DNA of 64,000 nucleotides from the NCBI RefSeq assembly GCF_024519435.1, contig NZ_JALJRZ010000004.1, forward strand, positions 1 through 64,000. Direction: 5' to 3'. Below, piece by piece: positions 1 to 64,000 of this stretch; within the stretch, counting starts at the first letter, position 1, and the number at the start of each line of letters is the position of its first letter. This DNA comes from Terrabacter sp. Ter38. Lineage in GTDB: Bacteria; Actinomycetota; Actinomycetes; Actinomycetales; Dermatophilaceae. The notes beneath the pieces are model-generated. The model saw nothing but the letters and a program-made list of their open reading frames with translations, made no database searches and was not told the DNA's origin. A program made the translations under genes and the position numbers.

Positions 1-55
1 AGCGCCGATGGTACTGCACTGGTGACGGTGTGGGAGAGTAGGACGCAGCCGGACA
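1..55 (+). rRNA. rrf: 5S ribosomal RNA, 3' end only
   Basis: The first ~55 bases match the 3' third of an actinobacterial 5S rRNA (the GCCGATGGTACTGC block, then the GGGAGAGTAGGACGC block and the CCGGAC closing strand). The 5' two thirds lie outside the window, so an rRNA operon presumably ends here. A strong hairpin follows within ten bases. Exact 3' end is estimated. Confidence 0.85.
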
Positions 56-63
56 ACCATTCA

Positions 64-98
64 CGACAACCCCGCCAGCACACCTGGCGGGGTTGTCG
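64..98 (+). terminator. rRNA operon terminator hairpin
   Basis: Perfect 15-bp inverted repeat (64-78 with 84-98) around the loop CACAC, directly after the 5S rRNA. No T-run follows, as is common in high-GC actinobacteria. It also insulates the convergent repressor gene at 155. Confidence 0.85.
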
Positions 99-154
99 CA
101 TGTCCGCATCCATTCACGCCACCAGAGCGCCTCTCCCGACGGAAAGGCGCTCTG

Positions 155-1345
155 TCAGTGTCCGAGCACTCCAGCCGGGTCGCGGACGAGCTCGTCGAGG
201 GCGAGCAGGGCCGCGCCCGTCGCGCCGGGCGCGGGGTCGTCCGAGGCGATGACGACGCGGGGACTGACCCAGCGCCCCGCCAGCACCCGCCGGCCGAGGA
301 TCTCCTCGACCTCCGGGGTGAGCAGGTCACCCACCTGCGCCAGGTGTCCGCCGAGGACGACGGTGGGGATGTCGAGGACGTTGACGACACCCGCGAGGGC
401 GACTCCGAGAGCCCGGGCCGCCGATCGCGTGGCCGCCCGCGCCTTCGCGTCGCCGGCCCGGGTCCGCGCCGCCAGCTCGGACGGCGTGGTGGACGCGTCG
501 AGCCCCGCGGCACAGAGCATGGCGAGCCTGCCGGCATACTGCTCGAGGCAGCCGGTTGAGCCACAGCGGCAGGGGGGTCCGTCCGGGTCGACGCAGACGT
601 GGCCGATCTCCCCGGCCCAGCCGTGGCGGCCGCTCATGACCACGCCGTCGACGACGACCGCGCCGCCGATGCCGACCTCGCCGCTGAGGTAGACGAAGTC
701 CTGAGGCCGGCTGGCGCGCCCCGGCGCCGGATGGGCGTATGCGTGCGCGGCGAGGTCGGCCTCGTTGCCGATGCGCAGCGGCAGGCCTCCGAGGGCGGCC
801 TCGAGCGCAGCGCCGGGAACGACGTCCTCCCAGCCGAGGTTCGGGGCGCTGAGCAGGCGACCGGACTCGCCATCGACGATGCCGGGCAGCGCCAAGCCGG
901 CGCCGACGACGCGGCAGCCCGGGGGAGCCGTCCCGAGGACCCGGGCGGCCATCGTCCGCAGACGGCGGAGGGCGCCCCCGGGTCGTGAGCCGGCGAGGTC
1001 GGCGGTCACGAGCCGCTCGGCGAGCACCGCCCCCGTCAGGTCGACGAGGCGTACCGCGAGGTGGCCGACCCCGACCTGCATGCCGAGCGCGGCGAATCGA
1101 CCGCTCGATGCCGTCAGTGGGGTGGCCGGCCGACCCGGACGCCCGGGCCCGCCCACGACCGACTCGACCTCGTCGAGGATCCCGCCGGCGACGAGCTCGT
1201 CGACGAGGCGCGAGACCGTCGAGCGGGTCAGGGAGCTGGCGGCCGCGACGGCCGCGCGCGACGGCGCGGTGTCGGCGGCGAGGACGGTGCGCGCGACGAG
1301 GGCGAGGTTCGCGTGGCGCAGGCTCGCCTGGCGCAGGTTGGCCAT
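155..1345 (-). CDS. ROK-family transcriptional repressor, XylR-like
   Basis: 396 aa, normal ROK repressor length. The N-terminal ~75 residues form a winged helix-turn-helix (TRSTVSRLVDELVAGG); the rest is the sugar-kinase-like ROK fold, with the zinc signature CRCGSTGCLEQ near residue 260. Family members bind DNA and release it with a sugar ligand. It is divergent from xylose isomerase with only 65 bp between the start codons, so xylose-responsive control of xylA and itself is the natural inference. The name xylR would fit but I leave the symbol empty because ROK repressors of other sugars look alike. Confidence 0.9.
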   Translation of the reverse strand: MANLRQASLRHANLALVARTVLAADTAPSRAAVAAASSLTRSTVSRLVDELVAGGILDEVESVVGGPGRPGRPATPLTASSGRFAALGMQVGVGHLAVRLVDLTGAVLAERLVTADLAGSRPGGALRRLRTMAARVLGTAPPGCRVVGAGLALPGIVDGESGRLLSAPNLGWEDVVPGAALEAALGGLPLRIGNEADLAAHAYAHPAPGRASRPQDFVYLSGEVGIGGAVVVDGVVMSGRHGWAGEIGHVCVDPDGPPCRCGSTGCLEQYAGRLAMLCAAGLDASTTPSELAARTRAGDAKARAATRSAARALGVALAGVVNVLDIPTVVLGGHLAQVGDLLTPEVEEILGRRVLAGRWVSPRVVIASDDPAPGATGAALLALDELVRDPAGVLGH

Positions 1346-1371
1346 GCCTTGACCCTAGCCGGTCCACGACG

Positions 1372-1392
1372 TAAGTTGCATGACAAAACTAA
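1372..1392. promoter_or_regulatory. candidate ROK repressor operator between repressor gene and xylA
   Basis: TAAGTT (1372-1377) and AACTAA (1387-1392) form an imperfect inverted repeat with a 9-bp spacer. It is the only AT-rich patch in the 65-bp divergent intergenic region. Position and TTAGTT-type arms suit a ROK operator. The assignment to this repressor is inference. Confidence 0.4.
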
Positions 1393-1410
1393 TCTCGTCA
1401 AGGAGTCGCA

Positions 1411-2589
1411 ATGACGCGCCAGCCCACCCCCGACGACAAGTTCTCCTTCGGTCTGTGGACCGTCGGTTGGACCGGCACCGACCCCTTCGGCGGGCCGACG
1501 CGTCCCGTCCTCGACCCGTGGGAGTACTCCGACAAGCTCGCCGAGCTCGGCGCCTGGGGCATCACCTTCCACGACAACGACGTCTTCCCCTTCGACGCCG
1601 ACGACGCGACCCGCGCCCGCATCACCGGCCAGCTCAAGGACGCGACCGACCGCGCCGGCCTCACCATCGAGATGGTCACGACGAACACCTTCAGCCACCC
1701 CGTCTTCAAGGACGGTGGTCTCACGGCCAACGACCGCGGCGTGCGCCGCTTCGGCCTGCGCAAGGTGCTCCGCGCCGTCGACCTGGCCGCCGAGATGGGC
1801 GCCTCGACCTTCGTCATGTGGGGCGGTCGCGAGGGCAGCGAGTACGACGGGTCGAAGGACCTCCACGCCGCCTTCGACCGGTACAAGGAGGGCCTCGACA
1901 CCGTTGCCGGCTACATCAAGTCCCAGGGCTACGACCTGCGGATCGCCTTGGAGCCCAAGCCGAACGAGCCGCGAGGCGACATCTTCCTCCCGACCGTGGG
2001 GCACGCGCTGGCCCTCATCGCCGAGCTCGACCACGGCGACATCGTCGGCCTCAACCCCGAGACGGGGCACGAGCAGATGGCGGGCCTCAACTACACGCAC
2101 GCGCTCGGCCAGGCGTTGTGGAGCGACAAGCTCTTCCACATCGACCTCAACGGCCAGCGCGGCATCAAGTACGACCAGGACCTCGTCTTCGGGCACGGTG
2201 ACCTCGTCTCGGCGTTCTTCACGGTCGACCTCATCGAGAACGGCTTCCCGGGCGTGCCCGACGGGCCGCGCTACACGGGGCCGAGGCACTTCGACTACAA
2301 ACCGTCGCGCACCGAGTACATGGACGGCGTGTGGGAGTCGGCCAGCGCGTGCATGGCGATGTACCTCCTGCTCGCCGAGAAGGCCGCCGCCTTCCGCGCC
2401 GACCCGCGCACCGCGGAGGCGTGGGCGTATGCCGGCGTGCTCGGCCTCGCCGAGCCGACCCTGGCTGCGGGGGAGTCGCTCGAGGACTTCCTCGCGACGG
2501 ACGACGGCTTCGACGCGGAGAAGGCCGCCGAGCGCGACTACGGCTTCGTCCGGCTCAACCAGCTCGCGCTCGAGCACCTCGTCGGCTGA
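1411..2589 (+). CDS. xylA: xylose isomerase
   Basis: 392 aa, the actinobacterial class I length. It interconverts D-xylose and D-xylulose in the cytoplasm using two divalent metal ions. The catalytic block FHDNDVFPF places His54 and Asp57 exactly where Streptomyces enzymes have them, and the fingerprint MWGGREG follows near residue 138. Start ATG 1411 has AAGGAG at 1400-1405. No xylulokinase or xylose transporter lies beside it, so xylulose phosphorylation must be encoded elsewhere. Divergent from the ROK repressor. Confidence 0.96.
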
Positions 2590-2625
2590 GGCACCCGGGC
2601 GCGGCCCTGGGCCGGCGCTGACGCG

Positions 2626-2985
2626 TCAGTCGACGCAGAGACAGAAGGGGTGGCCGGCAGGGTCGAGGAAGACGCGGAACGAGGTGCCCGGCTGGTTCTC
2701 GTGCTTGGTCGCACCGAGCGCGAGCACCTCCGGCTCGGCCGCGTCGAGGTCCTCGACCATGACGTCGAGGTGCATCTGCTGCGGCACGACCTGGCCGGGC
2801 CACCGGGGCGAGCTGAAGTCCTCGACCTGCTGGAAGCAGATGCACTGTCCCGTCTCCGTGTCGCGGATCTCGCCCCACCCGTCGGACGCCTTGACCGTCC
2901 AGCCGAGCAGGGTGCCGTAGAAGGTGGCGAGTGCCTCTGCGTCGGGGCAGTCGATGACGAAGCTGGGGTAGCGAGCGATGGCCAT
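2626..2985 (-). CDS. VOC-family (glyoxalase/bleomycin-resistance fold) protein
   Basis: 119 aa, one vicinal-oxygen-chelate domain: beta-strand start [21 protein letters not shown], central [14 protein letters not shown], and the closing [10 protein letters not shown]. This family includes metal-dependent lyases, dioxygenases and antibiotic-binding proteins; the substrate cannot be read from sequence. It converges on xylA with a 36-bp gap. A second, unrelated VOC gene lies at 23491. Confidence 0.85.
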
Positions 2986-3091
2986 GGCGAGAACGCTACG
3001 ACCTCTCCCGGACGGAAGGCGTCCGTATGCCGTGGCTCCTTTCCCGTCCCCGTGGCGGTCCGGCGTCGGCGGACCTCGCTACCCTCGGAGC

Positions 3092-3436
3092 ATGGGGCAC
3101 CGCATCTTCACCACCTCCGTCGCGTCGGTCTACCCGCTCTATGTCACGAAGCTCGAGCGCAAGGGTCGGAGCAAGGCCGAGCTCGACGAGGTGATCGAGT
3201 GGCTGACCGGCTTCGACGACGCTGAGCTTAACCAGCACCTCGCCGCCGAGACGACCTTCGAGGACTTCTTCGACCAGGCGCACCTCAACCCGAACGCGTC
3301 CGCGATCACCGGCGCCGTCTGCGGCATCCGCGTCGAGGAGGTCGAGGACCCGCTCATGCAGAAGATCCGCTACCTCGACAAGCTCGTCGACGAGCTCGCC
3401 AAGGGCAGGGCGATGGAGAAGGTCCTCCGGGCCTGA
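3092..3436 (+). CDS. DUF2200 family protein
   Basis: 114 aa. The start [18 protein letters not shown] is the conserved family N-terminus, so ATG 3092 is preferred over in-frame starts upstream. The family is small, cytosolic and widespread, with conserved blocks [18 protein letters not shown] and TFEDFF. No function is established. A bidirectional hairpin follows. Confidence 0.88.
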
Positions 3437-3453
3437 TGCGGCGAGCTCGCACA

Positions 3454-3493
3454 GCACGAAGGTGGCCCTGCAAGAGCGGGGCCACCTTCGTGC
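3454..3493. terminator. bidirectional terminator hairpin
   Basis: 15-bp perfect stem (3454-3468 with 3479-3493), 10-base loop, placed between the convergent ends of the DUF2200 gene (3436) and the DUF4386 gene (3521). Confidence 0.8.
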
Positions 3494-3520
3494 CGTGCTG
3501 TCGTGGCCGTGCACCGGGGG

Positions 3521-4270
3521 TCAGCCGGCGTCCCGAGCCTGGAGCGCCGCGACCGCCTCGGGGCGGAAGCCCTTGAACGTCATCCAGATGCCGACGCTGA
3601 GCTCCCAGGCCGCGATGGGCAGGGTGAGCAGGAACGAGGCCGTCGAGACCTGGTCGAAGATGCCGAAGAGGTTCGCGACGAACGCGGCGAACAGCAGGGG
3701 CGCACCGACGAGGCCGATGGTCGGGATGATGCGGGGCACGAGGCGCGAGCGGTAGAGCAGGGTGCCGAAGAGCAGGGCGTTGAAGACCGGCATCAGGCCG
3801 GGGCCGAAGAGGAAGGTCCAGTTGCGGACCTCGACGAGGGCGTTGGCCGTGACGGTCAGCGCGGCCGGGTCGGCACCGGAGGTGGCGAAGTCCTGGCGCA
3901 TCGTGACGACGGCGAGCAGGCTGACGACGCCGATCATGACGACGGCGGCCTCGACGAGCCGGGAGGTCACGAAGCCGAGGGCCATCGACCCGTTCTGGCG
4001 CTTGACCACCGAGTAGACCGCCACCGCCGAGCCGATCGCCGTGAGGGCGTTGACGGCGTCGAGCAGGCAGCCCCACAGCACGCGGGTGTCCTGGCCGGCG
4101 CCGGTGACGTAGGCGGCGTCGCTGAGCACCGGCCCGATGAGGATGAGGGCGGGGATCGAGGAGAGGAAGGTGAGCAGGTAGAAGATGCCTGCCGCTCGGG
4201 CGTGCTTGCGGGTCGGGTCCGGGGCGGCCCCGGACGGGTGGATGGCTCGGGTGGGTGCGGTGGTGGTCAT
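3521..4270 (-). CDS. DUF4386 family integral membrane protein
   Basis: 249 aa with about six hydrophobic segments, beginning with the family hallmark AAGIFYLLTFLSSIPA (residues ~26-41). Short charged N-terminus, no cleavable signal. Function of DUF4386 is unknown; members often sit beside regulators. Here it is the last gene of an operon: its ATG follows the stop of the upstream small gene by a single base (TGA-C-ATG), which implies translational coupling. A second DUF4386 gene occurs at 52712 under a TetR regulator. Confidence 0.85.
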   Translation of the reverse strand: MTTTAPTRAIHPSGAAPDPTRKHARAAGIFYLLTFLSSIPALILIGPVLSDAAYVTGAGQDTRVLWGCLLDAVNALTAIGSAVAVYSVVKRQNGSMALGFVTSRLVEAAVVMIGVVSLLAVVTMRQDFATSGADPAALTVTANALVEVRNWTFLFGPGLMPVFNALLFGTLLYRSRLVPRIIPTIGLVGAPLLFAAFVANLFGIFDQVSTASFLLTLPIAAWELSVGIWMTFKGFRPEAVAALQARDAG

Positions 4271-4271
4271 G

Positions 4272-4559
4272 TCAGGCTCCTGTGGGTGTGGTGTCGGGGT
4301 GGCGGGGTGGGCACGGCTCGGCGGCCTCGACCTGTCGGACGGAGACGAGCGGCAGGCCGATGTCGCGCATCCGGAGCAGCAGTCCGTGCAGGGCTGCCTG
4401 GTCGACGACGGGACCCACGAGTCGGGTGAGGCCGTGACCGGTGGTCAGGGTCATGCCCTCGAAGGTGGCGGCCCATCGCTCGTCGAGCCGGCCCTGGAGG
4501 CGGATCTCGTACCACCCGGCTCCGTCCGGGTCGGTGGCTGCGGTGTTCATGTCCCGCAC
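4272..4559 (-). CDS. small hypothetical protein in the LAL operon
   Basis: 95 aa (92 if the second Met is used). No signal peptide or membrane segment. The middle (WYEIRLQGRLDERWAATFEGMTLT...GLTRLVGPVVDQAALHGLLLRMRDIGLPLVSVRQVE) looks like a compact ligand-binding or antisigma-like ferredoxin fold. Comparable small proteins sit between LAL regulators and DUF4386 genes in other actinobacteria, which supports it being real; this is from memory of family context. Function unknown. Confidence 0.75.
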   Translation of the reverse strand: MRDMNTAATDPDGAGWYEIRLQGRLDERWAATFEGMTLTTGHGLTRLVGPVVDQAALHGLLLRMRDIGLPLVSVRQVEAAEPCPPRHPDTTPTGA

Positions 4560-4675
4560 GCTAGGAGCCGACGTGGTGAGCGCGGATCACCTCATGTGGT
4601 GAGCGACGTGGTGATCTCCCGCCCGACTCGCCAGACCCGCCGGCACCTGTCGGCGAGCGCGCGGACCACGGGGGC

Positions 4676-7366
4676 TCAGAGCAGTCCGAGCTCGCGCGCC
4701 CTCGTCACCGCCGCCCGCCGCTCGTTGACGCCGAGCTTGGCGTAGACGTTCTTCGTGTGCGTGCGCATGGTGTTGAGCGAGACGTAGAGCTCGCTCGCGA
4801 TCGCCGGCCCGCTGAGGTCGCTGGCCAGCAGCCGGAGCACGTCGAGCTCGCGGGAGCTCAGCCGGTCGACGAGGCCCTCCCGCCGCGGCTCCGGGCCGGC
4901 GCCGGTGAGCGCGTCGAGGAGGCGTCGGGGATAGCGCCACGTCGGGTCGCGCTCGACGATGGCGGCGAGCAGGTCGGCCATCGGCGCGCCCTCACCGACG
5001 AAGACCCGGGCGTAGCCTCGCGGCTCGGCCTGCCGCAGCGCGCGCGAGAGGGTGTCGAGCGCCGGCTGGAGGTGGCGCCGCCCGGGGACGTGGAGGGCGA
5101 GTGCCTGCACCGCAAGGATCTCGATCAGGGTCCCGGTGCGCCCACCCTCCTCGGCTGCGACCCGCAGCCGGTCGAGGAGCCCGACTGCCGCAGCGCGCGC
5201 CGTCCCGTCGCCGTCCTTCTGGTGCAACAGGATCCGGGCGAGCGTGAGGTGCTCGAACTCGCGCACGTAGGTCAGGTCGTCGTCCGCCGTCAGCTGCCGG
5301 GCGCGAGCCCAGTCACGGGCCTCGTCGACGCGGCCCTGCCGCACGAGCACCCGCGCCCGCTGCGCCGCGACCGGGCACACGTCCGGCGAGAAGTCGCCGA
5401 CGTAGACCCGCTCGGCCTCCTCGAGCAGGGTCACCGCGCCGGAGAGGTCCCCGTCGGCCTCGGCGAGCCGTGCCCGGGCGACTCGCCACCGGTAGGGGTG
5501 CTGCGGCAGACCGAGGCCCTCACCGAGCGCGGCGACCTGATCGAGGTAGGCCGTGGCCGCGGCGATCTCGCCTCGCTCCAGCGCGACCTGGCTCAGGCCG
5601 GTGAGCATGTCGGCCTCGCCGCGCAGGGGGCCGTCGACCTCGTGGACCGAGGCGAGCCGGAGCGCCTCCCGGTAGGTGCGCTCCGCGTCGTCCAGCCGCC
5701 CCTGGGTGACGCGCAGGTCGCCGAGCGTGATGGAGCAGCCGAGCACGTCGGAGATGTTGCCGGCGCGCTCGAGGCCGGTGACGGCGAGCGAATACGCCCG
5801 GTGCGCCGACTCGAGGTCCCCGCCGGCCCAGGAGGCGAGGCCGGACAGGGCGGCCGCCGCCGCGACGGTGAGGTCGTCGCCGGGGGCGGCTCGCGCGATC
5901 GCGAGATCGGCGTGGGCGACGGTGCCGGCCGCGTCGCCGCCGACGAGCGCGAGGGCTGCGCGGTAGGTCTCCATCGCCCCGGGCACGCGGGCCAGCTCGT
6001 GCTCCTCGAGCACGACGAGGTCGGCGGGTGGCTCGGCCAGCACCTGCTCGAGCTCGTCCAGCCGCCCCGGGACCGTCCGGAGATCGCCCAGCGACATCAG
6101 CGACCCGATGAAGCCGACCGCGAGGACGGGTCGGCGGCGCACCAGATCGGCCGGGAGGACGTCGACCCAGCCGCGCACCGTCGCCTCCTGCCGCTGGCGC
6201 AGCAGGCCGATGGCCGACCGTTCCATGATGTCGGCGGCGAGCTCGACGTCACCGGCGGCGACGGCGTGCCGGACCGCGAGCACCGGCTCGGCGTCGACGG
6301 CATACCACCGGGCGGCCCGGCGGTGCAGGTCGGCGACCCGGTCGGGAGCCTCGGTGGCGAGGTGGGTGCGCAGGACCTCGGCGAAGAGGTGGTGGTAGCG
6401 GTACCAGTGACGGGTGCCGTCGAGCGGCACGACGAAGAGGTTCGACCGGTCCAGGTGCTCGAGCATGGCGCGCCCGTCGTCCTGCTGGGTCACGGCGTCG
6501 CAGAGGGAGCCGCTGAGCCCTTCGAGGATCGAGGTCTCGAGCAGGAAGCGCCGGACGTCGGCGGACTGTCGGCCGATGACCTCCTCGACGAGGTAGTCGA
6601 CGAGGTAGCGGTCGTCACCGGCGAAGCCTCCGATGAAACCGGCCACGTCCTCGCGGTCGGTGAGCGAGAGGGCGGCCAGCTGCAGCGCCGCGATCCAGCC
6701 CTCCGTGCGCGCCTCGAGGGCCGCGATGTCGCTGGTCGTCAGGTCCAGGCCGGCGACGCCGTTGAGGTATGCCGCGACCTCCTCGATGGTGAAGCGCAGA
6801 CCCGCTGCGCGCACCTCGGCGAGCTCACCGCGCGCTCGCAGCCGCGCCAGCGGGAGGGCCGGGTCGGCTCGGGTGCTGATGACGAGGTGCACGTGGGGAG
6901 GCAGGTGCAGCAACAGGAAGGCGACGTCGTCGGCAATCGCCGGGCCGTCGGCCAGGTGGTAGTCGTCGAGGACGAGGTCGACCTCCTCGAGCCGGGCGCT
7001 GAGCTCGTTGAGCACGAGCGTGAGAACGGCCTCGACGGGCGGGTTCGCGCTGCGCAGGAGGGCCAGCGCGCCGGCACCGACGCCGGGGGCGGCACCGTCC
7101 AGGGCGGACACGACGTAGCTCCAGAACGCCGTGGGCTGCTGTTCGGTCCCCTCGAGGGACACCCAGGCGACGGCGCGTCCGGCCGTCCGGGCTGCGTCGG
7201 CCCACGAGGCCAGCAGGGTGGTCTTGCCGAAGCCGGGAGGTGCGGAGACCAGGGTCAGCCGCGGGGGTGACGTCCGCGCCCGGCCGTCGACGAGCCGTGG
7301 CCGGGGGACGAGCCCCCGGCGTACCTCGGGGATGTGCAGCTTGGTCAGTACCAGCGGGTTCGGCAT
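4676..7366 (-). CDS. LuxR-family LAL (MalT-like) ATP-dependent transcriptional regulator
   Basis: 896 aa. Order: STAND-type NTPase with Walker A SAPPGFGKTT (residues 41-50, Lys48) and Walker B VDLVLDDYHL (~130), winged-helix and TPR-like helical middle (~370-800), and C-terminal LuxR helix-turn-helix (LSSRELDVLRLLA...LNTMRTHTKNVYAKLGV, last 60 residues). MalT-type regulators oligomerise on inducer and ATP binding and activate promoters. First gene of the operon with the small protein and DUF4386 gene, so these are its likely co-regulated partners. The 116-bp gap after it holds no gene I can support. Confidence 0.92.
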   Translation of the reverse strand: MPNPLVLTKLHIPEVRRGLVPRPRLVDGRARTSPPRLTLVSAPPGFGKTTLLASWADAARTAGRAVAWVSLEGTEQQPTAFWSYVVSALDGAAPGVGAGALALLRSANPPVEAVLTLVLNELSARLEEVDLVLDDYHLADGPAIADDVAFLLLHLPPHVHLVISTRADPALPLARLRARGELAEVRAAGLRFTIEEVAAYLNGVAGLDLTTSDIAALEARTEGWIAALQLAALSLTDREDVAGFIGGFAGDDRYLVDYLVEEVIGRQSADVRRFLLETSILEGLSGSLCDAVTQQDDGRAMLEHLDRSNLFVVPLDGTRHWYRYHHLFAEVLRTHLATEAPDRVADLHRRAARWYAVDAEPVLAVRHAVAAGDVELAADIMERSAIGLLRQRQEATVRGWVDVLPADLVRRRPVLAVGFIGSLMSLGDLRTVPGRLDELEQVLAEPPADLVVLEEHELARVPGAMETYRAALALVGGDAAGTVAHADLAIARAAPGDDLTVAAAAALSGLASWAGGDLESAHRAYSLAVTGLERAGNISDVLGCSITLGDLRVTQGRLDDAERTYREALRLASVHEVDGPLRGEADMLTGLSQVALERGEIAAATAYLDQVAALGEGLGLPQHPYRWRVARARLAEADGDLSGAVTLLEEAERVYVGDFSPDVCPVAAQRARVLVRQGRVDEARDWARARQLTADDDLTYVREFEHLTLARILLHQKDGDGTARAAAVGLLDRLRVAAEEGGRTGTLIEILAVQALALHVPGRRHLQPALDTLSRALRQAEPRGYARVFVGEGAPMADLLAAIVERDPTWRYPRRLLDALTGAGPEPRREGLVDRLSSRELDVLRLLASDLSGPAIASELYVSLNTMRTHTKNVYAKLGVNERRAAVTRARELGLL

Positions 7367-7434
7367 CGCCCCTCATTCGCCGCGCGGCGATCCTCAGGCC
7401 AGTAGAGCACGGAACGGTGTGGTGGTCGGCCGAC

Positions 7435-8184
7435 TCAGTGCGTCTCGGAAGACCTGGTGCGGGAGGTCGGGCGCGAGGTCGGTCGCGTGGTCGGTCGGGA
7501 AGCCTTCGGGCGGGTCACTCGGGCCTCGAGCGCGTCGAGGACGAGGTCGAGGCCGTAGTCGAACTCCAGGCCGAAGGCGTAGCCCGGCTGCAGGACGTGG
7601 CCGGTCGTGAACTCGAGCAGGTTGGGGTAGTCGGCGGCGAGGTACTCCAGCATCATCGACTCGGCCACCTCGCCGACCGTCTCCGGGCCGTTGATCGGCA
7701 ACGAGGCCTCGGACATGGCGAAGCCGTAGACGTAGGAGTCGATGAGGGCGTACGCGTGTGCCGTCAGCTCGAGCGAGAAGCCGGCGCCGCGGAGGCAGCC
7801 GATGACGGCGTCGAGGTGACGCAGGGTCGCCGGGCCCGGGCTCGTGCGTGACTGCAGCAGCGGGATGGCCCACGAGTGGCGGCGCAGGACCGTGCGCGCG
7901 GACGCGCAGCGGCCGTGCATATCCGCACGCCAATCCCCTTCTGCTGCAGGCAGGTCCATCTCGCCGAAGACGCGGTCGACGATGCCGTCGATGATCTCGT
8001 CCTTGCCCCCGACGTAGTGGTATATCGACATCGGCTTGGTGCCGAGCTGCTCGGCGACGGCACGGATCGTCAGCGCGCCGAGCCCGCCCTCGTCGGCGAC
8101 GCGCATGGCCCCGTCGAGCACCCGGTCCCGGCTCAGCGCCGCGCGGGTCGTGGGCGCGGGGCTGCCGCCTTTGCTCGTCGCCAC
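7435..8184 (-). CDS. TetR/AcrR-family repressor with TetR C-terminal domain type 1
   Basis: 249 aa. Helix-turn-helix in residues ~25-70 (LTIRAVAEQLGTKPMSIYHYVGGKDEIIDGIVDRVF), then the ligand-binding helical domain typical of classical TetR. The last ~25 residues are a Pro/Arg/Ser/Thr-rich tail of no clear fold. Divergent from the MDR oxidoreductase at 8300, with two perfect palindromes in the gap, so it probably represses that gene and itself. The C-terminal domain (RRHSWAIPLL...SRTSPGPATL) closely parallels the TetR at 53535, so the two are paralogues. Confidence 0.92.
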   Translation of the reverse strand: MATSKGGSPAPTTRAALSRDRVLDGAMRVADEGGLGALTIRAVAEQLGTKPMSIYHYVGGKDEIIDGIVDRVFGEMDLPAAEGDWRADMHGRCASARTVLRRHSWAIPLLQSRTSPGPATLRHLDAVIGCLRGAGFSLELTAHAYALIDSYVYGFAMSEASLPINGPETVGEVAESMMLEYLAADYPNLLEFTTGHVLQPGYAFGLEFDYGLDLVLDALEARVTRPKASRPTTRPTSRPTSRTRSSETH

Positions 8185-8226
8185 GTCGTGCCTCTCGTCG
8201 CTCGTCTCGCTGGTCCTAGCCAGCGT

Positions 8227-8262
8227 CGTACTAAGTACGCTATCGTTATCGTACTAAGTACG
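8227..8262. promoter_or_regulatory. tandem TetR operators
   Basis: The same perfect 13-bp palindrome CGTACT-A-AGTACG occurs at 8227-8239 and 8250-8262, centres 23 bp apart (about two helical turns). Flanking bases extend the symmetry over the whole element (GCGT at the left edge, ACGC at the right). It lies between the divergent TetR (start 8184) and oxidoreductase (start 8300) genes, so one repressor can block both promoters. Confidence 0.85.
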
Positions 8263-8299
8263 ACGCGACCGACGCGCCGCTGACGATGGAGAAGCAGTC

Positions 8300-9352
8300 A
8301 TGAAGGACCAACCGCCCACCGTCATCGGTGGGAGCGCGTCAGGTCAGTCGCACCGGGTCGCGAGCACGATGCAGGCCGTCGTCCAGGACGGCTATGGCAC
8401 GTCAGACGTCCTGCGCGTCGCCGAGGTCGCCCGTCCCGTCATCGGGCCGCGCGAGGTGCTCGTCGAGGTCCGCGCCGCCGGTCTCGACCGCGGCACGTGG
8501 CACCTCATGCAGGGCAAGCCGCGGCTGCTGCGCCTCGTCTTCGGCCTCCGGGCGCCGAAGCAGCCCGTCATCGGCCGCGACGTCGCCGGCGTCGTCGCCG
8601 AGGTCGGCTCCGAGGTGACGGCGTTCGCCGTCGGGGACGAGGTCTTCGGCGTCGCCCCGGGCTCGGTCGCCGAGTACGCCGTCGCCCGCGAGGACAAGCT
8701 CGCCCACCGTCCGGCCACCGTGACGTGGGAGCAGGCCGCGGTCGTCCCCGTCTCCGGGGGCACCGCCCTGCAGGCCGTCGTCGACGCGGGCCGGGTGGCC
8801 GAGGGGCAGAAGGTGCTCGTCACCGGCGCCTCCGGCGGAGTCGGGTCGTATGCCGTCCAGCTCGCACAGGCGGCCGGCGCCGAGGTCACCGGGGTGGCCA
8901 GCGCGGCCAAGGCCGACCTCGTCCGTGCCCTGGGTGCCGACCACGTGCTCGACTACGCCGTCGACGACGCCGCGGACGGGACGCGCCACTACGACCTCAT
9001 CATCGACATCGCAGGCCTGTCCGAGCTCTCCCGGCTGCGGCGCGCGCTCACGCCGAGGGGCACCCTCGTGCTCGTCGGTGGCGAGGGCGGCGGCGACTGG
9101 ACGGGCGGCACGATGGGCCGACAGCTCCGGGCGCGGCTGTCGTCGGTCTTCAGCGGGCAGCGCCTGACGAGCGTCATCGCACAGGAGCGGGGCGCCGACT
9201 ACGTGCGGCTGGCCGCGCTCCTCGAGTCGGGAAAGGTCGTGCCCAGTCTTGAGCGGGCCTACCCCATGGCCGAGACCGTGGACGCGATGAGGCACCTCGA
9301 GGCCGGCCGGGTCCGCGGCAAGATCGCCGTCACGGCACGGTCCGGCGCATGA
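8300..9352 (+). CDS. NAD(P)-dependent alcohol dehydrogenase / quinone oxidoreductase, MDR family
   Basis: 350 aa. GroES-like N-terminal domain (residues ~24-140) and Rossmann domain with the nucleotide motif VTGASGGVGSYAVQLA. The catalytic-zinc cysteine is absent (LDRGTWHLM in place of the usual Cys region), so this is the zinc-independent branch that reduces quinones or enones. Start ATG 8300 has GGAGAAG 6-11 bases upstream. Likely repressed by the divergent TetR through the two palindromes. Its 3' end overlaps the convergent GNAT gene by 23 bp. Confidence 0.9.
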   Translation: MKDQPPTVIGGSASGQSHRVASTMQAVVQDGYGTSDVLRVAEVARPVIGPREVLVEVRAAGLDRGTWHLMQGKPRLLRLVFGLRAPKQPVIGRDVAGVVAEVGSEVTAFAVGDEVFGVAPGSVAEYAVAREDKLAHRPATVTWEQAAVVPVSGGTALQAVVDAGRVAEGQKVLVTGASGGVGSYAVQLAQAAGAEVTGVASAAKADLVRALGADHVLDYAVDDAADGTRHYDLIIDIAGLSELSRLRRALTPRGTLVLVGGEGGGDWTGGTMGRQLRARLSSVFSGQRLTSVIAQERGADYVRLAALLESGKVVPSLERAYPMAETVDAMRHLEAGRVRGKIAVTARSGA

Positions 9353-9893
9353 CGCAGTTGCCCTGGCCCTTGGCCCGGACGTAGGCGAAGCCGGCCCGCT
9401 CGTAGAGGGCGCGGGTCCCGTCGTAGAGGACCGACTTCTTCTTGCCGTCGTTGTCGTGCGGATAGCCCTCGACGACCCCGCCACCGGACGCGGCCACGAG
9501 GTCGAGGACGCCCTGCAGCACGAGGTCCGACACGTGCTGCCGGCGGTGGCACTTGTCGACGAAGATGCACGTGATCCGGTAGTCGGGCAGGAGGTCGAGC
9601 TCCTCCTCGTACTGCTTGCGGTGGTAGATGTTGGGCAGCTCCGCGGGAGAGCCGAACTGAGCCCAGGCCACGGCCTCGTCTGCGTCGAAGGCGAGCGCGG
9701 CGTGCGCCCGGCCCTCCTCGACGAGGCGCTTCTTGAGGTCCCGGTTGGCCTCGTACTCGCGCTCCTTCTCCCAGCTCATCGTGTGGAACCACGTGCACCA
9801 GCAGCCACCGAAGACGCCACCGTGCCGCTCGATCATCGCGGCGTACGCGTCCCACGTCTCGGGTGTCAGCGCCTTGACCTCGTAGTCCGTCAT
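9330..9893 (-). CDS. GNAT-family N-acetyltransferase
   Basis: 187 aa. The acetyl-CoA-binding core runs ITCIFVDKCHRRQHVSDLVLQGVLDLV followed by the terminal ALYERAGFAYV motif typical of GNATs; the central region ALAFDADEAVAWAQFG is strand 4. Substrate unknown. The N-terminal motif GGCWCTWFHTM is typical of one GNAT subfamily of unknown substrate. It overlaps the end of the oxidoreductase gene (convergent) and precedes no partner in the same operon, the next minus-strand gene upstream being the Arr fusion 21 bp away, so the two may be co-transcribed. Confidence 0.85.
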   Translation of the reverse strand: MTDYEVKALTPETWDAYAAMIERHGGVFGGCWCTWFHTMSWEKEREYEANRDLKKRLVEEGRAHAALAFDADEAVAWAQFGSPAELPNIYHRKQYEEELDLLPDYRITCIFVDKCHRRQHVSDLVLQGVLDLVAASGGGVVEGYPHDNDGKKKSVLYDGTRALYERAGFAYVRAKGQGNCVMRRTVP

Positions 9894-9914
9894 CGTCCCC
9901 TCCTCGGTCGGTCC

Positions 9915-10862
9915 CTAGTCGTCCATGGCCTCGATGCCGAGCTCGGCGAGCTCGCCCATCCGGGAGCGGATGTGCTCGACCATCGCCGCCGGCGGCGGTT
10001 CCCAGCCGACGACCTCCTCGACGACACGCAGCGGCTCGGTCGTGCGGTAGGAGCGGGTCGGATTGCCGGGGAAGCGCTTGTCGGTGACGTTCGGGTCGTC
10101 CTCGATCGTGCCGACCGGCTCGACCCGGTAGACCCGCGGCGGCCCGTCGCCGCGGGCGAGCTCCGCGGCCAGAGGTGCCCCCTCGCGGCTGGCCGTGAGG
10201 TAGATGTGCTTCGACTGCCGGCCCGAGCCGTAGTTGGAGCGCCACCCCGGGGTGAGCAGCTCGCCGACGGCGACGTCGGCCCGCGTCCCGTGGAAGAAGG
10301 GGCCCGGGTCGTCGACGACGCGGGGCGTGGGCGGCGGGTCGCGGAGCAGGCTGTCGAGCCGGGTCATGAGGGCCGCGACCCGGGTGCGCCCGCGCGGCGC
10401 TCGCGGGTAGCGACCGAGCACGTCGAGCAGCTCTGGCGTGGCCCGCTTCGCGGCAGCCGTGACGACGTACTCCGCGACGACGGGGTCATCGCCCCGGGCG
10501 AGCTCGGCCGCTCGGGCGGCGTGGGCCGCCGCCCCGAGGATGTGGCGCACCTGCGTCGCCTTGGCGAGCGGGTGGAGGTATGCAGCCGCGGCCGCATCGC
10601 CGGCAGCGGTCGCCGCGTACCGGGCGGGCTCGGTCGACGCCTCCTTCGCGGCACGGTGGGCGTCGGCGGCGGCCGTCCTCTGGAGGCGCGAGCGCGGAGC
10701 ACCCTCGGCGAAGACTCGCGCTGCGTCGAGCGCGGCCGCCGGGCGCGGGTCGTCGGGCTCAGCCCGCCCGAAGAGGACGAGGGAGGGCTCGGCGCACGAC
10801 ACGGCATACGCCACCACGGCTCGCAGGTCGTCCGTCGTCAGCTCGAAGTCACCGGTCTGCAT
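9915..10862 (-). CDS. Imm5-like helical domain fused to rifampin ADP-ribosyltransferase (Arr) domain
   Basis: 315 aa. Residues ~10-172 resemble the Imm-5-like putative immunity proteins (CAEPSLVLFERA-type start, ALDAARVFAEGAPR, YLHPLAKATQVRHILGAAAHAARAAELA). Residues ~187-290 are an Arr domain: FFHGT with His191, HIYLT with Tyr221, EDDPNVTDKRFPGNPT with Asp255/256, the H-Y-D set of Arr enzymes that ADP-ribosylate rifamycins using NAD. Stand-alone Arr is ~140 aa, so the N-terminal domain is a true addition. Rifamycin inactivation is plausible for the C-terminal part; the role of the fusion is unknown. Possibly co-transcribed with the GNAT gene 21 bp downstream. Confidence 0.85.
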   Translation of the reverse strand: MQTGDFELTTDDLRAVVAYAVSCAEPSLVLFGRAEPDDPRPAAALDAARVFAEGAPRSRLQRTAAADAHRAAKEASTEPARYAATAAGDAAAAAYLHPLAKATQVRHILGAAAHAARAAELARGDDPVVAEYVVTAAAKRATPELLDVLGRYPRAPRGRTRVAALMTRLDSLLRDPPPTPRVVDDPGPFFHGTRADVAVGELLTPGWRSNYGSGRQSKHIYLTASREGAPLAAELARGDGPPRVYRVEPVGTIEDDPNVTDKRFPGNPTRSYRTTEPLRVVEEVVGWEPPPAAMVEHIRSRMGELAELGIEAMDD

Positions 10863-10938
10863 CCTTCGCAGTTTTCCACGGAGGCGAGCCGGCGGCAGCC
10901 GGTGCGGCCCTCCGTTCTCGAACTTTGTCGCGACGGGG

Positions 10939-10965
10939 TGTCACATCCAGGCGGCGGCCGGTGTC
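10939..10965 (+). promoter_or_regulatory. candidate ECF41 sigma-factor promoter
   Basis: TGTCACA at 10939-10945 is the known ECF41 -35 element. 16 bases later TGTC (10962-10965) approximates the CGTC -10 element. It lies 42 bp upstream of the start of the decarboxylase-like gene, whose downstream partner encodes an ECF41 factor, as expected for autoregulation. Confidence 0.65.
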
Positions 10966-11006
10966 TTCATGTCGACGCAACCCAGACGTTCTCCCGAGGA
11001 GGAACC

Positions 11007-11591
11007 ATGACCACCAGGATCCAGCCGAAGCCGATCACCGGCGCGTACGGCGCTGTCGTGAAAGTCTTCAGCCGCAGGATGTTCGGCCAGGTGCCGGAGT
11101 CCCTCGGCGTCATGTGGCACCACGTCCCGGCGCTCAAGGCCGGCATGCGCTTCGGCCAGCAGCTGCAGAAGTGGGACGCGTGCGACGAGGGCCTCAAGTC
11201 CTTCGCGCACATGGCCGTGGCCTCGCTCATCGGCTGCACGTGGTGCCTCGACTTCAACTACTTCATGGCCAAGAACCACGGGCTCGACGTGGAGCGGGCA
11301 CGCGAGATCCCGAGGTGGCGCGAGTCCGACGTCTTCCTCCCGCTCGAGCGAGAGGTCATGGCGTACGCCGAGGCGATGAGCCAGACGCCGCCCACCGTCA
11401 CCGACGAGATGGTCGAGAGCCTCGCGGGCCAGCTCGGTGAGGCCGCGCTCGTCGAGCTGACGACGGTCATCGGCTACGCCAACCTCACGACGCGCTCGAA
11501 CGTCGCGCTCGGGATCGAGTCGGAGGGCTTCGCGGCGGCGTGCGGTCTGCGGCCGATGGCGGAGCGCTCCGCCGTACGCTCGACGGCATGA
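11007..11591 (+). CDS. carboxymuconolactone decarboxylase family protein (AhpD-like)
   Basis: 194 aa from ATG 11007, which has the strong site GAGGAGG just upstream. All-helical AhpD/CMD fold with the redox motif GCTWCLDFNYFMAK (Cys77, Cys80), which in AhpD-type proteins supports peroxidase or disulfide chemistry; ring-lactone decarboxylation is unlikely to be the real activity. The stop overlaps the sigma-factor start (ATGA), so the two are co-translated. CMD proteins are standard genomic partners of ECF41 factors. Confidence 0.9.
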   Translation: MTTRIQPKPITGAYGAVVKVFSRRMFGQVPESLGVMWHHVPALKAGMRFGQQLQKWDACDEGLKSFAHMAVASLIGCTWCLDFNYFMAKNHGLDVERAREIPRWRESDVFLPLEREVMAYAEAMSQTPPTVTDEMVESLAGQLGEAALVELTTVIGYANLTTRSNVALGIESEGFAAACGLRPMAERSAVRSTA

Positions 11592-12466
11592 GCCGGGACC
11601 CGTTCCTCGACCACCGCAGCCTGCTCTTCACGGTCGCCTACGAGATGCTCGGCTCGGCCGCTGACGGCGAGGACGTCGTGCAGGAGACGTGGCTGCGGTG
11701 GGCCGACCTCGGTGACGACGCGCGCGCCGACGTGCGCGACCCCCGGGCCTACCTCGTGCGGATCGTCACCCGGCAGGCGCTCAACCGGCTGCGGACCCTC
11801 GCCCGCCGCCGCGAGGACTACGTCGGCGAGTGGCTGCCGGAGCCGCTCCTCACGAGCCCGGACGTCGCCGAGGACGTCGAGCTCGCCGAGAGCGTGTCGA
11901 TCGCGATGCTCACGGTGCTCGAGACCCTGACCCCGACCGAGCGGGCGGTCTTCGTGCTGCGCGAGGTCTTCGACGTGCCCTACGACGAGATCGCCGAGGC
12001 CGTGGGGAAGGGGACGGCGACGGTGCGCCAGGTGGCCCACCGCGCCCGCGAGCACGTGGCGGCCCGTCGTCCCCGGGTGGCGGTCGACCGGTCCGAGCAG
12101 GAGCAGGTGCTCGAGCGCTTCATGGCAGCGGTCACGACGGGCGACGTGCAGGGGCTGATGGACGTGCTCGCCCCGGACGTCGTCCTCGTCGCCGACGGTG
12201 GCGGGCTGGCGCAGGCTGCGCGCCGTCCCGTCGCGGGGGCGAGGCGGGTCGCCGCCTTCCTGTCGAACTTCCCGCGCGTCAGTGACGGGGCGCAGATCGC
12301 GCACCTGTCGCTCAACGGCGGCCGGGCGGTGCGGATCGACCTGCCCGACTTCGGCACGACGGTCGTGAGCGTGGCCGTCGAGGACGGCCGGATCACCCAC
12401 GTCTACGCGATGCGCAACCCGGCCAAGCTCGAGCGGCTGGGGCAGGAGGCCGAGCTCAGCCGCTGA
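11588..12466 (+). CDS. ECF41-group RNA polymerase sigma factor with SnoaL-like C-terminal domain (SigJ-like)
   Basis: 292 aa. Sigma region 2 (residues ~8-75, GEDVVQETWLRW), sigma region 4 (~105-160, LTPTERAVFVLREVF...TVRQVAHRAREH), then a SnoaL-like domain (~170-285). The three ECF41 hallmarks are all present: WLPEP in the linker (82-86), DGGG (203-206), and an NPDKL-like NPAKL (277-281). In this group the fused domain, not a separate anti-sigma, controls activity. ATG overlaps the preceding stop. An in-frame start 48 bases upstream lies inside the partner gene and is less likely. Confidence 0.93.
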   Translation: MSRDPFLDHRSLLFTVAYEMLGSAADGEDVVQETWLRWADLGDDARADVRDPRAYLVRIVTRQALNRLRTLARRREDYVGEWLPEPLLTSPDVAEDVELAESVSIAMLTVLETLTPTERAVFVLREVFDVPYDEIAEAVGKGTATVRQVAHRAREHVAARRPRVAVDRSEQEQVLERFMAAVTTGDVQGLMDVLAPDVVLVADGGGLAQAARRPVAGARRVAAFLSNFPRVSDGAQIAHLSLNGGRAVRIDLPDFGTTVVSVAVEDGRITHVYAMRNPAKLERLGQEAELSR

Positions 12467-12552
12467 CCCGCCTCACGGCATACGCGATCGGTCTCGGGCG
12501 CGTGTGCCGTCGCAAGCGCTCGCCGCTGTCCCGGATGCGGCATGCTCGACGC

Positions 12553-14130
12553 ATGGTCGAGCCTGCTGACTGGTTGCTGACCCGGGTCGAGCGCGGCAAC
12601 CCGACGACCCGGGTCGACGCGCTCCACGGTGACCGGGCGTGGTCCGAAGGCAACCACGTGCGTCCGCTCATCCACGGCGCGACGTACTTCCGCGCGCTGC
12701 ACGACGCGCTCGAGGCGACCGGCCCGGGAGACCTCGTGCTCTTCACCGACTGGCAGGGCGACGGCGACGAGCGGCTGACCGGCGAGCCCGGCAGCGAGGT
12801 GGTCGAGGTCCTGTCCCGTGCGGACCGGCGCGGCGTCGTCGTCTACGGGCTGGTGTGGCGATCGCACCTCGACCAGACCGGCTTCTTCGCCACGGAGAAC
12901 CGGCACCTCGGGGAGCAGCTGGAGAAGCGGGGCGCCAAGGTGCTGCTCGACATGCGGGTGCGCACCGGCGGCTCGCACCACCAGAAGTTCGTCGTCATCC
13001 GGCACCGGGACGACCCGACCCGCGACGTGGCGTTCGTCGGCGGGATCGACCTCGCGCACAACCGTCGGGACGACGCGAGCCACGAGGGAGACCGACAGTC
13101 CCAGCGCCTCACCGACGAGTACGGCGCGCACCCGCCGTGGCACGACGTCCAGACGGCGATCCAGGGGCCGGCGGTCCACGACGTCGAGACGGTCTTCCGG
13201 GAGCGGTGGGAGGACCCGACGCCGTTGTCGCGCGCTCCGTGGCGCCGCGCGGCCGACAAGGCCCGCGGTCTCGCCACCGCGCCGGCTCCCCTCCCGGAGC
13301 AGCGGCCGGCGCCCCCACCCGCCGGGGACCACACGGTGCAGCTCCTCAGGACCTATCCCGACCTTCGGCACGGCCGCGACTACCCCTTCGCGCGGGGCGG
13401 GGAGCGCAGCGTGGCCCGCGGCTATGCCAAGGCTGTGCAGCGGGCGGAGCGTCTCGTCTACGTCGAGGACCAGTACTTCTGGGGCCACGACGTGGCACGC
13501 GTCTTCGAGGACCGGCTGCGGACGCAGCCGGGGCTGCACCTCGTCGTCGTCATCCCGCTCGTGCCCGACCTCGGCGGGATCAACCGGGTGCCGCAGCTGC
13601 TCGGTCGTGAACGCGCCCTCGCCCGGCTCAGGGCGGTCGCTCCCGGCCGCGTGGCGGCATACGGCCTCGAGAACCGGGCCGGCGTGCCCGTCTACGTCCA
13701 CGCGAAGGTCTGCGTCATCGACGACACGTGGGCCGGTATCGGCTCGGACAACTTCAGCCGCCGCTCGTGGACCCACGACTCGGAGCTGTCGGCCGTCGTG
13801 CTCGACGAGGCGTATGCCCGAGACCTGCGGCTCACGCTCGCGGCCGAGCACCTCGACCGACTGGAGGAGGTCGGCGAGCACGGCCTCGAGGCGACGATGG
13901 CCGACTGCCTGGACGCGGCAGGGATGTACGAGGCCTATGCGCGTCACGCTGCGGAGCTCGAGGCCTGGCACGCGGGCGGCAGGGGTGGGGAGCGGCCGCC
14001 GGGCCGGTTGCGCATCCTGCCGATGCCGCATCTCACGGCCCACCAGCGCGCGTGGGCAGCGGTGCCGCTCGACCTCGTCCACGACCCGGACGGCAGGCCG
14101 ACGGCGCTGCGGAAGGCCGACCGGTACTGA
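12553..14130 (+). CDS. phospholipase D-family protein
   Basis: 525 aa with two HxKxxxxD motifs: HHQKFVVIRHRDD (His143, Lys145) and VHAKVCVIDD (His383, Lys385, Asp390), each followed by a GSxN/GGID-type block, as in PLD/cardiolipin-synthase enzymes. No signal peptide, so probably cytosolic or peripheral at the membrane. Substrate (phosphatidylcholine, cardiolipin or other) cannot be told. ATG 12553 is chosen because the WLLTRVERGNP start is typical; a GTG 51 bases upstream is possible. No clear ribosome site. Confidence 0.9.
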   Translation: MVEPADWLLTRVERGNPTTRVDALHGDRAWSEGNHVRPLIHGATYFRALHDALEATGPGDLVLFTDWQGDGDERLTGEPGSEVVEVLSRADRRGVVVYGLVWRSHLDQTGFFATENRHLGEQLEKRGAKVLLDMRVRTGGSHHQKFVVIRHRDDPTRDVAFVGGIDLAHNRRDDASHEGDRQSQRLTDEYGAHPPWHDVQTAIQGPAVHDVETVFRERWEDPTPLSRAPWRRAADKARGLATAPAPLPEQRPAPPPAGDHTVQLLRTYPDLRHGRDYPFARGGERSVARGYAKAVQRAERLVYVEDQYFWGHDVARVFEDRLRTQPGLHLVVVIPLVPDLGGINRVPQLLGRERALARLRAVAPGRVAAYGLENRAGVPVYVHAKVCVIDDTWAGIGSDNFSRRSWTHDSELSAVVLDEAYARDLRLTLAAEHLDRLEEVGEHGLEATMADCLDAAGMYEAYARHAAELEAWHAGGRGGERPPGRLRILPMPHLTAHQRAWAAVPLDLVHDPDGRPTALRKADRY

Positions 14131-14169
14131 CGTCGGCCGTTCCTGCTGCCGGTCGGGGCCGGCGACGGG

Positions 14170-14976
14170 TCAGGCGTGGCCGCTGAGCTGACCGAGGCGC
14201 GTGGCGAGGGCGTCGACCATCGCGCCGGCGCGCTTCTCGGGCAGGGGTGACTTGCGGTCGCCGCCCTGGCTGGAGACGGGGAGCACGTCGATCGAGAGCT
14301 TGGCGCCGCCGGCGAGGGCGCGCAGGGCGTCGACCTTGTCGCCGAAGGGCGTGCCGCTGCCGGGGGAGTAGTGGTGGACGGCCTCGTCGACGGTGTCGGG
14401 GTAGAGGTCGGTCTTCGTCACGGCGATGATGAGCCAGATCGGCTTGGTGCGGCGCACGGCCAGCGAGGCGATGCGGTGCGAGGTGATGGTCCAGTCCTCG
14501 AGCTCGGCGGCGAGCTGCTCCTCACGGGTCGCGGTGGCGATGCCGCTCGTGCCGCCCGCGCGGCGCGGGGTGGCGTAGCCGTTGGCGACGACGTGGATGA
14601 GGCCGTCGACCGGCTCGTCGTGGAAGACCTCGTCGAGGGCCGCGAGGCGGGTGGCGGCGTTGTCGCCCGGGACGACGAGGAAGCGGAAGCCGTGCAGCTT
14701 GGCGCCCTTGCGGGTGCGACGCTCCATGACGGCGGAGCCGACCTCGGCGGCGGCGTCGTCGGTGGAGCGGCGGGTCAGCCGGTCGATGAGCTGGCTCTTG
14801 CCCACGCCGGTCATGCCGGTCACGGCGACCATGGGGTAGCGGTCGCGGAGCAGCCGGCTCAGCCGTTCGGGTGCGGAGGCGAGAGCGGTCAGCAGACCGG
14901 TGGCGACGGTCGCTCCCAATGCGGTGCGACTCGACGTCGGCAGGATCGTCCTGATCCGGGATGAGGTCTGAGACAC
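14170..14976 (-). CDS. P-loop GTPase of unknown function
   Basis: 268 aa. A hydrophobic stretch (~residues 18-35, ALGATVATGLLTALASA) may anchor it to the membrane. G1 motif GMTGVGKS (54-61), G3-like VVPGDN (101-106) and G4 TKTD (187-190) mark a TRAFAC-class GTPase; G3 lacks the usual DxxG. Length and layout do not match Era, EngA, Obg or HflX. It stands alone, convergent with the phospholipase D gene. Function unknown. Confidence 0.8.
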   Translation of the reverse strand: MSQTSSRIRTILPTSSRTALGATVATGLLTALASAPERLSRLLRDRYPMVAVTGMTGVGKSQLIDRLTRRSTDDAAAEVGSAVMERRTRKGAKLHGFRFLVVPGDNAATRLAALDEVFHDEPVDGLIHVVANGYATPRRAGGTSGIATATREEQLAAELEDWTITSHRIASLAVRRTKPIWLIIAVTKTDLYPDTVDEAVHHYSPGSGTPFGDKVDALRALAGGAKLSIDVLPVSSQGGDRKSPLPEKRAGAMVDALATRLGQLSGHA

Positions 14977-15069
14977 GGTGCCTCCTCGGCGTGCTGGTCT
15001 GGGGCCAGTTGACCCTAGAGCCTACGTTCCGTACCCATGCCGGGGGTACGCGCACCCGCGGGCACCGAA

Positions 15070-15103
15070 CAACACCCCGTCCTGGCGAGAGGACAGGGTG
15101 TTG
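15070..15103. terminator. terminator hairpin after the exporter gene
   Basis: CAACACCC/GGGTGTTG (15070-15077 with 15096-15103) continues after one C/A mismatch into GTCCT/AGGAC (15079-15083 with 15090-15094), loop GGCGAG. It lies 11 bp downstream of the minus-strand exporter gene ending at 15115. Confidence 0.75.
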
Positions 15104-15114
15104 CGTCTCCGACT

Positions 15115-16416
15115 CTAGTCCGCGGGCGCCGGGTGCGCCGAGGCGGTCGGTGCGGGAGGCGGGGGCGGGGTGGGGGCGGGGTCTGCGGCGAGCCGGCCGC
15201 GCAGGGCGCGGCCGACGGAGGAGCCGACGAGCAGGCCGAGCGCGATCGCGATGGCGACGCCGAGCAGGCCGAGGGCGACGTCGGTGGCCGACTCGCGCCC
15301 GGCGGCGAGCTCGGTCACCCCGACGAGGCCGAGGCTGCCCGGGACGAGCAGCCAGAAGGCCGGGAGGAAGAGCACGAGGCGCGGCAGCTGCGGGCGGCGC
15401 AGCTCGACGATGCTCGCGCCGAGGCTGGCCGCGATGGCGCCGAGGAAGCCGCCGAGGGCGACCCCGCCGAGCTCCTGCCCGGCGAGCTGGGCACCGAAGG
15501 CGAGGCTGAGCACGAGCAGGACCCACCCCTGCATGCGCAGCGGTACGCCCTCCATGAGGCAGATGCTCGCCCCGATGAGGATCAGGCCGACGGCGGCCCC
15601 GACCCAGCCGATCTCGTCGACGCGGAGGTTGACGAGGGTCGGCGTCGGCACCCGGAGCACGGCTGTGGCCATGAGCAGCCCGAGTGCGAAGAGGCCGAGC
15701 TGGGCCAGCCCGTAGGTGAGGCGGGCCGAGCCGGCCTGCATGTGCCCGGAGGCGAGCTCTGACATGCCGTTGACGACGAGCGCGCCGGGGAGCAGGACCG
15801 CGAGCGGGGGCAGGACGGTGCGCAGCGGGCCCTCGAGGAGTCCGGCGTTCGCGGCGCCGAAGACGACGAGCGAGACGGTGAAGGCGGCGAGGGTGGGCAG
15901 CAGGGCCTTGACGACCTCGTACCGCTCGGCGAGCTGGACGAGGGCCAGGACGATGAGGGCCCCGACTGCCGCCGCGGCGATGTTGGCCCAGCCGGGCTGC
16001 AGGATGAGCGCGATGCCGACGGCGAGGACGGGCCAGGCGAGGGCGACGAGCCAGGCCGGCTGTTGGACGGGGCGCTTGGACGTGGCCGCGAGCTCGTCGC
16101 GTGCAGCCGCTGGGCCGAGCTCGCCGTGCACGAGCTGGTGGCGGATGAGGCGGACGCTCGCCGACTGGTGCAGGCGGAGGCCCGGTGGCGCCGAGCGGAA
16201 GGTCGCTGCGCCGCCCGGGGTGAGGCTGACCATGAGGCCGGTGGGCCCGACCGCGGTCTGGACGTCGGGGTAGCCGAGGCGGACGCTCACCTCGGCGAGC
16301 TCCTCCTCGATCTCCTGCACCGGCTGCCCGGTGGCGATCATCGCGGTGCCGAGCTCGGCCAGCAGGGCGCGGGTCTCGGTCTGCCGGTCCGCGTCGTCCT
16401 GCATGGTCGCCATCAT
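15115..16416 (-). CDS. threonine/serine exporter family protein (ThrE-like)
   Basis: About 433 aa. N-terminal cytoplasmic domain (~residues 1-140, ALLAELGTAMIATGQPVQEIEEELAEVSVRLGYPDVQ...PTGLMVSL) typical of ThrE/DUF1212, then ten or so hydrophobic segments in two repeats. The C-terminus is a Pro/Ala tail. ThrE exports threonine and serine by proton exchange in Corynebacterium. Three close Met codons (16416, 16413, 16404) make the start uncertain; longer reading frames upstream enter the divergent kinase promoter and look non-coding. Confidence 0.88.
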   Translation of the reverse strand: MMATMQDDADRQTETRALLAELGTAMIATGQPVQEIEEELAEVSVRLGYPDVQTAVGPTGLMVSLTPGGAATFRSAPPGLRLHQSASVRLIRHQLVHGELGPAAARDELAATSKRPVQQPAWLVALAWPVLAVGIALILQPGWANIAAAAVGALIVLALVQLAERYEVVKALLPTLAAFTVSLVVFGAANAGLLEGPLRTVLPPLAVLLPGALVVNGMSELASGHMQAGSARLTYGLAQLGLFALGLLMATAVLRVPTPTLVNLRVDEIGWVGAAVGLILIGASICLMEGVPLRMQGWVLLVLSLAFGAQLAGQELGGVALGGFLGAIAASLGASIVELRRPQLPRLVLFLPAFWLLVPGSLGLVGVTELAAGRESATDVALGLLGVAIAIALGLLVGSSVGRALRGRLAADPAPTPPPPPAPTASAHPAPAD

Positions 16417-16506
16417 GTCAGCGGATCGCCCGCCGGGAGGCGTCGTCCGGGTCCGGCTCCTCACCCTCCGTGAGGTTGCGACTTTCTCGACCGCGCGCTG
16501 TCCGAC

Positions 16507-16512
16507 AGGAGG
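16507..16512 (+). promoter_or_regulatory. ribosome binding site deciding the kinase start
   Basis: A perfect AGGAGG sits 10 bases before the in-frame GTG at 16523. This favours GTG 16523 over ATG 16559, which has only GGGGAG. Confidence 0.55.
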
Positions 16513-16522
16513 AAACTGCAGG

Positions 16523-18502
16523 GTGCAGCGCATCGAGGCACAGGGCGGGGAGCGGCGCATGGTCAAGTCCGGAGAGGCGGCGGAGGACAGCATCGCCGTG
16601 ATGTCGCGCCAGGCACTCGTCGGGCGTCTTGCGCAGGTCAAGGAGCAGTTCCGGGCGACGAGCGACATCCTCAAGGTGTTGACGAGCTCGTCGGGAGACC
16701 CCGACAAGGTCTTCGACGCCGTCGTCGAGAACGCCCGGACCCTCCTCAACTCGGCCGTCGCGCAGATCTACCTCGTCAAGGGCGAGACCTACGTCATCGC
16801 GCGCCAGAGCGGCATGTCGGACGAACACCGTCGACTCCTCGAGGAGCACCCGATCAAGCGCGATCGCGGCACCCTCGTCGGCCGCGTGACCATCGACCGC
16901 CAGATCCACCACATCACCGACGCCCTCGCCGACCCGGAGTACAGCCGCTCCGACCTCCAACGGATGGCCGGCTTCCGCTCGATGATCGGCGCGCCGCTCA
17001 TCGTCGGCGACGAGGTGGTCGGTGCGCTCAACGTGATGCGGAACCGGGTGGCTCCCTTCGACGACGTCGACGAGCGCGTGCTCGCGACGTTCGCCGAACA
17101 GGCGGCTCTCGCGCTGCGACACGTCGACCTGTTCGCTGCTCTCGAGAGCAGGTCCGCGGCGCTCGAGAGCCGGTCGGCCGAGCTGGCACGCAAGGTCGAG
17201 CAGCTGGAGGGTCTCGCGGACGTCGGTGCCGCGATCAGCTCGACCCTCGTCCCGGACGAGATGCTCGCCACGATCGTGTCGCACGCCGTCGAGCTGTCCG
17301 GCACCGACGGCGGTTCGCTGATGGAGTACGACGAGGCGACCGGGCTCTTCAAGGTGCGAACGGTGTACGGGACGAGTGACGTCACGGTCGCTGCCCTTCG
17401 AGCGGCCGAGATCCACATCGACCGGACATGGGTCGGCAAGGCTGCTCGCACCCGCCGGGTGCTGCAGATCCCCGACCTGGACGAGGCGCAGCTCGACGAG
17501 CACCTGGCGGTCCTGCACGCGGCCGGCTGGAAGTCGCTCGTCGCCGTCCCGCTCGCCAGCCCCGACCGGGTCGTCGGGGTCCTCGTCGTCCGGCGGAAGA
17601 GGACGGGTTCCTTCAGTGGCGAGACGTGCGACCTGCTCGACACGTTCGCGAGCCAGTCCGCGGTGGCACTGACGAACGCCCGCCTCTACCAGCAGCTCGA
17701 GCTGCAGAGCGCCGACCTGGCAGAGGCGAGCAGGCACAAGTCGGAGTTCCTCGCGAGCATGTCGCACGAGCTGCGCACCCCGCTCAACGCCGTCATCGGC
17801 TTCTCCGAGGTGCTCCTCGAGCGGATGTTCGGCGACCTCAACGAGCGGCAGGAGGACTACCTCAAGGACATCCACTCCGCCGGCCGCCACCTGCTCGCGC
17901 TGCTCGGCGACATCCTCGACCTGTCGAAGATCGAGGCGGGGCGGATGGAGCTCGACCTCACGACGTTCCTCGTGGACGACGTCATCGGTCAGGCCCTCGC
18001 GCTCGTGCGCGAGCGGGCGACCGTGCACGGCATCGAGCTCACGCTCGAGGCGGAGCAGGGCCTCGGGCTCGTCACGGCGGACGAGCTGCGCCTCAAGCAG
18101 GTGCTGCTCAACCTGCTCAGCAACGCCGTCAAGTTCACGCCCGACGGGGGCTCCGTCGCGGTTCACGCCCGTCGCGACGGGGGCGCCCTCGTCGTGACCG
18201 TCACCGACACGGGCATCGGTATCGCGCGAGAGGACCAGGCCCGCATCTTCGACTCGTTCCAGCAGGGCAGCAGGTCCGCATCGACGACGGAAGGAACCGG
18301 CCTCGGGCTCACGCTGAGCAAGCAGATCGTCGAGCTGCACGGGGGCGCGATGTGGGTGCGGAGCACCCTCGGGGAAGGCAGCACGTTCGGCCTCCGGATC
18401 CCGCAGGCGCCGATGACCGCCGAGGCGCGGGAGGAGCGGTGGGCCGCCGACGACCTGGCAGGTGCCGGACCGACCGTCGTGGTCATCGAGGACGACCCAT
18501 GA
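16523..18502 (+). CDS. GAF-GAF sensor histidine kinase, C-terminally broken hybrid
   Basis: About 659 aa. Coil, GAF domain 1 (~50-200), a short coiled coil with duplicated ALESRSA, GAF domain 2 (~235-385), HisKA with SHELRTPLNAVIGFSE (phospho-acceptor His415) and HATPase (N box LLNLLSNAVKF, G boxes DTGIGI and GTGLGL). No membrane segment, so a cytosolic sensor of a small ligand or redox signal. The protein stops at TVVVIEDDP, which is the opening of a receiver domain; the rest of that domain is found out of frame and mostly deleted just downstream. The kinase core looks intact. Confidence 0.9.
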   Translation: MQRIEAQGGERRMVKSGEAAEDSIAVMSRQALVGRLAQVKEQFRATSDILKVLTSSSGDPDKVFDAVVENARTLLNSAVAQIYLVKGETYVIARQSGMSDEHRRLLEEHPIKRDRGTLVGRVTIDRQIHHITDALADPEYSRSDLQRMAGFRSMIGAPLIVGDEVVGALNVMRNRVAPFDDVDERVLATFAEQAALALRHVDLFAALESRSAALESRSAELARKVEQLEGLADVGAAISSTLVPDEMLATIVSHAVELSGTDGGSLMEYDEATGLFKVRTVYGTSDVTVAALRAAEIHIDRTWVGKAARTRRVLQIPDLDEAQLDEHLAVLHAAGWKSLVAVPLASPDRVVGVLVVRRKRTGSFSGETCDLLDTFASQSAVALTNARLYQQLELQSADLAEASRHKSEFLASMSHELRTPLNAVIGFSEVLLERMFGDLNERQEDYLKDIHSAGRHLLALLGDILDLSKIEAGRMELDLTTFLVDDVIGQALALVRERATVHGIELTLEAEQGLGLVTADELRLKQVLLNLLSNAVKFTPDGGSVAVHARRDGGALVVTVTDTGIGIAREDQARIFDSFQQGSRSASTTEGTGLGLTLSKQIVELHGGAMWVRSTLGEGSTFGLRIPQAPMTAEAREERWAADDLAGAGPTVVVIEDDP

Positions 18503-18664
18503 TCAACCTCAAGCTCGCCCGGGACGTCCTCGAGTTCGCCGGCTTCACGGTGACCGTCGCCGACGTCGTCCGGGTTCGACGGCTACCTGGAGAAGCCGAT
18601 CAGCGTGCGTGACTTCCCGACCGAGGTGCGCCGCCACCTCCACGAGGTTCAGCGGCGGCGCTGA
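18501..18664 (+). pseudogene. remnant of the receiver (REC) domain of the hybrid kinase
   Basis: After the kinase stop, reading from the overlapping ATG (18499) gives MINLKLARDVLEFAGFTVTVAD, the normal continuation of a receiver domain after EDDP. A few codons later another frame gives GFDGYLEKPISVRDFPTEVRRHL and a stop at 18664, the normal receiver C-terminus with its conserved Lys-Pro. The 60-70 residues between them, including the phosphorylated Asp, are missing. So the domain suffered a frameshift and an internal deletion. Alternative: a separate tiny coupled gene, which is less likely because the split falls within one fold. Confidence 0.75.
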
Positions 18665-18677
18665 CCGGGCCCGTGGG

Positions 18678-19337
18678 TCAGGCGCCGAGGCTGGCGGCGA
18701 CGGCGAGCTCGTCGACGAGGTCGTTCATCTCGTGACGGGAGTGTCCCTTCACCCACTGGAAGGCGACGTCTTCGCGCTGTCTGACCGTGTCGACGAGTGG
18801 CTCCCACAGGTCACGGTTGGCGACCGGCTTCTTCTGCGAGTTGGTCCAGCCGCGCTCCAGCCACCCGGCCCACCACTGGTCGCGGAAGCAGTTGACGACA
18901 TACGTCGAGTCGCTCACCACGACCAGCGGTCCCGGGAGGGCCGTGACGGCTTCGAGTGCGGCACGGATCTCCATGCGCTGGTTCGTGCTCGGTCTCTCGG
19001 ATCCCGACGCGAACCGTTCCCGGTCGATCGCCCACGCCCAGCCACCGGGTCCGGGGTTCCCTGAGCAGGCGCCGTCGGTGTAGACGAAGGTGGCCCCGGC
19101 CGGGATCGTCATGGGCGCCTTGGGAGCTCGAGGCTTGGTGACCGTGCCGCGGGTAGGTGCCGCCGACGTACGCGTCGGTGTCGGCGCCAAGCCGGGAAGG
19201 GCCAGCTCCGCGCCGCAGTCGGCGTGCGTCCACGCGGTGGCGTCACGGTCGGCGCTGACGATCGCATCCCCTGGTCGAATGGGCGTCTGGCACTGGGCGC
19301 AACGCCCCGGGTACTGGGCCAGCACGGCTCTCCTCAT
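18678..19337 (-). CDS. rnhA: ribonuclease HI with N-terminal zinc ribbon
   Basis: 219 aa. Residues ~1-45 form a zinc ribbon (Cys13, Cys16, His38, Cys41: GRCAQCQTP...THADC). After a Pro/Thr linker, residues ~80-212 are RNase H type 1, with active-site Asp88 (VYTDGACSGNPGPGGWAW), Glu123, Asp143 and Asp209, plus the WVKGHS motif. It cleaves the RNA strand of RNA-DNA hybrids. The start at 19337 is set by the ribbon; longer reading frames upstream are Arg-rich and look non-coding. The zinc ribbon is an addition to the ~150-aa core. Confidence 0.9.
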   Translation of the reverse strand: MRRAVLAQYPGRCAQCQTPIRPGDAIVSADRDATAWTHADCGAELALPGLAPTPTRTSAAPTRGTVTKPRAPKAPMTIPAGATFVYTDGACSGNPGPGGWAWAIDRERFASGSERPSTNQRMEIRAALEAVTALPGPLVVVSDSTYVVNCFRDQWWAGWLERGWTNSQKKPVANRDLWEPLVDTVRQREDVAFQWVKGHSRHEMNDLVDELAVAASLGA

Positions 19338-19567
19338 GGCTCGGTCGACGTGGGGCGCGGGACGGCGTCCGCCTGCGCCTCCGATCTGCGACTGAGCGTA
19401 CTGACGACGGCGGACACCGACGCACCGCCGTCGTCGTGCGGTCGTTGCCGCGGCAGGACGAGTGGGCCGCTTGCAAGAATGTCGCCCCGGGCTGCATCCG
19501 GACGCATCCCCCGTGCGGAAGAAGGGTTGATGGGTGACTCGCACCCACCAACAGAAAGGGATGTCTC

Positions 19568-19783
19568 ATGAAGCGCATTCTCGCCACGGGGTCCATCGCC
19601 GTTCTCGCCATGGTCGGCTTCGCCGGCAGCGCCTCCGCAGCACCGTCCACTTCGGCTTGCTTCGGTCAGGTGCACAAGACGGTGAACAGCGGCGGCGTCC
19701 CGGGATTCGAGAACGTGGGGCAGCTCGTTCAGGCCGTCGGCGGGGGCCAGGCCAAGAACGCAGTCGCAAAGTCTCTCTGCTGA
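19568..19783 (+). CDS. small secreted protein with two cysteines
   Basis: 71 aa. Classic signal peptide: MKR, hydrophobic core ILATGSIAVLAMVGFAG, cleavage after ASA (~residue 24). The mature part is ~47 residues with two Cys, one near its N-terminus (ACFGQVH) and one as the very last residue (AKSLC), which could close the chain into a loop by a disulfide. Rich in Gly, Val, Asn, Gln. AAAGGGA lies ahead of ATG 19568. Function unknown; the single-disulfide, C-terminal-Cys layout recalls small secreted actinobacterial peptides. Strong terminator follows. Confidence 0.75.
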   Translation: MKRILATGSIAVLAMVGFAGSASAAPSTSACFGQVHKTVNSGGVPGFENVGQLVQAVGGGQAKNAVAKSLC

Positions 19784-19811
19784 GAGGCCGGCTCCTCACC
19801 AAGTGATCGAC

Positions 19812-19853
19812 AGCGGCGGCTCGGATCCGGACCCTCGGACCCGAGCCGCCGCT
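19812..19853 (+). terminator. terminator after the small secreted protein
   Basis: 13-bp perfect stem AGCGGCGGCTCGG/CCGAGCCGCCGCT (19812-19824 with 19841-19853), with a smaller inner TCCG/CGGA pairing. It lies 28 bp after the gene and also faces the convergent hydrolase gene. Confidence 0.8.
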
Positions 19854-19881
19854 TCGCATGCCGTCAGCGGTCGGTGTGCGA

Positions 19882-20730
19882 TCACGCGAGCCGCTCCCAG
19901 AACCCGCGGATGTGGCAGGACAGGGCCGCCGGCTGCTCCAGCGGGACCAGGGTGCGAGCTCGCTCGACCGTCACTGCCATGGCGTCGGGTGCCACGGCGG
20001 CGGCAGTCTCGGAATCCTGCGGACTCCAGTCGCCGCGGTCGTCGGACGCCACGAAGAGGCTCGGGACCGTGAGGTCTGCGAGCTCAGCAGTGACATCGAC
20101 CCGGTTGAGGATGAAGGACCGGACGGCCAGGGCCATGCTGCGGCGGGTGGGGCGCGCCAGGGACTCCTCCACGACCTGGCGCAGAGGCGCACGGTCGCGA
20201 GAGGCGTCGGTGAGCATGGCCTGGAGGATTGCCGTGCGCACCGGTCCCACGGGTCCTGCGGTGCGAAGGATCGGGAGCAGGAGCGTGATCTGTCGGCGCA
20301 GTGGGGCGTCGACCGGCTGGGCCGGTGAGCTGACGGCCACGAGACTGCGGAGCAGCCCGGGTCGCGCGGCGAGCTTGAATCCGACGTGCCCGCCGAACGC
20401 GTTGCCGACCCAGTCGACCGGCCCGTCCACGCCGAGTCCGACGAGCAGGTCGCTGGCCGCGTCGGCGGCGCCAGCGATGTCGCTGGCCTCGCGCAGGGGC
20501 TCGCTGAGTCCCAGTCCGGGCGGGTCGACGAGGGCGTACCGGCGCCCCTGAGGCAGCAGCGGCAGCACCGGATCCCAGGTGTGGCTGTCGACGAACATCG
20601 ACGACCACAGCACCGTCGTGGGTCCGTCGCCGACGAGACGGACGTGAAGCCGGCCGAGCCGGGTGGGCACGAGGGCGGTGCTCTCGTCGAGCGTGCCTTC
20701 GCTGCCTGAGGCGGGGGTGTGCTGGTCCAT
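19882..20730 (-). CDS. alpha/beta-hydrolase-fold protein lacking the catalytic Ser and His
   Basis: 282 aa, a full alpha/beta hydrolase fold: oxyanion region, ALVDPPGLGLSEP, nucleophile elbow and cap. The elbow reads GNAFGGH, with Ala111 where the nucleophile Ser should be, and the C-terminal block reads ARTLVPLEQP where active members have a GxGHxPPLExP-type His. The acid position (VASDDRGDW) is kept. The reading frame is otherwise clean, so this is a maintained non-catalytic member, perhaps a ligand-binding protein. Divergent from a TetR gene across a 68-bp AT-rich gap, suggesting control by that regulator. Confidence 0.85.
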   Translation of the reverse strand: MDQHTPASGSEGTLDESTALVPTRLGRLHVRLVGDGPTTVLWSSMFVDSHTWDPVLPLLPQGRRYALVDPPGLGLSEPLREASDIAGAADAASDLLVGLGVDGPVDWVGNAFGGHVGFKLAARPGLLRSLVAVSSPAQPVDAPLRRQITLLLPILRTAGPVGPVRTAILQAMLTDASRDRAPLRQVVEESLARPTRRSMALAVRSFILNRVDVTAELADLTVPSLFVASDDRGDWSPQDSETAAAVAPDAMAVTVERARTLVPLEQPAALSCHIRGFWERLA

Positions 20731-20798
20731 CGAGTGCTCCTTGGTTGAGTTGATTTTAGTGAGACTGACATGAATATATTGAGGTTAGCATTGCTCGC
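20731..20798. promoter_or_regulatory. AT-rich divergent promoter region
   Basis: 68 bp, unusually AT-rich for this window (runs such as TGATTTTAGTGAG and GAATATATTGAGG), between the divergent hydrolase-fold and TetR genes. It must carry both promoters. I see no perfect palindrome, so the operator is unresolved. Confidence 0.5.
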
Positions 20799-21404
20799 AT
20801 GAAAGATGGGGCGGCTCGTGCGTACCGGATGACGGCCCGGGCGGAAGCGGCCGAGCGGACCGGCCAGCGGATCATCGACGCGATGCTCTGCCTCTACGCC
20901 GACGTCCCGTACGACCGCATCCGGCTCGAGGACGTCGCGTCGGAGGCGGACGTCACGGTGCAGACGGTGATCCGGCGCTTCGGCACGAAGCACGGACTGC
21001 TCGCCGCCACGGTCGAGCGCGAGCTCTCTCGCCTTGCCGCCGACCGTGCGGCCGCCGTTGGGGAGAGTCCCGAAGCCACGCTGCACTCGCTGGTCCGCTA
21101 CTACGAGAACCATGGCGCCCTGATCCTCAAGCTCTACGCCGAGGCGGGGCAGGCGCCCGGTGTGCCTGAGCTCGCCGCCCGCAGCCGCAGCTACCACGTG
21201 AGCTGGTGCCGGGAGGCTTTCGCCGAGCGCCTCGACGGCATTCACGACAGGGCGACGCGAAGACGCCGGCTGGCCCAGGTCGTCGCCGTCTGTGACGCCA
21301 CGACGTGGCGGATCCTGCGGTTCGACGGCGGGCTCACCGCCCGGCAGACCGAGGAAGCGCTCCGCGAGATGCTGCTCCCCTTGCTGCTGCCACCTGCTGC
21401 GTGA
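20799..21404 (+). CDS. TetR/AcrR-family transcriptional regulator
   Basis: 201 aa. N-terminal HTH, residues ~20-70 (RIIDAMLCLYADVPYDRIRLEDVASEADVTVQTVIRRFGTKHGLLAAT). The C-terminal effector domain is helical and diverged. It is next to the inactive hydrolase-fold gene on the opposite strand and is its probable regulator. Ligand unknown. Confidence 0.88.
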   Translation: MKDGAARAYRMTARAEAAERTGQRIIDAMLCLYADVPYDRIRLEDVASEADVTVQTVIRRFGTKHGLLAATVERELSRLAADRAAAVGESPEATLHSLVRYYENHGALILKLYAEAGQAPGVPELAARSRSYHVSWCREAFAERLDGIHDRATRRRRLAQVVAVCDATTWRILRFDGGLTARQTEEALREMLLPLLLPPAA

Positions 21405-21450
21405 CCGGCGCGCCCAAACGGTGGTCCGGCATCGGTGATTGGATCGGGGT

Positions 21451-22350
21451 ATGCGCATCTTCTTCACCGGCGGCAGCGGCAAGGCCGGCAAGCACGTTGC
21501 AACGTTCCTCGCCGAGCAGGGGCACCAGGTCACGAACGCCGACCTCGTGCCGCTACGGCATACGGCCGTCCACGACCTCAGGGTCGACCTCACGGACGCC
21601 GGCGAGGTCTACTCGGCGCTCGCGGGTCTGGCGCGCTTCGACGAGCTCGACCTGCCGGCCAAGCCGGTCTACGACGCCGTCGTGCACTTCGCCGCGGTGC
21701 CGGCGATCCTGCTCACGTCGGAGGCGAAGACGTACGCGACGAACGTGCTCAGCACGTACAACGTGCTCGAGGCCGCGACCCGGCTCGGCGTGCGCAAGGT
21801 CATCTTCGCGTCGTCGGAGACGACGTACGGTGTGTGCTTCGCGCAGGGTGAGCGGCGGCCGCTGTACGTGCCGGTCGACGAGGAGCACCCGACGGTGCCG
21901 GAGGACTCGTACGCGATGTCGAAGGTGGCCAACGAGGTGACGGCGCGTTCCTTCCAGGCGCGGACCGGTTTCGACATCTACGGGCTGCGGATCAACAACG
22001 TCATCGAGCCGCACGAGTACGCCGAGATGTTCCCGCCGTTCCTGACGGACCCGGCCCTGCGCCGGCGCAACATCTTCGCCTACATCGACACCCGCGACCT
22101 GGGCCAGATGGTGGCGCGCTGCCTCGAGGTCGACGGGCTGGGCTACGAGGTCTTCAACGTCGCCAACGCCGACATGTCCGTCGCGGCGACGACCGACGAG
22201 GTGCGCGAGCGCTTCTACGACGGGGTGGAGCTGCGGCGGCCGATGGGGCGCAACGAGACCTTCTACTCCATCGACAAGGCGCGCGACCTGCTCGGCTACT
22301 CGCCGCAGCACTCGTGGCGCGACGTCCTGACGGACCCGCACGCGTCGTGA
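21451..22350 (+). CDS. NAD-dependent epimerase/dehydratase (extended SDR)
   Basis: 299 aa from ATG 21451. Rossmann motif FFTGGSGKAGKH (TGxxGxxG, residues ~5-14), catalytic SSETTYG and YAMSK (Tyr-x-x-x-Lys) of extended SDRs. These act on nucleotide sugars or sugar acids; the exact substrate is not readable. The stop overlaps the GTG of the following zinc alcohol dehydrogenase (GTGA), so the two are translationally coupled and may act in one pathway, e.g. oxidation of a sugar or polyol. Confidence 0.9.
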   Translation: MRIFFTGGSGKAGKHVATFLAEQGHQVTNADLVPLRHTAVHDLRVDLTDAGEVYSALAGLARFDELDLPAKPVYDAVVHFAAVPAILLTSEAKTYATNVLSTYNVLEAATRLGVRKVIFASSETTYGVCFAQGERRPLYVPVDEEHPTVPEDSYAMSKVANEVTARSFQARTGFDIYGLRINNVIEPHEYAEMFPPFLTDPALRRRNIFAYIDTRDLGQMVARCLEVDGLGYEVFNVANADMSVAATTDEVRERFYDGVELRRPMGRNETFYSIDKARDLLGYSPQHSWRDVLTDPHAS

Positions 22351-23381
22351 AGGCCGTCGTCTACGACGACTACGGGCGTCTGCCGTATCTGGCCGATGTG
22401 CCCTCGCCTGAGTGTCCGTCTGACGGGGTCGTCGTCGCCGTGAAGGCGACGGGCGTATGCCGTTCGGACTGGCACGCGTGGAAGGGGCACGACCCGGTGT
22501 CGTTGCCGCACACCCCCGGTCACGAGCTGGCCGGTGTCGTGGACTCGGTCGGCGCCGGCGTGCATGACTGGGTGGTCGGGGACCGGGTGACGGTGCCGTT
22601 CGTGTGCGGGTGCGGCCGGTGCTCGTGGTGTCTGGCCGGGGAGGCGCAGGTGTGTCCGGACCAGACGCAGCCGGGGTTCACGGGGCCGGGGTCGTTCGCC
22701 GAGCTCGTGGCGATCCACGGCGCCGACACCAACCTCGTGCGGCTGCCGGACTCGGTGGACTTCGTGACGGCGGCGTCGCTGGGGTGCCGGTTCGCGACGG
22801 CCTTCCGGGCTCTGACGACGCACGGGCGGCTGGGTCCTGGTGAGTGGCTGGCAGTGCACGGGTGCGGTGGGGTCGGGTTGTCGGCGGTGATGATCGCGGT
22901 GGCGCTCGGTGCACGCGTGGTCGCCATTGACGTGAATCCGGCTGCGCTGGAACGGGCTTCGTCGCTCGGGGCTGCGGTGGTGGTCGACGCCGGCAGCGTT
23001 GCGGACGCGGCGGCCGCGATCCGCGAGGTCACGGGTGGCGGCGCGCACGTCTCCCTTGACGCCTTCGGGTCGCCCGAGCTGGCGGTGGCGTCGGTGCGCA
23101 GCCTGAGGCGGCGAGGCCGGCACGTGCAGGCCGGGCTCCTGCTCGGTGCGTCGTCGACTCCGGCCCTCCCGATGGACCTCGTCATCTCCCAGGAGCTCGA
23201 GATCTACGGATTGCACGGCATGCCCGCGCGCGACTACCCGGCGATGCTCAGCCTGATCGAGGACGGCACGCTCCGCCCGGCTGACCTCGTCGGCCAGGTC
23301 ATCGGCCTCGACGAAGGCGCCGCCGCCCTCGCCGCGATGGACACCTCGGGAACCACGGGCATGACCGTCATCAGTCTCTGA
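22347..23381 (+). CDS. zinc-dependent alcohol dehydrogenase, MDR family
   Basis: 344 aa. Catalytic zinc ligands Cys38 (TGVCRSDWHAW) and His59/Glu60 (GHE); structural zinc loop Cys89, Cys92, Cys95, Cys103 (CGRCSWCLAGEAQVC). Rossmann motif GCGGVGLSAVMIA. Oxidises a primary or secondary alcohol, or sugar alcohol, with NAD(P). GTG start coupled to the epimerase stop. Expressed with the upstream epimerase. Confidence 0.92.
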   Translation: MKAVVYDDYGRLPYLADVPSPECPSDGVVVAVKATGVCRSDWHAWKGHDPVSLPHTPGHELAGVVDSVGAGVHDWVVGDRVTVPFVCGCGRCSWCLAGEAQVCPDQTQPGFTGPGSFAELVAIHGADTNLVRLPDSVDFVTAASLGCRFATAFRALTTHGRLGPGEWLAVHGCGGVGLSAVMIAVALGARVVAIDVNPAALERASSLGAAVVVDAGSVADAAAAIREVTGGGAHVSLDAFGSPELAVASVRSLRRRGRHVQAGLLLGASSTPALPMDLVISQELEIYGLHGMPARDYPAMLSLIEDGTLRPADLVGQVIGLDEGAAALAAMDTSGTTGMTVISL

Positions 23382-23490
23382 TGTCGCCGCTGCCCCCGGA
23401 GGGCTGGGGCGATCGGGCAGGTCGACCGGGAACACGCGGGCGCGGTCTCCGCGTACGGAATGCCTGGCTCTGTCGTGGGGCCGGTGGACG

Positions 23491-23889
23491 TCAGGTGTCG
23501 CTCTCGAGGGCGAACGTGTTGCCGTCCGGGTCCTGGATCCATGCGATGCGACCGCCACCGGCTCGCGGGGCGATCCCCCTCACGTCCTGCCCGAATCCGT
23601 CGTAGTGGACGAGCTCGACACCGGCCGCGGCCAGCTCGTCGACGACGTCGTCGAGGTCATCCACGTACCAGGTGGCGAGTGTCGCCGAGGTCGCCCCCGC
23701 TGTCGCTGACTGGTAGACGTTGAGGGCCAGCGCGCCGCCGGAGCCGTAGACACGGCCGCCGTCGGCGATCTGGGCGCTGGGCCCGGATCCCAGCGGCTCG
23801 AGACCCAGCTTGCCTTCGTAGAACGCGACCGCACGGCCGATGTCGGACACCGCCACCGACGCTCTCAGGGGAAACTCGCTCAACGGCAC
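23491..23889 (-). CDS. VOC-family protein
   Basis: 132 aa, two-half VOC fold: RASVAVSDIGRAVAFYEGKLGLEP at the start, YVDDLDDVVDELAAAGVELV in the middle and the closing WIQDPDGNTFALE. Start GTG 23889 is chosen because AGGAGG (23897-23902 on this strand) precedes it by 7 bases; an in-frame ATG at 23913 lies ahead of that site. Substrate unknown. Confidence 0.87.
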   Translation of the reverse strand: MPLSEFPLRASVAVSDIGRAVAFYEGKLGLEPLGSGPSAQIADGGRVYGSGGALALNVYQSATAGATSATLATWYVDDLDDVVDELAAAGVELVHYDGFGQDVRGIAPRAGGGRIAWIQDPDGNTFALESDT

Positions 23890-24018
23890 GGTCTGACCTC
23901 CTCGATGCAGCATGGACGGACGCCTGCCATTGTCGTCCTCGCGTCACTGCCCGGAACTCGACCCCACCACCTGTGCCTCGACCGGCCGTCATGAGCCTCG
24001 ACATCCGACGCACCGGGT

Positions 24019-24753
24019 ATGGGTAGGTCCGTGGACGTTCGGGTTGGGCTCTGCGGTTGGACGGTCTCTCAGGCGTCGTACGTACGACGCTTCGACGTCC
24101 TCGAGGTGCAGAACACCTTCTACGACCCGCCGGCGGACGCCGTGCTGACGCGCTGGCGCACCCAGGTGCCCGACGACTTCGAGTTCACGATGAAGGCGTG
24201 GCAGATCGTCACCCATGAGTCCAACAGCCCTACCTACCGCCGTCTGAAACAGCCTCTGCCGGAGAGTGCCAACGGACGGGTGGGAGGGTTCCGGACGACG
24301 CCTGAGGTCCTGGCGGGTTGGGGACGGACTCTCGAGTGCGCCCGCCTCCTGCGGGCCACCGCGGTGCTGCTCCAGTGCCCGAAGAGCTTTCGCCCGACAG
24401 TCGAGAACATCGGTCGGCTGCGGAGCTTCCTCTCTCAGGTGAAGCGGCCGGCCGGTCGGCTGCTGTGGGAGCCCCGTGGTGAGTGGCCCACGGAACTGCT
24501 CAAGGAGCTCTGCGCCGAGCTGGAGCTGGTGCACGTGGTGGACCCGATGCAGACCGAGACGGTGACACCGGAGCACACGTACTACCGCCTGCACGGCACC
24601 ACGGGCTCGCGCCACGTCCATACCGATGACGAGCTCCGCCGGTTACGAGACCTGGTCGACGGCCGCCCGAGGCCGTACGTCATGTTCAACAACCTGCCCC
24701 GCACCGGCGACGCAGAACGCTTCCTCGACCTGCTCTCGAGCAACGGCGTGTGA
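24019..24753 (+). CDS. DUF72 family protein (YecE-like)
   Basis: 244 aa, a TIM-barrel-like DUF72 protein: RVGLCGWTVSQASYVRRFDVLEVQNTFYDPP at the start, FEFTMKAWQIVTH (KAxQxxTH motif), PAGRLLWEPRGEW, and YYRLHG near residue 191. Conserved acidic and aromatic residues suggest an enzyme of nucleic-acid or sugar metabolism, but no activity is established. Stands alone. Confidence 0.88.
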   Translation: MGRSVDVRVGLCGWTVSQASYVRRFDVLEVQNTFYDPPADAVLTRWRTQVPDDFEFTMKAWQIVTHESNSPTYRRLKQPLPESANGRVGGFRTTPEVLAGWGRTLECARLLRATAVLLQCPKSFRPTVENIGRLRSFLSQVKRPAGRLLWEPRGEWPTELLKELCAELELVHVVDPMQTETVTPEHTYYRLHGTTGSRHVHTDDELRRLRDLVDGRPRPYVMFNNLPRTGDAERFLDLLSSNGV

Positions 24754-24853
24754 AGGCGCGATCCGAGGATGCGAGCGCCGTTCGCGGCGGTATCGGCGTT
24801 CACGGTGCGCGCTTGCGTACTAGAGGTTTCACCTGTGCAGCTGCGCCATCGAT

Positions 24854-24899
24854 GGAGGAACTGTCCATCGTGGCGCACCCCCGGGCTGCGTAGCGTCGG
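24854..24899 (+). promoter_or_regulatory. promoter/operator of the MFS-GlcD-PucR operon, shared with the hydrolase operon
   Basis: GGAGGA-N4-TCCAT (24854-24868) followed by TAGCGTCGG at 24891-24899. The same two blocks, 37 bp start-to-start, occur at 29432-29477. TAGCGT fits a -10 box and the first motif would overlap the -35. It sits inside an inverted repeat (24843-24856 with 24864-24876, one base missing), consistent with regulator binding. Confidence 0.6.
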
Positions 24900-24946
24900 C
24901 CTCGATCGAGCGGCGACGAGGCCGCCCACCGAGCCAGGAGCTTCCC

Positions 24947-26251
24947 ATGGCGCTGAGCGAGACCCCTGTCCCCGTCCTCTCCGAGGCCCCCGACACCCCA
25001 CCGGCCGCCGACGCTCCTGCTGCCGCGGCCCCCAAGCTGCGCCGGATGTCGTTCGGCCTCCTGCTCGTCTACGTCGCGATCCTCGCGGTGAACTCGGGGG
25101 GCGCCGGCATCCTGCTGCCGAACATCGTGGCGCGGCTCGACGAGGCGAGCAAGATCGGGAACCTCGCCATCGTCACCACGGTGGCCTTCATCGCCAACAT
25201 CTTCGCCCAGCCCGTCGCGGGTGCCCTGTCCGACGCGACCCGGTCGCGTTTCGGGCGCCGCACGCCGTGGATGGTCGGTGGCGCGCTGGTCACGAGCGGC
25301 TTCCTCATCGGTCTTCCTCTGGCGCAGTCGGTCCTGGGCGTGGCCCTCGTGTGGCTCGCCGTCCAGGTCGGCGTCAACGCCATCCAGGCCGCGGCGACGG
25401 CTCTCGTGCCCGACCGCTACCCCGCCTCCCGTCGCGGCGGTGTCTCGGCGATGATCGGAGTCGGGATCACGATCGGCAACGCCGTGGGCGCCGTCGTCGC
25501 CGGCGGCACCGCTTCCAGCGGGAGGCTTCCCTACGCGATCCTCTCGGCGTTGGTCCTCGTCATCATCGCGGTCTTCGTCCTGGTGAACCGCGAGGAGTCG
25601 AGCACCGACCTGCCGCGGCAGCGGACGACCGCCACGGAGTTCCTGCGTGGGTTCTGGGTCGACCCCCGCCAGCACCCTGACTTCGCGTGGGCGTTCGGGT
25701 CGCGCTTCCTCATGGTCATCGGCTTCTACGGCGCACAGACCTACGGCCTGTACATCCTGCGCGACTACATCGGGCTCAGCGACGCCGAGTCCAACTCCTT
25801 CGCCGCGACGATGGGTGTCGTCCTCCTCTTCGGCGTCCTCCTCTCGGCGGTCGTCAGCGGCTGGCTGTCCGACCGGGTGGGACGACGCAAGCCCTTCATC
25901 GTGTGGTCGTCGGTCGTCATGTCGATCGCGCTCGCCATCCCGCTCTTCGTGCCGACGACGCAGGGCGTCCTGGCCTACGCGTTCCTGCTCGGGCTCGGGT
26001 TCGGTGCCTACGTCTCGATCGACCTCGCCCTCATGACCGAGGTGCTGCCGGCTCGACTCCAGGGCGCGAGCAGCGCAGGCCGCGACCTGGCCATCCTGGG
26101 CCTGGCCACGACACTCCCGCAGGCGATGAGTCCCTCCATCGCCGCGGGCCTGGTGACCCTCACCGGCGGCTACCCCGTGCTGTTCGTCGCCGGCATCGTG
26201 TTCGTGATGCTCGGGGCGCTGGCCGTGCGGCCGATCAAGGCAGTGCGATGA
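24947..26251 (+). CDS. MFS transporter (GPH/sugar-porter-like)
   Basis: 434 aa with about twelve membrane segments after a ~30-residue Pro/Ala-rich cytoplasmic N-terminus. MFS signature loop DATRSRFGRRTPWMVGG between segments 2 and 3 and its repeat DRVGRRKPFIVW in the second half, a pattern shared with SLC45/GPH-type sugar carriers. Probably imports the substrate of the FAD oxidase encoded next, whose ATG overlaps its stop. First gene of an operon that ends with a PucR-type regulator. Confidence 0.9.
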   Translation: MALSETPVPVLSEAPDTPPAADAPAAAAPKLRRMSFGLLLVYVAILAVNSGGAGILLPNIVARLDEASKIGNLAIVTTVAFIANIFAQPVAGALSDATRSRFGRRTPWMVGGALVTSGFLIGLPLAQSVLGVALVWLAVQVGVNAIQAAATALVPDRYPASRRGGVSAMIGVGITIGNAVGAVVAGGTASSGRLPYAILSALVLVIIAVFVLVNREESSTDLPRQRTTATEFLRGFWVDPRQHPDFAWAFGSRFLMVIGFYGAQTYGLYILRDYIGLSDAESNSFAATMGVVLLFGVLLSAVVSGWLSDRVGRRKPFIVWSSVVMSIALAIPLFVPTTQGVLAYAFLLGLGFGAYVSIDLALMTEVLPARLQGASSAGRDLAILGLATTLPQAMSPSIAAGLVTLTGGYPVLFVAGIVFVMLGALAVRPIKAVR

Positions 26252-27669
26252 CCGTCGCGTCCCTGCCCGACGTGGCGGGCCACCCGGGCACCCCCGGGGC
26301 TCCCGACCTTCGTGTGCTGGCGCACCAGCTGCCGGCAGGCACGCTCATCACCGACCCGATGTCGGTGCAGCGGTACTGCCATGACGAGGCCGAGTGGGCG
26401 CCGTGGGCGGCCCCCCTGGCGGTCGCCCGCCCGGCCGATGCGGAGCAGGTGCGCGCGATCGTCCGGTGGTGCCTCGTGCACGAGGTCCCCATCGTGCCTC
26501 GGGGGGCCGGCACGGGCTTGTCCGGCGGCGCCAATGCCGTGGCCGGCGGGATCGTCGTCAGCTTCGAGAGGATGACGGCGGTGCTGCGGATCGACCCCGT
26601 CGAACGCCTCGCGGTGGTCCAGCCGGGCGTCGTCAACGACGACCTGCGTGCGGCCTGTGCCGAGCACGGCCTCTGGTACCCGCCGGACCCGGCCAGCTCG
26701 CCCTGGTCGACCATCGGCGGCAACGTCGCGACCAACGCCGGCGGAGTGTGCTGCGTCAAGTACGGCGTCACCGGCGACTACGTCCTGGCCCTCGAGGTGG
26801 TCACCGGCACCGGCGAGCTGGTCCGCCTCGGCCGCGAGACGGCCAAGGGGGTTGCGGGCTATGACCTCGTGTCGCTGCTCGTCGGCTCCGAAGGCACGCT
26901 GGGGCTGGTCACGGAGGTCACCGTGCGGCTGCGTCCGGCTCGCCCACCGGAACACACGATCGTCGGCTTCTTCGACTCGCTCGTGGCGGCCGGTGAGGCT
27001 GTCGCCGCCGTGGCCCGTGCCGGTGCGGTCCCGTCGGCACTGGAACTGCTCGACCGTCACTGTCTCACCGCCGTCAACGACTGGAAGAACCTCGGCATCG
27101 AGGCCGACTGCGAGGCCATCCTGCTCGCCCGGGTCGACGGTCCCGGTGCTGCCGGCATCGCCGAGGCCGAGTCGGTGCTGGCCTGCTTCGAGGGCTCGGG
27201 GGCCACGTGGGCCGCCCGGTCGGAGGACGACGCCGAGGCCGACGCGATGTTCGCGGCGCGGCGACTCGCCTACCCGGCGCTCGAGCGGCTCGGGCCGGTC
27301 CTCACCGAGGACGTCTGCGTCCCCGTGGGGCGGGTCCCGGACATGCTCGCTCGGGTGCAGGCGATCGGGGAGCGACACGACGTCCTCATCGCCAACATCG
27401 CCCATGCCGGGGACGGCAACCTGCACCCGCTCATCATCACCACACCGGGTGACGAGGCCGCGCAGGTGCGGGCGCAGGCCGCGTTCGCGGAGATCATCGC
27501 CGAGGCCCTGGCCTGCGGCGGCACGGTGACCGGAGAGCACGGCGTGGGCCTGCTCAAGCGCGATGGGCTCCAGGCCGAGCTGTCCCCGGTCGTCGTGGAG
27601 ATGCACCGCTCGATCCGTCGGGCCCTCGACCCCCGGGGGCTGCTCAACCCGGGAAAGGTCATCGCCTGA
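26248..27669 (+). CDS. FAD-linked oxidase, glycolate oxidase GlcD-like
   Basis: 473 aa. PCMH-type FAD domain (residues ~40-230) with PRGAGTGLSGGANAV and SPWSTIGGNVATNAGG, then the FAD-oxidase C-terminal domain with NIAHAGDGNLHPLI and TGEHGVGLLKR (His ligands). The family oxidises 2-hydroxy acids (glycolate, D-lactate, 2-hydroxyglutarate). No GlcE/GlcF partners are nearby, so this may be a single-subunit dehydrogenase. Coupled (ATGA) to the MFS gene: probably uptake and oxidation of one hydroxy acid. Confidence 0.9.
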   Translation: MTVASLPDVAGHPGTPGAPDLRVLAHQLPAGTLITDPMSVQRYCHDEAEWAPWAAPLAVARPADAEQVRAIVRWCLVHEVPIVPRGAGTGLSGGANAVAGGIVVSFERMTAVLRIDPVERLAVVQPGVVNDDLRAACAEHGLWYPPDPASSPWSTIGGNVATNAGGVCCVKYGVTGDYVLALEVVTGTGELVRLGRETAKGVAGYDLVSLLVGSEGTLGLVTEVTVRLRPARPPEHTIVGFFDSLVAAGEAVAAVARAGAVPSALELLDRHCLTAVNDWKNLGIEADCEAILLARVDGPGAAGIAEAESVLACFEGSGATWAARSEDDAEADAMFAARRLAYPALERLGPVLTEDVCVPVGRVPDMLARVQAIGERHDVLIANIAHAGDGNLHPLIITTPGDEAAQVRAQAAFAEIIAEALACGGTVTGEHGVGLLKRDGLQAELSPVVVEMHRSIRRALDPRGLLNPGKVIA

Positions 27670-27672
27670 CGG

Positions 27673-29382
27673 GTGCCCCGACCTGCCATGGGTCAGGATG
27701 GGCCTGTGGGCGGAGGAGACGACGACGTCGCGCAGTCGGTGGCCGAGCTCCGCCGTCGCGCCGACGAGCTCGCCGTCCTCAACGACCTCGCCCGTCGACT
27801 CGCGGCCTTGCACGACACCCGCGAGGTGCTCGACGAGGTGGCACGGCAGGCGCGACGGCTGCTCGGCGTCGACGTGGCCTACATCATGCTGCTCCGCGCC
27901 CAGCTGCTGAGGATCGAGGTCGTCGACGGTGCGATGGGCGCGGCGATGCGCGGCATCGAGCTCGAGTCGGGGCAGGGTCTCGGGGGTCAGGTCCTGGCGA
28001 CGGGGCGCCCGGTGGCGAGCGAGCGCTACCTCGAGGACACCCGGTTCCCCCACGGCGAGGGCACCGATGCGGCGGCACTGAGCGAGCAGCTGGGCGGCAT
28101 CCTGGGGGTTCCGCTCGTCGTCGGTGACGACACCCTCGGGGTCCTGCTCGCCGCAGATCGTCGACCACGCTCGTTCGGCGACCGTGACGTGGAGCTCCTC
28201 GCCGGACTGGCGGCCCACGCCGCCCTCGCCCTGCGCACCGCCGACCTCTTCGACCGGGAGCGCGCCGCCGCGGCCGAGCTGCGGTCGACGAACGAGACAC
28301 TGAGGGCGGTGAGCGAGAGCCGCCAGCGCGCGAGCGACCTGCGCGACGTCCTCAACGACATCGTGATCCGGGGAGAAGGGGTCGCCGCGGTCGTCACGGC
28401 GCTCGAGCGGTCGGCCGGTCTGGTCGTGCAGGTCCGCGACGCCGAGGGGCGCGCCCTCGCCGGTGCCACCCCTGCCGACGGCGGCCTCGTCGTGCCGGTC
28501 GACCTGCCGAACGGCCACGGCGGCGACCTCGTGGCCGCGCCGACGGCCGAGGACGACGAGGAGGCACTGCGCCTGCTGCGCATCGGCGCCACAACCGTGG
28601 CGGTGCTGCTCGCCTCCGAGCGGTCGGTGGCCGAGGCCGAGCTGCGTACCCGCGGCGAGTTCATCCACGCCCTGCTCTCCACCCACGCCGACGAGACGAG
28701 CCTGCTGCGCCGGGCCCGGGCCCTCGGCATCGACCTTCAGGCCGTGATCGCCGTGGCCGTCGTGGACGCGGAGCCCGTGGGCTCCGCGGCAGCCACCGCG
28801 TTCGCCACACGGCTCGCCTCCGAGCTGGGTGGATGGTCGGCTGCCCATGCCGGCCAGGTCGTCGTCCTCCTCCCCACCACCGTCGACCGCGCCCGTGAGA
28901 CGGCCACGCGACTGGCCGGTCAGGACGCCGCGACCCCCACGACGGGCCTCGCCGCCGGAGTGGGCGGCCCGCAGGGGGTCCGGTCGGCCCACGAGGAGGC
29001 GCGGCAGGCCGCGGCCCTGCTCATCGCCCTCGGCCGTGCCGGATCCTGCGCCGCCAGCGACGAGCTCGGGCTCTACCGCTCGCTCTTCAGCAGCTCAGGG
29101 CGAGCGGGGCTCACGACGTTCGTGCAGTCCACGGTGGGCCCGCTCCTCGCCTACGACCTCGAGCACCAGCGCGACCTCGCCCTGACCCTCGAGACCTACC
29201 TCGAGCAGGCCCGTCACCACGCCCGCACCTGCGCGGCCCTGCACATCCATCCCAACACCCTGTACCAGCGGCTCGAGCGTGTCACCGAGGTGCTCGGCCC
29301 GCGCTGGAAGGAGCCGGACCAGGCCCTCGAGCTCCAGGTCGCCTTGCGCCTGCACCGCCTCCTGGCCGGCCCTGCGGGTTGA
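27673..29382 (+). CDS. GAF-domain PucR/CdaR-type transcriptional regulator
   Basis: About 569 aa. Coiled N-terminus, GAF domain (~30-195), middle GGDEF-like CdaR region, and a C-terminal PucR HTH (LETYLEQARHHARTCAALHIHPNTLYQRLERVTEVLG). Such proteins sense a metabolite through GAF and activate catabolic genes. It is third in the operon with transporter and oxidase (3-bp gap), so it probably controls them and, given the matching promoter at 29432, the two hydrolases downstream. Start could also be ATG 27688. Confidence 0.88.
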   Translation: MPRPAMGQDGPVGGGDDDVAQSVAELRRRADELAVLNDLARRLAALHDTREVLDEVARQARRLLGVDVAYIMLLRAQLLRIEVVDGAMGAAMRGIELESGQGLGGQVLATGRPVASERYLEDTRFPHGEGTDAAALSEQLGGILGVPLVVGDDTLGVLLAADRRPRSFGDRDVELLAGLAAHAALALRTADLFDRERAAAAELRSTNETLRAVSESRQRASDLRDVLNDIVIRGEGVAAVVTALERSAGLVVQVRDAEGRALAGATPADGGLVVPVDLPNGHGGDLVAAPTAEDDEEALRLLRIGATTVAVLLASERSVAEAELRTRGEFIHALLSTHADETSLLRRARALGIDLQAVIAVAVVDAEPVGSAAATAFATRLASELGGWSAAHAGQVVVLLPTTVDRARETATRLAGQDAATPTTGLAAGVGGPQGVRSAHEEARQAAALLIALGRAGSCAASDELGLYRSLFSSSGRAGLTTFVQSTVGPLLAYDLEHQRDLALTLETYLEQARHHARTCAALHIHPNTLYQRLERVTEVLGPRWKEPDQALELQVALRLHRLLAGPAG

Positions 29383-29431
29383 CGTCGTCGCTTCCGCCTG
29401 GTCCACATCTCCACCTTCGACCGTGCGGCAC

Positions 29432-29477
29432 GGAGGAGATCTCCATGGTTGCAGGGTTGCTCCCCGGCTAGCGTCGG
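29432..29477 (+). promoter_or_regulatory. promoter/operator of the hydrolase pair, matching the MFS operon promoter
   Basis: GGAGGA-N4-TCCAT (29432-29446) and TAGCGTCGG (29469-29477), the same blocks and the same 37-bp offset as at 24854-24899. A further inverted repeat GTCGGGT/ACCCGAC (29473-29479 with 29486-29492) lies between it and the ATG at 29508. Confidence 0.6.
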
Positions 29478-29507
29478 GTCACCGCACCCGACAGGAGCCA
29501 AGACGGT

Positions 29508-30368
29508 ATGCCGACCTTCCGCACCACCGATGACGTCACACTCTCGTACACCGATGACGGAGAGGGACCTCCGGTCGTCCTCGTGCACGGCTACACGGCG
29601 CCCGCCACGTCGTGGGCGCTCACCGTCGACGCCCTGCTCGACGCGGGCTACCGCACGATCGCCTTCGACCGGCGCGCCCACGGCGAGTCCGAGACGCCCG
29701 CGCACGGCCAGCGGATGGCCCGTCACGGGCGCGACCTGGGCGAGCTGCTGGACCACCTCCAGCTCGACGACGTGGTTCTCGTCGGAGCCTCCATGGGCGG
29801 CAACACCGTGTGGGCCTACGTCGACCAGTTCGGCCCGGCCCGGCTCAGTGCGGCCGTCATCGTCGACCAGACGCCGAAGATGCTCAACGACGACGGATGG
29901 CACCACGGCTTCTACGGCTACGAGCCCGCCAACGCCGGGACGCTCTTCGCCGGAGGCGTGCCCGACACCGGACGAGGTCGCACCGTGGACCGGTCTGCTT
30001 CGCAGATGCTCCGCCTCGTGGAACGGCTCGGCGCACCGCCGGCGTTCCGCGACCCCTCAGCCCCCGAGACCCTGCCGCTGCTCGCCGACCACGCGCGGCA
30101 GGACTGGCGCGACGTCGTGCGGCGCTTTCCCCTCCCGCTGTTGATGCTCGCCGGGCGGGAGAGCCAGATCTGGCCGTGCGAGCACGCAGCAGCCGCCATC
30201 GCCGACGCTCCGCGCGGGCGCGCCCTGGTCATCGAGGATGCTGGGCACGCCATCAGCTTCGACCAGCCCGACCGGTTCAACGAGGCACTGCTCGACTTCC
30301 TCAGAGAGGTCGACGCCACCACCTCCGTGGTGCCCTCCCCCGCGCACGAGGCCACGGACGCCCGGTGA
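29508..30368 (+). CDS. alpha/beta hydrolase
   Basis: 286 aa. HGY oxyanion motif (VVLVHGYTAPATSW), nucleophile elbow GASMGG, and C-terminal DAGHAISFDQP with catalytic His. Close in style to arylesterases and non-heme chloroperoxidase-like hydrolases. Lactone or ester hydrolysis feeding the GlcD-like oxidase would fit its shared promoter, but this is inference. Stop overlaps the GTG of the next hydrolase. Confidence 0.9.
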   Translation: MPTFRTTDDVTLSYTDDGEGPPVVLVHGYTAPATSWALTVDALLDAGYRTIAFDRRAHGESETPAHGQRMARHGRDLGELLDHLQLDDVVLVGASMGGNTVWAYVDQFGPARLSAAVIVDQTPKMLNDDGWHHGFYGYEPANAGTLFAGGVPDTGRGRTVDRSASQMLRLVERLGAPPAFRDPSAPETLPLLADHARQDWRDVVRRFPLPLLMLAGRESQIWPCEHAAAAIADAPRGRALVIEDAGHAISFDQPDRFNEALLDFLREVDATTSVVPSPAHEATDAR

Positions 30369-31108
30369 GGCTCGCGACGCAGCGGCACGGCGACGGCCCA
30401 CGACAGGTCGCGCTCGTCCACGGCCTCAGTGCCGACGGTGGGCTCTGGGGCGGGCTGACCGAACGACTGGTCGCGGCAGGGGGCACCACGGTGACCACGG
30501 TCGACCTGCGCGGGCACGGCCTGAGCGACCGGTCCGACCTCTACACCCTCGACGCCTTCGCCGACGACCTGGTCGAGACCCTTCCGACAGGCCTCGACCT
30601 CGTCGTCGGCCACTCCCTCGGTGGCTCGGTGCTCGAGCGGGCCGTGGGCCGGCTCGCCCCGGTCCACGCCCTCTACCTCGACCCCGGATTCCGTCTGGCG
30701 CTCCCCACGCGCGGGCTCGCCGGGCGACTGTTGTGGTTCCTCGCTCCGGTGACGCTCACCGTCGCGGCGCTGGCGCAGAAGCGTCGCAGCCGTCGTCGGC
30801 CGCCCCTGTCGCCGTCGGATGCCAGCCTGCGGGATGCGGCCCTCGCCCGGTTCGACCGGCGGATGACCATCGACGTGTTCCGCGATGTCGCCCATCATCC
30901 GGCTCCCGTCGCGGCACCGGCGGTCCCCTCCACGATCCTGCTGTCCGACGACGCCCCGACCGTGCTGGCCGACGCGACGAGCGAGCGTCTGGCCGCCCTC
31001 GGCTGGGAGGTGCGCCGGTTGCCGGGAGTGGGTCACGACTTCTGGCTCGAGGACCCCGAGCGCACTCTGGACGCCGTGCGCGACCTTCTCGTCGGCGAGC
31101 CCGCCTAG
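30365..31108 (+). CDS. alpha/beta hydrolase
   Basis: 247 aa from GTG 30365, overlapping the previous stop (GTGA). VALVHGLSADGGLW, elbow GHSLGG, and GVGHDFWLEDP with the catalytic His are all present. A middle hydrophobic/basic segment (LLWFLAPVTLTVAALAQKRRSRRRPP) forms an unusual cap. Co-translated with the preceding hydrolase, so the two may act on successive ester or lactone substrates. Confidence 0.87.
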   Translation: MRLATQRHGDGPRQVALVHGLSADGGLWGGLTERLVAAGGTTVTTVDLRGHGLSDRSDLYTLDAFADDLVETLPTGLDLVVGHSLGGSVLERAVGRLAPVHALYLDPGFRLALPTRGLAGRLLWFLAPVTLTVAALAQKRRSRRRPPLSPSDASLRDAALARFDRRMTIDVFRDVAHHPAPVAAPAVPSTILLSDDAPTVLADATSERLAALGWEVRRLPGVGHDFWLEDPERTLDAVRDLLVGEPA

Positions 31109-31195
31109 TCACAGCCCTCCGGATTCTGCTGGACGTCGCCAGAGCGCCGACCTGCGGGGGAGTCGGCCAGCCAGGATGACCCGACGGTTTGTACC

Positions 31196-32779
31196 GTGGG
31201 TCCCGTGCCGATCATCGCGCTGGACGAGGCGGACGCGACCTGCGGTGGAAAAGCACTGGGTCTGGGGCTCCTGTCCCGTTCGGGTTTCAACGTCCCGAAC
31301 GGGTTCGTCGTCGTGGGCGACCTGGACGCGCTGGCCCTGGGTGCTGTCGTCGATCGGCTGGATGCGCCCATGGCGGTGCGCTCCTCCGGGCTGCTGGAGG
31401 ACTCGGCGACTGCCTCGTTCGCCGGACAGCTTCAGACCGTGCTGGGCGTCGTGGGCAGCGCCGAGGCTGCTGCGGCGATCCTGGCGTGTGGTCGGTCAGG
31501 TACCGCCGACCGTGTCCGCGCGTATGCGGCGCGGGCCGGGGCGGCCACCCCTCCACGGGTCCCCGTCGTCGTCCAACGGCTCGTGGCCGCTGAGGTCGCG
31601 GGGGTGGTGGTCACCCAGGACCCTCGCACCGGCCTCGACGACGTCGTGATCGAGGCGGCGTGGGGTCTGGGTGGGTCGGTGGTCGACGGCCAGGTCGTGC
31701 CGGACCGCTTCACCGTCTCTGCGCTGGGAGCGGTCGAGGGGTCCGTGGGGTCGAAGGCGACCCGCCTGGACTGGCGCGACGGCGAGCTGATCCGCAGCGC
31801 CGTCCCCCCGCGGGAGCGGCGCCGAGCGGCACTGACCGACGCCCAGATCCGCGAGATCGCCCGGACCGCTCGGGAGGCGCACGGCGCCTTGGGTTGTCCG
31901 CTGGACATCGAGTGGGCCATCTCCGGCGACACCCTGTGGCTCCTCCAGGGCCGTCCCATCACCACGGCGTCTTCACCACCCGGGTCGCCTGCGGCCCGGC
32001 CGGCCAGCATCGTCCTCGTCAGCGGCGTCGGGTGCAGTCCGGGCCGGGTGAACGGCGTCGCCCGTGTCGTGCACGGCCTCGACGAGTTCACGCGGGTGCG
32101 GCCCGGTGACGTCCTCGTGTGCCGCACGACCGACCCCGCCTGGACGCCCTTGTTCAGCGTCGTCAGTGCATTCGTGACCGAGAAGAGAGCAACCATGGCG
32201 CACACTTCGTCACCGGACTTGTTGACCCTGCATGCCTTGCGGCTCAAGGGTTTTGCCGAAACCGTCGTCCTCGCAGACCGGTTCGGCCTCGACGCCGGGG
32301 CCACCCAGGAGGTGTTGCAGGACTACGCGGCCAAGGGCTGGGTCACGTCATCGTCCTTCGGTGACCTGTCGGGCTGGTCCCTCACCGAGGCCGGCCGCCG
32401 CGTCAACGAGGACCAGCTCGCCCATGAGCTCGACGGCGTCGGCAGCCGAGAGGAGCTCGCTCACGTGCACGACGCGTTCCTCCCGTACAACGCGACGGTG
32501 ACCGCGGCGTGTTCGGCGGCCCAGCTCAGCCCGTCGTCGGTGACCTACGAACGCGTCAGAGAGCAGCTGACCGATGTCACGCCAGCACTCATGGCGCTCG
32601 AGGCCGACCTCACCGCCCGCCTGACCCGGTTCGCCGGATACCACCGACGGTTCAACGTTGCGCTCTTCAGGGCCGACGATGATCCCAGGTGGCTCACCGC
32701 CACCGAGCTCGACTCCTGTCACCGGGTCTGGTTCGAGCTGCACGAAGACCTGATCGCCACGCTGGGCATCACACGCTGA
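31196..32779 (+). CDS. PEP/pyruvate-binding (PPDK N-like) protein fused in frame to a winged-helix-like protein
   Basis: 527 aa. Residues ~1-260 are a PEP-synthase ATP-grasp domain (AVRSSGLLEDSATASFAGQ, QRLVAAEVAGVVVTQDP, DIEWAISGDTLWLLQGRP). A mobile phosphohistidine domain begins (~285-332, SPGRVNGVARVV...VCRTTDPAWTPLF) but breaks off at SAFVTE, before the GGxxSHxAI motif that holds the active His. From Met334 (ATG 32195, preceded by GAGAAGAGAG) the frame continues into what is elsewhere a separate ~194-aa protein (LLTLHALRLKGFAET...GWSLTEAGRRVNEDQLAHELD). The downstream protein may still be made from its own start. GTG 31196 is approximate. Confidence 0.8.
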   Translation: MGPVPIIALDEADATCGGKALGLGLLSRSGFNVPNGFVVVGDLDALALGAVVDRLDAPMAVRSSGLLEDSATASFAGQLQTVLGVVGSAEAAAAILACGRSGTADRVRAYAARAGAATPPRVPVVVQRLVAAEVAGVVVTQDPRTGLDDVVIEAAWGLGGSVVDGQVVPDRFTVSALGAVEGSVGSKATRLDWRDGELIRSAVPPRERRRAALTDAQIREIARTAREAHGALGCPLDIEWAISGDTLWLLQGRPITTASSPPGSPAARPASIVLVSGVGCSPGRVNGVARVVHGLDEFTRVRPGDVLVCRTTDPAWTPLFSVVSAFVTEKRATMAHTSSPDLLTLHALRLKGFAETVVLADRFGLDAGATQEVLQDYAAKGWVTSSSFGDLSGWSLTEAGRRVNEDQLAHELDGVGSREELAHVHDAFLPYNATVTAACSAAQLSPSSVTYERVREQLTDVTPALMALEADLTARLTRFAGYHRRFNVALFRADDDPRWLTATELDSCHRVWFELHEDLIATLGITR

Positions 32780-32802
32780 GCGCCGTCGACCACGCGCCGT
32801 GC

Positions 32803-33102
32803 CTACCGGGTCTGCGAGGCCATTCCCGAGCGCAGAGCAGACTTCCACGACGCGATGTCCGGGCGCTTTCGGAGCAGCGCTCGGCGCTCCCGCTCGGTCA
32901 TGCCTCCCCACACACCGAACTCGGTCCTGCTGTCCAGGGCCTCTGCCAGGCACTGCGCGAGGACCGGACACGTCTTGCAGACCGCCTTCGCGTCATGCTG
33001 GGCCTTGCCCCGGACGAACAACGCCTCAGGGTCCTGGCTGGCACAGCTGGCCTCCCTGGCCCACTCGTCCACCCACAGATCCACCGTTGCGACAGCACTC
33101 AT
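32803..33102 (-). CDS. WhiB-family iron-sulfur transcription factor
   Basis: 99 aa. Four [4Fe-4S] ligands, Cys20, Cys42, Cys45, Cys51 (CKTCPVLAQC), followed by the GVWGG turn (63-67) and a basic C-terminus (RERRALLRKR). WhiB proteins bind the primary sigma factor and respond to O2 or NO. Met at 33102 with GGGAGGG upstream, or Met 33111, is the start; in-frame sequence further upstream is Gly/Arg-rich and unlike coding. Which WhiB class it belongs to is not clear. Confidence 0.92.
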   Translation of the reverse strand: MSAVATVDLWVDEWAREASCASQDPEALFVRGKAQHDAKAVCKTCPVLAQCLAEALDSRTEFGVWGGMTERERRALLRKRPDIASWKSALRSGMASQTR

Positions 33103-33552
33103 GACAACCATCCCTCCCCCGGCCCGGCGCCTCCCATGACCACCGAACCGACCCGGACCGTCCCACCGGCCCCGGCCATTCAGGCCCTCAGGCCCAAGAA
33201 AGACACTACGAGCGCAGGCGCCTGTTGCGACATAGCCTCCGCGTATGGGTTCGCGCAAGATCTGCGCAAGGGATGACGGCGACGGTCGTCGGTGGTGTGG
33301 ACGGTCGAACGACCCTCTCGCACGAGCCGGTGGCGATCCGCGCGGCGGTTCGGTCGCTCCACATCCGCAGTGGATCCGCTCGGGACCAGGTGTCCCCGGT
33401 CATGACGTCGGTGACGGTCGGCTGACGGGCGGGAGCCCTTCAGGGCGCCAAGACGCACCTCGCGCTTCCCGTGTACTCGCCGAGGCTCGCCTCGCCCCGG
33501 CCACGTGTACCGCGATGTCCGCCCACGGCACGGCTCCGCTGCGTCGGAGCGT
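33103..33552. other. 450-bp non-coding region upstream of whiB
   Basis: No reading frame in this stretch has convincing codon usage or recognisable motifs. It must contain the promoter of the minus-strand whiB gene. A short GCCCT/AGGGC hairpin lies at 33435-33446. Nothing else is supported. Confidence 0.6.
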
Positions 33553-35070
33553 TCAGGCGAGAGCGGCAACGATGGGACGGCCGGGGAAGGCGCCGACGTC
33601 CATGGCGCCGTCGCGCACCACGAAGGTCCCGTCGACCAGCAGGTGTCGCACTCCCACGGAGGGCCGCGTCGGGTCGACGTAGGTGGCGCGGTCGCTGATG
33701 GTGGCTGGGTCGATGACCACCAGGTCGGCATCCGCGCCGACGTCGAGCCAGCCCTTCGTCCGTGCGGCGGGCGCGAAACCGGCGACCACCTGCGCGGGCA
33801 GGTAGGAGCAGCGTCGGAAGGCCTCCGCCCACGACCACGCCTCGGTCTCGACGACCATCCGCCGAAGCGAGCGGGAGAACGTCCCGGCGGTGCGCGGGTG
33901 CGTCTGCCCGCCCTCGGGGAGCGGCCACTCGCGGCTGTCGGTCGAACCGTCCGGCCACTCCACGTGCATGGCATCGCTGGCGACGATCGAGTCCGGGAAG
34001 GCGAGCGCTCGCTGGAGCAGCGCGGCGTCCTCGGGCCTGTCCTCGTCGAGGAAGGAGACGACGCAGACGGCGCCGGGATCGGTCGCACGCAGCTCGGCCA
34101 GCCGGGCGACCGAGGCGATCTGCTCGCCGGTCGCGACGAGCCTGAGCGACGCCGGCTGCAGACCCCAGGCGTCGAGCCGTTCCGGGGCGAGGAAGTAGGC
34201 GCCGATCGCGGTGCTGCCGGCGCCGTACGGGTAGGCCTCGACGGTCACCCGGGATCCGTTGCTCCGCGCCGTGTCGAGCAGGCCCAGCACCCGGTCGACG
34301 TGACGGCGGGAGGTGCTGTTGACGTGGCAGTGGTGCATCGACGCACCGGTCTCGGCCGCAGCCCGGACGATCTCGAACGAACCATCGATCGGCGTGGTCG
34401 GGTCGGCCTCGATGATCTCGCGCACATGGGTGAAGGTCGCGGTGCCGGTCCGCGCCGCGAGGCGGGCGACGTCCAGGAACTCGTCGGGGTCGGTCCGCGG
34501 GGCGTAGCCCATCAGGACCCCGATGCCGAGCGCTCCGGCCTCGAGCTCGGACTCGAGCAGCCGCAGCCAGGCGGCGCGTTCGGACGGCGAGGACGATCGC
34601 TGCCACGCCGGGTCGCCCAGCCTCTTGAGCGACGCGTGGAGATCGGCCGCCGGCGTCGCTCCCAGGTGCACCGCGGCGCGGGCGTCGCCCCAGGAGGCCG
34701 AGAAGCCGTAGTGCAGAAGGCGTCCGTCGGCGGCCGCACGTGCGTAGGCCCTCCTGACCGGCATGAGCCCCGCCTCGAGGTCGAGGGTCGTCGTGACCCC
34801 GTCGAGCGCCTGCAGCCGCTGGCCCGCGATGGAGTGGACGTGGCTGTGCAGGTCCACGAAGCCTGGACCGACCACGAGTCCGGTCACGTCGACGACGGTG
34901 GCCCCCTCCGTCGCGAGGGACGGAGCGACGGCAACCACCGAGCGTCCGTCCACCGCCACGTCGGCTACTCGTTCGGTCCCGGAGCGCGGGTCGATCACGC
35001 GCCCGCCGCGGAGAATCAGCACCTCCTCAGCAAACACCGTCCCCGTCGCAGCCTCACTGGCGAATCGCAC
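33553..35070 (-). CDS. D-aminoacylase-like amidohydrolase (N-acyl-D-amino-acid deacylase family)
   Basis: Up to 505 aa. Metal-dependent amidohydrolase: N-terminal beta domain, metal motif FVDLHSHVH (~residue 75), GIGVLMGYAP, FTHVREI, and the closing GWLDVGADADLVVIDP/GxxVV block of D-aminoacylases, which remove the acyl group from N-acyl-D-amino acids. The annotated GTG start is uncertain; GTG 35037 is an alternative. It is divergent from the peptide-transport/racemase operon across 68 bp with an inverted repeat, so it probably belongs to the same D-amino-acid pathway. Confidence 0.87.
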   Translation of the reverse strand: MRFASEAATGTVFAEEVLILRGGRVIDPRSGTERVADVAVDGRSVVAVAPSLATEGATVVDVTGLVVGPGFVDLHSHVHSIAGQRLQALDGVTTTLDLEAGLMPVRRAYARAAADGRLLHYGFSASWGDARAAVHLGATPAADLHASLKRLGDPAWQRSSSPSERAAWLRLLESELEAGALGIGVLMGYAPRTDPDEFLDVARLAARTGTATFTHVREIIEADPTTPIDGSFEIVRAAAETGASMHHCHVNSTSRRHVDRVLGLLDTARSNGSRVTVEAYPYGAGSTAIGAYFLAPERLDAWGLQPASLRLVATGEQIASVARLAELRATDPGAVCVVSFLDEDRPEDAALLQRALAFPDSIVASDAMHVEWPDGSTDSREWPLPEGGQTHPRTAGTFSRSLRRMVVETEAWSWAEAFRRCSYLPAQVVAGFAPAARTKGWLDVGADADLVVIDPATISDRATYVDPTRPSVGVRHLLVDGTFVVRDGAMDVGAFPGRPIVAALA

Positions 35071-35080
35071 AAACTCGCGT

Positions 35081-35126
35081 AGCGGTTGCTGTCCGATCGA
35101 ACGAACACTCGCGTCGGCGAACCGCT
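35081..35126. promoter_or_regulatory. inverted repeat in the divergent promoter of the D-amino-acid locus
   Basis: AGCGGTT (35081-35087) and AACCGCT (35120-35126), exact 7-bp arms with a 32-bp spacer, lie in the 68 bp between the D-aminoacylase and serine hydrolase starts. A PucR-type regulator ending the operon is the candidate binder. Wide spacing makes this tentative. Confidence 0.35.
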
Positions 35127-35138
35127 TACGGTGCCGTT

Positions 35139-36560
35139 ATGTCAACACAGGACAGCCCACTGGGCACCGACGCGCCGCAGGCTGCCGCCACCTGGCTCGC
35201 TGAGAACTTCGCGGACCTCGTCACGGAGCACGGGGTCCCCGGAGCGACGATCGCCGTGCTGGCGGGAGGGGAGGTCGCGACCGCCGCCGGCGGCGTCACG
35301 AGCCTCGCCACCCAGGTGCCGGTCGACTCCGAGACCGTCTTCCAGATCGGCTCCATCACGAAGATCTGGACCACGACACTCGTCCTGCAGCTCGTCGACG
35401 ACGGGCTGCTCGACCTCGACCAGCCGCTGCTCGACTACCTGCCCGAGCTGGTCATCGGTGACATGGAGGCCGCCAAGGCCCTCACCACGCGCCACCTGCT
35501 GACGCACACCGCCGGCTTCGAGGGCGACATCTTCACCGACACCGGCCGCGGCGAGGACGCCATCGAGAAGTACGTCGCCACCCTCACCGACCTCCCCCAG
35601 CTCTTTGCGCCGGGGGAGACCTTCTCCTACAACAACACCGGGTTCGTCGTGCTCGGCCGCCTCATCGAGGTCCTCCGGGCGAAGCCGTACGACGAGGTCC
35701 TCCTCGAGCGCATCGCGGCGCCCCTCGGTCTCGACCGCGTCAGCCCGAGCCCGTACGAGGCGATCCGGCACCGTGCCGCCACCGGTCACGTCGCCGGTGA
35801 GGACGGGGAGCTGGCGCCCGCAACCTCCTGGGCGCTGGCGCGCTCGAACGCTCCCGCGGGGTCGATGCTGGCGATGACCCCCACCGACCTGCTCGGCTTC
35901 GTGCGGATGCACCTCGACCGCGGCGTCGCGCCCGACGGCACCCGTGTGCTCAGCGCCGAGTCGGTGCAGGCGATGCAGACCCGCGAGATCGACCTCCCCC
36001 GCCTCGCTGGCATGGGCGACGCCTGGGGCCTCGGCTGGGAGCTGTTCGACGCGCCCCAGGGTGCCGTCGTCGCCCACGACGGCGGCACCATCGGCCAGGC
36101 GGCCTTCCTGCGAGTCGTCCCCGAGGCGGGCGTCGCCATCGCGATGCTCACCAACGGCGGCGACGTGTTCGGTCTCTTCAACGACGTGGTCGCCACGCTC
36201 CTCACCCGGCTCACCGGCGTGGAGCTGCCGGCCCGCCCGACCCCACCGGCAGACCCGCAGCAGGTGGACGTCAGCCGCTACCTGGGCCACTACGCCGACA
36301 CCATCTACGACATCACCGTCAGCCAGGACCAGGACGGCCGGGTCTGGCTCGACCGGCAGCCCAAGGACATCCACGCCGAGATCGGTGAGAAGCCGATCCG
36401 CTTCGAGCTCGTGCACCTCGTCGACGACAGCCTCATCACCGTCGAGGACTACCGCGGCATCCACGTCGTCTTCGCCTTCATCGGCTCGGTGACGAGCGCG
36501 TCGGGCGCCGACCAGGCGAAGTACGTCCACTACGGCCGTGTGGTCGCCCGCGTCGAGTGA
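35139..36560 (+). CDS. S12-family serine hydrolase (class C beta-lactamase/D-aminopeptidase fold)
   Basis: 473 aa. Active-site SxxK (GSITK, Ser72-Lys75), YxN (SYNNTGF, ~residue 165) and HDGG (~312), then a C-terminal beta domain. No signal peptide, so it is cytoplasmic, which argues against a beta-lactamase resistance role and for a D-aminopeptidase, D-esterase or peptidase acting on imported substrate. First gene of an operon with a peptide ABC transporter. A paralogue with the same architecture follows the transporter (41932). Confidence 0.9.
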   Translation: MSTQDSPLGTDAPQAAATWLAENFADLVTEHGVPGATIAVLAGGEVATAAGGVTSLATQVPVDSETVFQIGSITKIWTTTLVLQLVDDGLLDLDQPLLDYLPELVIGDMEAAKALTTRHLLTHTAGFEGDIFTDTGRGEDAIEKYVATLTDLPQLFAPGETFSYNNTGFVVLGRLIEVLRAKPYDEVLLERIAAPLGLDRVSPSPYEAIRHRAATGHVAGEDGELAPATSWALARSNAPAGSMLAMTPTDLLGFVRMHLDRGVAPDGTRVLSAESVQAMQTREIDLPRLAGMGDAWGLGWELFDAPQGAVVAHDGGTIGQAAFLRVVPEAGVAIAMLTNGGDVFGLFNDVVATLLTRLTGVELPARPTPPADPQQVDVSRYLGHYADTIYDITVSQDQDGRVWLDRQPKDIHAEIGEKPIRFELVHLVDDSLITVEDYRGIHVVFAFIGSVTSASGADQAKYVHYGRVVARVE

Positions 36561-36639
36561 CGCGGCACCGGTCGAACCAGCTGAACCCATCCGCATGTCA
36601 CAGCCCCACCCGAAGCAGCCCGAAGAAAGAGGAACGCCC

Positions 36640-38229
36640 ATGAGGCCGGTCCGCTCGAGCGCCATCCTGGCGCTCTCCCTCTCCGTGGCCACTGTCGGCC
36701 TCACCGCCTGCGGTGGGTCCGACGGCGGCTCGAGCGCCAGCACGTATGCCGCCGGCAAGACCTTCACGATGGCGCTCTCCGCAGACCCCGGGGCGCTCGA
36801 CCCCCAGGGCAGCGCGTCGAGCCCGCTCTTCCAGGTCAGCAAGTTCGCCTACGACAGCCTCGTCTCCGTGGATGCCAAGGGCCAGGTCACCTCCGGCCTC
36901 GCGTCGAAGTGGTCGGTCAACGGCAAGACGGTGACGTTCGACATCGCACCCAAGGTCACGTGCGCAGATGGTGCGGCGTTCACGGCGCAGACCGCGGCCG
37001 ACAACATCAGCTACGTCGAGGACCCGAAGAACAAGAGCCCGTTCCTCGGGGTGTTCGTGCCGGCAGGTGCGACGGCCAAGGCCAGTGGCAGCACCCTCAC
37101 GGTCACCCTCGCCTCCGCGTCGCCCTTCGTGCTGGACTCGTTCGCCAACCTGCCCATGGTCTGTGACTCCGGCATGAAGGACCGCGCCTCGCTCAAGGCC
37201 GGCACGGCCGGCACCGGTCCCTACACGCTCAAGGAGGCCGTGCCCGGGGACCACTACACCTACGCGATCCGCACCGGCTACACGTGGGGCCCGGCCGGCG
37301 CGACGACCGCCACGACGGGCATGCCTGCCACGATCCAGGTCAAGGTCGTGCCCAACGAGACGACGGCCGCCAACCAGCTCCTCTCCGGCGCGCTCAACGC
37401 GGCAGCGATCCACGGGCCGGACGCCGCCCGTCTCGAGGCGGCCAAGCTCGACCACGACGACGCCCAAGCCATCGTCGGCGAGCAGTGGTACAACCACGAC
37501 AAGGCCCACGCCACCTCTGACCCGGCCGTTCGGCAGGCCCTGACCCAGGCGCTGGACCTGGCCCAGCTGCAGAAGGTCATCACCTCCGACCGTGGCGGCC
37601 CGGCGACCCAGCTCGCCGTCGTCGCGCCGGCCGCCTGCACCGGCTCGTCGGTCGAGGGCAACGTCCTCGGCTCGGACGTGGCCGCCGCCGGGGCGGCGCT
37701 CGACGCCGCCGGCTGGGTCAAGGGCGCCGACGGCATGCGCGCCAAGGCCGGGAAGCCGCTGTCGCTCTCCTTCCTCTACGACGCCTCGCTCGGCTCCGGC
37801 GGCAGCGCCGCGTCCGAGCTCGCCGTGGACGCGTGGAAGAAGCTCGGCGTCGCCGTCAAGGCCAAGCAGCTCGACGAGACCGGCATGGTCAACGCGATGT
37901 TCGGCACCGGCGACTGGGACCTCGCCTGGGAGCCGCTGAACCTCAACACGCCTGAGCAGGGTGTGCCCTTCTTCTCCGGGCCCGCCGTGACGGATGGCGG
38001 CAACAACATGTCGGGCATCACCAACGCGGACTACTCCGCGAGCGTCCAGAAGGCGATGGGCAAGGTCGGCGCCGACAGCTGTCCTGACTGGCTGGCTGCC
38101 GAGGCCGCGCTGTTCAAGGCCAACGACGTGGTCCTGTTCGCCAACAGCCTGTTGCCGTTCTTCAGCAAGGGCGCCGAGATGGACGTCCTCGGCAGCATCG
38201 TGCCCACCAGCATCCGGATGCTCGGCTGA
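36640..38229 (+). CDS. peptide ABC transporter substrate-binding lipoprotein (family 5)
   Basis: 529 aa. Lipoprotein signal with lipobox LTAC (Cys24) then a Gly/Ser linker. SBP_bac_5 fold: FTMALSADPGALDPQGS, ASKWSVNGKTVTFDI, TGPYTLKEAVPG. It binds peptides or similar ligands outside the membrane and feeds the permeases that follow. Start ATG 36640 has AAAGAGGA upstream. Neighbours suggest peptides containing D-residues or N-acylated amino acids as ligand. Confidence 0.92.
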   Translation: MRPVRSSAILALSLSVATVGLTACGGSDGGSSASTYAAGKTFTMALSADPGALDPQGSASSPLFQVSKFAYDSLVSVDAKGQVTSGLASKWSVNGKTVTFDIAPKVTCADGAAFTAQTAADNISYVEDPKNKSPFLGVFVPAGATAKASGSTLTVTLASASPFVLDSFANLPMVCDSGMKDRASLKAGTAGTGPYTLKEAVPGDHYTYAIRTGYTWGPAGATTATTGMPATIQVKVVPNETTAANQLLSGALNAAAIHGPDAARLEAAKLDHDDAQAIVGEQWYNHDKAHATSDPAVRQALTQALDLAQLQKVITSDRGGPATQLAVVAPAACTGSSVEGNVLGSDVAAAGAALDAAGWVKGADGMRAKAGKPLSLSFLYDASLGSGGSAASELAVDAWKKLGVAVKAKQLDETGMVNAMFGTGDWDLAWEPLNLNTPEQGVPFFSGPAVTDGGNNMSGITNADYSASVQKAMGKVGADSCPDWLAAEAALFKANDVVLFANSLLPFFSKGAEMDVLGSIVPTSIRMLG

Positions 38230-38247
38230 TCGGGAAGTGACCGCGAG

Positions 38248-39258
38248 ATGACAACACTGACACCGGCAGCCGCTCCGCCCCGGTCCGTCCCGAAACCACA
38301 GGGCCGGCTGGGTGGGAGGTGGACACGCTTCGCGCTCCGTCGTACGGGGCGGCTGCTGGTGTCGCTGTGGGTGCTCGTCACCGTGTCGTTCCTGATGATC
38401 CACCTGGTCCCGGGCGACCCGGTCCGAGCGGCCCTCGGGATGACGGCCCCGACCGAGCTGGTCGAGGCCAAGCGACAGGCGCTCGGCCTCAACGACCCAC
38501 TGCTGACGCAGTACGTGCACTACCTCGGCAACCTGCTCCACGGCGACCTGGGCGAGTCGATCACGACCCAGCTACCCGTCTCGGAGACGATCAGCCAGCG
38601 GCTTCCCGCCACGGCCTCCCTGGCTGTCCTGGCGTTCCTCGTCGCCATCGCGGTCGCCGTCCCGCTGGGCGTGACCGTCGCGGTCGCGACCAGGCGCGGC
38701 CGGCGCCGCCGCACGGAACTGGCGTTCGCCGGTGGCAGCGTCGTGCTCGGCGCGATCCCCGACTTCCTCGTCGGCGTCGCCCTCGTCGCCGTGTTCGCGG
38801 TCGGCCTCGGGTGGTTCCCCGTCGCAGGCCGAACCGACGCCTCGTCGTACGTCCTGCCGGTGCTGGCCCTGGCCATCGGTCCGGCGGCCGTTCTGGCGCG
38901 CATCGTCCGCGTCGAGATGCTCGCGGTGCTGGAGACCGACTACGTCCGCACGGCTCGGGCGAAGAGACTGCCCGCCCGACGCATCTACCTCAGGCACGCG
39001 CTTCCGAACGCGGTCACGGCGACGCTCACCCTCGGCGGCATGTTGTTGGCCTCGATGGTCGCCGGCACGGTCCTCGTCGAGAACGTCTTCTCCTGGCCCG
39101 GGCTGGGCAGCACGATCGTCCAGTCGATCGTCACCAAGGACTACCCGGTCGTGCAGGGCACGGTCCTCGTCTACGGGCTCGGTGTGCTCGTCATCAACAC
39201 CCTGGTCGACGTCGCGCTCGCCGTGCTCGACCCCCGTTCCACGATCGGTGAGCTCTAG
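38248..39258 (+). CDS. ABC transporter permease (DppB-like)
   Basis: 336 aa. About six membrane segments and the BPD inner-membrane domain with the EAA-like loop YVRTARAKRLPARRIYLRHAL that contacts the ATPase. Charged ~40-residue N-terminus. Forms the channel with the permease half of the next protein. Confidence 0.92.
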   Translation: MTTLTPAAAPPRSVPKPQGRLGGRWTRFALRRTGRLLVSLWVLVTVSFLMIHLVPGDPVRAALGMTAPTELVEAKRQALGLNDPLLTQYVHYLGNLLHGDLGESITTQLPVSETISQRLPATASLAVLAFLVAIAVAVPLGVTVAVATRRGRRRRTELAFAGGSVVLGAIPDFLVGVALVAVFAVGLGWFPVAGRTDASSYVLPVLALAIGPAAVLARIVRVEMLAVLETDYVRTARAKRLPARRIYLRHALPNAVTATLTLGGMLLASMVAGTVLVENVFSWPGLGSTIVQSIVTKDYPVVQGTVLVYGLGVLVINTLVDVALAVLDPRSTIGEL

Positions 39259-39260
39259 TC

Positions 39261-41171
39261 ATGTCCCAGCGCTGGATTCGCATCGTCAAGACGCCCGTCG
39301 GCCTCGTCGGGCTGAGCCTGCTCTCGCTCATCGTGCTCCTGGCCGTCTTCGCCCCGATCCTCTGGGGCGACAAGGCCAGTGTCGTCGACACCGAGAACCT
39401 CCTCGCCGGTCCGTCGGCGCAGCACTGGTTCGGCACCGACAACCTGGGCCGCGACCTGTTCTTCCGGGTCCTGGTCGCCACCCGACTCTCGCTGACGCTG
39501 ACGCTCGTGGCCACCGCGCTCGGAACGGTGATCGGCCTCGTGCTCGGCACCGCCCCGGAGCTGCTCGGCGGCCGGCTCGGCCGGCTCGTCACGGCCCTCG
39601 TCAACGTCTTCGTGGCTTTCCCCGGGCTGCTCCTCGTCCTCGTCTTCGCCGTCATCTTCGGCGTCGGGGCGAGGGGCGCGGTCCTGGCGATCGGCCTCGC
39701 GGTCGCCCCGGGGCTCGCCCGCCTCTGCCAGACGCTCGTCGCCGGAGTCACCGGGCTCGAGTACGTCGCCGCGGCGCGGATCACGGGCGTCAACCGCTTC
39801 CGGATCATGGCCCGGCACGTGCTGCCCAACGTGGCCGAGCCACTCATCGTCAACGTGACCATCACCGCCGGCGCCATCCTGCTGAGCTTCGCCGGGCTGT
39901 CGTTCCTCGGGCTCGGCGTCCAGGCGCCGGAGTACGACTGGGGCCGGCTGATGCAGGACGGCCTGAGCGGCATCTTCGTGCACCCGCTCGCGGCACTCGG
40001 CCCCGGCATCATGGTGGTCCTCGCCGGGCTGGCCTTCAACCTCACCGGTGAGGCGATCGCCGGGGTCTTCGGGATCTCCACGCCGACGGGCACCGGCACG
40101 CTGCGGGTGCCGACCGACGAGACGCCGGTGACCGACATCCCCCACGACCACGCCGCCGACGGCGACCTGGTGCTCGACGTCCGCGACCTCTCGGTCACCT
40201 TCCCGGGGGCGAACGGTCCGGTCCGGCCGGTCCGCGGCGTCTCGTTCGGCATCGCCGCAGGCGAGGCCGTGGGCGTCGTGGGCGAGTCGGGGTCCGGCAA
40301 GTCACTGACGGCGCTGTCGATCGCCGGCCTCGTCGAGGAGCCGGCGAGCATCGACGCCCGGCACCTCACCTTCTGCGGGACCGACCTGCTCGAGGAGCCG
40401 GCGTCCGGTCAGACCCGCGACACACTGCTGGGCACCTCGCTCGCCGTCGTGTTCCAGGACCCGATGACCTCGTTCAACCCCACGATGCGGATCGGCGCCC
40501 AGCTGGCCGAGGTCGGCCGTCACCACCAGGGACTCGATCGCAAGAAGGCGTCGGCCCGTGCCGTCGACCGTCTCCGCGCCGTCCGCGTCCGCGACCCCGA
40601 GCGCCGGGCCCGCCAGTACCCCTTCGAGTTCTCGGGTGGCATGCGTCAGCGCGCCATGATCGGGATGGGGCTGATGGGCAGCCCCCGGCTCATCATCGCC
40701 GACGAGCCGACGACCGCACTCGACGTCACCGTGCAGAGCCAGGTGCTCGCGCTGCTCCAGGACGTACGCCGCGAGGAGGGGGCCGCTCTCCTGCTCATCA
40801 GCCACGACGTCTCGGTCGTCGCCGACGTCTGCGACCGCGTGCTCGTCATGTATGCCGGCCGGATCGTCGAGGACCTGCCGACCGCCGACCTGCGCACCAG
40901 GGCACGACACCCGTACACCCGCGCGCTCGTCGCCGCCGTGCCGGCGATGACCACCGACATCGACACCCCCCTCGCCACGATCCCCGGCCACCCGGTCGAG
41001 CCGGCGCAGGTCCCGGTGGGTTGCGCGTACGCCGCGCGTTGCCCGCTCGCCACCGTCCGCTGCCGCGAGCAGGACCCGACCCTGACGGCGGGCCCGGGCG
41101 GGAGCCGCGTCGCGTGCTGGCACGCCGACGAGCCGGCCGACGTCGTGACGGCTGAGGAGGCGCTCGCATGA
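39261..41171 (+). CDS. ABC transporter permease-ATPase fusion (DppC-DppD)
   Basis: 636 aa. Residues ~1-275 are a DppC-type permease (HWFGTDNLGRDLF, AARITGVNRFRIMARHVLPNV EAA loop, GLSFLGLGVQAP). After a short linker, residues ~300-620 are a DppD-type ATPase: Walker A GESGSGKS, Q-loop VFQDPM, signature FSGGMRQRAM, Walker B LIIADEPTTALD, and the C-terminal oligopeptide-transporter Cys region (CAYAARCPLATVRC). Two normally separate subunits are one chain here. Three bases after the preceding stop; overlaps the next ATPase (ATGA). Confidence 0.92.
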   Translation: MSQRWIRIVKTPVGLVGLSLLSLIVLLAVFAPILWGDKASVVDTENLLAGPSAQHWFGTDNLGRDLFFRVLVATRLSLTLTLVATALGTVIGLVLGTAPELLGGRLGRLVTALVNVFVAFPGLLLVLVFAVIFGVGARGAVLAIGLAVAPGLARLCQTLVAGVTGLEYVAAARITGVNRFRIMARHVLPNVAEPLIVNVTITAGAILLSFAGLSFLGLGVQAPEYDWGRLMQDGLSGIFVHPLAALGPGIMVVLAGLAFNLTGEAIAGVFGISTPTGTGTLRVPTDETPVTDIPHDHAADGDLVLDVRDLSVTFPGANGPVRPVRGVSFGIAAGEAVGVVGESGSGKSLTALSIAGLVEEPASIDARHLTFCGTDLLEEPASGQTRDTLLGTSLAVVFQDPMTSFNPTMRIGAQLAEVGRHHQGLDRKKASARAVDRLRAVRVRDPERRARQYPFEFSGGMRQRAMIGMGLMGSPRLIIADEPTTALDVTVQSQVLALLQDVRREEGAALLLISHDVSVVADVCDRVLVMYAGRIVEDLPTADLRTRARHPYTRALVAAVPAMTTDIDTPLATIPGHPVEPAQVPVGCAYAARCPLATVRCREQDPTLTAGPGGSRVACWHADEPADVVTAEEALA

Positions 41172-41935
41172 GCACGCTCGAGTTCGACCACGTGACAGTC
41201 CGCTACGACGCGAGCACCGTCCTCGACGAGGTGAGCCTGACCGTTCCGGACGGCGGGATCGTCGGCCTGGTCGGGGAGTCGGGGTCGGGCAAGTCCACGC
41301 TGGCCAAGGCGGCCGTCGGGCTCGCGCCGGTCCACGGTGGACGGATCCTGCTCGACGGTGAACCGATCCGTCTTCGGGGTCGGCACCGGCCCGTCCAGAT
41401 GGTCTTCCAGGACCCGTTCTCCTCCCTCGACCCGAGGATGACCATCGGGGAGAGCATCGCCGAGGCGCTCTACCGGCCCGAGTCGGGACGCCTCTCACGT
41501 GCCGGCCGTCGTGCCGAGATCGCCCGGCTCCTCGAGCTGGTCCACCTCGACCCCGGCCGGTCCGGGCACCTTCCCGGTGAGCTGTCGGGTGGCCAGCGGC
41601 AGCGCGTCGCGCTCGCGAGGGCCCTCGCCGGCCGGCCCCGGCTCGTCATCGCCGACGAGATCACCTCGGCGCTGGACGTCTCCGTGCAGGGCGCGGTGCT
41701 CAACCTCGTCCGGGAGATGCAGCGCGAGCTGGGCCTCTCGATGCTCTTCATCTCGCACAACCTCGCGGTCGTCCGTTACGTCGCCAGCCAGGTGGCCGTC
41801 ATGGAGGGCGGCCGGATCGTCGAGCACGGCCCCACGGCCGAGGTGCTCGGACGCCCGCAACACGACTACACCCGCCAGCTCCTGGCCGCCATCCCCGGCG
41901 GCCACGACATCCCCACGAAGGAGACCACCCCATGA
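41168..41935 (+). CDS. ABC transporter ATP-binding protein (DppF-like)
   Basis: 255 aa. Walker A GESGSGKS, Q-loop VFQDPFSSLDPRM, signature LSGGQRQRVALARAL, Walker B RLVIADEITSALD, H-loop ISHN. Second ATPase of the peptide importer. Both ends overlap neighbours by four bases (ATGA), showing tight translational coupling. Confidence 0.92.
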   Translation: MSTLEFDHVTVRYDASTVLDEVSLTVPDGGIVGLVGESGSGKSTLAKAAVGLAPVHGGRILLDGEPIRLRGRHRPVQMVFQDPFSSLDPRMTIGESIAEALYRPESGRLSRAGRRAEIARLLELVHLDPGRSGHLPGELSGGQRQRVALARALAGRPRLVIADEITSALDVSVQGAVLNLVREMQRELGLSMLFISHNLAVVRYVASQVAVMEGGRIVEHGPTAEVLGRPQHDYTRQLLAAIPGGHDIPTKETTP

Positions 41936-43335
41936 CCACGAACCGACCCGACCTCGACACCGCCCACTGGGAAGCCCGGTTCGCCGAGCTCGTGAAGAAG
42001 CACGGCGTCCCCGGCGCCCAGCTCGGCATCCTGCGCCTCGGTGCCGACGGCGCCGACGACGAGGTCTTCACGACCGCGACCGGTGTCCTGCACGCCGGCA
42101 CCGGGCAGCCCGCCACGCCCGACTCGGTCTTCCAGATCGGCTCGGTCTCCAAGGTGTGGACGGCGACCGTCGTCATGCAGCTCGTGGACGAGGGACGCTT
42201 CGCGCTCGACACCCCGGTGGTCGAGATCCTCCCCGAGCTCGCGCTGCGCGACACGGAGGTCACCAAGAAGGTCACGGTCTGGCACCTGCTGACCCACACC
42301 AGCGGTGTCGACGGTGACGTCTTCACCGACACCGGCCGCGGTGACGACGCGCTCGAGAAGTACGTCGCCCAGCTCGGTGATGCAGCGCAGAACCACCCCA
42401 TCGGTGCCACGTGGTCCTACTGCAACTCGGGCTTCTCCGTGCTCGGCCGGATCATCGAGGTCGTCACCGGGAAGACGTGGGACGAGGCGATGAGGGAGCG
42501 GCTCTTCGCCCCGCTCGGCCTGACGCACACGACGACCCTGCCCGAGGAGGCCATGGTCTTCGCCCACGCGATGGGCCACCTCAAGGGCGGCGACGAGCCG
42601 GAGACCGCACCGGTCTGGGGCCTGCCCCGCTCGATCGCACCGGCCGGCCTCATCACCTCCTCTCCTGCCGACGTGCTGGCCTTCGCGCGGATGCACCTGA
42701 CCGGTGGCCTGGCGGCGGACGGCACGCGGGTCCTCTCGGAGGAGAGCGTCGCTGCCATGGCCGACTACCAGACCGAGTGCCCCGAGAAGATCCTGCTCGG
42801 CGACTCGTGGGGCCTGGGCTGGTTCCGCTGCGACTGGAACGGTCACCGAGCCATCGGCCACGACGGCAACACGATCGGCCAGGCCGCGTTCCTCAGGCTG
42901 CTGCCGGAGGCGGGCATCGCCGTCTCGCTCAACACCAACCTCGGCAGCGCGATCACGCTCTACCAGGACCTCTACGAGGAGATCTTCTCGGCGCTCGCCG
43001 ACGTGCGACTCCCCGCGCGGTTCGAGTTGCCCGCCGAGCCGGTCGAGGTCGACGCGACGCCGTACCTCGGCACGTACGCCCGCGAGTCCGTCGTCGAGGA
43101 GGTCTACCTCGAGGACGGCAAGACCTGGATGCGGACCACCGTCTCGGGGCCGGTCGCCGAGGCGTCCGGCGCCGCGGAGCCCGAGGTGCACGAGCTGATC
43201 CCGGTCGGCGACGCCCTCTTCGCGGTCAAGCCGGACAAGAGCGAGGCGTACTACCCGGTCCGCTTCTACGCTCTGCCCACCGGCGAGGAGTACATCCACT
43301 TCGGCGCGCGCGCCACTCCGAAGAGGCGTGCATGA
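41932..43335 (+). CDS. S12-family serine hydrolase, paralogue of the operon's first gene
   Basis: 467 aa. SxxK in GSVSK (Ser71-Lys74), SYCNSGF as the YxN motif, and GHDGN replacing the usual HxGG-type third motif. The DIFTDTGRGEDA-like stretch (DVFTDTGRGDDALEKYVA) is shared with the 35139 gene, so they are paralogues within one operon. Cytoplasmic. Two similar hydrolases may differ in peptide length or side-chain choice. Confidence 0.9.
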   Translation: MTTNRPDLDTAHWEARFAELVKKHGVPGAQLGILRLGADGADDEVFTTATGVLHAGTGQPATPDSVFQIGSVSKVWTATVVMQLVDEGRFALDTPVVEILPELALRDTEVTKKVTVWHLLTHTSGVDGDVFTDTGRGDDALEKYVAQLGDAAQNHPIGATWSYCNSGFSVLGRIIEVVTGKTWDEAMRERLFAPLGLTHTTTLPEEAMVFAHAMGHLKGGDEPETAPVWGLPRSIAPAGLITSSPADVLAFARMHLTGGLAADGTRVLSEESVAAMADYQTECPEKILLGDSWGLGWFRCDWNGHRAIGHDGNTIGQAAFLRLLPEAGIAVSLNTNLGSAITLYQDLYEEIFSALADVRLPARFELPAEPVEVDATPYLGTYARESVVEEVYLEDGKTWMRTTVSGPVAEASGAAEPEVHELIPVGDALFAVKPDKSEAYYPVRFYALPTGEEYIHFGARATPKRRA

Positions 43336-44498
43336 CGACGCTCGGCGACACTCGTCCGGCTGGGCCGGCTCTCGACGAGCTGCTCGCGGACCTGCGCGAG
43401 CTGGTCGAGTGCGAGTCGCCGTCCGACGACCTCGGCGCCGTCGAACGCTCGGCGGACCTGGTCGCTCGCATCGGCTCGGAACGCCTCGGCGTCGCGCCGG
43501 AGCGCCTCGTCGTCGACGGCATACACCACCTGCGCTGGCGCTTCGGTGCGCCGACGGCGCCACACCGTGTCCTGGTGCTGGCGCACCACGACACGGTGTG
43601 GCCGATCGGCACGCTGGCGCGGTCACCGTTCACGATCGCTGACGGGGTGCTGCGCGGGCCGGGGTGCTTCGACATGATCGCCGGTCTGGTGATGGCCCTG
43701 CACGCCATCGCGGACCTGGGCGAGCGCGACGGCGTGACGCTGTTGGTGACCGGTGACGAGGAGGTCGGCTCCGCGAGCTCCCGTGCGCTGATCGAGGACG
43801 AGGCTCGCCGTGCCGAGGCCGTCCTCGTGCTCGAGGCCTCGGCCGACGGGGGTGCGCTCAAGACCGCCCGCAAGGGCACGTCGCTCTACGAGATCTGCAT
43901 CGCCGGCCGGGCCGCTCATGCCGGGCTGGAGCCGCACAAGGGAGTCAACGCGACCCTCGAGCTGGCCCACCTGGTGCACGAGGTCGCGGCGCTGGCCGAC
44001 CCCGGTGCCGGCACCACGGTGACGCCCACGGCGGCGACGTCCGGAACCACCGTCAACACCGTGCCGGCCTCCGCCCGGTTCTCGGTCGACGTACGGGCGT
44101 GGACGGCGTCGGAGCAGGAGCGCGTCGACGCTGCGTTGCGTGGGCTCCGGCCGGTGCTGCCCGGTGCCGAGGTGCAGGTCGACGGAGGCATCAACCGGCC
44201 CCCCCTGGAGGCGGCGGCGTCGCTGCCGCTCTTCGAGCGGGCGCAGACGATCGCCGCACGAATCGGGTTGCCCGAGCTGACCCGGGCGGCCGTCGGTGGC
44301 GCCTCGGACGGCAACTTCACGGCCGGGCTCGGGGTGCCGACCCTCGACGGGCTCGGAGCAGTCGGCGGAGGAGCGCACGCCGAGGACGAGCACGTGCTCG
44401 TCGACCGACTGGGTGACCGGACCCTGCTGCTGCGGGTACTCATCGAGGAGCTGCTCGCACCGTCGCCACCGAACCAGGAGCCACATCATGACCACTGA
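43332..44498 (+). CDS. M20-family metallopeptidase/deacylase (carboxypeptidase G2-like)
   Basis: 388 aa. Metal ligands His85 and Asp87 (LAHHDTVW), Asp114 (GPGCFDMIAG), catalytic Glu143-Glu144 (TGDEEVGS), LEAS and the C-terminal AHAEDEHV His. A dimerisation domain (~170-290) is inserted as usual. M20 enzymes release the acyl or amino-acid group from N-acyl L-amino acids. Beside a GNAT and a racemase this matches the L-desuccinylase slot of the N-succinylamino acid racemase pathway. ATG overlaps the upstream stop. Confidence 0.9.
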   Translation: MTTLGDTRPAGPALDELLADLRELVECESPSDDLGAVERSADLVARIGSERLGVAPERLVVDGIHHLRWRFGAPTAPHRVLVLAHHDTVWPIGTLARSPFTIADGVLRGPGCFDMIAGLVMALHAIADLGERDGVTLLVTGDEEVGSASSRALIEDEARRAEAVLVLEASADGGALKTARKGTSLYEICIAGRAAHAGLEPHKGVNATLELAHLVHEVAALADPGAGTTVTPTAATSGTTVNTVPASARFSVDVRAWTASEQERVDAALRGLRPVLPGAEVQVDGGINRPPLEAAASLPLFERAQTIAARIGLPELTRAAVGGASDGNFTAGLGVPTLDGLGAVGGGAHAEDEHVLVDRLGDRTLLLRVLIEELLAPSPPNQEPHHDH

Positions 44499-45285
44499 GC
44501 CGTGGGCGTCCTATGACGCCGCCGCCGCCGCGTCCCGCGTCGTCGTGCGCGAGCTCCTCACCCTCGAGGAGCTCCAGGATGCGGCCGCCGTCCTCGGCCG
44601 GATCTGGGGCACTCCCGACAACCCGCCGATGAGCGCCGAGCTGCTGCGCGCCATGGGCAAGGCGGAGAGCTACGTCGCCGGGGCCTTCGACGCCAAGCGC
44701 CCCGAGGCGGGCATGGTCGGCGTCTGCGTCGGCTTCCACTCGACGCCCGCCGCCCGCGCGATGCACAGCCACATCGCCGGGGTCACGGATGCGGTCGCCG
44801 GCCGCCACGCCGGGTTCGCGCTCAAGCTGCACCAGCGGGCCTGGTGCCTGGATCGCGGCATCGACCTGACCGAGTGGACCTATGACCCGCTCGTCTCCCG
44901 CAACGCCTACTTCAACCTGGCGAAGCTCGGCGCCCGTGTCGCCGAGTACCTCCCCGACTTCTACGGCTCCATGAGCGATGCGATCAACCGGGGGAACGAC
45001 AGCGACCGGATCCTCGTGCACTGGTCGCTGACCTCGCCCGAGGTGGCGCAGGCGTGTGCGGGGTCGCCCGTGCGGGCGACCGTGCCCCCCGGTGCCGCTG
45101 CCTCGTGGGTTCAAGTCCCGCGGGACATCGGGGCCCTTCGGCTCACCGACCCCGAGCAGGCGAGGGCCTGGCGCGCCAAGGTGCGCGACCAGCTGGTGGG
45201 CGCCCTGGACGTCGGCGGACACGTCGCCGGCTTCGACAAGGAACGGGGCTACCTCGTCCTGCCACACGAAGGAGATCTGCCGTGA
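44488..45285 (+). CDS. GNAT-superfamily acyltransferase, candidate D-amino acid N-succinyltransferase
   Basis: 265 aa. Begins inside the M20 gene (11-bp overlap). GNAT-like features: ELLTLEELQDAAAVLGRIWG at the start, the core GMVGVCVGFHSTPAARAMHSHIAGV and DRGIDLTEWTYDPLVSRNAYFNLAKLGARVAEYLPDFYG (the ACFN region), typical of the predicted GNAT group often found beside N-succinylamino acid racemases. In that pathway a GNAT succinylates D-amino acids using succinyl-CoA. Function here is inferred from context. Confidence 0.78.
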   Translation: MTTEPWASYDAAAAASRVVVRELLTLEELQDAAAVLGRIWGTPDNPPMSAELLRAMGKAESYVAGAFDAKRPEAGMVGVCVGFHSTPAARAMHSHIAGVTDAVAGRHAGFALKLHQRAWCLDRGIDLTEWTYDPLVSRNAYFNLAKLGARVAEYLPDFYGSMSDAINRGNDSDRILVHWSLTSPEVAQACAGSPVRATVPPGAAASWVQVPRDIGALRLTDPEQARAWRAKVRDQLVGALDVGGHVAGFDKERGYLVLPHEGDLP

Positions 45286-46406
45286 GCGTGAAGCTCGAAG
45301 GCGTCGAGCTGCGCCGTATCGCGATGCCGCTGGTGTCGCCGTTCCGGACGTCGTTCGGCACCCAGACCGCGCGCGACATCCTGCTGCTCCGCGCCGTCAC
45401 CTCCGACGGTGAGGGCTGGGGCGAGTGCGTCGCGATGTCGGACCCCCTCTACTCGTCGGAGTACGTCGACGCGATAGCCGACGTACTGCGTCGCTTCTTC
45501 CTCCCGACGCTGGCGGCCTCGACGGAGGAGCTGCAGCGGCACGGCGCGCACGCGGTCAACGCGGTGCTCCACCAGTTCAAGGGCCACCGGATGGCCAAGG
45601 CGGCACTGGAGATGGCCGTGCTCGACGCCGAGCTGCGGGCCGACGGGCGGTCCTGGGCGCGCGAGCTCGGCGCCGTCCACGAACGCGTGCCCTCAGGGGT
45701 GTCGGTCGGCATCTTCGACAGCATCCCGCAGCTGCTCGACGTCGTCGGCAGCTACCTCGACGCCGGCTACGTCCGGATCAAGCTCAAGATCGAGCCGGGC
45801 TGGGACGTCGAACCGGTACGCGCCGTACGCGAGCGCTTCGGGGACGACGTGCCCCTGCAGGTCGACGCCAACACGGCATACACCTTGCGCGACGCGCGTC
45901 ACCTGGCCAAGCTCGACGACTTCGACCTGCTCCTCATCGAGCAGCCGCTCGAGGAGGAGGACATCCTCGGCCACGCCGAGCTCGCTCGGCTCATCAAGAC
46001 GCCGGTCTGCCTCGACGAGTCGATCGTCTCCGCGCAGTCCGCGGCGGCCGCCATCTCGCTCGGTGCGTGCTCGATCATCAACATCAAGCCCGGACGCGTC
46101 GGGGGGTATCTCGAGGCGGTGCGCATCCACGACGTGGCAGCCGCCCACGGGCTGGCCGTGTGGTGCGGCGGCATGGTCGAGACCGGGCTCGGCCGGGCTG
46201 CCAACGCGGCCCTCGCCGCACTGCCCGGCTTCACCCTCCCCGGTGACATCTCGGCCTCGGACCGCTTCTACCGGACCGACATCACCGCGCCGCTGACCAT
46301 CTCCGAGGGGTACATGGACGTTCCCTCCGGGCCGGGTCTCGGGGTCAGCCCGATCCCCGAGCTCCTCGACGCCGTCACCACGTCCAGCGAGTGGATCACT
46401 CTCTGA
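45282..46406 (+). CDS. N-succinylamino acid racemase / o-succinylbenzoate synthase-like enolase-superfamily enzyme
   Basis: 374 aa, muconate-lactonising subgroup. Acid/base lysines in the KxK motif (Lys167, Lys169: RIKLKIEPG) and Lys269 (IINIKPGRVGG); metal ligands Asp195, Glu220 (LIEQPL) and Asp245 (CLDES). OSB synthases and N-succinylamino acid racemases share all these residues. With no other menaquinone gene nearby and with GNAT and M20 genes coupled to it, racemisation of N-succinyl amino acids is the better call. GTG 45282 with AAGGAG (45269-45274) overlaps the GNAT stop. Confidence 0.88.
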   Translation: MSVKLEGVELRRIAMPLVSPFRTSFGTQTARDILLLRAVTSDGEGWGECVAMSDPLYSSEYVDAIADVLRRFFLPTLAASTEELQRHGAHAVNAVLHQFKGHRMAKAALEMAVLDAELRADGRSWARELGAVHERVPSGVSVGIFDSIPQLLDVVGSYLDAGYVRIKLKIEPGWDVEPVRAVRERFGDDVPLQVDANTAYTLRDARHLAKLDDFDLLLIEQPLEEEDILGHAELARLIKTPVCLDESIVSAQSAAAAISLGACSIINIKPGRVGGYLEAVRIHDVAAAHGLAVWCGGMVETGLGRAANAALAALPGFTLPGDISASDRFYRTDITAPLTISEGYMDVPSGPGLGVSPIPELLDAVTTSSEWITL

Positions 46407-46471
46407 CGGGCGTCGGGCCGACGGAGGGCGGCCTCGCCTTTCGGCTCACCGGCGAGCCCTATCCTGAGTCG

Positions 46472-48148
46472 GTGAGCCAACGCCCCCGTGCGAGCCTGGG
46501 ACGGGTCCTCGAGGACCTGGGGGACTCCTTCCTGGAGCTGGTCGCGGGCGACCCCGAGCACGAGGGAGAGATCGGCGGCATCGTCATCCACGACCCGGAC
46601 GACGAGCCGGTCCAGCCACCGGGCGCGCTCGTGCTCGGCGTCGGCGTACCGTCCGTCGCTCTCCCGGACCTGGTCCGCGACGCCGGACGCCAGGGCGCCA
46701 TCGGGTTGATCGTCCGTGCGCCCGTGGTGATGAGCCCCACGCTCGACGCGGCGGTCCGAGAAGCCGGGCTCGCCCTGCTCGGCCTGCGCCGTGGCGCGAC
46801 GTGGGGTCAGCTCACCGCGCTGCTCCGCTCCCTCCTCGCCCAGGACGACATCGGGCCGGCCGGGGAAGAGTCGATCGGCGGGCTGCCGTCGGGCGACCTC
46901 TTCGCCGTGGCCAACGCTGTCGGTGCACTCCTCGACGCGCCGGTCACGATCGAGGACCGCAGCTCGCGCGTGCTGGCCTTCTCCGGTCGGCAGGACGAGG
47001 CGGACTCGTCCCGGGTCGAGACGATCATCGGACGCCAGGTGCCGGAGAAGTATGCGAAGACGCTCACCGAGCTCGGCGTCTTCAGAGAGCTCTACCGCGA
47101 GCACCGCCCCGTCGTGGTGAACCCGGCCGACCTCGGGGCCGACGCGGTCAACAAGCAGCGGGTCGCGATCGCGGTGCGTGCGGGCGACGAGGTGCTGGGC
47201 TCCATCTGGGCAGCGATGGACGGCGAGGTCACGCCCGAGCGGAGCGCCGTGCTGCAGGACTCCGCGAAGCTGGTTGCCCTGCACATGCTGCGTGTCCGCG
47301 CCGGTGCCGACGTGCAACGCCGGCTGCGCACCGACCTCGTGAGCACCGCTCTGGAGGGTGGTGTCGGCGCGCGCGACGCGCTGAGCCGGCTCGGCCTGGC
47401 CGGCGCGCCGGTGGTCGTACTCGCTGCGACCTTGCGTGCCGAGCACCCGGACGGCCGCGCGGTCGGCGCCTCCCAGCCGGCCGGTGCACGTGGCGGTGCG
47501 ACCGGGGGTGTGGCCGGCGGTGGCTCCGGTGACCTCGAGCGGGTTGCCGATGCGCTCAGCCTGCACCTGTCGGCATCCTCGCCCAGCTCGGCCGTCGCTG
47601 TGGTCGGCGGTATCGCATACGGCCTGCTGGGCGTCGTGGCCGGCAGCGAGCCCGAGGAACGAGCCGCCCGCCTGGCAGAGGAGTTCTGCGAGCGGGTCGG
47701 CAGTCGCCTGCCGGTCGTGGTCGGCATCGGCGGCGTCGGCGAAGACGTCCGCGGCGTGACTGACTCGCGCGAGACGGCGACCCGGGTGCTGCGGGTTCTC
47801 CGCGAGGGGCACGGCGCCCAGCGGGTCGCTCGCCTCGCCGACGTCCACGCCCAGTCCCTGCTGCTCGAGCTGCGCGACCTTGCCGCGGCGCGCGGTGAGC
47901 GGCCGGTGGGTCCCGTCGCGCGCCTGGTGGCGTACGACGAGGACAACGACTCGGACCTGACCGGGACCCTTGGGGCGTGGCTGGACGCGCTCGGCGACGT
48001 CCGCGCCGCCGCCGCAGCACTGTTCGTCCACCCCAACACGCTGCGCTACCGGCTGCGGCGGCTCGAGGAGGTCAGCGGACTCGACATCGACGATCCGGAG
48101 CAGCGGTTCGCCGCGATGGTCCAGCTGCGGATGCTGGCGCCTCGCTGA
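46472..48148 (+). CDS. PucR-family transcriptional regulator
   Basis: 558 aa from GTG 46472 (an in-frame GTG at 46391 lies within the preceding gene). N-terminal PucR purine-catabolism-like sensor domain (~residues 15-130, PPGALVLGVGVPSVALPDLVRDAGRQGAIGLIVR), CdaR GGDEF-like middle, and C-terminal HTH (FVHPNTLRYRLRRLEEVSGLDIDDP). Last gene of the D-amino-acid operon, 65 bp after the racemase, and its likely activator. A Gly/Ala-rich insertion (~340-355) interrupts the middle domain. Confidence 0.88.
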   Translation: MSQRPRASLGRVLEDLGDSFLELVAGDPEHEGEIGGIVIHDPDDEPVQPPGALVLGVGVPSVALPDLVRDAGRQGAIGLIVRAPVVMSPTLDAAVREAGLALLGLRRGATWGQLTALLRSLLAQDDIGPAGEESIGGLPSGDLFAVANAVGALLDAPVTIEDRSSRVLAFSGRQDEADSSRVETIIGRQVPEKYAKTLTELGVFRELYREHRPVVVNPADLGADAVNKQRVAIAVRAGDEVLGSIWAAMDGEVTPERSAVLQDSAKLVALHMLRVRAGADVQRRLRTDLVSTALEGGVGARDALSRLGLAGAPVVVLAATLRAEHPDGRAVGASQPAGARGGATGGVAGGGSGDLERVADALSLHLSASSPSSAVAVVGGIAYGLLGVVAGSEPEERAARLAEEFCERVGSRLPVVVGIGGVGEDVRGVTDSRETATRVLRVLREGHGAQRVARLADVHAQSLLLELRDLAAARGERPVGPVARLVAYDEDNDSDLTGTLGAWLDALGDVRAAAAALFVHPNTLRYRLRRLEEVSGLDIDDPEQRFAAMVQLRMLAPR

Positions 48149-48223
48149 GTCGAGGGGCGGCGGGGCCCCGACCGCTCGGTGCTGTGCGGTCGTGTTGCTG
48201 GGTCACGGACCCGGCGACGTCCC

Positions 48224-49279
48224 CTAGGCACCGGCCAAGGCGAGCGCGGGGTCGACCCGGAGCACTCGCGCGATACCGGCAAGGCTCGCGAGGATCCCGA
48301 GGCCGACCGCCACCAGCGCGAGCACGAGGCAGGCGGACAGGCCGAGGCTGATGGTCAGCGGGAAGGCGGGCACGAGTGCCCAGGCGAGGACGATCGCACC
48401 GGCCGCGGCAGCAAGGGACACGGCGAGGCCCTCGATGAGCGGGGTCGCGCACAGCCGCCACGAGGGGGCACCGATGGCCTTGAGAACGGCCACGTCGCGC
48501 ACCCGGTCCAGGGCCGAGAGGTAGCAGACGAAAGCCACGATGCTGCCGGCCACGAGCCAGAGCAGGAGGGAGAGGAGGCCGAGGGTCCGAGTCGCGACCT
48601 GCAGTGGGCGGCGCAGGTCGTCGCGCACCTCGTGCGGCGTCATGACAGCCAGATCCGGCGGGAGGGCCGCGGGGTTGCCCTGCATGACGATCGCGCTGGC
48701 CATGTCCTCGCCGTCGTAGGCGATGGACTGGCCTTGAGACAGTGTCATGACCACGGTCGGTGTGCCCCCGTTGTAGGTCAGCCCCGCAACGGTTCCGACC
48801 ACCGTGAGCGGGACGCCGGCGAGCGTCAGGGTCGCTCCGACGGGGACGCCCAGGCTGTCGTCCACCGCGACCTCGCCGTCGGCGCGAGGAGGGCGACCAG
48901 CGGTCGGCCGAGGCTCGACGACACCGTCCGGGCGGTAGGCGATGACGTTGACGTCGCTGAGACCGTGCGCGTCGGCCCCCTCGATGACGTGTCGGAAGAT
49001 CGCGACCGGGGTCGCTGTGACTGCTCGGGACGGGTCCGCGAGGTGTTGCGCCACCTCTGCCTTCATCGGGGAGTTCGTGGTGAAGGGACCTGCCAGACCC
49101 CGAGTCACGACCCAGCTGTCACCGCCGAAGAAGGCGATGGTCCGGTCGGTCTCGTTGAGGAAGCTGTCGTGGACGGACTGGAGCAGGAGCGTCACGGCGA
49201 AGACGAGCATGGCCGCGCAGACGCCCACGACGATGCGCCGGGCTCGCCACTGCAGATCGCGAAAGGTGATGGTCAGCAT
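48224..49279 (-). CDS. FtsX/MacB-type ABC transporter permease
   Basis: 351 aa. One N-terminal membrane segment (RIVVGVCAAMLVFAVTLLLQ), a large extracytoplasmic domain (~50-225, GGDSWVVTRGLAGPF..., VGATLTLAGVPLTVVGTVAGL) and three C-terminal segments containing DRVRDVAVLKAIGAPSWRL, the FtsX/MacB hallmark. Such permeases perform lipid, lipoprotein or peptide export or mechanotransmission rather than import. Starts within the ATPase gene (7-bp overlap), forming a two-gene export unit. Confidence 0.88.
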   Translation of the reverse strand: MLTITFRDLQWRARRIVVGVCAAMLVFAVTLLLQSVHDSFLNETDRTIAFFGGDSWVVTRGLAGPFTTNSPMKAEVAQHLADPSRAVTATPVAIFRHVIEGADAHGLSDVNVIAYRPDGVVEPRPTAGRPPRADGEVAVDDSLGVPVGATLTLAGVPLTVVGTVAGLTYNGGTPTVVMTLSQGQSIAYDGEDMASAIVMQGNPAALPPDLAVMTPHEVRDDLRRPLQVATRTLGLLSLLLWLVAGSIVAFVCYLSALDRVRDVAVLKAIGAPSWRLCATPLIEGLAVSLAAAAGAIVLAWALVPAFPLTISLGLSACLVLALVAVGLGILASLAGIARVLRVDPALALAGA

Positions 49280-49956
49280 GGCGCAGTCAGGTCCACGACG
49301 TCGTCGGCGGCCTGCACCACCCGGGCGTCGTGCGTGGCGACGAGCACCAGCCGACCCGGGCGCACGAGGGAGCGCAGCAGTGTCAGCACCGCGCCGACCT
49401 GCGCCTGGTCCAGGTGGGCCGTGGGCTCGTCGGCGAGGAACAGCGGAGGATCCCCCACGACGCCGCGCGCGATCGCGACCCGCTGCTGTTCGCCGCCCGA
49501 GAGGCTGCCCGGTCGGTGGTGCAGGCGGTGGTCGAGGCCCATCCCGGACAGGAGCTCGGCAGCGCGCCGACGAGCGACCGACTGCCTGACTCCCGTCATC
49601 AGCAGTGGCGCCATGACGTTCTCCACTGCATCCAGGCTGGCGATCAGGTTGAACGACTGGAACACCAGACCCACACAGTCGCGACGGTGCTGCAGCATGT
49701 CCCTGCGTGACGAGAGTGCGAGCTCGCGGCCCGCGAAGTTGATGGAGCCCTGAGTGGGTGTCAACAAGCCGGCGAGCACCGAGAGCAGGGTGGTCTTGCC
49801 CCTGCCGCTCGGGGCGCACACCACCACGAGCCGACCATCGCCGCCCGTGAAGGACAGGTTCTCGAGTGGCCGAGCCCGGCTCGGGCCGGACCCCAGGTCC
49901 ACGGTGAGGCCGGACACACTGAGGTCGGCACGACGCGTCACCACCCTCACCCCCAT
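49273..49956 (-). CDS. ABC transporter ATP-binding protein (MacB/LolD-like)
   Basis: About 227 aa. Walker A APSGRGKTT, with Arg for the usual Gly/Ser, then Q-loop VFQSFNL, signature LSGGEQQRVAIARGVVGDP, Walker B LFLADEPTAHLD and H-loop THD. Works with the FtsX-type permease whose start overlaps its stop. ATG 49956 chosen; an in-frame GTG at 49998 is possible. Divergent from the P450 gene. Confidence 0.87.
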   Translation of the reverse strand: MGVRVVTRRADLSVSGLTVDLGSGPSRARPLENLSFTGGDGRLVVVCAPSGRGKTTLLSVLAGLLTPTQGSINFAGRELALSSRRDMLQHRRDCVGLVFQSFNLIASLDAVENVMAPLLMTGVRQSVARRRAAELLSGMGLDHRLHHRPGSLSGGEQQRVAIARGVVGDPPLFLADEPTAHLDQAQVGAVLTLLRSLVRPGRLVLVATHDARVVQAADDVVDLTAPC

Positions 49957-50102
49957 CGCCCCGAGGTGCCCTGGCCCGGCCGTCAGCCGGTCCCTCACGT
50001 GTCATCGTGGCAGTGCCGGGTCGATCTCGCGGTGCATCCGGAGAGATGCTGTCAAAGTTGCGAAAAGCGGGACCGTCGCGCGTCCACGTGCCACCGTGTG
50101 CC

Positions 50103-51383
50103 ATGCGAACCGCGCTGCTCCAGAGGGCCGCCGGACGCGCGCTCGTCCGGATGCTCGGCTGGATCCATGCTCGCGGCTGGCACGCGGGAGTTTGGTCCCG
50201 GCTGCCGGAGGACGCCTACACCCTCGTGCGGCGGGACGGGCTCGACCCGGTGCCGGCACTGCTCGACCGATCCGCGGTGACGCGGCTCCGTCTGCCGCTC
50301 CGCTTCCGTGGGTTGATGGTGACCGGATACGCAGAAGTGCGCTCGGTGCTCGCGGACTCCGCGACGTACAGCAACGACCTCGTCGGCCGGCTCGGGGCAC
50401 CTGCCGCGGCGGAGCACCAACCGGGAGGACTGGGTTTCTGCGACCCACCCGAGCACACGCGGTTGCGCCGCCTGCTCGTCCCTGAGTTCACCGGGCGCCG
50501 CCTCGTGGACCTGCAGCCGCTCATCGAGGGGATCGTCGAGCAGGCCCTGGACGACGTCTCCGAGCGGGGGGGAGATGGTGATCCGGTCGATCTCGTGCCA
50601 CACCTGGCTCGTCCGGTCGCTTCGCGCACCATCTCGGTGATGCTGGGTCTGGATGAGGCTGACCACGCCGTGCTCCATCGACTCAGCTCCCCACGGTTCG
50701 ACCTGATGGGATCCGGATCCGGCCCTTTCGGATCGATCTCCGACGCGATCGACCACTTCCTCGACATCGTGCGCCGTCAACGTGAGCACCCGGGACCCGG
50801 GCTCATCGGTCGCCTCGTGCGCGAGCACGGCACCGAGCTGACCGACACGGAGATCGCGGGCCTGGCCGACGGCCTGTGGACGGGAGGGCTCGAGTCCACG
50901 GCGAGCGCGATCGCCCTCGGCGGTCACCTGCTCGCGACGGATCCCGCGGCGGCCTGCGTCCTTCGAGAGGGTGGCCCCGACGGTGTGGACGGCTGGGTCG
51001 AGGAGCTCCTGCGCTACAGCTCCGTCGTGCAGGTGGCGTTTCCACGGGTGGCCCTGACCGAGGCGGAACTCGGTGGCGAGCAGATCCTCGCCGGTGACCT
51101 CGTCGTCTGCTCGCTCAGCGCAGCCAACCGTGACGCCAGGTTCGGTGACTCGGCCGCCCACTTCATGCCGGATCGGGCGCCTCGGAGTCATCTGGCGTTC
51201 GGTCATGGGCTGCATCGGTGCATCGGTGCCGAGCTGGCGCGCGTCGAGCTGCGAGCGGTGTTGCCCCGGTTGGCTGTGCGCTTTCCCCGGTTGCGCGCGG
51301 CTGAGCCGAGCCTGGTCACCGGCGAGCAGCTCTCCTTCATCTACGGTCTTCCAGCCGTTCCCGTCCTGCTCGACGGCGGATGA
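50103..51383 (+). CDS. cytochrome P450
   Basis: 426 aa from ATG 50103 (ATG 50046 possible). Bacterial soluble P450: I-helix GGLEST in place of the common AGxxTT, K-helix ExxR (EELLRYSSV), and heme loop AFGHGLHRCIGAELAR, whose Cys ligates heme iron. CDPPEHTRLRRLLVPEFTGRR is typical. Substrate unknown and no ferredoxin is encoded beside it. No clear ribosome site. It shares a ~150-bp divergent region with the exporter operon, so product export is conceivable. Confidence 0.92.
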   Translation: MRTALLQRAAGRALVRMLGWIHARGWHAGVWSRLPEDAYTLVRRDGLDPVPALLDRSAVTRLRLPLRFRGLMVTGYAEVRSVLADSATYSNDLVGRLGAPAAAEHQPGGLGFCDPPEHTRLRRLLVPEFTGRRLVDLQPLIEGIVEQALDDVSERGGDGDPVDLVPHLARPVASRTISVMLGLDEADHAVLHRLSSPRFDLMGSGSGPFGSISDAIDHFLDIVRRQREHPGPGLIGRLVREHGTELTDTEIAGLADGLWTGGLESTASAIALGGHLLATDPAAACVLREGGPDGVDGWVEELLRYSSVVQVAFPRVALTEAELGGEQILAGDLVVCSLSAANRDARFGDSAAHFMPDRAPRSHLAFGHGLHRCIGAELARVELRAVLPRLAVRFPRLRAAEPSLVTGEQLSFIYGLPAVPVLLDGG

Positions 51384-51544
51384 TGCGCCTCCTGGCTTGG
51401 CCACCCACAGTTCTGCGGGCCGCTCGTCGAGAGCCTGGTCAAGGAGAGCTGGACCGACGCCGTGGCCGTAGCAGCTGGACAGCACGTAGAGCGATACAGC
51501 TGCTCATCGCGCTCCGGCGGAGCACGGCCCCGCGCGGTGAGCGC

Positions 51545-51802
51545 GATGTCGTAGAGCTCCTGCAGTGGTACTCAGTTCCGCTCACCATCACCCTTGATGA
51601 CGCAGCCATCCAGATGGCCCCGGCGGAGGAGGTGGTCGCCGTGGTCGGCAACCAGGTCAAGCACCTGCAGGCGGAGGGGTTCGTCCGCTCGGTGGAACTC
51701 GTCGGCGAGACCACCGTGCTGACCACTTCGACGGCGTTACGGCGCGAGGAACTGGCGCGCCGGCGCGCCGACGACAGCGCCATCGACCACGTGAAGATGA
51801 CC
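51545..51802 (+). pseudogene. remnant of a SnoaL/NTF2-like (DUF6841-type) protein
   Basis: Within an open frame of no clear quality, this stretch (VVELLQWYSVPLTITLDDAAIQMA to RRADDSAIDHVKMT) reads like the middle of a small NTF2-like protein that normally runs ~130 aa. Sequence before it and after it in the same frame is Arg-rich and non-coding in character, so both ends look lost. The rest of 51384-51978 holds nothing I can support. Confidence 0.5.
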
Positions 51803-51978
51803 CAACGTCCTTGCACGCATCGGGGACGCGAGACCAAAGGGCGCGGGACCGGTCAGCGGTCGGCGGACGCCCCCGTCGCGGCGACGAGACACGTCAACGC
51901 CCGACCGCGTGCCGGCCGCGGGTTCGTCGAGGGACCGGTCCGGCTCTGACCCTTCGGAGAACCGGGCCGGTCGCACCG

Positions 51979-52395
51979 TCAGCCCGGCTCGGCGATGAGC
52001 TGGCTGCGTAGTGTCGCGGAGTCCGACTCGAGCCAGCCCTCCGCGGCCTTGCCGTCCTCCATGCGGAAGATCTCGATCCACGTGGTCGTGACCTCGCGAC
52101 CTGTGGCGGGGAACCCCATGAAGTCCCCCCGATGGGTGCCCCGATCAGTGCCGCGGACCACCACCCGGTCACCGTCGAGCAGCACGTCCTCGAGCGTGGT
52201 GTGGAAGTCCGGGAAGGCCGCCCGGTAGGCGGTGACGGCCTCGCCATACTCGCTGGGGCCGACGATCCGCACGTCGAGGGTGTTGTGGCTGACGAACCCC
52301 GGCGCGAGGAACGCCTCGGCCTCGCCGACGTTGCCCTCGTTCCACACTTCCTCGAAGAAGCGACGTGCGGCAGCCCTCACCTCGTCATCGGACAT
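51979..52395 (-). CDS. SnoaL-like ester cyclase family protein
   Basis: 138 aa. NTF2/SnoaL fold: AARRFFEEVWNEGNVGEAEAFLAPGFVSHN, EYGEAVTAYRAAFPDFHTTLEDVLLDGDRVVVR, THRGDFMGFPATGREVTTTWIEIFRMEDGKAAEGW. Members include polyketide cyclases, but many are stand-alone proteins of unknown substrate. ATG 52395 is preferred over longer frames. The P450 gene is on the other strand, so co-function is only possible. Confidence 0.88.
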   Translation of the reverse strand: MSDDEVRAAARRFFEEVWNEGNVGEAEAFLAPGFVSHNTLDVRIVGPSEYGEAVTAYRAAFPDFHTTLEDVLLDGDRVVVRGTDRGTHRGDFMGFPATGREVTTTWIEIFRMEDGKAAEGWLESDSATLRSQLIAEPG

Positions 52396-52711
52396 TCTCG
52401 CCTCCCGGGCTCGCGAAGCCGTGCAGTGTGCGGAGGCTTCGTCCCTGCCAGTAAACGCTGAGCCCCTCACGTCGGCAACGGCCTCGGACGGCCGATCTGA
52501 ATCCCCACCAGCGTGGCCGAGCATGTCGGGCGTGCTGACGTGGGCGAGACGGTGCCCGTGCAGGCGGCGGTGTGGCGGATCGTCCGCCGAGCAGCGAAGG
52601 ACGTCGGACCCGGTGCTCTGCAGGAAGACCTCCTGCGTCGCCCGGCGCGATCGTCCTGCGCTGCTCGATGCGTCAGGGCCGCGCGCTGTTGAGCCGGCCG
52701 TGAGCGAACGG
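52396..52711. other. 316-bp region without a supported gene
   Basis: Between the SnoaL-like gene (start 52395) and the end of the DUF4386 gene (52712), both on the minus strand. No frame shows motifs or actinobacterial third-position bias that I trust. It should contain the promoter of the SnoaL-like gene. Confidence 0.5.
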
Positions 52712-53383
52712 TCAGGCAGCCGTGACCAAGGCCGGCGAGCTGAGGTCTGCAGAGGCGGGCAGCGGCCTGAATCCCTTTGCGATCAGCCAGATCGGGAAGA
52801 ACACCAGCTCGAACAGCCCTCCGGGAACCACGAGGAGCATGCCGGCTCCCGCGCTCATGTCGAGGACGCCGAGGAGGTCGAGAGGGACTCCGATGGTGAG
52901 CGCGGCGTAGCCCACGAGACCGAGCAGGGCGATGGGTCGCGGAACCAGCCGGCCGACGAAGAGCAGGAAGCACAGGATGATGCCGCCGATGCCGGTCGGG
53001 ACGTAGACCCACAGCAGGTGGTTCGGGACGACCTCCGACGCGGCCAGAAGGTAGACACCGCAGGCTGCGGAGACGAGGCACTCGACAACCCTGAGGACTG
53101 GGTACCCGAGCGCCAGGGTCGGGCGGACCGGCTTCAGCACCGGGTACATCAGCAGGCCGATCCCGACGACAGCCAGGCCAGACACGGACATCAGCGCGAC
53201 GCCGACCGCCATCGGCGCCCGATCAGGGTTGCCGTCGACGAACGCCTGGATCAAGGACGTTCCGAACATGGCCGTGACCATCTGAACGACGAACAGGATC
53301 CCGACGGCGATCGCCGCTCGCCTCCGGGACAGTGGACCCCTCGTGCTGGACCTCGGGGCCGTGGTGGTGCTCATGGTGGTCAT
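52712..53383 (-). CDS. DUF4386 family integral membrane protein
   Basis: 223 aa, about six hydrophobic segments: RAAIAVGILFVVQMVTAMFG at the start, VGVALMSVSGLAVVGIGLLM, and a C-terminal LFELVFFPIWLIAKGFRPLP. Same family as the protein at 3521 but diverged. Divergent from a TetR gene with two palindromic operators in between, so probably repressed by it. Function unknown. Confidence 0.85.
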   Translation of the reverse strand: MTTMSTTTAPRSSTRGPLSRRRAAIAVGILFVVQMVTAMFGTSLIQAFVDGNPDRAPMAVGVALMSVSGLAVVGIGLLMYPVLKPVRPTLALGYPVLRVVECLVSAACGVYLLAASEVVPNHLLWVYVPTGIGGIILCFLLFVGRLVPRPIALLGLVGYAALTIGVPLDLLGVLDMSAGAGMLLVVPGGLFELVFFPIWLIAKGFRPLPASADLSSPALVTAA

Positions 53384-53427
53384 GGCGTGCCCTTCCGATT
53401 GCGTCAGGAGCGGTCCGAGAACTCGTT

Positions 53428-53475
53428 TCTAACGGTGTTAGATTGGACTCTGCACGCTACTCTAACGGCGTTAGA
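53428..53475. promoter_or_regulatory. tandem TetR operators
   Basis: TCTAACGGTGTTAGA (53428-53442) and TCTAACGGCGTTAGA (53461-53475), centres 33 bp apart (about three turns). The second is a perfect palindrome around a central base, the first has one mismatch. Both lie between the DUF4386 start (53383) and the TetR start (53535). Confidence 0.85.
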
Positions 53476-53534
53476 TTGTCGAGGGCTCGCGCGACGGCAG
53501 CCCGGACGCCGGACCACCAGGAGAGGCAGGACCC

Positions 53535-54206
53535 ATGGGCCGCAGGCCGACCGAGGTCGCCGACAAGGCGCCGTTGAACGCGGAACGGACGCTGCAGGTG
53601 GCGCTGGTCGTCGCGGACGACGAAGGCCTGGAAGCGGTCACGATGCGCCGGCTCGCACGCGAGCTGGGCGTCGAGGCGGCCTCGCTCTACCACCACGTCA
53701 ACGGCAAGAATCACATTCTGGACGGCTTGGTCGAGGTCGTCGCGGCCGAGATCGAGCGCCCCGTGCCCTCCCAGGACTGGCGGACCGCGATCAGTGAGCG
53801 TGCCGTGAGCACCCGCGCGGTCCTACGCCGCCATCCCTGGGCCGTGAGCCTGATGGCGTCCAGGACGAGCCCCGGGCCGGCCACCCTGGGGCTCCTGGAG
53901 ACGGGGATCCGGTGCTTCCGCGAGGGTGGGTTCTCCGTCCTGCAGGCTGCCCATGCGATCTCCGTGGTCGACAGCTACGTGCACGGCTTCGTCCTGCAGG
54001 AGGTGAACCTGCCCTTCCGAGACGAGTCGGAGCTGTCCGCCATGACTGGGGCGATCATGGAGACGTTTCCCGCCTCCGAGTTCCCGTACCTCTTCGAGAT
54101 GACGGTCGAGCACGTCCTCAAGCCGGGCTACGACTACGGCAAGGAGTTCGAGTCCGGGCTGGAGGTCGTACTCGCCGGTGTCGCTGCGTTGCTCATCGAG
54201 CCGTAG
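53535..54206 (+). CDS. TetR/AcrR-family repressor with TetR C-terminal domain type 1
   Basis: 223 aa. HTH at ~20-65 (VTMRRLARELGVEAASLYHHVNGKNHILDGLVEVV). The ligand domain shares RRHPWAVSLMASRTSPGPATLGLLE and VVDSYVHGF with the 7435 repressor, so they are paralogues. ATG 53535 with GGAGAGG upstream. Probably represses itself and the divergent DUF4386 gene through the palindromes at 53428-53475. Confidence 0.92.
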   Translation: MGRRPTEVADKAPLNAERTLQVALVVADDEGLEAVTMRRLARELGVEAASLYHHVNGKNHILDGLVEVVAAEIERPVPSQDWRTAISERAVSTRAVLRRHPWAVSLMASRTSPGPATLGLLETGIRCFREGGFSVLQAAHAISVVDSYVHGFVLQEVNLPFRDESELSAMTGAIMETFPASEFPYLFEMTVEHVLKPGYDYGKEFESGLEVVLAGVAALLIEP

Positions 54207-54559
54207 ATGGACTGGCCCCCGGACCGGTTCGACGTCGAGTTGATCTGGCTCTCCAGGCCCGAGTCGCAGCACTCCACCAACTTTCTTCAGCGGCCAGAGG
54301 CGGCCATCAGCGTCTTCGACAGCGGCCAGCCGGCCGACACCGGCGTGGGGCTGCAGTTCGCGGCTCGCGCCGAGCGGGTGCCGGCCGACGGGCTCTCAGC
54401 GGCTGTGCCGTGTTCTCGGATGCGTCTGTCACAGCAGGCGCTAACGCCTGGTCGCTCGAACAGGTCGAAGAACCGGCACCTCTGCGCGTCTACAGGGCGC
54501 GCCTCGGTCGCGCAGTGCTTCTCGTCCACGGCTCCCGAGTCGAACTGCCCCTGGACTGA
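54207..54559 (+). pseudogene. frameshifted, 5'-truncated PPOX-type (pyridoxamine phosphate oxidase-like) gene
   Basis: Directly after the TetR stop, one frame reads DVELIWLSRPESQHSTNFLQRPEAAISVFDS and GVGLQFAARAERV, the core of an FMN-binding split-barrel protein. From about 54406 the continuation (CAVFSDASVTAGANAWSL, then LRVYRARLGRAVLLV to a stop at 54559) is in another frame. The first ~25-30 residues normally present are missing. So the gene has lost its start and suffered a frameshift. Confidence 0.7.
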
Positions 54560-54596
54560 GCCAAAGCCCCGCCAGGCGTCGTAGCGTTTCTACGTG

Positions 54597-54878
54597 ATGT
54601 TCAGCCGTGAACTGCGAGATGCGGTCGCTCGCGGCGAGGTCACCGTCACGATCCGCAGGTGGGACCGCCCCCAGGTGAAGGTCGGTGGCCGTTACCGGAC
54701 CGCGGGAGTCGTCATCGAGGTCGACTCGATGGAGGTCGTGCCCTTCTCTGCCGTGTCCGATGACGACGTGCGCGCCTCTGGCGAGACCGACCTCGAGGGA
54801 CTGCGTGACCGGGCGGCCCACTCCGGGCCGATCCACGGCGACACGCTCGTCTACCGGATCGAGTTCCACGTCGAGTGA
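54597..54878 (+). CDS. ASCH (PUA-like) domain protein
   Basis: 93-94 aa. FSRELRDAVARGEVTVTIRRWDRPQVKVGGRYR is the ASCH opening (the conserved W-x-R-P-Q-V-K stretch), then IEVDSMEVVPFSAVSDDDVRASG. ASCH proteins have an RNA-binding-type beta barrel; some hydrolyse N4-acetylcytidine but many are uncharacterised. GTG 54594 directly before ATG 54597 is an alternative start. Confidence 0.8.
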   Translation: MFSRELRDAVARGEVTVTIRRWDRPQVKVGGRYRTAGVVIEVDSMEVVPFSAVSDDDVRASGETDLEGLRDRAAHSGPIHGDTLVYRIEFHVE

Positions 54879-55039
54879 CGGCGACGGCACCAGGCGCCGG
54901 CCCGTAGCAGTCCACGCCACCAGTGCCCGTCCGCCCTGCCCCGTCCTGGCACCGGGTGTCGGCAAGCGCACAGACATGGCTCCGCCAGCAGCCCACAGTG
55001 AGGGATCGGACGTTCTCGTAGGAGTGGAGGTGGACTCCG

Positions 55040-55369
55040 ATGACCACCGCGACCCGAACCCCAAGCCCCTGTGCGGCAGAGCCTTTGACCCCAGCCAAGA
55101 GCCCAGCAGCGGACAGGCCGCCCGCCCCGAGGCGCCTCCGTCACGGCGCGGTCGTGGCGGTCCTCGCCGCCCTAGCCGTCCTGGCGGCCCCGCATCCAGC
55201 CTCCGCCCTCGTGCCCATCCCACCCTCGCCGGTCAGGTTCCCGATCGCGGACATCGGGCACACGATCCTGACCCTGGCGGAGCAGTACGCCCGCGCGCAG
55301 CCCGTCGAGCAGCGCCACCTTCACAACGAGATGGTCCTTCTGACCAACACGGCTCACGAGGCGATCTGA
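55040..55369 (+). CDS. small secreted or membrane-anchored hypothetical protein
   Basis: 109 aa. Long Pro/Ala-rich N-terminus, hydrophobic segment RLRHGAVVAVLAALAVLAAP (~34-53), and a likely signal-peptidase site after ASA (~57). Short mature part ending LVPIPPSPVRFP...EMVLLTNTAHEAI. GTGGAGGTGG lies upstream of ATG 55040. No family recognised. 54879-55039 upstream holds nothing else I can support. Confidence 0.55.
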   Translation: MTTATRTPSPCAAEPLTPAKSPAADRPPAPRRLRHGAVVAVLAALAVLAAPHPASALVPIPPSPVRFPIADIGHTILTLAEQYARAQPVEQRHLHNEMVLLTNTAHEAI

Positions 55370-55418
55370 GCACACGGCGCAGCCGCGATCACGTCCGCCC
55401 GACGGGTACGGTCCGGGT

Positions 55419-56162
55419 GTGACCGAGAGCGACACCGCACCCCACCCGGCGGCCGTGCACGGCAGGGCCGCCCACGTCCGCGGACTCGTCCTGGCAGCTG
55501 GCGCGGGCCGGCGGATGGGCGGCCCGAAGGCGCTTGTCCGCCGGAGCCCCGACGAGCCGACCCTCGTCGAGCGCGCCGTGAGCCTCCTGCACGCGGGAGG
55601 CTGCTCCGGCATCACTGTCGTCGTCGGTGCCGCCGCCGAGGAGGTCAGCGCCATCGTGACCGCCCTCGGGCGCGACGTCGACGTCGTGCCCTGTCCCGAC
55701 TGGGACGAGGGCATGGGCGCCTCCCTCCGCGCCGGGCTCACCGCTCTGACCCGCTCCACCCACGAGGGCGAAGGCTGCGTCGACGCCGTGCTCGTCACCC
55801 TCGTCGACCTCCCCGACCTGACCCCCGAGGTCGTCGCGCGCGTGCTGGACGCCCCGGGACACGTCGACAACGCACACTCGCCGCACCCCGACCCCGACGA
55901 GCACGCCCTCGACCTCCACCAGCCAGCCGCCCCCACCACCGCAGAGCTGCGAGCAACACTGCGGCGAGCTGCCTACGACGGCGTTCCCGGGCATCCAGCG
56001 CTCATCGGGCGCGACCACTGGGAGCAGGTCATCGCCTCGGCGAGTGGCGACCACGGCGCCCGCCACTACTTCCGCACCACCCCGCACCAGCTCGTCGAGT
56101 GCGGCGATCTCGCGACCGGCCGAGACGCAGACACCCGCGAGGAGCTCGACACGTCCCGTTGA
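55419..56162 (+). CDS. MocA-like molybdenum-cofactor nucleotidyltransferase
   Basis: 247 aa. NTP-transferase fold: GLVLAAGAGRRMGGPKALV (residues ~23-41, LAAGxGxRMGxxK), ITVVVGAAAEEV, CPDWDEGMGASLRAGL and the VTLVDLPDLTPEVV metal block, and GVPGHPALIGRDHWEQV. MocA adds CMP to molybdopterin before insertion into xanthine/CO dehydrogenase-type enzymes. It heads a block with CoxD-, CoxE- and XdhC-like genes. GTG start; ribosome site weak. Confidence 0.88.
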   Translation: MTESDTAPHPAAVHGRAAHVRGLVLAAGAGRRMGGPKALVRRSPDEPTLVERAVSLLHAGGCSGITVVVGAAAEEVSAIVTALGRDVDVVPCPDWDEGMGASLRAGLTALTRSTHEGEGCVDAVLVTLVDLPDLTPEVVARVLDAPGHVDNAHSPHPDPDEHALDLHQPAAPTTAELRATLRRAAYDGVPGHPALIGRDHWEQVIASASGDHGARHYFRTTPHQLVECGDLATGRDADTREELDTSR

Positions 56163-56192
56163 GAAGGCCCTCCGCTTCCGGAACCCCCGTTC

Positions 56193-57098
56193 ATGGGTGA
56201 TGCTCAGGGGATGGATCACCTGTTCAACAGTGCCGACGACGTCACGACCGCCCTGGGCGGCACGGGCTACCTCGCCGACGAGGCGCTCGCGACGATCACC
56301 TTCCTCGCGACCCGGCTGAACCGGCCGATCCTGCTCGAGGGTGAGCCCGGCACCGGCAAGACCGCCCTGGCCGAGGGTCTCGCCCAGGCGCTCGACCTCA
56401 AGCTCATCCGCCTCCAGTGCTACGAGGGCATCGACGCGACTCAGGCCCTCTACGACTGGGACTTCCCGCGCCAGATCCTCCACCTGCGCACCGTCGAGGC
56501 ACTGAGCCGCGATGAGCACCACGACCCCAAGCAGCTCGAGGCCGAGCTCTTCGACGAGCGCTTCCTCCTCGCCCGACCCGTGCTCCAGGCCCTCCGCGAA
56601 GCCCCGTGCGTCCTGCTCATCGACGAGATCGACCGCGCCGACGACGAGTTCGAGGCCTTCCTCCTCGAGGTCCTGAGCACGTGGCAGGTGACGATCCCCG
56701 AGCTCGGCACCGTCAGCGCCGCCACCCCGCCGATCGTCGTCCTCACCTCCAACCGCACCCGCGAGCTGCACGACGCCCTGAAGCGCCGCTGCCTCTACCA
56801 CTGGATCGACCACCCCGGCCTGGCCCGCGAGCTCGAGATCGTCCGCACCCGCCTGCCCGAGGTCAGCGCGGCGCTCGCCGAGCAGGTCGTCACCCTCGTC
56901 CAGCGCCTCCGCACGAGCGGCGAGCTCATCAAGCCCCCGGGGGTCGCCGAGACGCTCGACTGGGCCCGCGCCCTCGAGACCGTCGGCGCCACCCGCCTCG
57001 ACCCCGAGGTCGCCGCCGCTACCCTCGGGGCGGCCCTGAAGTACCGCGAGGACTCCGAGAGGATCCGCGCCTCGCTCGACAAGCTGCTCACCGCATGA
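56193..57098 (+). CDS. coxD: MoxR-family AAA+ ATPase, CoxD-like
   Basis: About 301 aa (ATG 56211 possible). Walker A GEPGTGKT, Walker B VLLIDEIDRAD, sensor 1 LTSNRTREL, sensor 2 region LARELEIVRTRLPEV. CoxD-type MoxR ATPases help build the [CuSMoO2] active site or insert metal in CO dehydrogenases together with the VWA protein CoxE. The next gene encodes that partner, with a 4-bp overlap. Confidence 0.88.
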   Translation: MGDAQGMDHLFNSADDVTTALGGTGYLADEALATITFLATRLNRPILLEGEPGTGKTALAEGLAQALDLKLIRLQCYEGIDATQALYDWDFPRQILHLRTVEALSRDEHHDPKQLEAELFDERFLLARPVLQALREAPCVLLIDEIDRADDEFEAFLLEVLSTWQVTIPELGTVSAATPPIVVLTSNRTRELHDALKRRCLYHWIDHPGLARELEIVRTRLPEVSAALAEQVVTLVQRLRTSGELIKPPGVAETLDWARALETVGATRLDPEVAAATLGAALKYREDSERIRASLDKLLTA

Positions 57099-58246
57099 CT
57101 CGAGACGTCAGCCCCGCCGCGCGCTCCGCCGCAGCCACCCGGCCCCCGGCCGAACCCGACGTCGACGAGCTGCTCCTCGGCTTCGCCCGCGCCCTGCGCG
57201 CCGCCGGCGTCAACGTCACGGCCGACCGCGAGCGCACCTTCCTCATCGCCGCGGCCACGGTCGGCATGGGCGAGCGCACCGGCGTCTACTGGTCCGGTCG
57301 CTCGACGCTCACGTCCACGCCAGCCGACTTCCCGGCATACGAGGAGATCTTCGAGCGCTGGTTCGGCGGCGAGTCCATCCCGCAGGGACGCCGCGTCGAC
57401 ATCCAGCGCCCGCCCGTGCGCCAAGCGCCCCTCGGCGACACCGAGGGGGAGGCCGGCGACGGTGACGCCGACACGATCCAGGCCGAGGCGAGCGCCCAGG
57501 AGGTGCTGCGGCACCGCGACGTCGCGACCCTCAGCGCGGCCGACCGCGCCGCCGCCGCGCGGATGTTCGCGAGCCTCGACCCCCGCTCACCCCTGCGCCG
57601 CGCCCGCCGCCACGTCCGCGCGAGCAGCGGCACCGTCGACGGGCCCGCCACACTTCGCGAGCAGCTGCGCCGGATGGGCGAGCCCGGCCGCATCCACCAC
57701 CGCCGCCGCGGCACCCGCCCGCGCCGCATCGTCCTGCTCATCGACGTGTCCGGCTCCATGAGCCCGTATGCCGACAGCCTCCTGCGCCTCGCCCACGTCT
57801 TCGTGCGCACGGTGCCGCACGTCGAGGTCTTCACCATGGGCACCCGCCTGACCCACGTGACGCGCGCGCTCGCCGAGCGCGACCCCGACCGGGCGCTCGC
57901 CGCCGCCGGACGCGTCGTCCCCGACTGGTCCGGTGGCACCCGCCTCGGCGAGGCCATCGGCGCCTTCCTCGACCGCTGGGGACGGCGGGGTATGGCCCGG
58001 GGCTCCGTCGTCGTTGTCTTCTCCGACGGCTGGGAACGCGAGGGTCCGGAGGTGCTCGGAGAGCAGATGCGCCGGCTGGGTGCCCTCTCGCACCGGGTCG
58101 TGTGGGCCAACCCGCACCGCGGGAAGGTCGGCTACGAGCCGGTGCAGCAGGGGATCGTGGCGGCCCTGCCGCACATCGACGACTTCGTCGCGGGGCACTC
58201 GCTCGCGGCGTTCGAGGAGCTGATCGAGGTGGTGGCCCGTGCGTGA
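57095..58246 (+). CDS. coxE: VWA-domain protein, CoxE-like
   Basis: 383 aa. Helical N-terminal domain (DELLLGFARALRAAGVNVTADRERTFL) and C-terminal von Willebrand A domain with MIDAS DVSGSMS and the SGGTRLGEAIGAFLDRW and FSDGWEREGPE loops. Partner of the MoxR ATPase in maturation of molybdenum hydroxylases. ATG overlaps the coxD stop; its own stop overlaps the XdhC gene. Confidence 0.9.
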   Translation: MTRDVSPAARSAAATRPPAEPDVDELLLGFARALRAAGVNVTADRERTFLIAAATVGMGERTGVYWSGRSTLTSTPADFPAYEEIFERWFGGESIPQGRRVDIQRPPVRQAPLGDTEGEAGDGDADTIQAEASAQEVLRHRDVATLSAADRAAAARMFASLDPRSPLRRARRHVRASSGTVDGPATLREQLRRMGEPGRIHHRRRGTRPRRIVLLIDVSGSMSPYADSLLRLAHVFVRTVPHVEVFTMGTRLTHVTRALAERDPDRALAAAGRVVPDWSGGTRLGEAIGAFLDRWGRRGMARGSVVVVFSDGWEREGPEVLGEQMRRLGALSHRVVWANPHRGKVGYEPVQQGIVAALPHIDDFVAGHSLAAFEELIEVVARA

Positions 58247-59411
58247 GGTGATGGACGAGCTGATGCAGTGGTGGTCGGCCGGGGAGACCGTCGGCGTCGG
58301 CACCGTCGTCGGCACGTGGCGCTCGGCGCCGCGCCAGCCCGGCGCCTCGATGCTCGTCGGCCCCGGCGGCGAGGCCGTCGGCTCCGTCTCCGGCGGCTGC
58401 GTCGAGGGCGCCGTCTACGAGCTGGGCCAGGAGGTCGTCGAGTCCGGCAGGCCCGTGCTCCAGCGCTACGGTGTCAGCGACGACGACGCGTTTGCCGTCG
58501 GGCTGACCTGTGGGGGCATCCTCGACGTCTTCGTCGAGAAGGTGAACCGCGAGACGTTCCCCGAGCTCGGCGAGGTCGCGGCGGACATCGCGGCCGGCCG
58601 GCCGGTCGCGGTCGTCACCGTCATCGAGCACCCCGAGCCCACGTGGGTCGGCCGCCGCGTCGTCGTGCACCCGGAAGCGGAGGGCGACGACGAGGACACG
58701 TCCGTGCTCGGCTCGCTCGGCAGCGGGCGAGCGGACGATGCTGTACGCGACGACGCGAGAGGCCTTCTCGCGCAGGGCCGCTCGGCGATCCTCACCTACG
58801 GCCCCGACGGTGAGCGTCGCGGCGAGGGGATGCGGGTGTTCGTCGCCGCGCACGCGCCCAAGCCGCGGATGCTCGTCTTCGGCGCCATCGACTTCGCCGC
58901 CGCCGTCGCGCGGGTCGGCGGCTTCCTCGGCTACTACGTGACCGTCTGCGACGCCCGGCCGGTCTTCGCGACCAAGACGCGCTTCCCCGGCGCCGACGAG
59001 GTCGTCGTCAAGTGGCCCCACGACTACCTCCAGCACGAGGTCGACGAGGGCCGCATCGACAGCCGCACCGTCATCGCCGTGCTGACCCACGACCCGAAGT
59101 TCGACGTGCCGCTCCTCGAGGTCGCGCTGCGCCTGCCCGAGGTGGCCTACATCGGCGCCATGGGCTCGCGCCGCACCCACGAGGACCGGCTCGAGCGGCT
59201 CCGAGAGGCCGGGCTCACCGACGACGAGCTGGCCCGGATGAGCTCACCCATCGGCCTCGACCTCGGCGCCCGCACGCCGGAGGAGACCGCGGTCTCGATC
59301 GCCGCCGAGATCATCGCGCTGCGCTGGGGCGGGGCCGGAGAGCGGCTCGCCGCCACCGAGGGCCCCATCCACCACCACCATCCGGCGCACGACAACCCGC
59401 TCGGGCACTGA
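58239..59411 (+). CDS. XdhC/CoxF-family molybdenum hydroxylase maturation protein
   Basis: 390 aa. XdhC_CoxI N-terminal domain (~1-75, WRSAPRQPGASMLVGPGG...GSVSGGCVEGAVY, GLTCGG Cys motif) and C-terminal Rossmann domain (~210-370, MLVFGAIDFAAAVARVGGFLGYYVTVCDAR, YIGAMGSRRTHEDR). XdhC binds the molybdenum cofactor, aids its sulfuration and inserts it in the target enzyme. Ends with His-rich IHHHHPAH, which may bind metal. GTG start inside coxE. Confidence 0.9.
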   Translation: MREVMDELMQWWSAGETVGVGTVVGTWRSAPRQPGASMLVGPGGEAVGSVSGGCVEGAVYELGQEVVESGRPVLQRYGVSDDDAFAVGLTCGGILDVFVEKVNRETFPELGEVAADIAAGRPVAVVTVIEHPEPTWVGRRVVVHPEAEGDDEDTSVLGSLGSGRADDAVRDDARGLLAQGRSAILTYGPDGERRGEGMRVFVAAHAPKPRMLVFGAIDFAAAVARVGGFLGYYVTVCDARPVFATKTRFPGADEVVVKWPHDYLQHEVDEGRIDSRTVIAVLTHDPKFDVPLLEVALRLPEVAYIGAMGSRRTHEDRLERLREAGLTDDELARMSSPIGLDLGARTPEETAVSIAAEIIALRWGGAGERLAATEGPIHHHHPAHDNPLGH

Positions 59412-59429
59412 CGGCGGCGGGCCGGCCTG

Positions 59430-59712
59430 ACCCGTGGCGCTCGGAAGCTCCACCTCGACCGTCATCTGCGGCTCGTCCGACTCGATGACGGTGCCGACGA
59501 GCTCGACCTGGTCGTGCAACGGAGCCGGTCGCAGGTAGCGCACGTCGAGCCCGGCCGTGACGTAGGAGAGGTCCGCGCCCGGCAGCGGCGGCCAGCCCCG
59601 GCGCTCGGCCTCGAGGATCACCGCAGCCGAAGCACGGGAGGTCGGGGTAGAGCCGCTCCTGGATGCTGAGCCCGGGAGCAGCCACTGCGGTGTCGACGTC
59701 GGTGTCCGGCAT
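59430..59712 (-). pseudogene. broken PaaI-type (hotdog) thioesterase
   Basis: From Met at 59712 (minus strand) the frame reads MPDTDVDTAVAAPGLSIQE and then RLYPDLPCFGCG, a typical start. It then jumps to another frame giving AAVILEAERRGWPPLPG and DVRYLRPAPLHDQVELV, the normal second half. About 50 residues including the hotdog helix are missing, and the end after VEVEL is also replaced. The break falls at 59621-59630 (TCGGCTGCGG on the minus strand), which could have been present twice in the intact gene. Confidence 0.75.
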
Positions 59713-59747
59713 GCACCCAACGTCCAAGCGGGTACTCGATCACGAAC

Positions 59748-59758
59748 TGGTCCAACCA
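59748..59758. promoter_or_regulatory. candidate FadR/GntR operator
   Basis: TGGT-CCA-ACCA, a perfect TGGT-N3-ACCA palindrome 38 bp before the GntR start, followed by TTGATGAGTTG. This is the spacing used by FadR-type GntR proteins, so autoregulation of the GntR-desaturase pair is likely. Confidence 0.6.
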
Positions 59759-59796
59759 CTTGATGAGTTGATGCCGGCGGTGTCATCCTCGACCGC

Positions 59797-60534
59797 ATGA
59801 GTCAGAGTGGATTCAGTCCCGTCGCTCGTCGGTCGGTCTCGGACGAGGTCTTCGCCGAACTGCGCGACGCCGTGCTCACCGGCCGCTTCGCCCCCGGCGA
59901 CTCGCTCCCGCCCGAGCGCGAGCTCGCCGCCTCCTTCGCCGTCAACCGGCACGCCGTCCGCGAGGCACTCCAGCGCCTCCAGCTCGCCGGCTTCGTCCGC
60001 GTCGTCCACGGCGGCGGGACAACGGTCCTCGACGTGCGCAGCACCGCCGGCCTCGACCTGCTCGCGCACCTGGCCCGGTCCGGCGACGGTCTCGACCCGA
60101 TGATCCTGCGCGACGGCCTCGAGATGCGCCGCTGCATCGGCGTCGAGGCCTCCCGGCTCGCCGCGACCCGGGCGACCGACTCGGCACGGGGGAGCGTCGT
60201 GGCGGCAGCAGCGGCATACGGCTGCCCCGACATCGAGGACGCCGACCGCGACTTCTGGCTCGCCGTCGTCGAGGCCAGCGGCAACCTCACCTTCCGGCTC
60301 GCGCTCAACTCGCTCGTCCACGCCATCGACGGCAGCCCGGAGGTCATGGACGCCCTGCTCGCCGGCGACCGCGCCGACCTGCTGTCGCACGCACCGCTTG
60401 CCGACGCCATCGCGCGCGGCGACGCTGCGCACGCCGCGCGGCTCGCCGACGCGATCCTCACCCAGGCCGTCGACGTGTGGGCCTCCCTCACCGACGACGG
60501 GCGCACGCTCGACCCGATGACCAAGGGGGCGTGA
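59797..60534 (+). CDS. GntR-family (FadR subfamily) transcriptional regulator
   Basis: 245 aa. Winged HTH (~15-78, AVLTGRFAPGDSLPPERELAASFAVNRHAVREALQRLQLAGFVRVVHGGGTTV) and FCD-type helical domain (~95-235). FadR-type regulators sense acyl-CoA or carboxylic acids. The next gene, a sterol desaturase/fatty acid hydroxylase, overlaps its stop (TGATG), which suggests lipid control. Confidence 0.9.
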   Translation: MSQSGFSPVARRSVSDEVFAELRDAVLTGRFAPGDSLPPERELAASFAVNRHAVREALQRLQLAGFVRVVHGGGTTVLDVRSTAGLDLLAHLARSGDGLDPMILRDGLEMRRCIGVEASRLAATRATDSARGSVVAAAAAYGCPDIEDADRDFWLAVVEASGNLTFRLALNSLVHAIDGSPEVMDALLAGDRADLLSHAPLADAIARGDAAHAARLADAILTQAVDVWASLTDDGRTLDPMTKGA

Positions 60535-61361
60535 TGGTCGACATCATCCTCACGGCGATCCCCTTCTTCATCGCCTTCATCGTCATCGAGGTGCTGTCGC
60601 TCTGGCTCGCGCCCGACGACGACGAGGTCGGCTACGAGGTCCGCGACACCGTCACCAGCCTCACCATGGGCATCGGGAGCGTCGGCGTCGGGATCCTCTA
60701 CAAGGCCTCCCAGCTCGTCGTCTACGCCGCGTTGTATGCCGTGACGCCCCTTCGCCTCGACACCTCCCTCTGGTGGGCGTGGGTCGTCATCTTCTTCGCC
60801 GAGGACCTCGCCTACTACTGGTACCACCGCGCCCACCACGAGGTGCGGATCCTCTGGGCCAGCCACGTCGTGCACCACTCGAGCGAGCGGTACAACTTCT
60901 CGACGGCGCTGCGCCAGACGTGGACGCCCTTCGGGGGCATCCCGTTCTGGGCGCCGCTCGCGCTCCTCGGCGTGCCGGTCTGGGCGATCTTCCTCCAGCA
61001 GTCGATCTCGCTCCTCTACCAGTTCTTCCTCCACACCGAGCGTGTCGGGAAGCTCTGGCGCCCAGTGGAGTTCGTCATGAACACGCCCTCGCACCACCGC
61101 GTGCACCACGGCATGAACAACGCCTACCTCGACCGCAACTACGGCGGCATCCTCGTCATCTGGGACCGCCTCTTCCGCTCCTTCGAGCCCGAGGGCGAGC
61201 GCGTCGTCTACGGCCTGACGAAGCAGTTGCGCACCTACAACCCGCTCGTCGTCGCCACCCACGAGTACGCGTCGATCTGGGCCGACGTCCGCGGCGCCCG
61301 CTCGTGGCGCGACCGCTGGGGCTTCGTCGTCCGAGGCCCGGGCTGGCAGCCCCGCACCTGA
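60534..61361 (+). CDS. sterol desaturase / fatty acid hydroxylase family membrane protein
   Basis: 275 aa with about four membrane segments and the three di-iron His clusters of the superfamily: HRAHH (~98), HVVHHSS (~111), HHRVHHG (~190). Uses O2 and electrons to hydroxylate or desaturate a lipid chain or isoprenoid. ATG overlaps the GntR stop, so expression is tied to a FadR-type sensor. Substrate is unknown. Confidence 0.9.
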   Translation: MVDIILTAIPFFIAFIVIEVLSLWLAPDDDEVGYEVRDTVTSLTMGIGSVGVGILYKASQLVVYAALYAVTPLRLDTSLWWAWVVIFFAEDLAYYWYHRAHHEVRILWASHVVHHSSERYNFSTALRQTWTPFGGIPFWAPLALLGVPVWAIFLQQSISLLYQFFLHTERVGKLWRPVEFVMNTPSHHRVHHGMNNAYLDRNYGGILVIWDRLFRSFEPEGERVVYGLTKQLRTYNPLVVATHEYASIWADVRGARSWRDRWGFVVRGPGWQPRT

Positions 61362-61446
61362 GACGGCGCGTCTGGCCGAGGTCGGCTCCGAGGGCCACGA
61401 TGGAGGGATGGGAGCGGCGCGCGCCCCCGGACCAGGAGGACCCATC

Positions 61447-62016
61447 GTGAGCACGTACAAGGTCGGCTACTTCGTCGGCAGCCTGTCATCGGCGTCGATC
61501 AACCGGACGCTGAGCAAGGCACTGATCCGCCTCGCCCCGAAGGACCTCGAGTTCACCGAGATCCCCATCGGCAACCTCCCGCTCTACAGCCCCGACTTCG
61601 ACGCCGACTACCCCGCCGAGCCGCGCGCCCTCAAGGAGGCGATCTCCGCGTCGTCGGCCGTCCTCTTCGTCACGCCGGAGTACAACCGGTCGATCCCCGG
61701 CGCCCTGAAGAACGCCATCGACTGGGCGTCGCGCCCGTGGGGCCAGAACTCCTTCAACCACGTCCCCGCCGCCGTCATCGGCGCCTCGCCCGGCCAGATC
61801 GGCACCGCGCTCGCCCAGCAGAGCCTCCGCGGCGTCCTCAGCTTCTGCAACGCCCGCCAGATGACCTCCCCGGAGGCCTACGTGACCCTCCGGCCGGGGC
61901 TCGTCACCGACGACGGCGAGGTCACCGACGAGTCGACCGCGGCCTTCCTCCGCGACTTCATGCAGGAGTTCCGCGACCACGTCGAACGCGTCCTCACGGT
62001 GCTGCCCCGCGACTGA
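61447..62016 (+). CDS. NADPH-dependent FMN reductase (NADPH azoreductase-like)
   Basis: 189 aa. Flavodoxin-like fold: VGYFVGSLSSASINRTLSKALIRL phosphate loop, FVTPEYNRSIPGALKNAIDWASRP (PEYN signature), and PAAVIGASPGQIGT. Reduces FMN, quinones or azo compounds. GTG 61447 has a perfect AGGAGG (61434-61439) seven bases upstream. Single gene, followed by a strong hairpin. Confidence 0.9.
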   Translation: MSTYKVGYFVGSLSSASINRTLSKALIRLAPKDLEFTEIPIGNLPLYSPDFDADYPAEPRALKEAISASSAVLFVTPEYNRSIPGALKNAIDWASRPWGQNSFNHVPAAVIGASPGQIGTALAQQSLRGVLSFCNARQMTSPEAYVTLRPGLVTDDGEVTDESTAAFLRDFMQEFRDHVERVLTVLPRD

Positions 62017-62197
62017 GTCCCGCGGCCGCCGCCACCAACCTGCGTACGCCGTGTCGCGAGCGAGCACGGCGGTATCAGGACAGTGCGGCCCGGAGCACGT
62101 CGCCGTGGTCGACGACGACGCGACGTCCCGGCCAGGTCCACGCGTCGATCCCCGTCGGCGTCTTCGACCGTCTCGTGGCCCTGCCCGTCGGCGTAGG

Positions 62198-62236
62198 TCT
62201 GCGTCAGTGCCCCGCCTGGCGGGGCACTGACGCAGA
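62198..62236. terminator. strong bidirectional terminator hairpin
   Basis: 18-bp perfect stem (62198-62215 with 62219-62236), loop CTG, between the convergent FMN reductase (ends 62016) and aldo/keto reductase (ends 62294) genes. Confidence 0.85.
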
Positions 62237-62245
62237 GGACCGGAC

Positions 62246-62273
62246 CCGGGACCGCGCTGGGGCGCGGTCCCGG
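62246..62273. terminator. second hairpin in the same convergent region
   Basis: 12-bp perfect stem CCGGGACCGCGC/GCGCGGTCCCGG with loop TGGG, 9 bp beyond the first hairpin and 21 bp from the end of the aldo/keto reductase gene. The remainder of 62017-62293 shows no supported gene. Confidence 0.7.
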
Positions 62274-62293
62274 CCAGACGGCATACGCCATCG

Positions 62294-63337
62294 TCAGTGG
62301 GCGCTGGAGGTCTTCCAGAGGTTGATGCCGCCCTCGACCGCGTGCTGGTCGATCGTGTCGAGCTCCTCCTGCGAGAAGTCGAGGTGGTCGAGCGAGCCGA
62401 GGCTGTCCTCGAGCTGGGCGACCGACGAGGCGCCGATGAGCACCGACGTGACGCGCTGGTCGCGCAGGATCCACGCGAGCGCCATCTGCGCGAGCGACTG
62501 GCCGCGCGACTGCGCCATCTCGTCGAGGGCGCGGATGTGCGTGAGGTTCTGCTCGGTCAGCAGGTCGGTCGAGAGCGACTTGTCCTGCGACGCGCGCGAG
62601 CCCTCCGGGACGCCGTCGAGGTACTTGCTCGTGAGCATGCCCTGGGCGAGCGGGCTGAACGCGATGCAGCCGACGCCCTCGTCGCCGAGCACGTCGAGCA
62701 GGTCCTCCTCGACCCAGCGGTTGAGCATCGAGTAGCTGGGCTGGTGGATGAGCAGCGGCGTGCCCAGGGCGCGGAGGATCTCGACGGCCTCGCGCGTGCG
62801 CGGACCCGAGTAGGAGGAGATGCCGGCATACAGCGCCTTGCCCTGGCGGACCGCGGTGTCGAGCGCGCCCATCGTCTCCTCGAGGGGCGTCGTCTCATCG
62901 AAGCGGTGGGAGTAGAAGATGTCGACGTAGTCGACGCCCATCCGGGCGAGGGACTGGTCGAGCGAGGACAGGACGTACTTGCGGCTGCCACCGCCCTGGC
63001 CGTAAGGGCCGGGCCACATGTCGTAGCCCGCCTTCGTCGACAGGATCAGCTCGTCGCGGTAGCGCTTGAAGTCCTGCGCGTAGATGGTGCCGAAGTTGCG
63101 CTCGGCGCTGCCGTAGGGCGGTCCGTAGTTGTTGGCGAGGTCGAAGTGCGTGACGCCGAGGTCGAACGCGCGGCGCAGCGTCGCGCGCTGGCGGTCGAGG
63201 GGCACGTCGTCGCCGAAGTTGTGCCACAGCCCGAGCGAGACGGCCGGGAGGTCGAGCCCCGAACGGCCGGTGCGGCGGTAGGTCATCGAGTCGTAGCGGC
63301 TGCGTGAGGCCTGGTAGTCGTCGGCGTGAAGAGTCAT
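62294..63337 (-). CDS. aldo/keto reductase, L-glyceraldehyde 3-phosphate reductase-like
   Basis: 347 aa from ATG 63337. TIM-barrel AKR with the tetrad Asp/Tyr in [14 protein letters not shown], Lys in [15 protein letters not shown] and His in FYSHRFD. The [12 protein letters not shown] and MWPGPYG blocks are typical of the YghZ/potassium-channel-beta-like AKR14 group, which reduces L-glyceraldehyde 3-phosphate or methylglyoxal with NADPH. Monocistronic; divergent from coxS. Confidence 0.92.
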
Positions 63338-63480
63338 GCGACCCAGTCTCGTCCCCATGGCGTATGCCGCCAAAGCCGGCTCACGCTGCGGCCGTCGCCT
63401 CCTCCGGCTGGGGATCCGATGCGGCCCGCCTGCGGGTGCCCTGCGGATGTGGAGGGTTTCTCCCGTTGCCCTTGTGCAGT

Positions 63481-63528
63481 AGTTGAACGCGAGTCAGACT
63501 GCGCGTGGGGAAGTCAACGATGTCAACT
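63481..63528 (+). promoter_or_regulatory. repeats in the coxS upstream region
   Basis: In the 216 bp between the aldo/keto reductase and coxS starts, AGTTGA (63481-63486) and TCAACT (63523-63528) form an inverted repeat, and GTCAAC occurs twice, nine bases apart (63513, 63522). They lie 26-73 bp before the coxS ATG and could bind a CO-responsive regulator. Tentative. Confidence 0.3.
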
Positions 63529-63553
63529 GCAGCGTGGCAGGAGGACCGACAGC

Positions 63554-64000
<447 letters not shown>

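Follow-up and report, generated by a model that had tools for sequence, protein, structure and literature searches.

Gene content and layout of the locus

What is the task of a racemase whose gene lies among those of an importer, several hydrolases and a regulator? The question is raised by a locus of Terrabacter sp. Ter38, found in the 64,000-nucleotide stretch of contig NZ_JALJRZ010000004.1 analysed here (the window). Most likely, this locus was acquired horizontally, is controlled by a PucR regulator and serves the catabolism of peptides with D-residues. Eleven adjoining genes (A to K), all at the positions first given, occupy 33553-48148 and are listed below with two candidate operators.

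33553..35070, minus strand: A, amidohydrolase of the D-aminoacylase / N-acyl-D-glutamate deacylase group, PRK09061 subfamily (NF006560, 637 bits, cut-off 340)
35057..35072, no strand: operator candidate 1, degenerate copy (5 mismatches to TTGTCCGATCGGACAA; 32 bp from copy 2)
35089..35104, no strand: operator candidate 2, between the divergent A and B (3 mismatches)
35139..36560, plus strand: B, cytosolic S12 serine hydrolase (PF00144, 218 bits; SITK at 72, YNN at 164)
36640..38229, plus strand: C, lipoprotein substrate-binding protein, family 5 (PF00496, 138 bits; best PDB match 6lu2, 103 bits)
38248..39258, plus strand: D, OppB-type permease (PF00528, PF19300)
39261..41171, plus strand: E, fusion of OppC-type permease and OppD-type ATPase (PF00528 at 88-269, PF00005 at 325-485, PF08352 at 536-601)
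41168..41935, plus strand: F, OppF-type ATPase (PF00005, 105.9 bits)
41932..43335, plus strand: G, cytosolic S12 serine hydrolase (PF00144, 224.7 bits)
43332..44498, plus strand: H, M20 peptidase, proposed N-succinyl-L-amino acid desuccinylase (PF01546, PF07687)
44488..45285, plus strand: I, GNAT, proposed D-amino acid N-succinyltransferase (AlphaFold pLDDT 94.8, Foldseek matches to GNATs)
45282..46406, plus strand: J, N-succinylamino acid racemase (NSAR), NSAR/OSBS group (593.6 bits to 1sja, 74% identity)
46391..48148, plus strand: K, PucR-family regulator (PF13556, 78.1 bits; PF17853)

Six consecutive junctions from E to K overlap in the window, by 4 nt at E/F, F/G, G/H and I/J, by 11 nt at H/I and, provided that the GTG at 46391 is the start of K, by 16 nt at J/K. 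Gaps of 2, 18 and 79 nt separate D/E, C/D and B/C, respectively. Scans for sigma-70 promoters and terminators at both operon ends gave no match. The inventory of the original prediction (a divergent amidohydrolase, two S12 hydrolases, an importer, M20, GNAT, racemase and PucR) was found as placed, and the overlapping starts and stops that it had described for M20, GNAT and racemase agree with the measured H/I and I/J junctions. Its "four-component importer in three genes" holds without the binding protein; when C is counted, there are five components in four genes.

The racemase and its partners

J is 74% identical to the crystallised Amycolatopsis NSAR/OSBS (PDB 1sja), with 593.6 bits vs. only 124.7 bits for the Ala-Glu epimerase 1jpm. 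Two catalytic lysines (K169, K269) and three acidic metal ligands (D195, E220, D245) are present; we take these to be K163, K263, D189, E214 and D239 of the known enzyme, and R272 to be R266, the second-shell arginine tied to NSAR activity. At least 95% conservation was found in 99 sequences for the catalytic set K167/K169, D195, E220, D245, K269 and R272. The exact motif KPGR(V/I/L)GG is present in 161 of 198 racemases, the rest mostly having KAGR or falling outside the search pattern.

That J might be the o-succinylbenzoate synthase (OSBS) of menaquinone synthesis is suggested by its score against the menC model TIGR01928 (305 bits, cut-off 200.65), by relatives called menC in plasmid records and by the relevant function of the Amycolatopsis enzyme, determined as OSBS according to the accessible part of PMC4215206. 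However, a separate, dedicated menC is found in the Ter38 genome (G000:C33) beside menB and menG, both over their cut-offs; menC exceeds its cut-off in 19 of 22 relatives, including 10 of 10 Amycolatopsis genomes, and there is no men gene among the eleven. Since Ter38 and each of the ten Amycolatopsis tested have a dedicated menC, OSBS activity need not be the role of J, and its identification as the cell's OSBS was rejected; we give this reading hardly any credence.

Concerning the partners of J, the GNAT protein I (265 aa) had no match in the Pfam or NCBIfam profile search. Its AlphaFold model (pLDDT 94.8) matched 50 GNATs of the PDB with a Foldseek probability of 1.00 among the matches listed (TMt 0.62-0.83, identity 11-20%), and by this model I is of GNAT fold. 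The nearest PDB relative of H is carboxypeptidase G2, and its residues H85, D87, D114, E143, E144, E168 and H349 are at least 95% kept in 69 sequences. NSARs are promiscuous for the N-acyl group, as stated in the accessible part of PMC7431475, so that the acyl donor cannot be read from J.

Importer and hydrolases

The Opp/Dpp-type ABC importer set is complete, with a family-5 binding protein, two permease domains and two ATPase domains. The N-terminus of C carries a lipobox-like LTAC, and in E permease and ATPase are fused in a single 636-aa frame. Uninterrupted permease-ATPase frames at 37-40% identity were found elsewhere in the phylum (three candidates scored per genome), which suggests that such fusions are not unique to this system. 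Among the families listed (25 of 193 in the case of E), neither C nor D nor E passed an equivalog cut-off, and the nearest solved relative of C, 6lu2, is a generic "substrate binding protein".

As for A, a phmmer search against the PDB gave the D-aminoacylase 1m7j as best match and the N-acyl-D-glutamate deacylase 3gip as the next, and the protein was assigned at the PRK09061 subfamily level only. It retains H64, H66, H204, H235, H238 and D355 (494-aa numbering). The metal site of D-aminoacylase includes a bridging cysteine ligand; the cysteine of 1m7j aligns with A89 in A; the histidines and the aspartate are kept, the bridging cysteine is not. The start of A probably lies closer to 35037 or 35022 than to 35070, as the alignments of most relatives begin only at residue 13-18. 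A relative in Terrabacter Root181 aligns from residue 1. A is divergent beside B in the window, in Terrabacter Root181 and in four Nocardioides, and is joined to H-I-J-K in Amycolatopsis.

Both S12 proteins have the SxxK (72 in B, 71 in G) and YxN (164 and 163) motifs, and no signal peptide was found in either by eye or by a crude hydropathy scan. GS..K is present in 61 of 65 members of the B/G cluster and YxN, by a narrow pattern, in 32 of 65. PDB relatives of G include 7spn, 6ksu, 8fek and 4y7p; alkaline D-peptidase and ClbP are among the S12 relatives. PF00144 covers esterases and beta-lactamases as well.

In many relatives, the counterpart of G is fused to an N-terminal S9 peptidase; these fusions have GS..K in 31 of 32 cases and YxN in 26 of 32. 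An S9 peptidase occurs in 57 of 90 importer loci, and in 50 of these 57 a single open frame joins it to S12 (two of the 50 being repeats of named loci). In the accessible part of the survey PMC2605481, no discussion of the S9-S12 fusion was found. Other hydrolases in relatives' loci are an M19 dipeptidase, M24 and a class-A-like hydrolase. The same 90 loci, which include three repeats and leave out Nocardioides terrae for its short contig, comprise 25 with B only, 51 with S9 only, 6 with both and 8 with neither. A mutual exclusion of B and S9 was rejected: the counts look strong, but on the tree, with 6 independent pairs, they lack significance, and Nocardioides terrae carries both (L240 and L033). 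On a FastTree tree whose deep forks are weakly supported, a raw count gave 19 label changes among 182 rows with a label, a set without 16 short rows.

Regulator and candidate operator

K ends in a C-terminal HTH_30 domain. Tandem palindromes 32 bp apart lie ahead of many such operons and follow the PucR gene, and are predicted from sequence to be the operator of the locus. Of 28 palindromes with at most 2 mismatches, 27 are found where A, B or C starts, and the remaining one separates GNAT from a divergent PucR gene; a Markov control of the first 3.82 Mb gave none at this threshold. Eleven of 20 extra upstream stretches had no palindrome with up to 3 mismatches. Genome-wide, a loosened pattern (at most 2 mismatches) gave 116 forward and 118 reverse matches, and its reversed form 14 and 16; the matches are too numerous for other operator targets to be named.

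Conservation and distribution

The original prediction proposed to look for the gene order in related genomes, and an order confined to this strain would have spoken against it. The order is in fact shared by many actinomycete genera, many soil actinobacteria having close counterparts of the block, and is thus not confined to this strain. Among 99 loci (the window and 98 others, picked for carrying J), I is present in 96, K in 80, F in 75, D in 71, H in 69, C in 63 and E in 62, whereas families other than those of the block and of the swapped hydrolases reach 10 at the most; the recurrence thus exceeds chance. When 100 sampled loci were arranged in bands of falling identity to J, I was no more than 1.5 kb from J in 16/18, 25/34, 14/20, 22/25 and 3/3, and the importer in 12/18, 12/34, 1/20, 0/25 and 0/3; M20 lies beside J in 13/18 and 24/34 of the two top bands. 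The most constant pair across loci is the GNAT adjoining the racemase; the importer, the S12 hydrolases and PucR occur mainly with a single racemase subgroup. Several importer loci (Herbidospora, Nonomuraea, Microbispora) lack M20, and one locus with J at 76% (L136) has no GNAT, M20 or importer within 20 kb. "Complete", as the locus had been called, is apt for this lineage and too broad for several relatives without M20 or importer.

In the phylum-wide racemase search, 71 of 396 genomes matched, and identities of at least 70% were found only in the Ter38 genome and one other, which makes this close subgroup an uncommon one in the phylum. Within the genus, two of nine genomes carry the locus (one of the nine being only 74% complete). 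It also occurs on plasmids; the two examined were both typed non-mobilizable, and a dipeptidase is annotated in a plasmid record of the locus.

Proposed route and alternatives

In the route proposed here, C-D-E-F would import small peptides, probably with D-residues, of cell-wall or non-ribosomal origin, which the cytosolic B and G (S12) and A (amidohydrolase) would cut to free D-amino acids. These would be acylated by I, most likely from succinyl-CoA, and the N-acyl product racemised by J; H would deacylate the L-form only, pulling the route toward L-amino acids. K would control the operon through the tandem palindromes in the A-B gap. A D-deacylase that accepts N-succinyl-D-amino acids would undo the work of the GNAT, a caveat that concerns A. 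The pathway reading of the original prediction gained ground from the identity and active site of the racemase, the GNAT fold, the adjoining M20, the conserved order, the dedicated menC and the recruited peptidase-type hydrolases. Judged by sequence, conversion of D- to L-amino acids is the better supported part and quite probable, while peptides as the imported substrate would be favoured only slightly; the whole, as a horizontally acquired unit running from peptide import through hydrolysis, acylation, racemisation and deacylation under PucR control, seems reasonably probable.

With the same D-to-L core, the import could be that of a non-peptide amide- or ester-linked metabolite (an N-acyl-D-amino acid, a beta-lactam-like compound or another), opened by the S12, S9 or amidohydrolase enzymes. 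C matches no peptide equivalog among the families listed and its best PDB relative is generic, and the class-A-like and amidohydrolase families, like S12, include amidases and esterases; that peptidases of families S9, M19 and M24 recur in the loci nevertheless fits peptides better, and we consider this substrate unlikely, though to be kept in mind. Detoxification of peptide antibiotics with D-residues, the racemase route merely salvaging the products, would accord with alkaline D-peptidase and ClbP as S12 relatives and with the patchy occurrence of the locus, also on plasmids. It is improbable: the hydrolases look cytosolic, the importer beside them would carry the drug into the cell, and both the regulator and the racemase route speak for catabolism. 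A role in recycling wall peptides of the cell itself (D-Ala, D-Glu) appears more doubtful still, since presence in two of nine genus genomes and on plasmids indicates that the locus is not a housekeeping one. Catabolism of imported D-residue peptides remains the preferred reading.

Comparison with known systems

Sakai et al. 2006 reportedly described an N-succinylamino acid racemase pathway of GNAT, M20 and NSAR in Geobacillus kaustophilus. There, the three genes likewise adjoin, and an irreversible D-to-L conversion was proposed; the importer with its permease-ATPase fusion, the two S12 hydrolases, the amidohydrolase, PucR and the tandem palindromes are what the Terrabacter locus adds to it. 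The Amycolatopsis rubida copy of the racemase is 98.9% identical to 1sja, and its neighbours (A, M20, GNAT, PucR, class-A-like hydrolase, S12, binding protein, permeases) form the same kind of locus, which differs in having A inside the operon and an extra class-A-like hydrolase. In ykf-type murein peptide use, peptide transport parts, peptidases and an enolase-superfamily Ala-Glu epimerase are grouped, as in the window; the ykf-type epimerises the dipeptide itself, whereas the locus presumably acylates the free D-amino acid first. The NSAR of Deinococcus radiodurans plasmid MP1 (46% identical) has a GNAT gene nearby, with ABC binding-protein pieces between the two, and no M20 or peptidase among the features annotated within 9 kb in an incomplete gene table. 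No description of the combination as one system was found in the accessible parts of the open-licence literature.

The locus appears to be the natural home of the well-known Amycolatopsis-type racemase. We advance tentatively, and with somewhat less than even confidence, the broader view of a widespread, horizontally spreading, PucR-controlled actinomycete system for D-residue peptides, with interchangeable hydrolases including a bifunctional S9-S12 peptidase and with the GNAT-NSAR-M20 route as its core; in this view, the textbook N-acylamino acid racemase natively serves such a system rather than menaquinone synthesis. If true, one block would take D-residue peptides all the way to L-amino acids that the cell can use, and would give a physiological setting to a racemase whose cellular job is disputed; experimenters would gain a system that can be induced, together with its predicted operator and an S9-S12 fusion, and the "menC" label on relatives of J would be corrected. 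N-acylamino acid racemase is used in biocatalysis, according to the part of PMC7431475 consulted. The PGAP label "menC" still stands on relatives of J in public records, plasmid records included.

Gene layout of the locus

Every gene in the list of the original prediction was confirmed in the window, which has a GC content of 71.4% and belongs to contig C43 of the 4.83-Mb genome. Gene A (amidohydrolase, 33553-35070, minus strand) runs leftward, while B to K run rightward: the S12 hydrolases B and G, a family-5 binding protein (C), a permease (D), a permease-ATPase fusion (E), an ATPase (F), an M20 peptidase (H), a GNAT (I), a racemase of the NSAR/OSBS group (J) and a PucR regulator (K). Gaps of 79, 18 and 2 nt precede a run of overlaps which, from E/F through J/K, measure 4, 4, 4, 11, 4 and 16 nt. 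Protein I matched no Pfam or NCBIfam model, and its assignment as a GNAT was borne out at the level of the predicted fold, its AlphaFold model (pLDDT 94.8, pTM 0.91; alignment of 58 sequences) matching GNAT acetyltransferases. The flanks hold the following genes:

31196-32779, PPDK-like protein
48224-49956, apparent ABC ATPase and FtsX-like permease pair (by eye)
50103-51383, cytochrome P450

The racemase and the proposed route

J matches the crystallised Amycolatopsis N-acylamino acid racemase (PDB entry 1sja) with 593.6 bits and 74% identity. In at least 95% of 99 J sequences, both catalytic lysines are conserved, as are the three metal ligands and the arginine equivalent to R266 (Amycolatopsis numbering). 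J is also accepted by NCBI's model for menC, the o-succinylbenzoate synthase (OSBS) of menaquinone synthesis, and its relatives in plasmid records bear that label. The window's genome has a separate canonical actinobacterial menC (463 bits, cut-off 288), neighboured by menB and menG (both above cut-offs) and a geranylgeranyl-reductase-family gene. A dedicated menC scored above cut-off in 19 of 22 related genomes tested, the Microbispora, Streptomyces (L063) and Winogradskya genomes having none above it.

As for Amycolatopsis, a separate menC was above cut-off in 10/10 genomes tested, one match (in the genome of locus L066) crossing a TAA. J of Amycolatopsis rubida (L086) shares 98.9% identity with 1sja, and two further copies share 97.5%. 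These near-identical copies (L086, L081 and L108) lie within such loci, in genomes retaining a separate menC. In L086, the order is A, M20, GNAT, NSAR, PucR, class-A-like, S12, class-A-like, binding protein, permease and permease-ATPase; unlike in the window, A is part of the operon, and class-A-like genes are added. PMC4215206 gives OSBS as the relevant function of the Amycolatopsis enzyme; the genome context argues for an NSAR role instead, without proving it.

A D-to-L conversion by the locus is well supported by family and context. Peptides as the imported substrate are less so, because C is not similar to any defined peptide-binding protein. NSARs tolerate a range of N-acyl groups (PMC7431475), which makes succinyl as the acyl group an assumption. 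A D-specific deacylase A would be awkward in this route if it accepted N-succinyl-D-amino acids, as it would then reverse the GNAT step; A more likely acts before that step, on acyl- or peptidyl-D-residues. No description of the gene combination as one system was found in the open-licence literature.

Conservation across genomes

A gene order conserved beyond this strain, as the original prediction requires, was indeed found in many actinomycete genera. Among the best 80 of 567 confirmed relatives in a scan of GTDB genomes, a set which consequently leans to high identity, the order B to K repeats in Terrabacter, Nocardioides, Dactylosporangium, Catellatospora and Acrocarpospora, with variants in Microbacterium, Leucobacter, Herbidospora, Nonomuraea, Amycolatopsis, Actinomadura and others; the closest locus is that of Terrabacter sp. 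Root181 (L034).

A less biased class-wide search found J-like matches in 117 of 394 genomes, at 139 places, the window's own included. From the other 138, 100 loci were sampled (all but two of those at ≥64% identity, and hand-picked ones below 64%), three of them with a J identical to that of a named locus. With falling J identity (≥70%, 67-70%, 60-67%, 50-60% and <50%), a GNAT lies within 1.5 kb of J in 16/18, 25/34, 14/20, 22/25 and 3/3 loci, the importer is present in 12/18, 12/34, 1/20, 0/25 and 0/3, and PucR in 14/18, 16/34, 1/20, 0/25 and 0/3, the last at a 43% identity threshold that misses distant PucR genes (e.g. in L203-type loci). By these counts, no pairing is as steady as GNAT-NSAR. 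The import/hydrolysis module occurs chiefly in one racemase subgroup, though exceptions go both ways: L132 has the importer with a J of only 61% identity, and L136 (J 76%) has no GNAT, M20 or importer in 20 kb. When the importer is mapped onto a FastTree tree of 198 racemases, its label changes 19 times. Several importer loci are without M20.

More distant GNAT-NSAR pairs of the same family (L121-L123) have as neighbours a universal stress protein and an APC amino acid permease, and no importer. At five places in genus g310 (L148-L150, L163 and L165), a racemase is encoded with no GNAT or M20 match in the fetched stretch. A partial racemase match in L029 (genome G090; 49% identity) is interrupted by one in-frame stop and may be a decayed copy.

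Interchangeable hydrolases

An S9 domain, with 8wt1 (S9 family peptidase) and 5yzm (acyl-peptide hydrolase) as nearest solved relatives, was found in 57 of 90 importer loci. In 50 of these (two being repeats), S9 and the S12 protein share a single uninterrupted reading frame of about 1100 aa, for example:

L044, 4667-8071, S9-S12 in-frame fusion

A survey of 254 S12 proteins counted only five multi-domain ones, four of which are described and are without S9 (PMC2605481). The window is without the S9 part, which Nocardioides terrae L033 (J 90% identical) has. Where S9 is present, the other S12 gene (B) is usually missing: 25 of the 90 loci have B only, 51 S9 only, six both and eight neither, the independent tree pairs being too few for a test; both occur in Nocardioides terrae, which is not among the 90. 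Further variants include an M19 dipeptidase (11/98 loci), a class-A-like hydrolase with SxxK and SDN in 11/11 copies (7 loci), an M24 gene in the locus, and A inside the operon.

A candidate operator

The A-B gap was aligned between the window, Terrabacter Root181 and four Nocardioides, and holds two copies, 32 bp apart, of a 16-bp palindrome, TTGTCCGATCGGACAA, degenerate in the window:

35057, copy with 5 mismatches
35089, copy with 3 mismatches (pair spanning 35057-35104)

With at most two mismatches, it matched 20 times in 3.82 Mb of loci vs. 0 in one Markov control; at three mismatches, the figures were 25 vs. 13, and at four, 89 vs. 104. Adding 20 upstream stretches, which may not all hold the operon start, brought the matches at ≤2 mismatches to 28 (eight of these stretches having one, another a 3-mismatch copy and 11 none). 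Four of the 28 are in consensus-giving loci, one (L137) repeats L051 and eight are new, all from genus g327. Twenty-seven lie at most 141 bp from the start of A, B or C, as extrapolated from tblastn. The 28th (L203) lies between GNAT-NSAR and a divergently oriented PucR gene whose product shares 32% identity with K. In the related L201 and L204, this gap holds weaker copies (4-6 mismatches), again in tandem and 32 bp apart:

L203, 8484-8531, tandem palindromes
L201, 7749-7796, tandem palindromes
L204, 8317-8364, tandem palindromes

L208 and L210, from the same genus, have no PucR match in their stretch. K may bind this palindrome, the best evidence being that it tracks a PucR gene across two locus types.

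Distribution and plasmid copies

The locus is present in two of nine Terrabacter genomes (one of the nine 74% complete). In the second, the two flanking genes tested have their homologues on another contig, not beside the locus, and the next closest racemases after Terrabacter are from Nocardioides (85-90% identity). Distribution, flanks and Nocardioides similarity fit the horizontal acquisition that we infer.

Nearly all locus parts, judged by annotation and length, are on one plasmid of Streptomyces sp. NBC_00257, with transposase genes around and inside the locus. An Arthrobacter plasmid carries the binding protein, two S12-type genes, an annotated dipeptidase, M20, GNAT, racemase and regulator; both plasmids were typed non-mobilizable. 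On D. radiodurans plasmid MP1 (L267, 8977-11815), an NSAR labelled menC, two annotated ABC substrate-binding protein pieces and a GNAT form one run.
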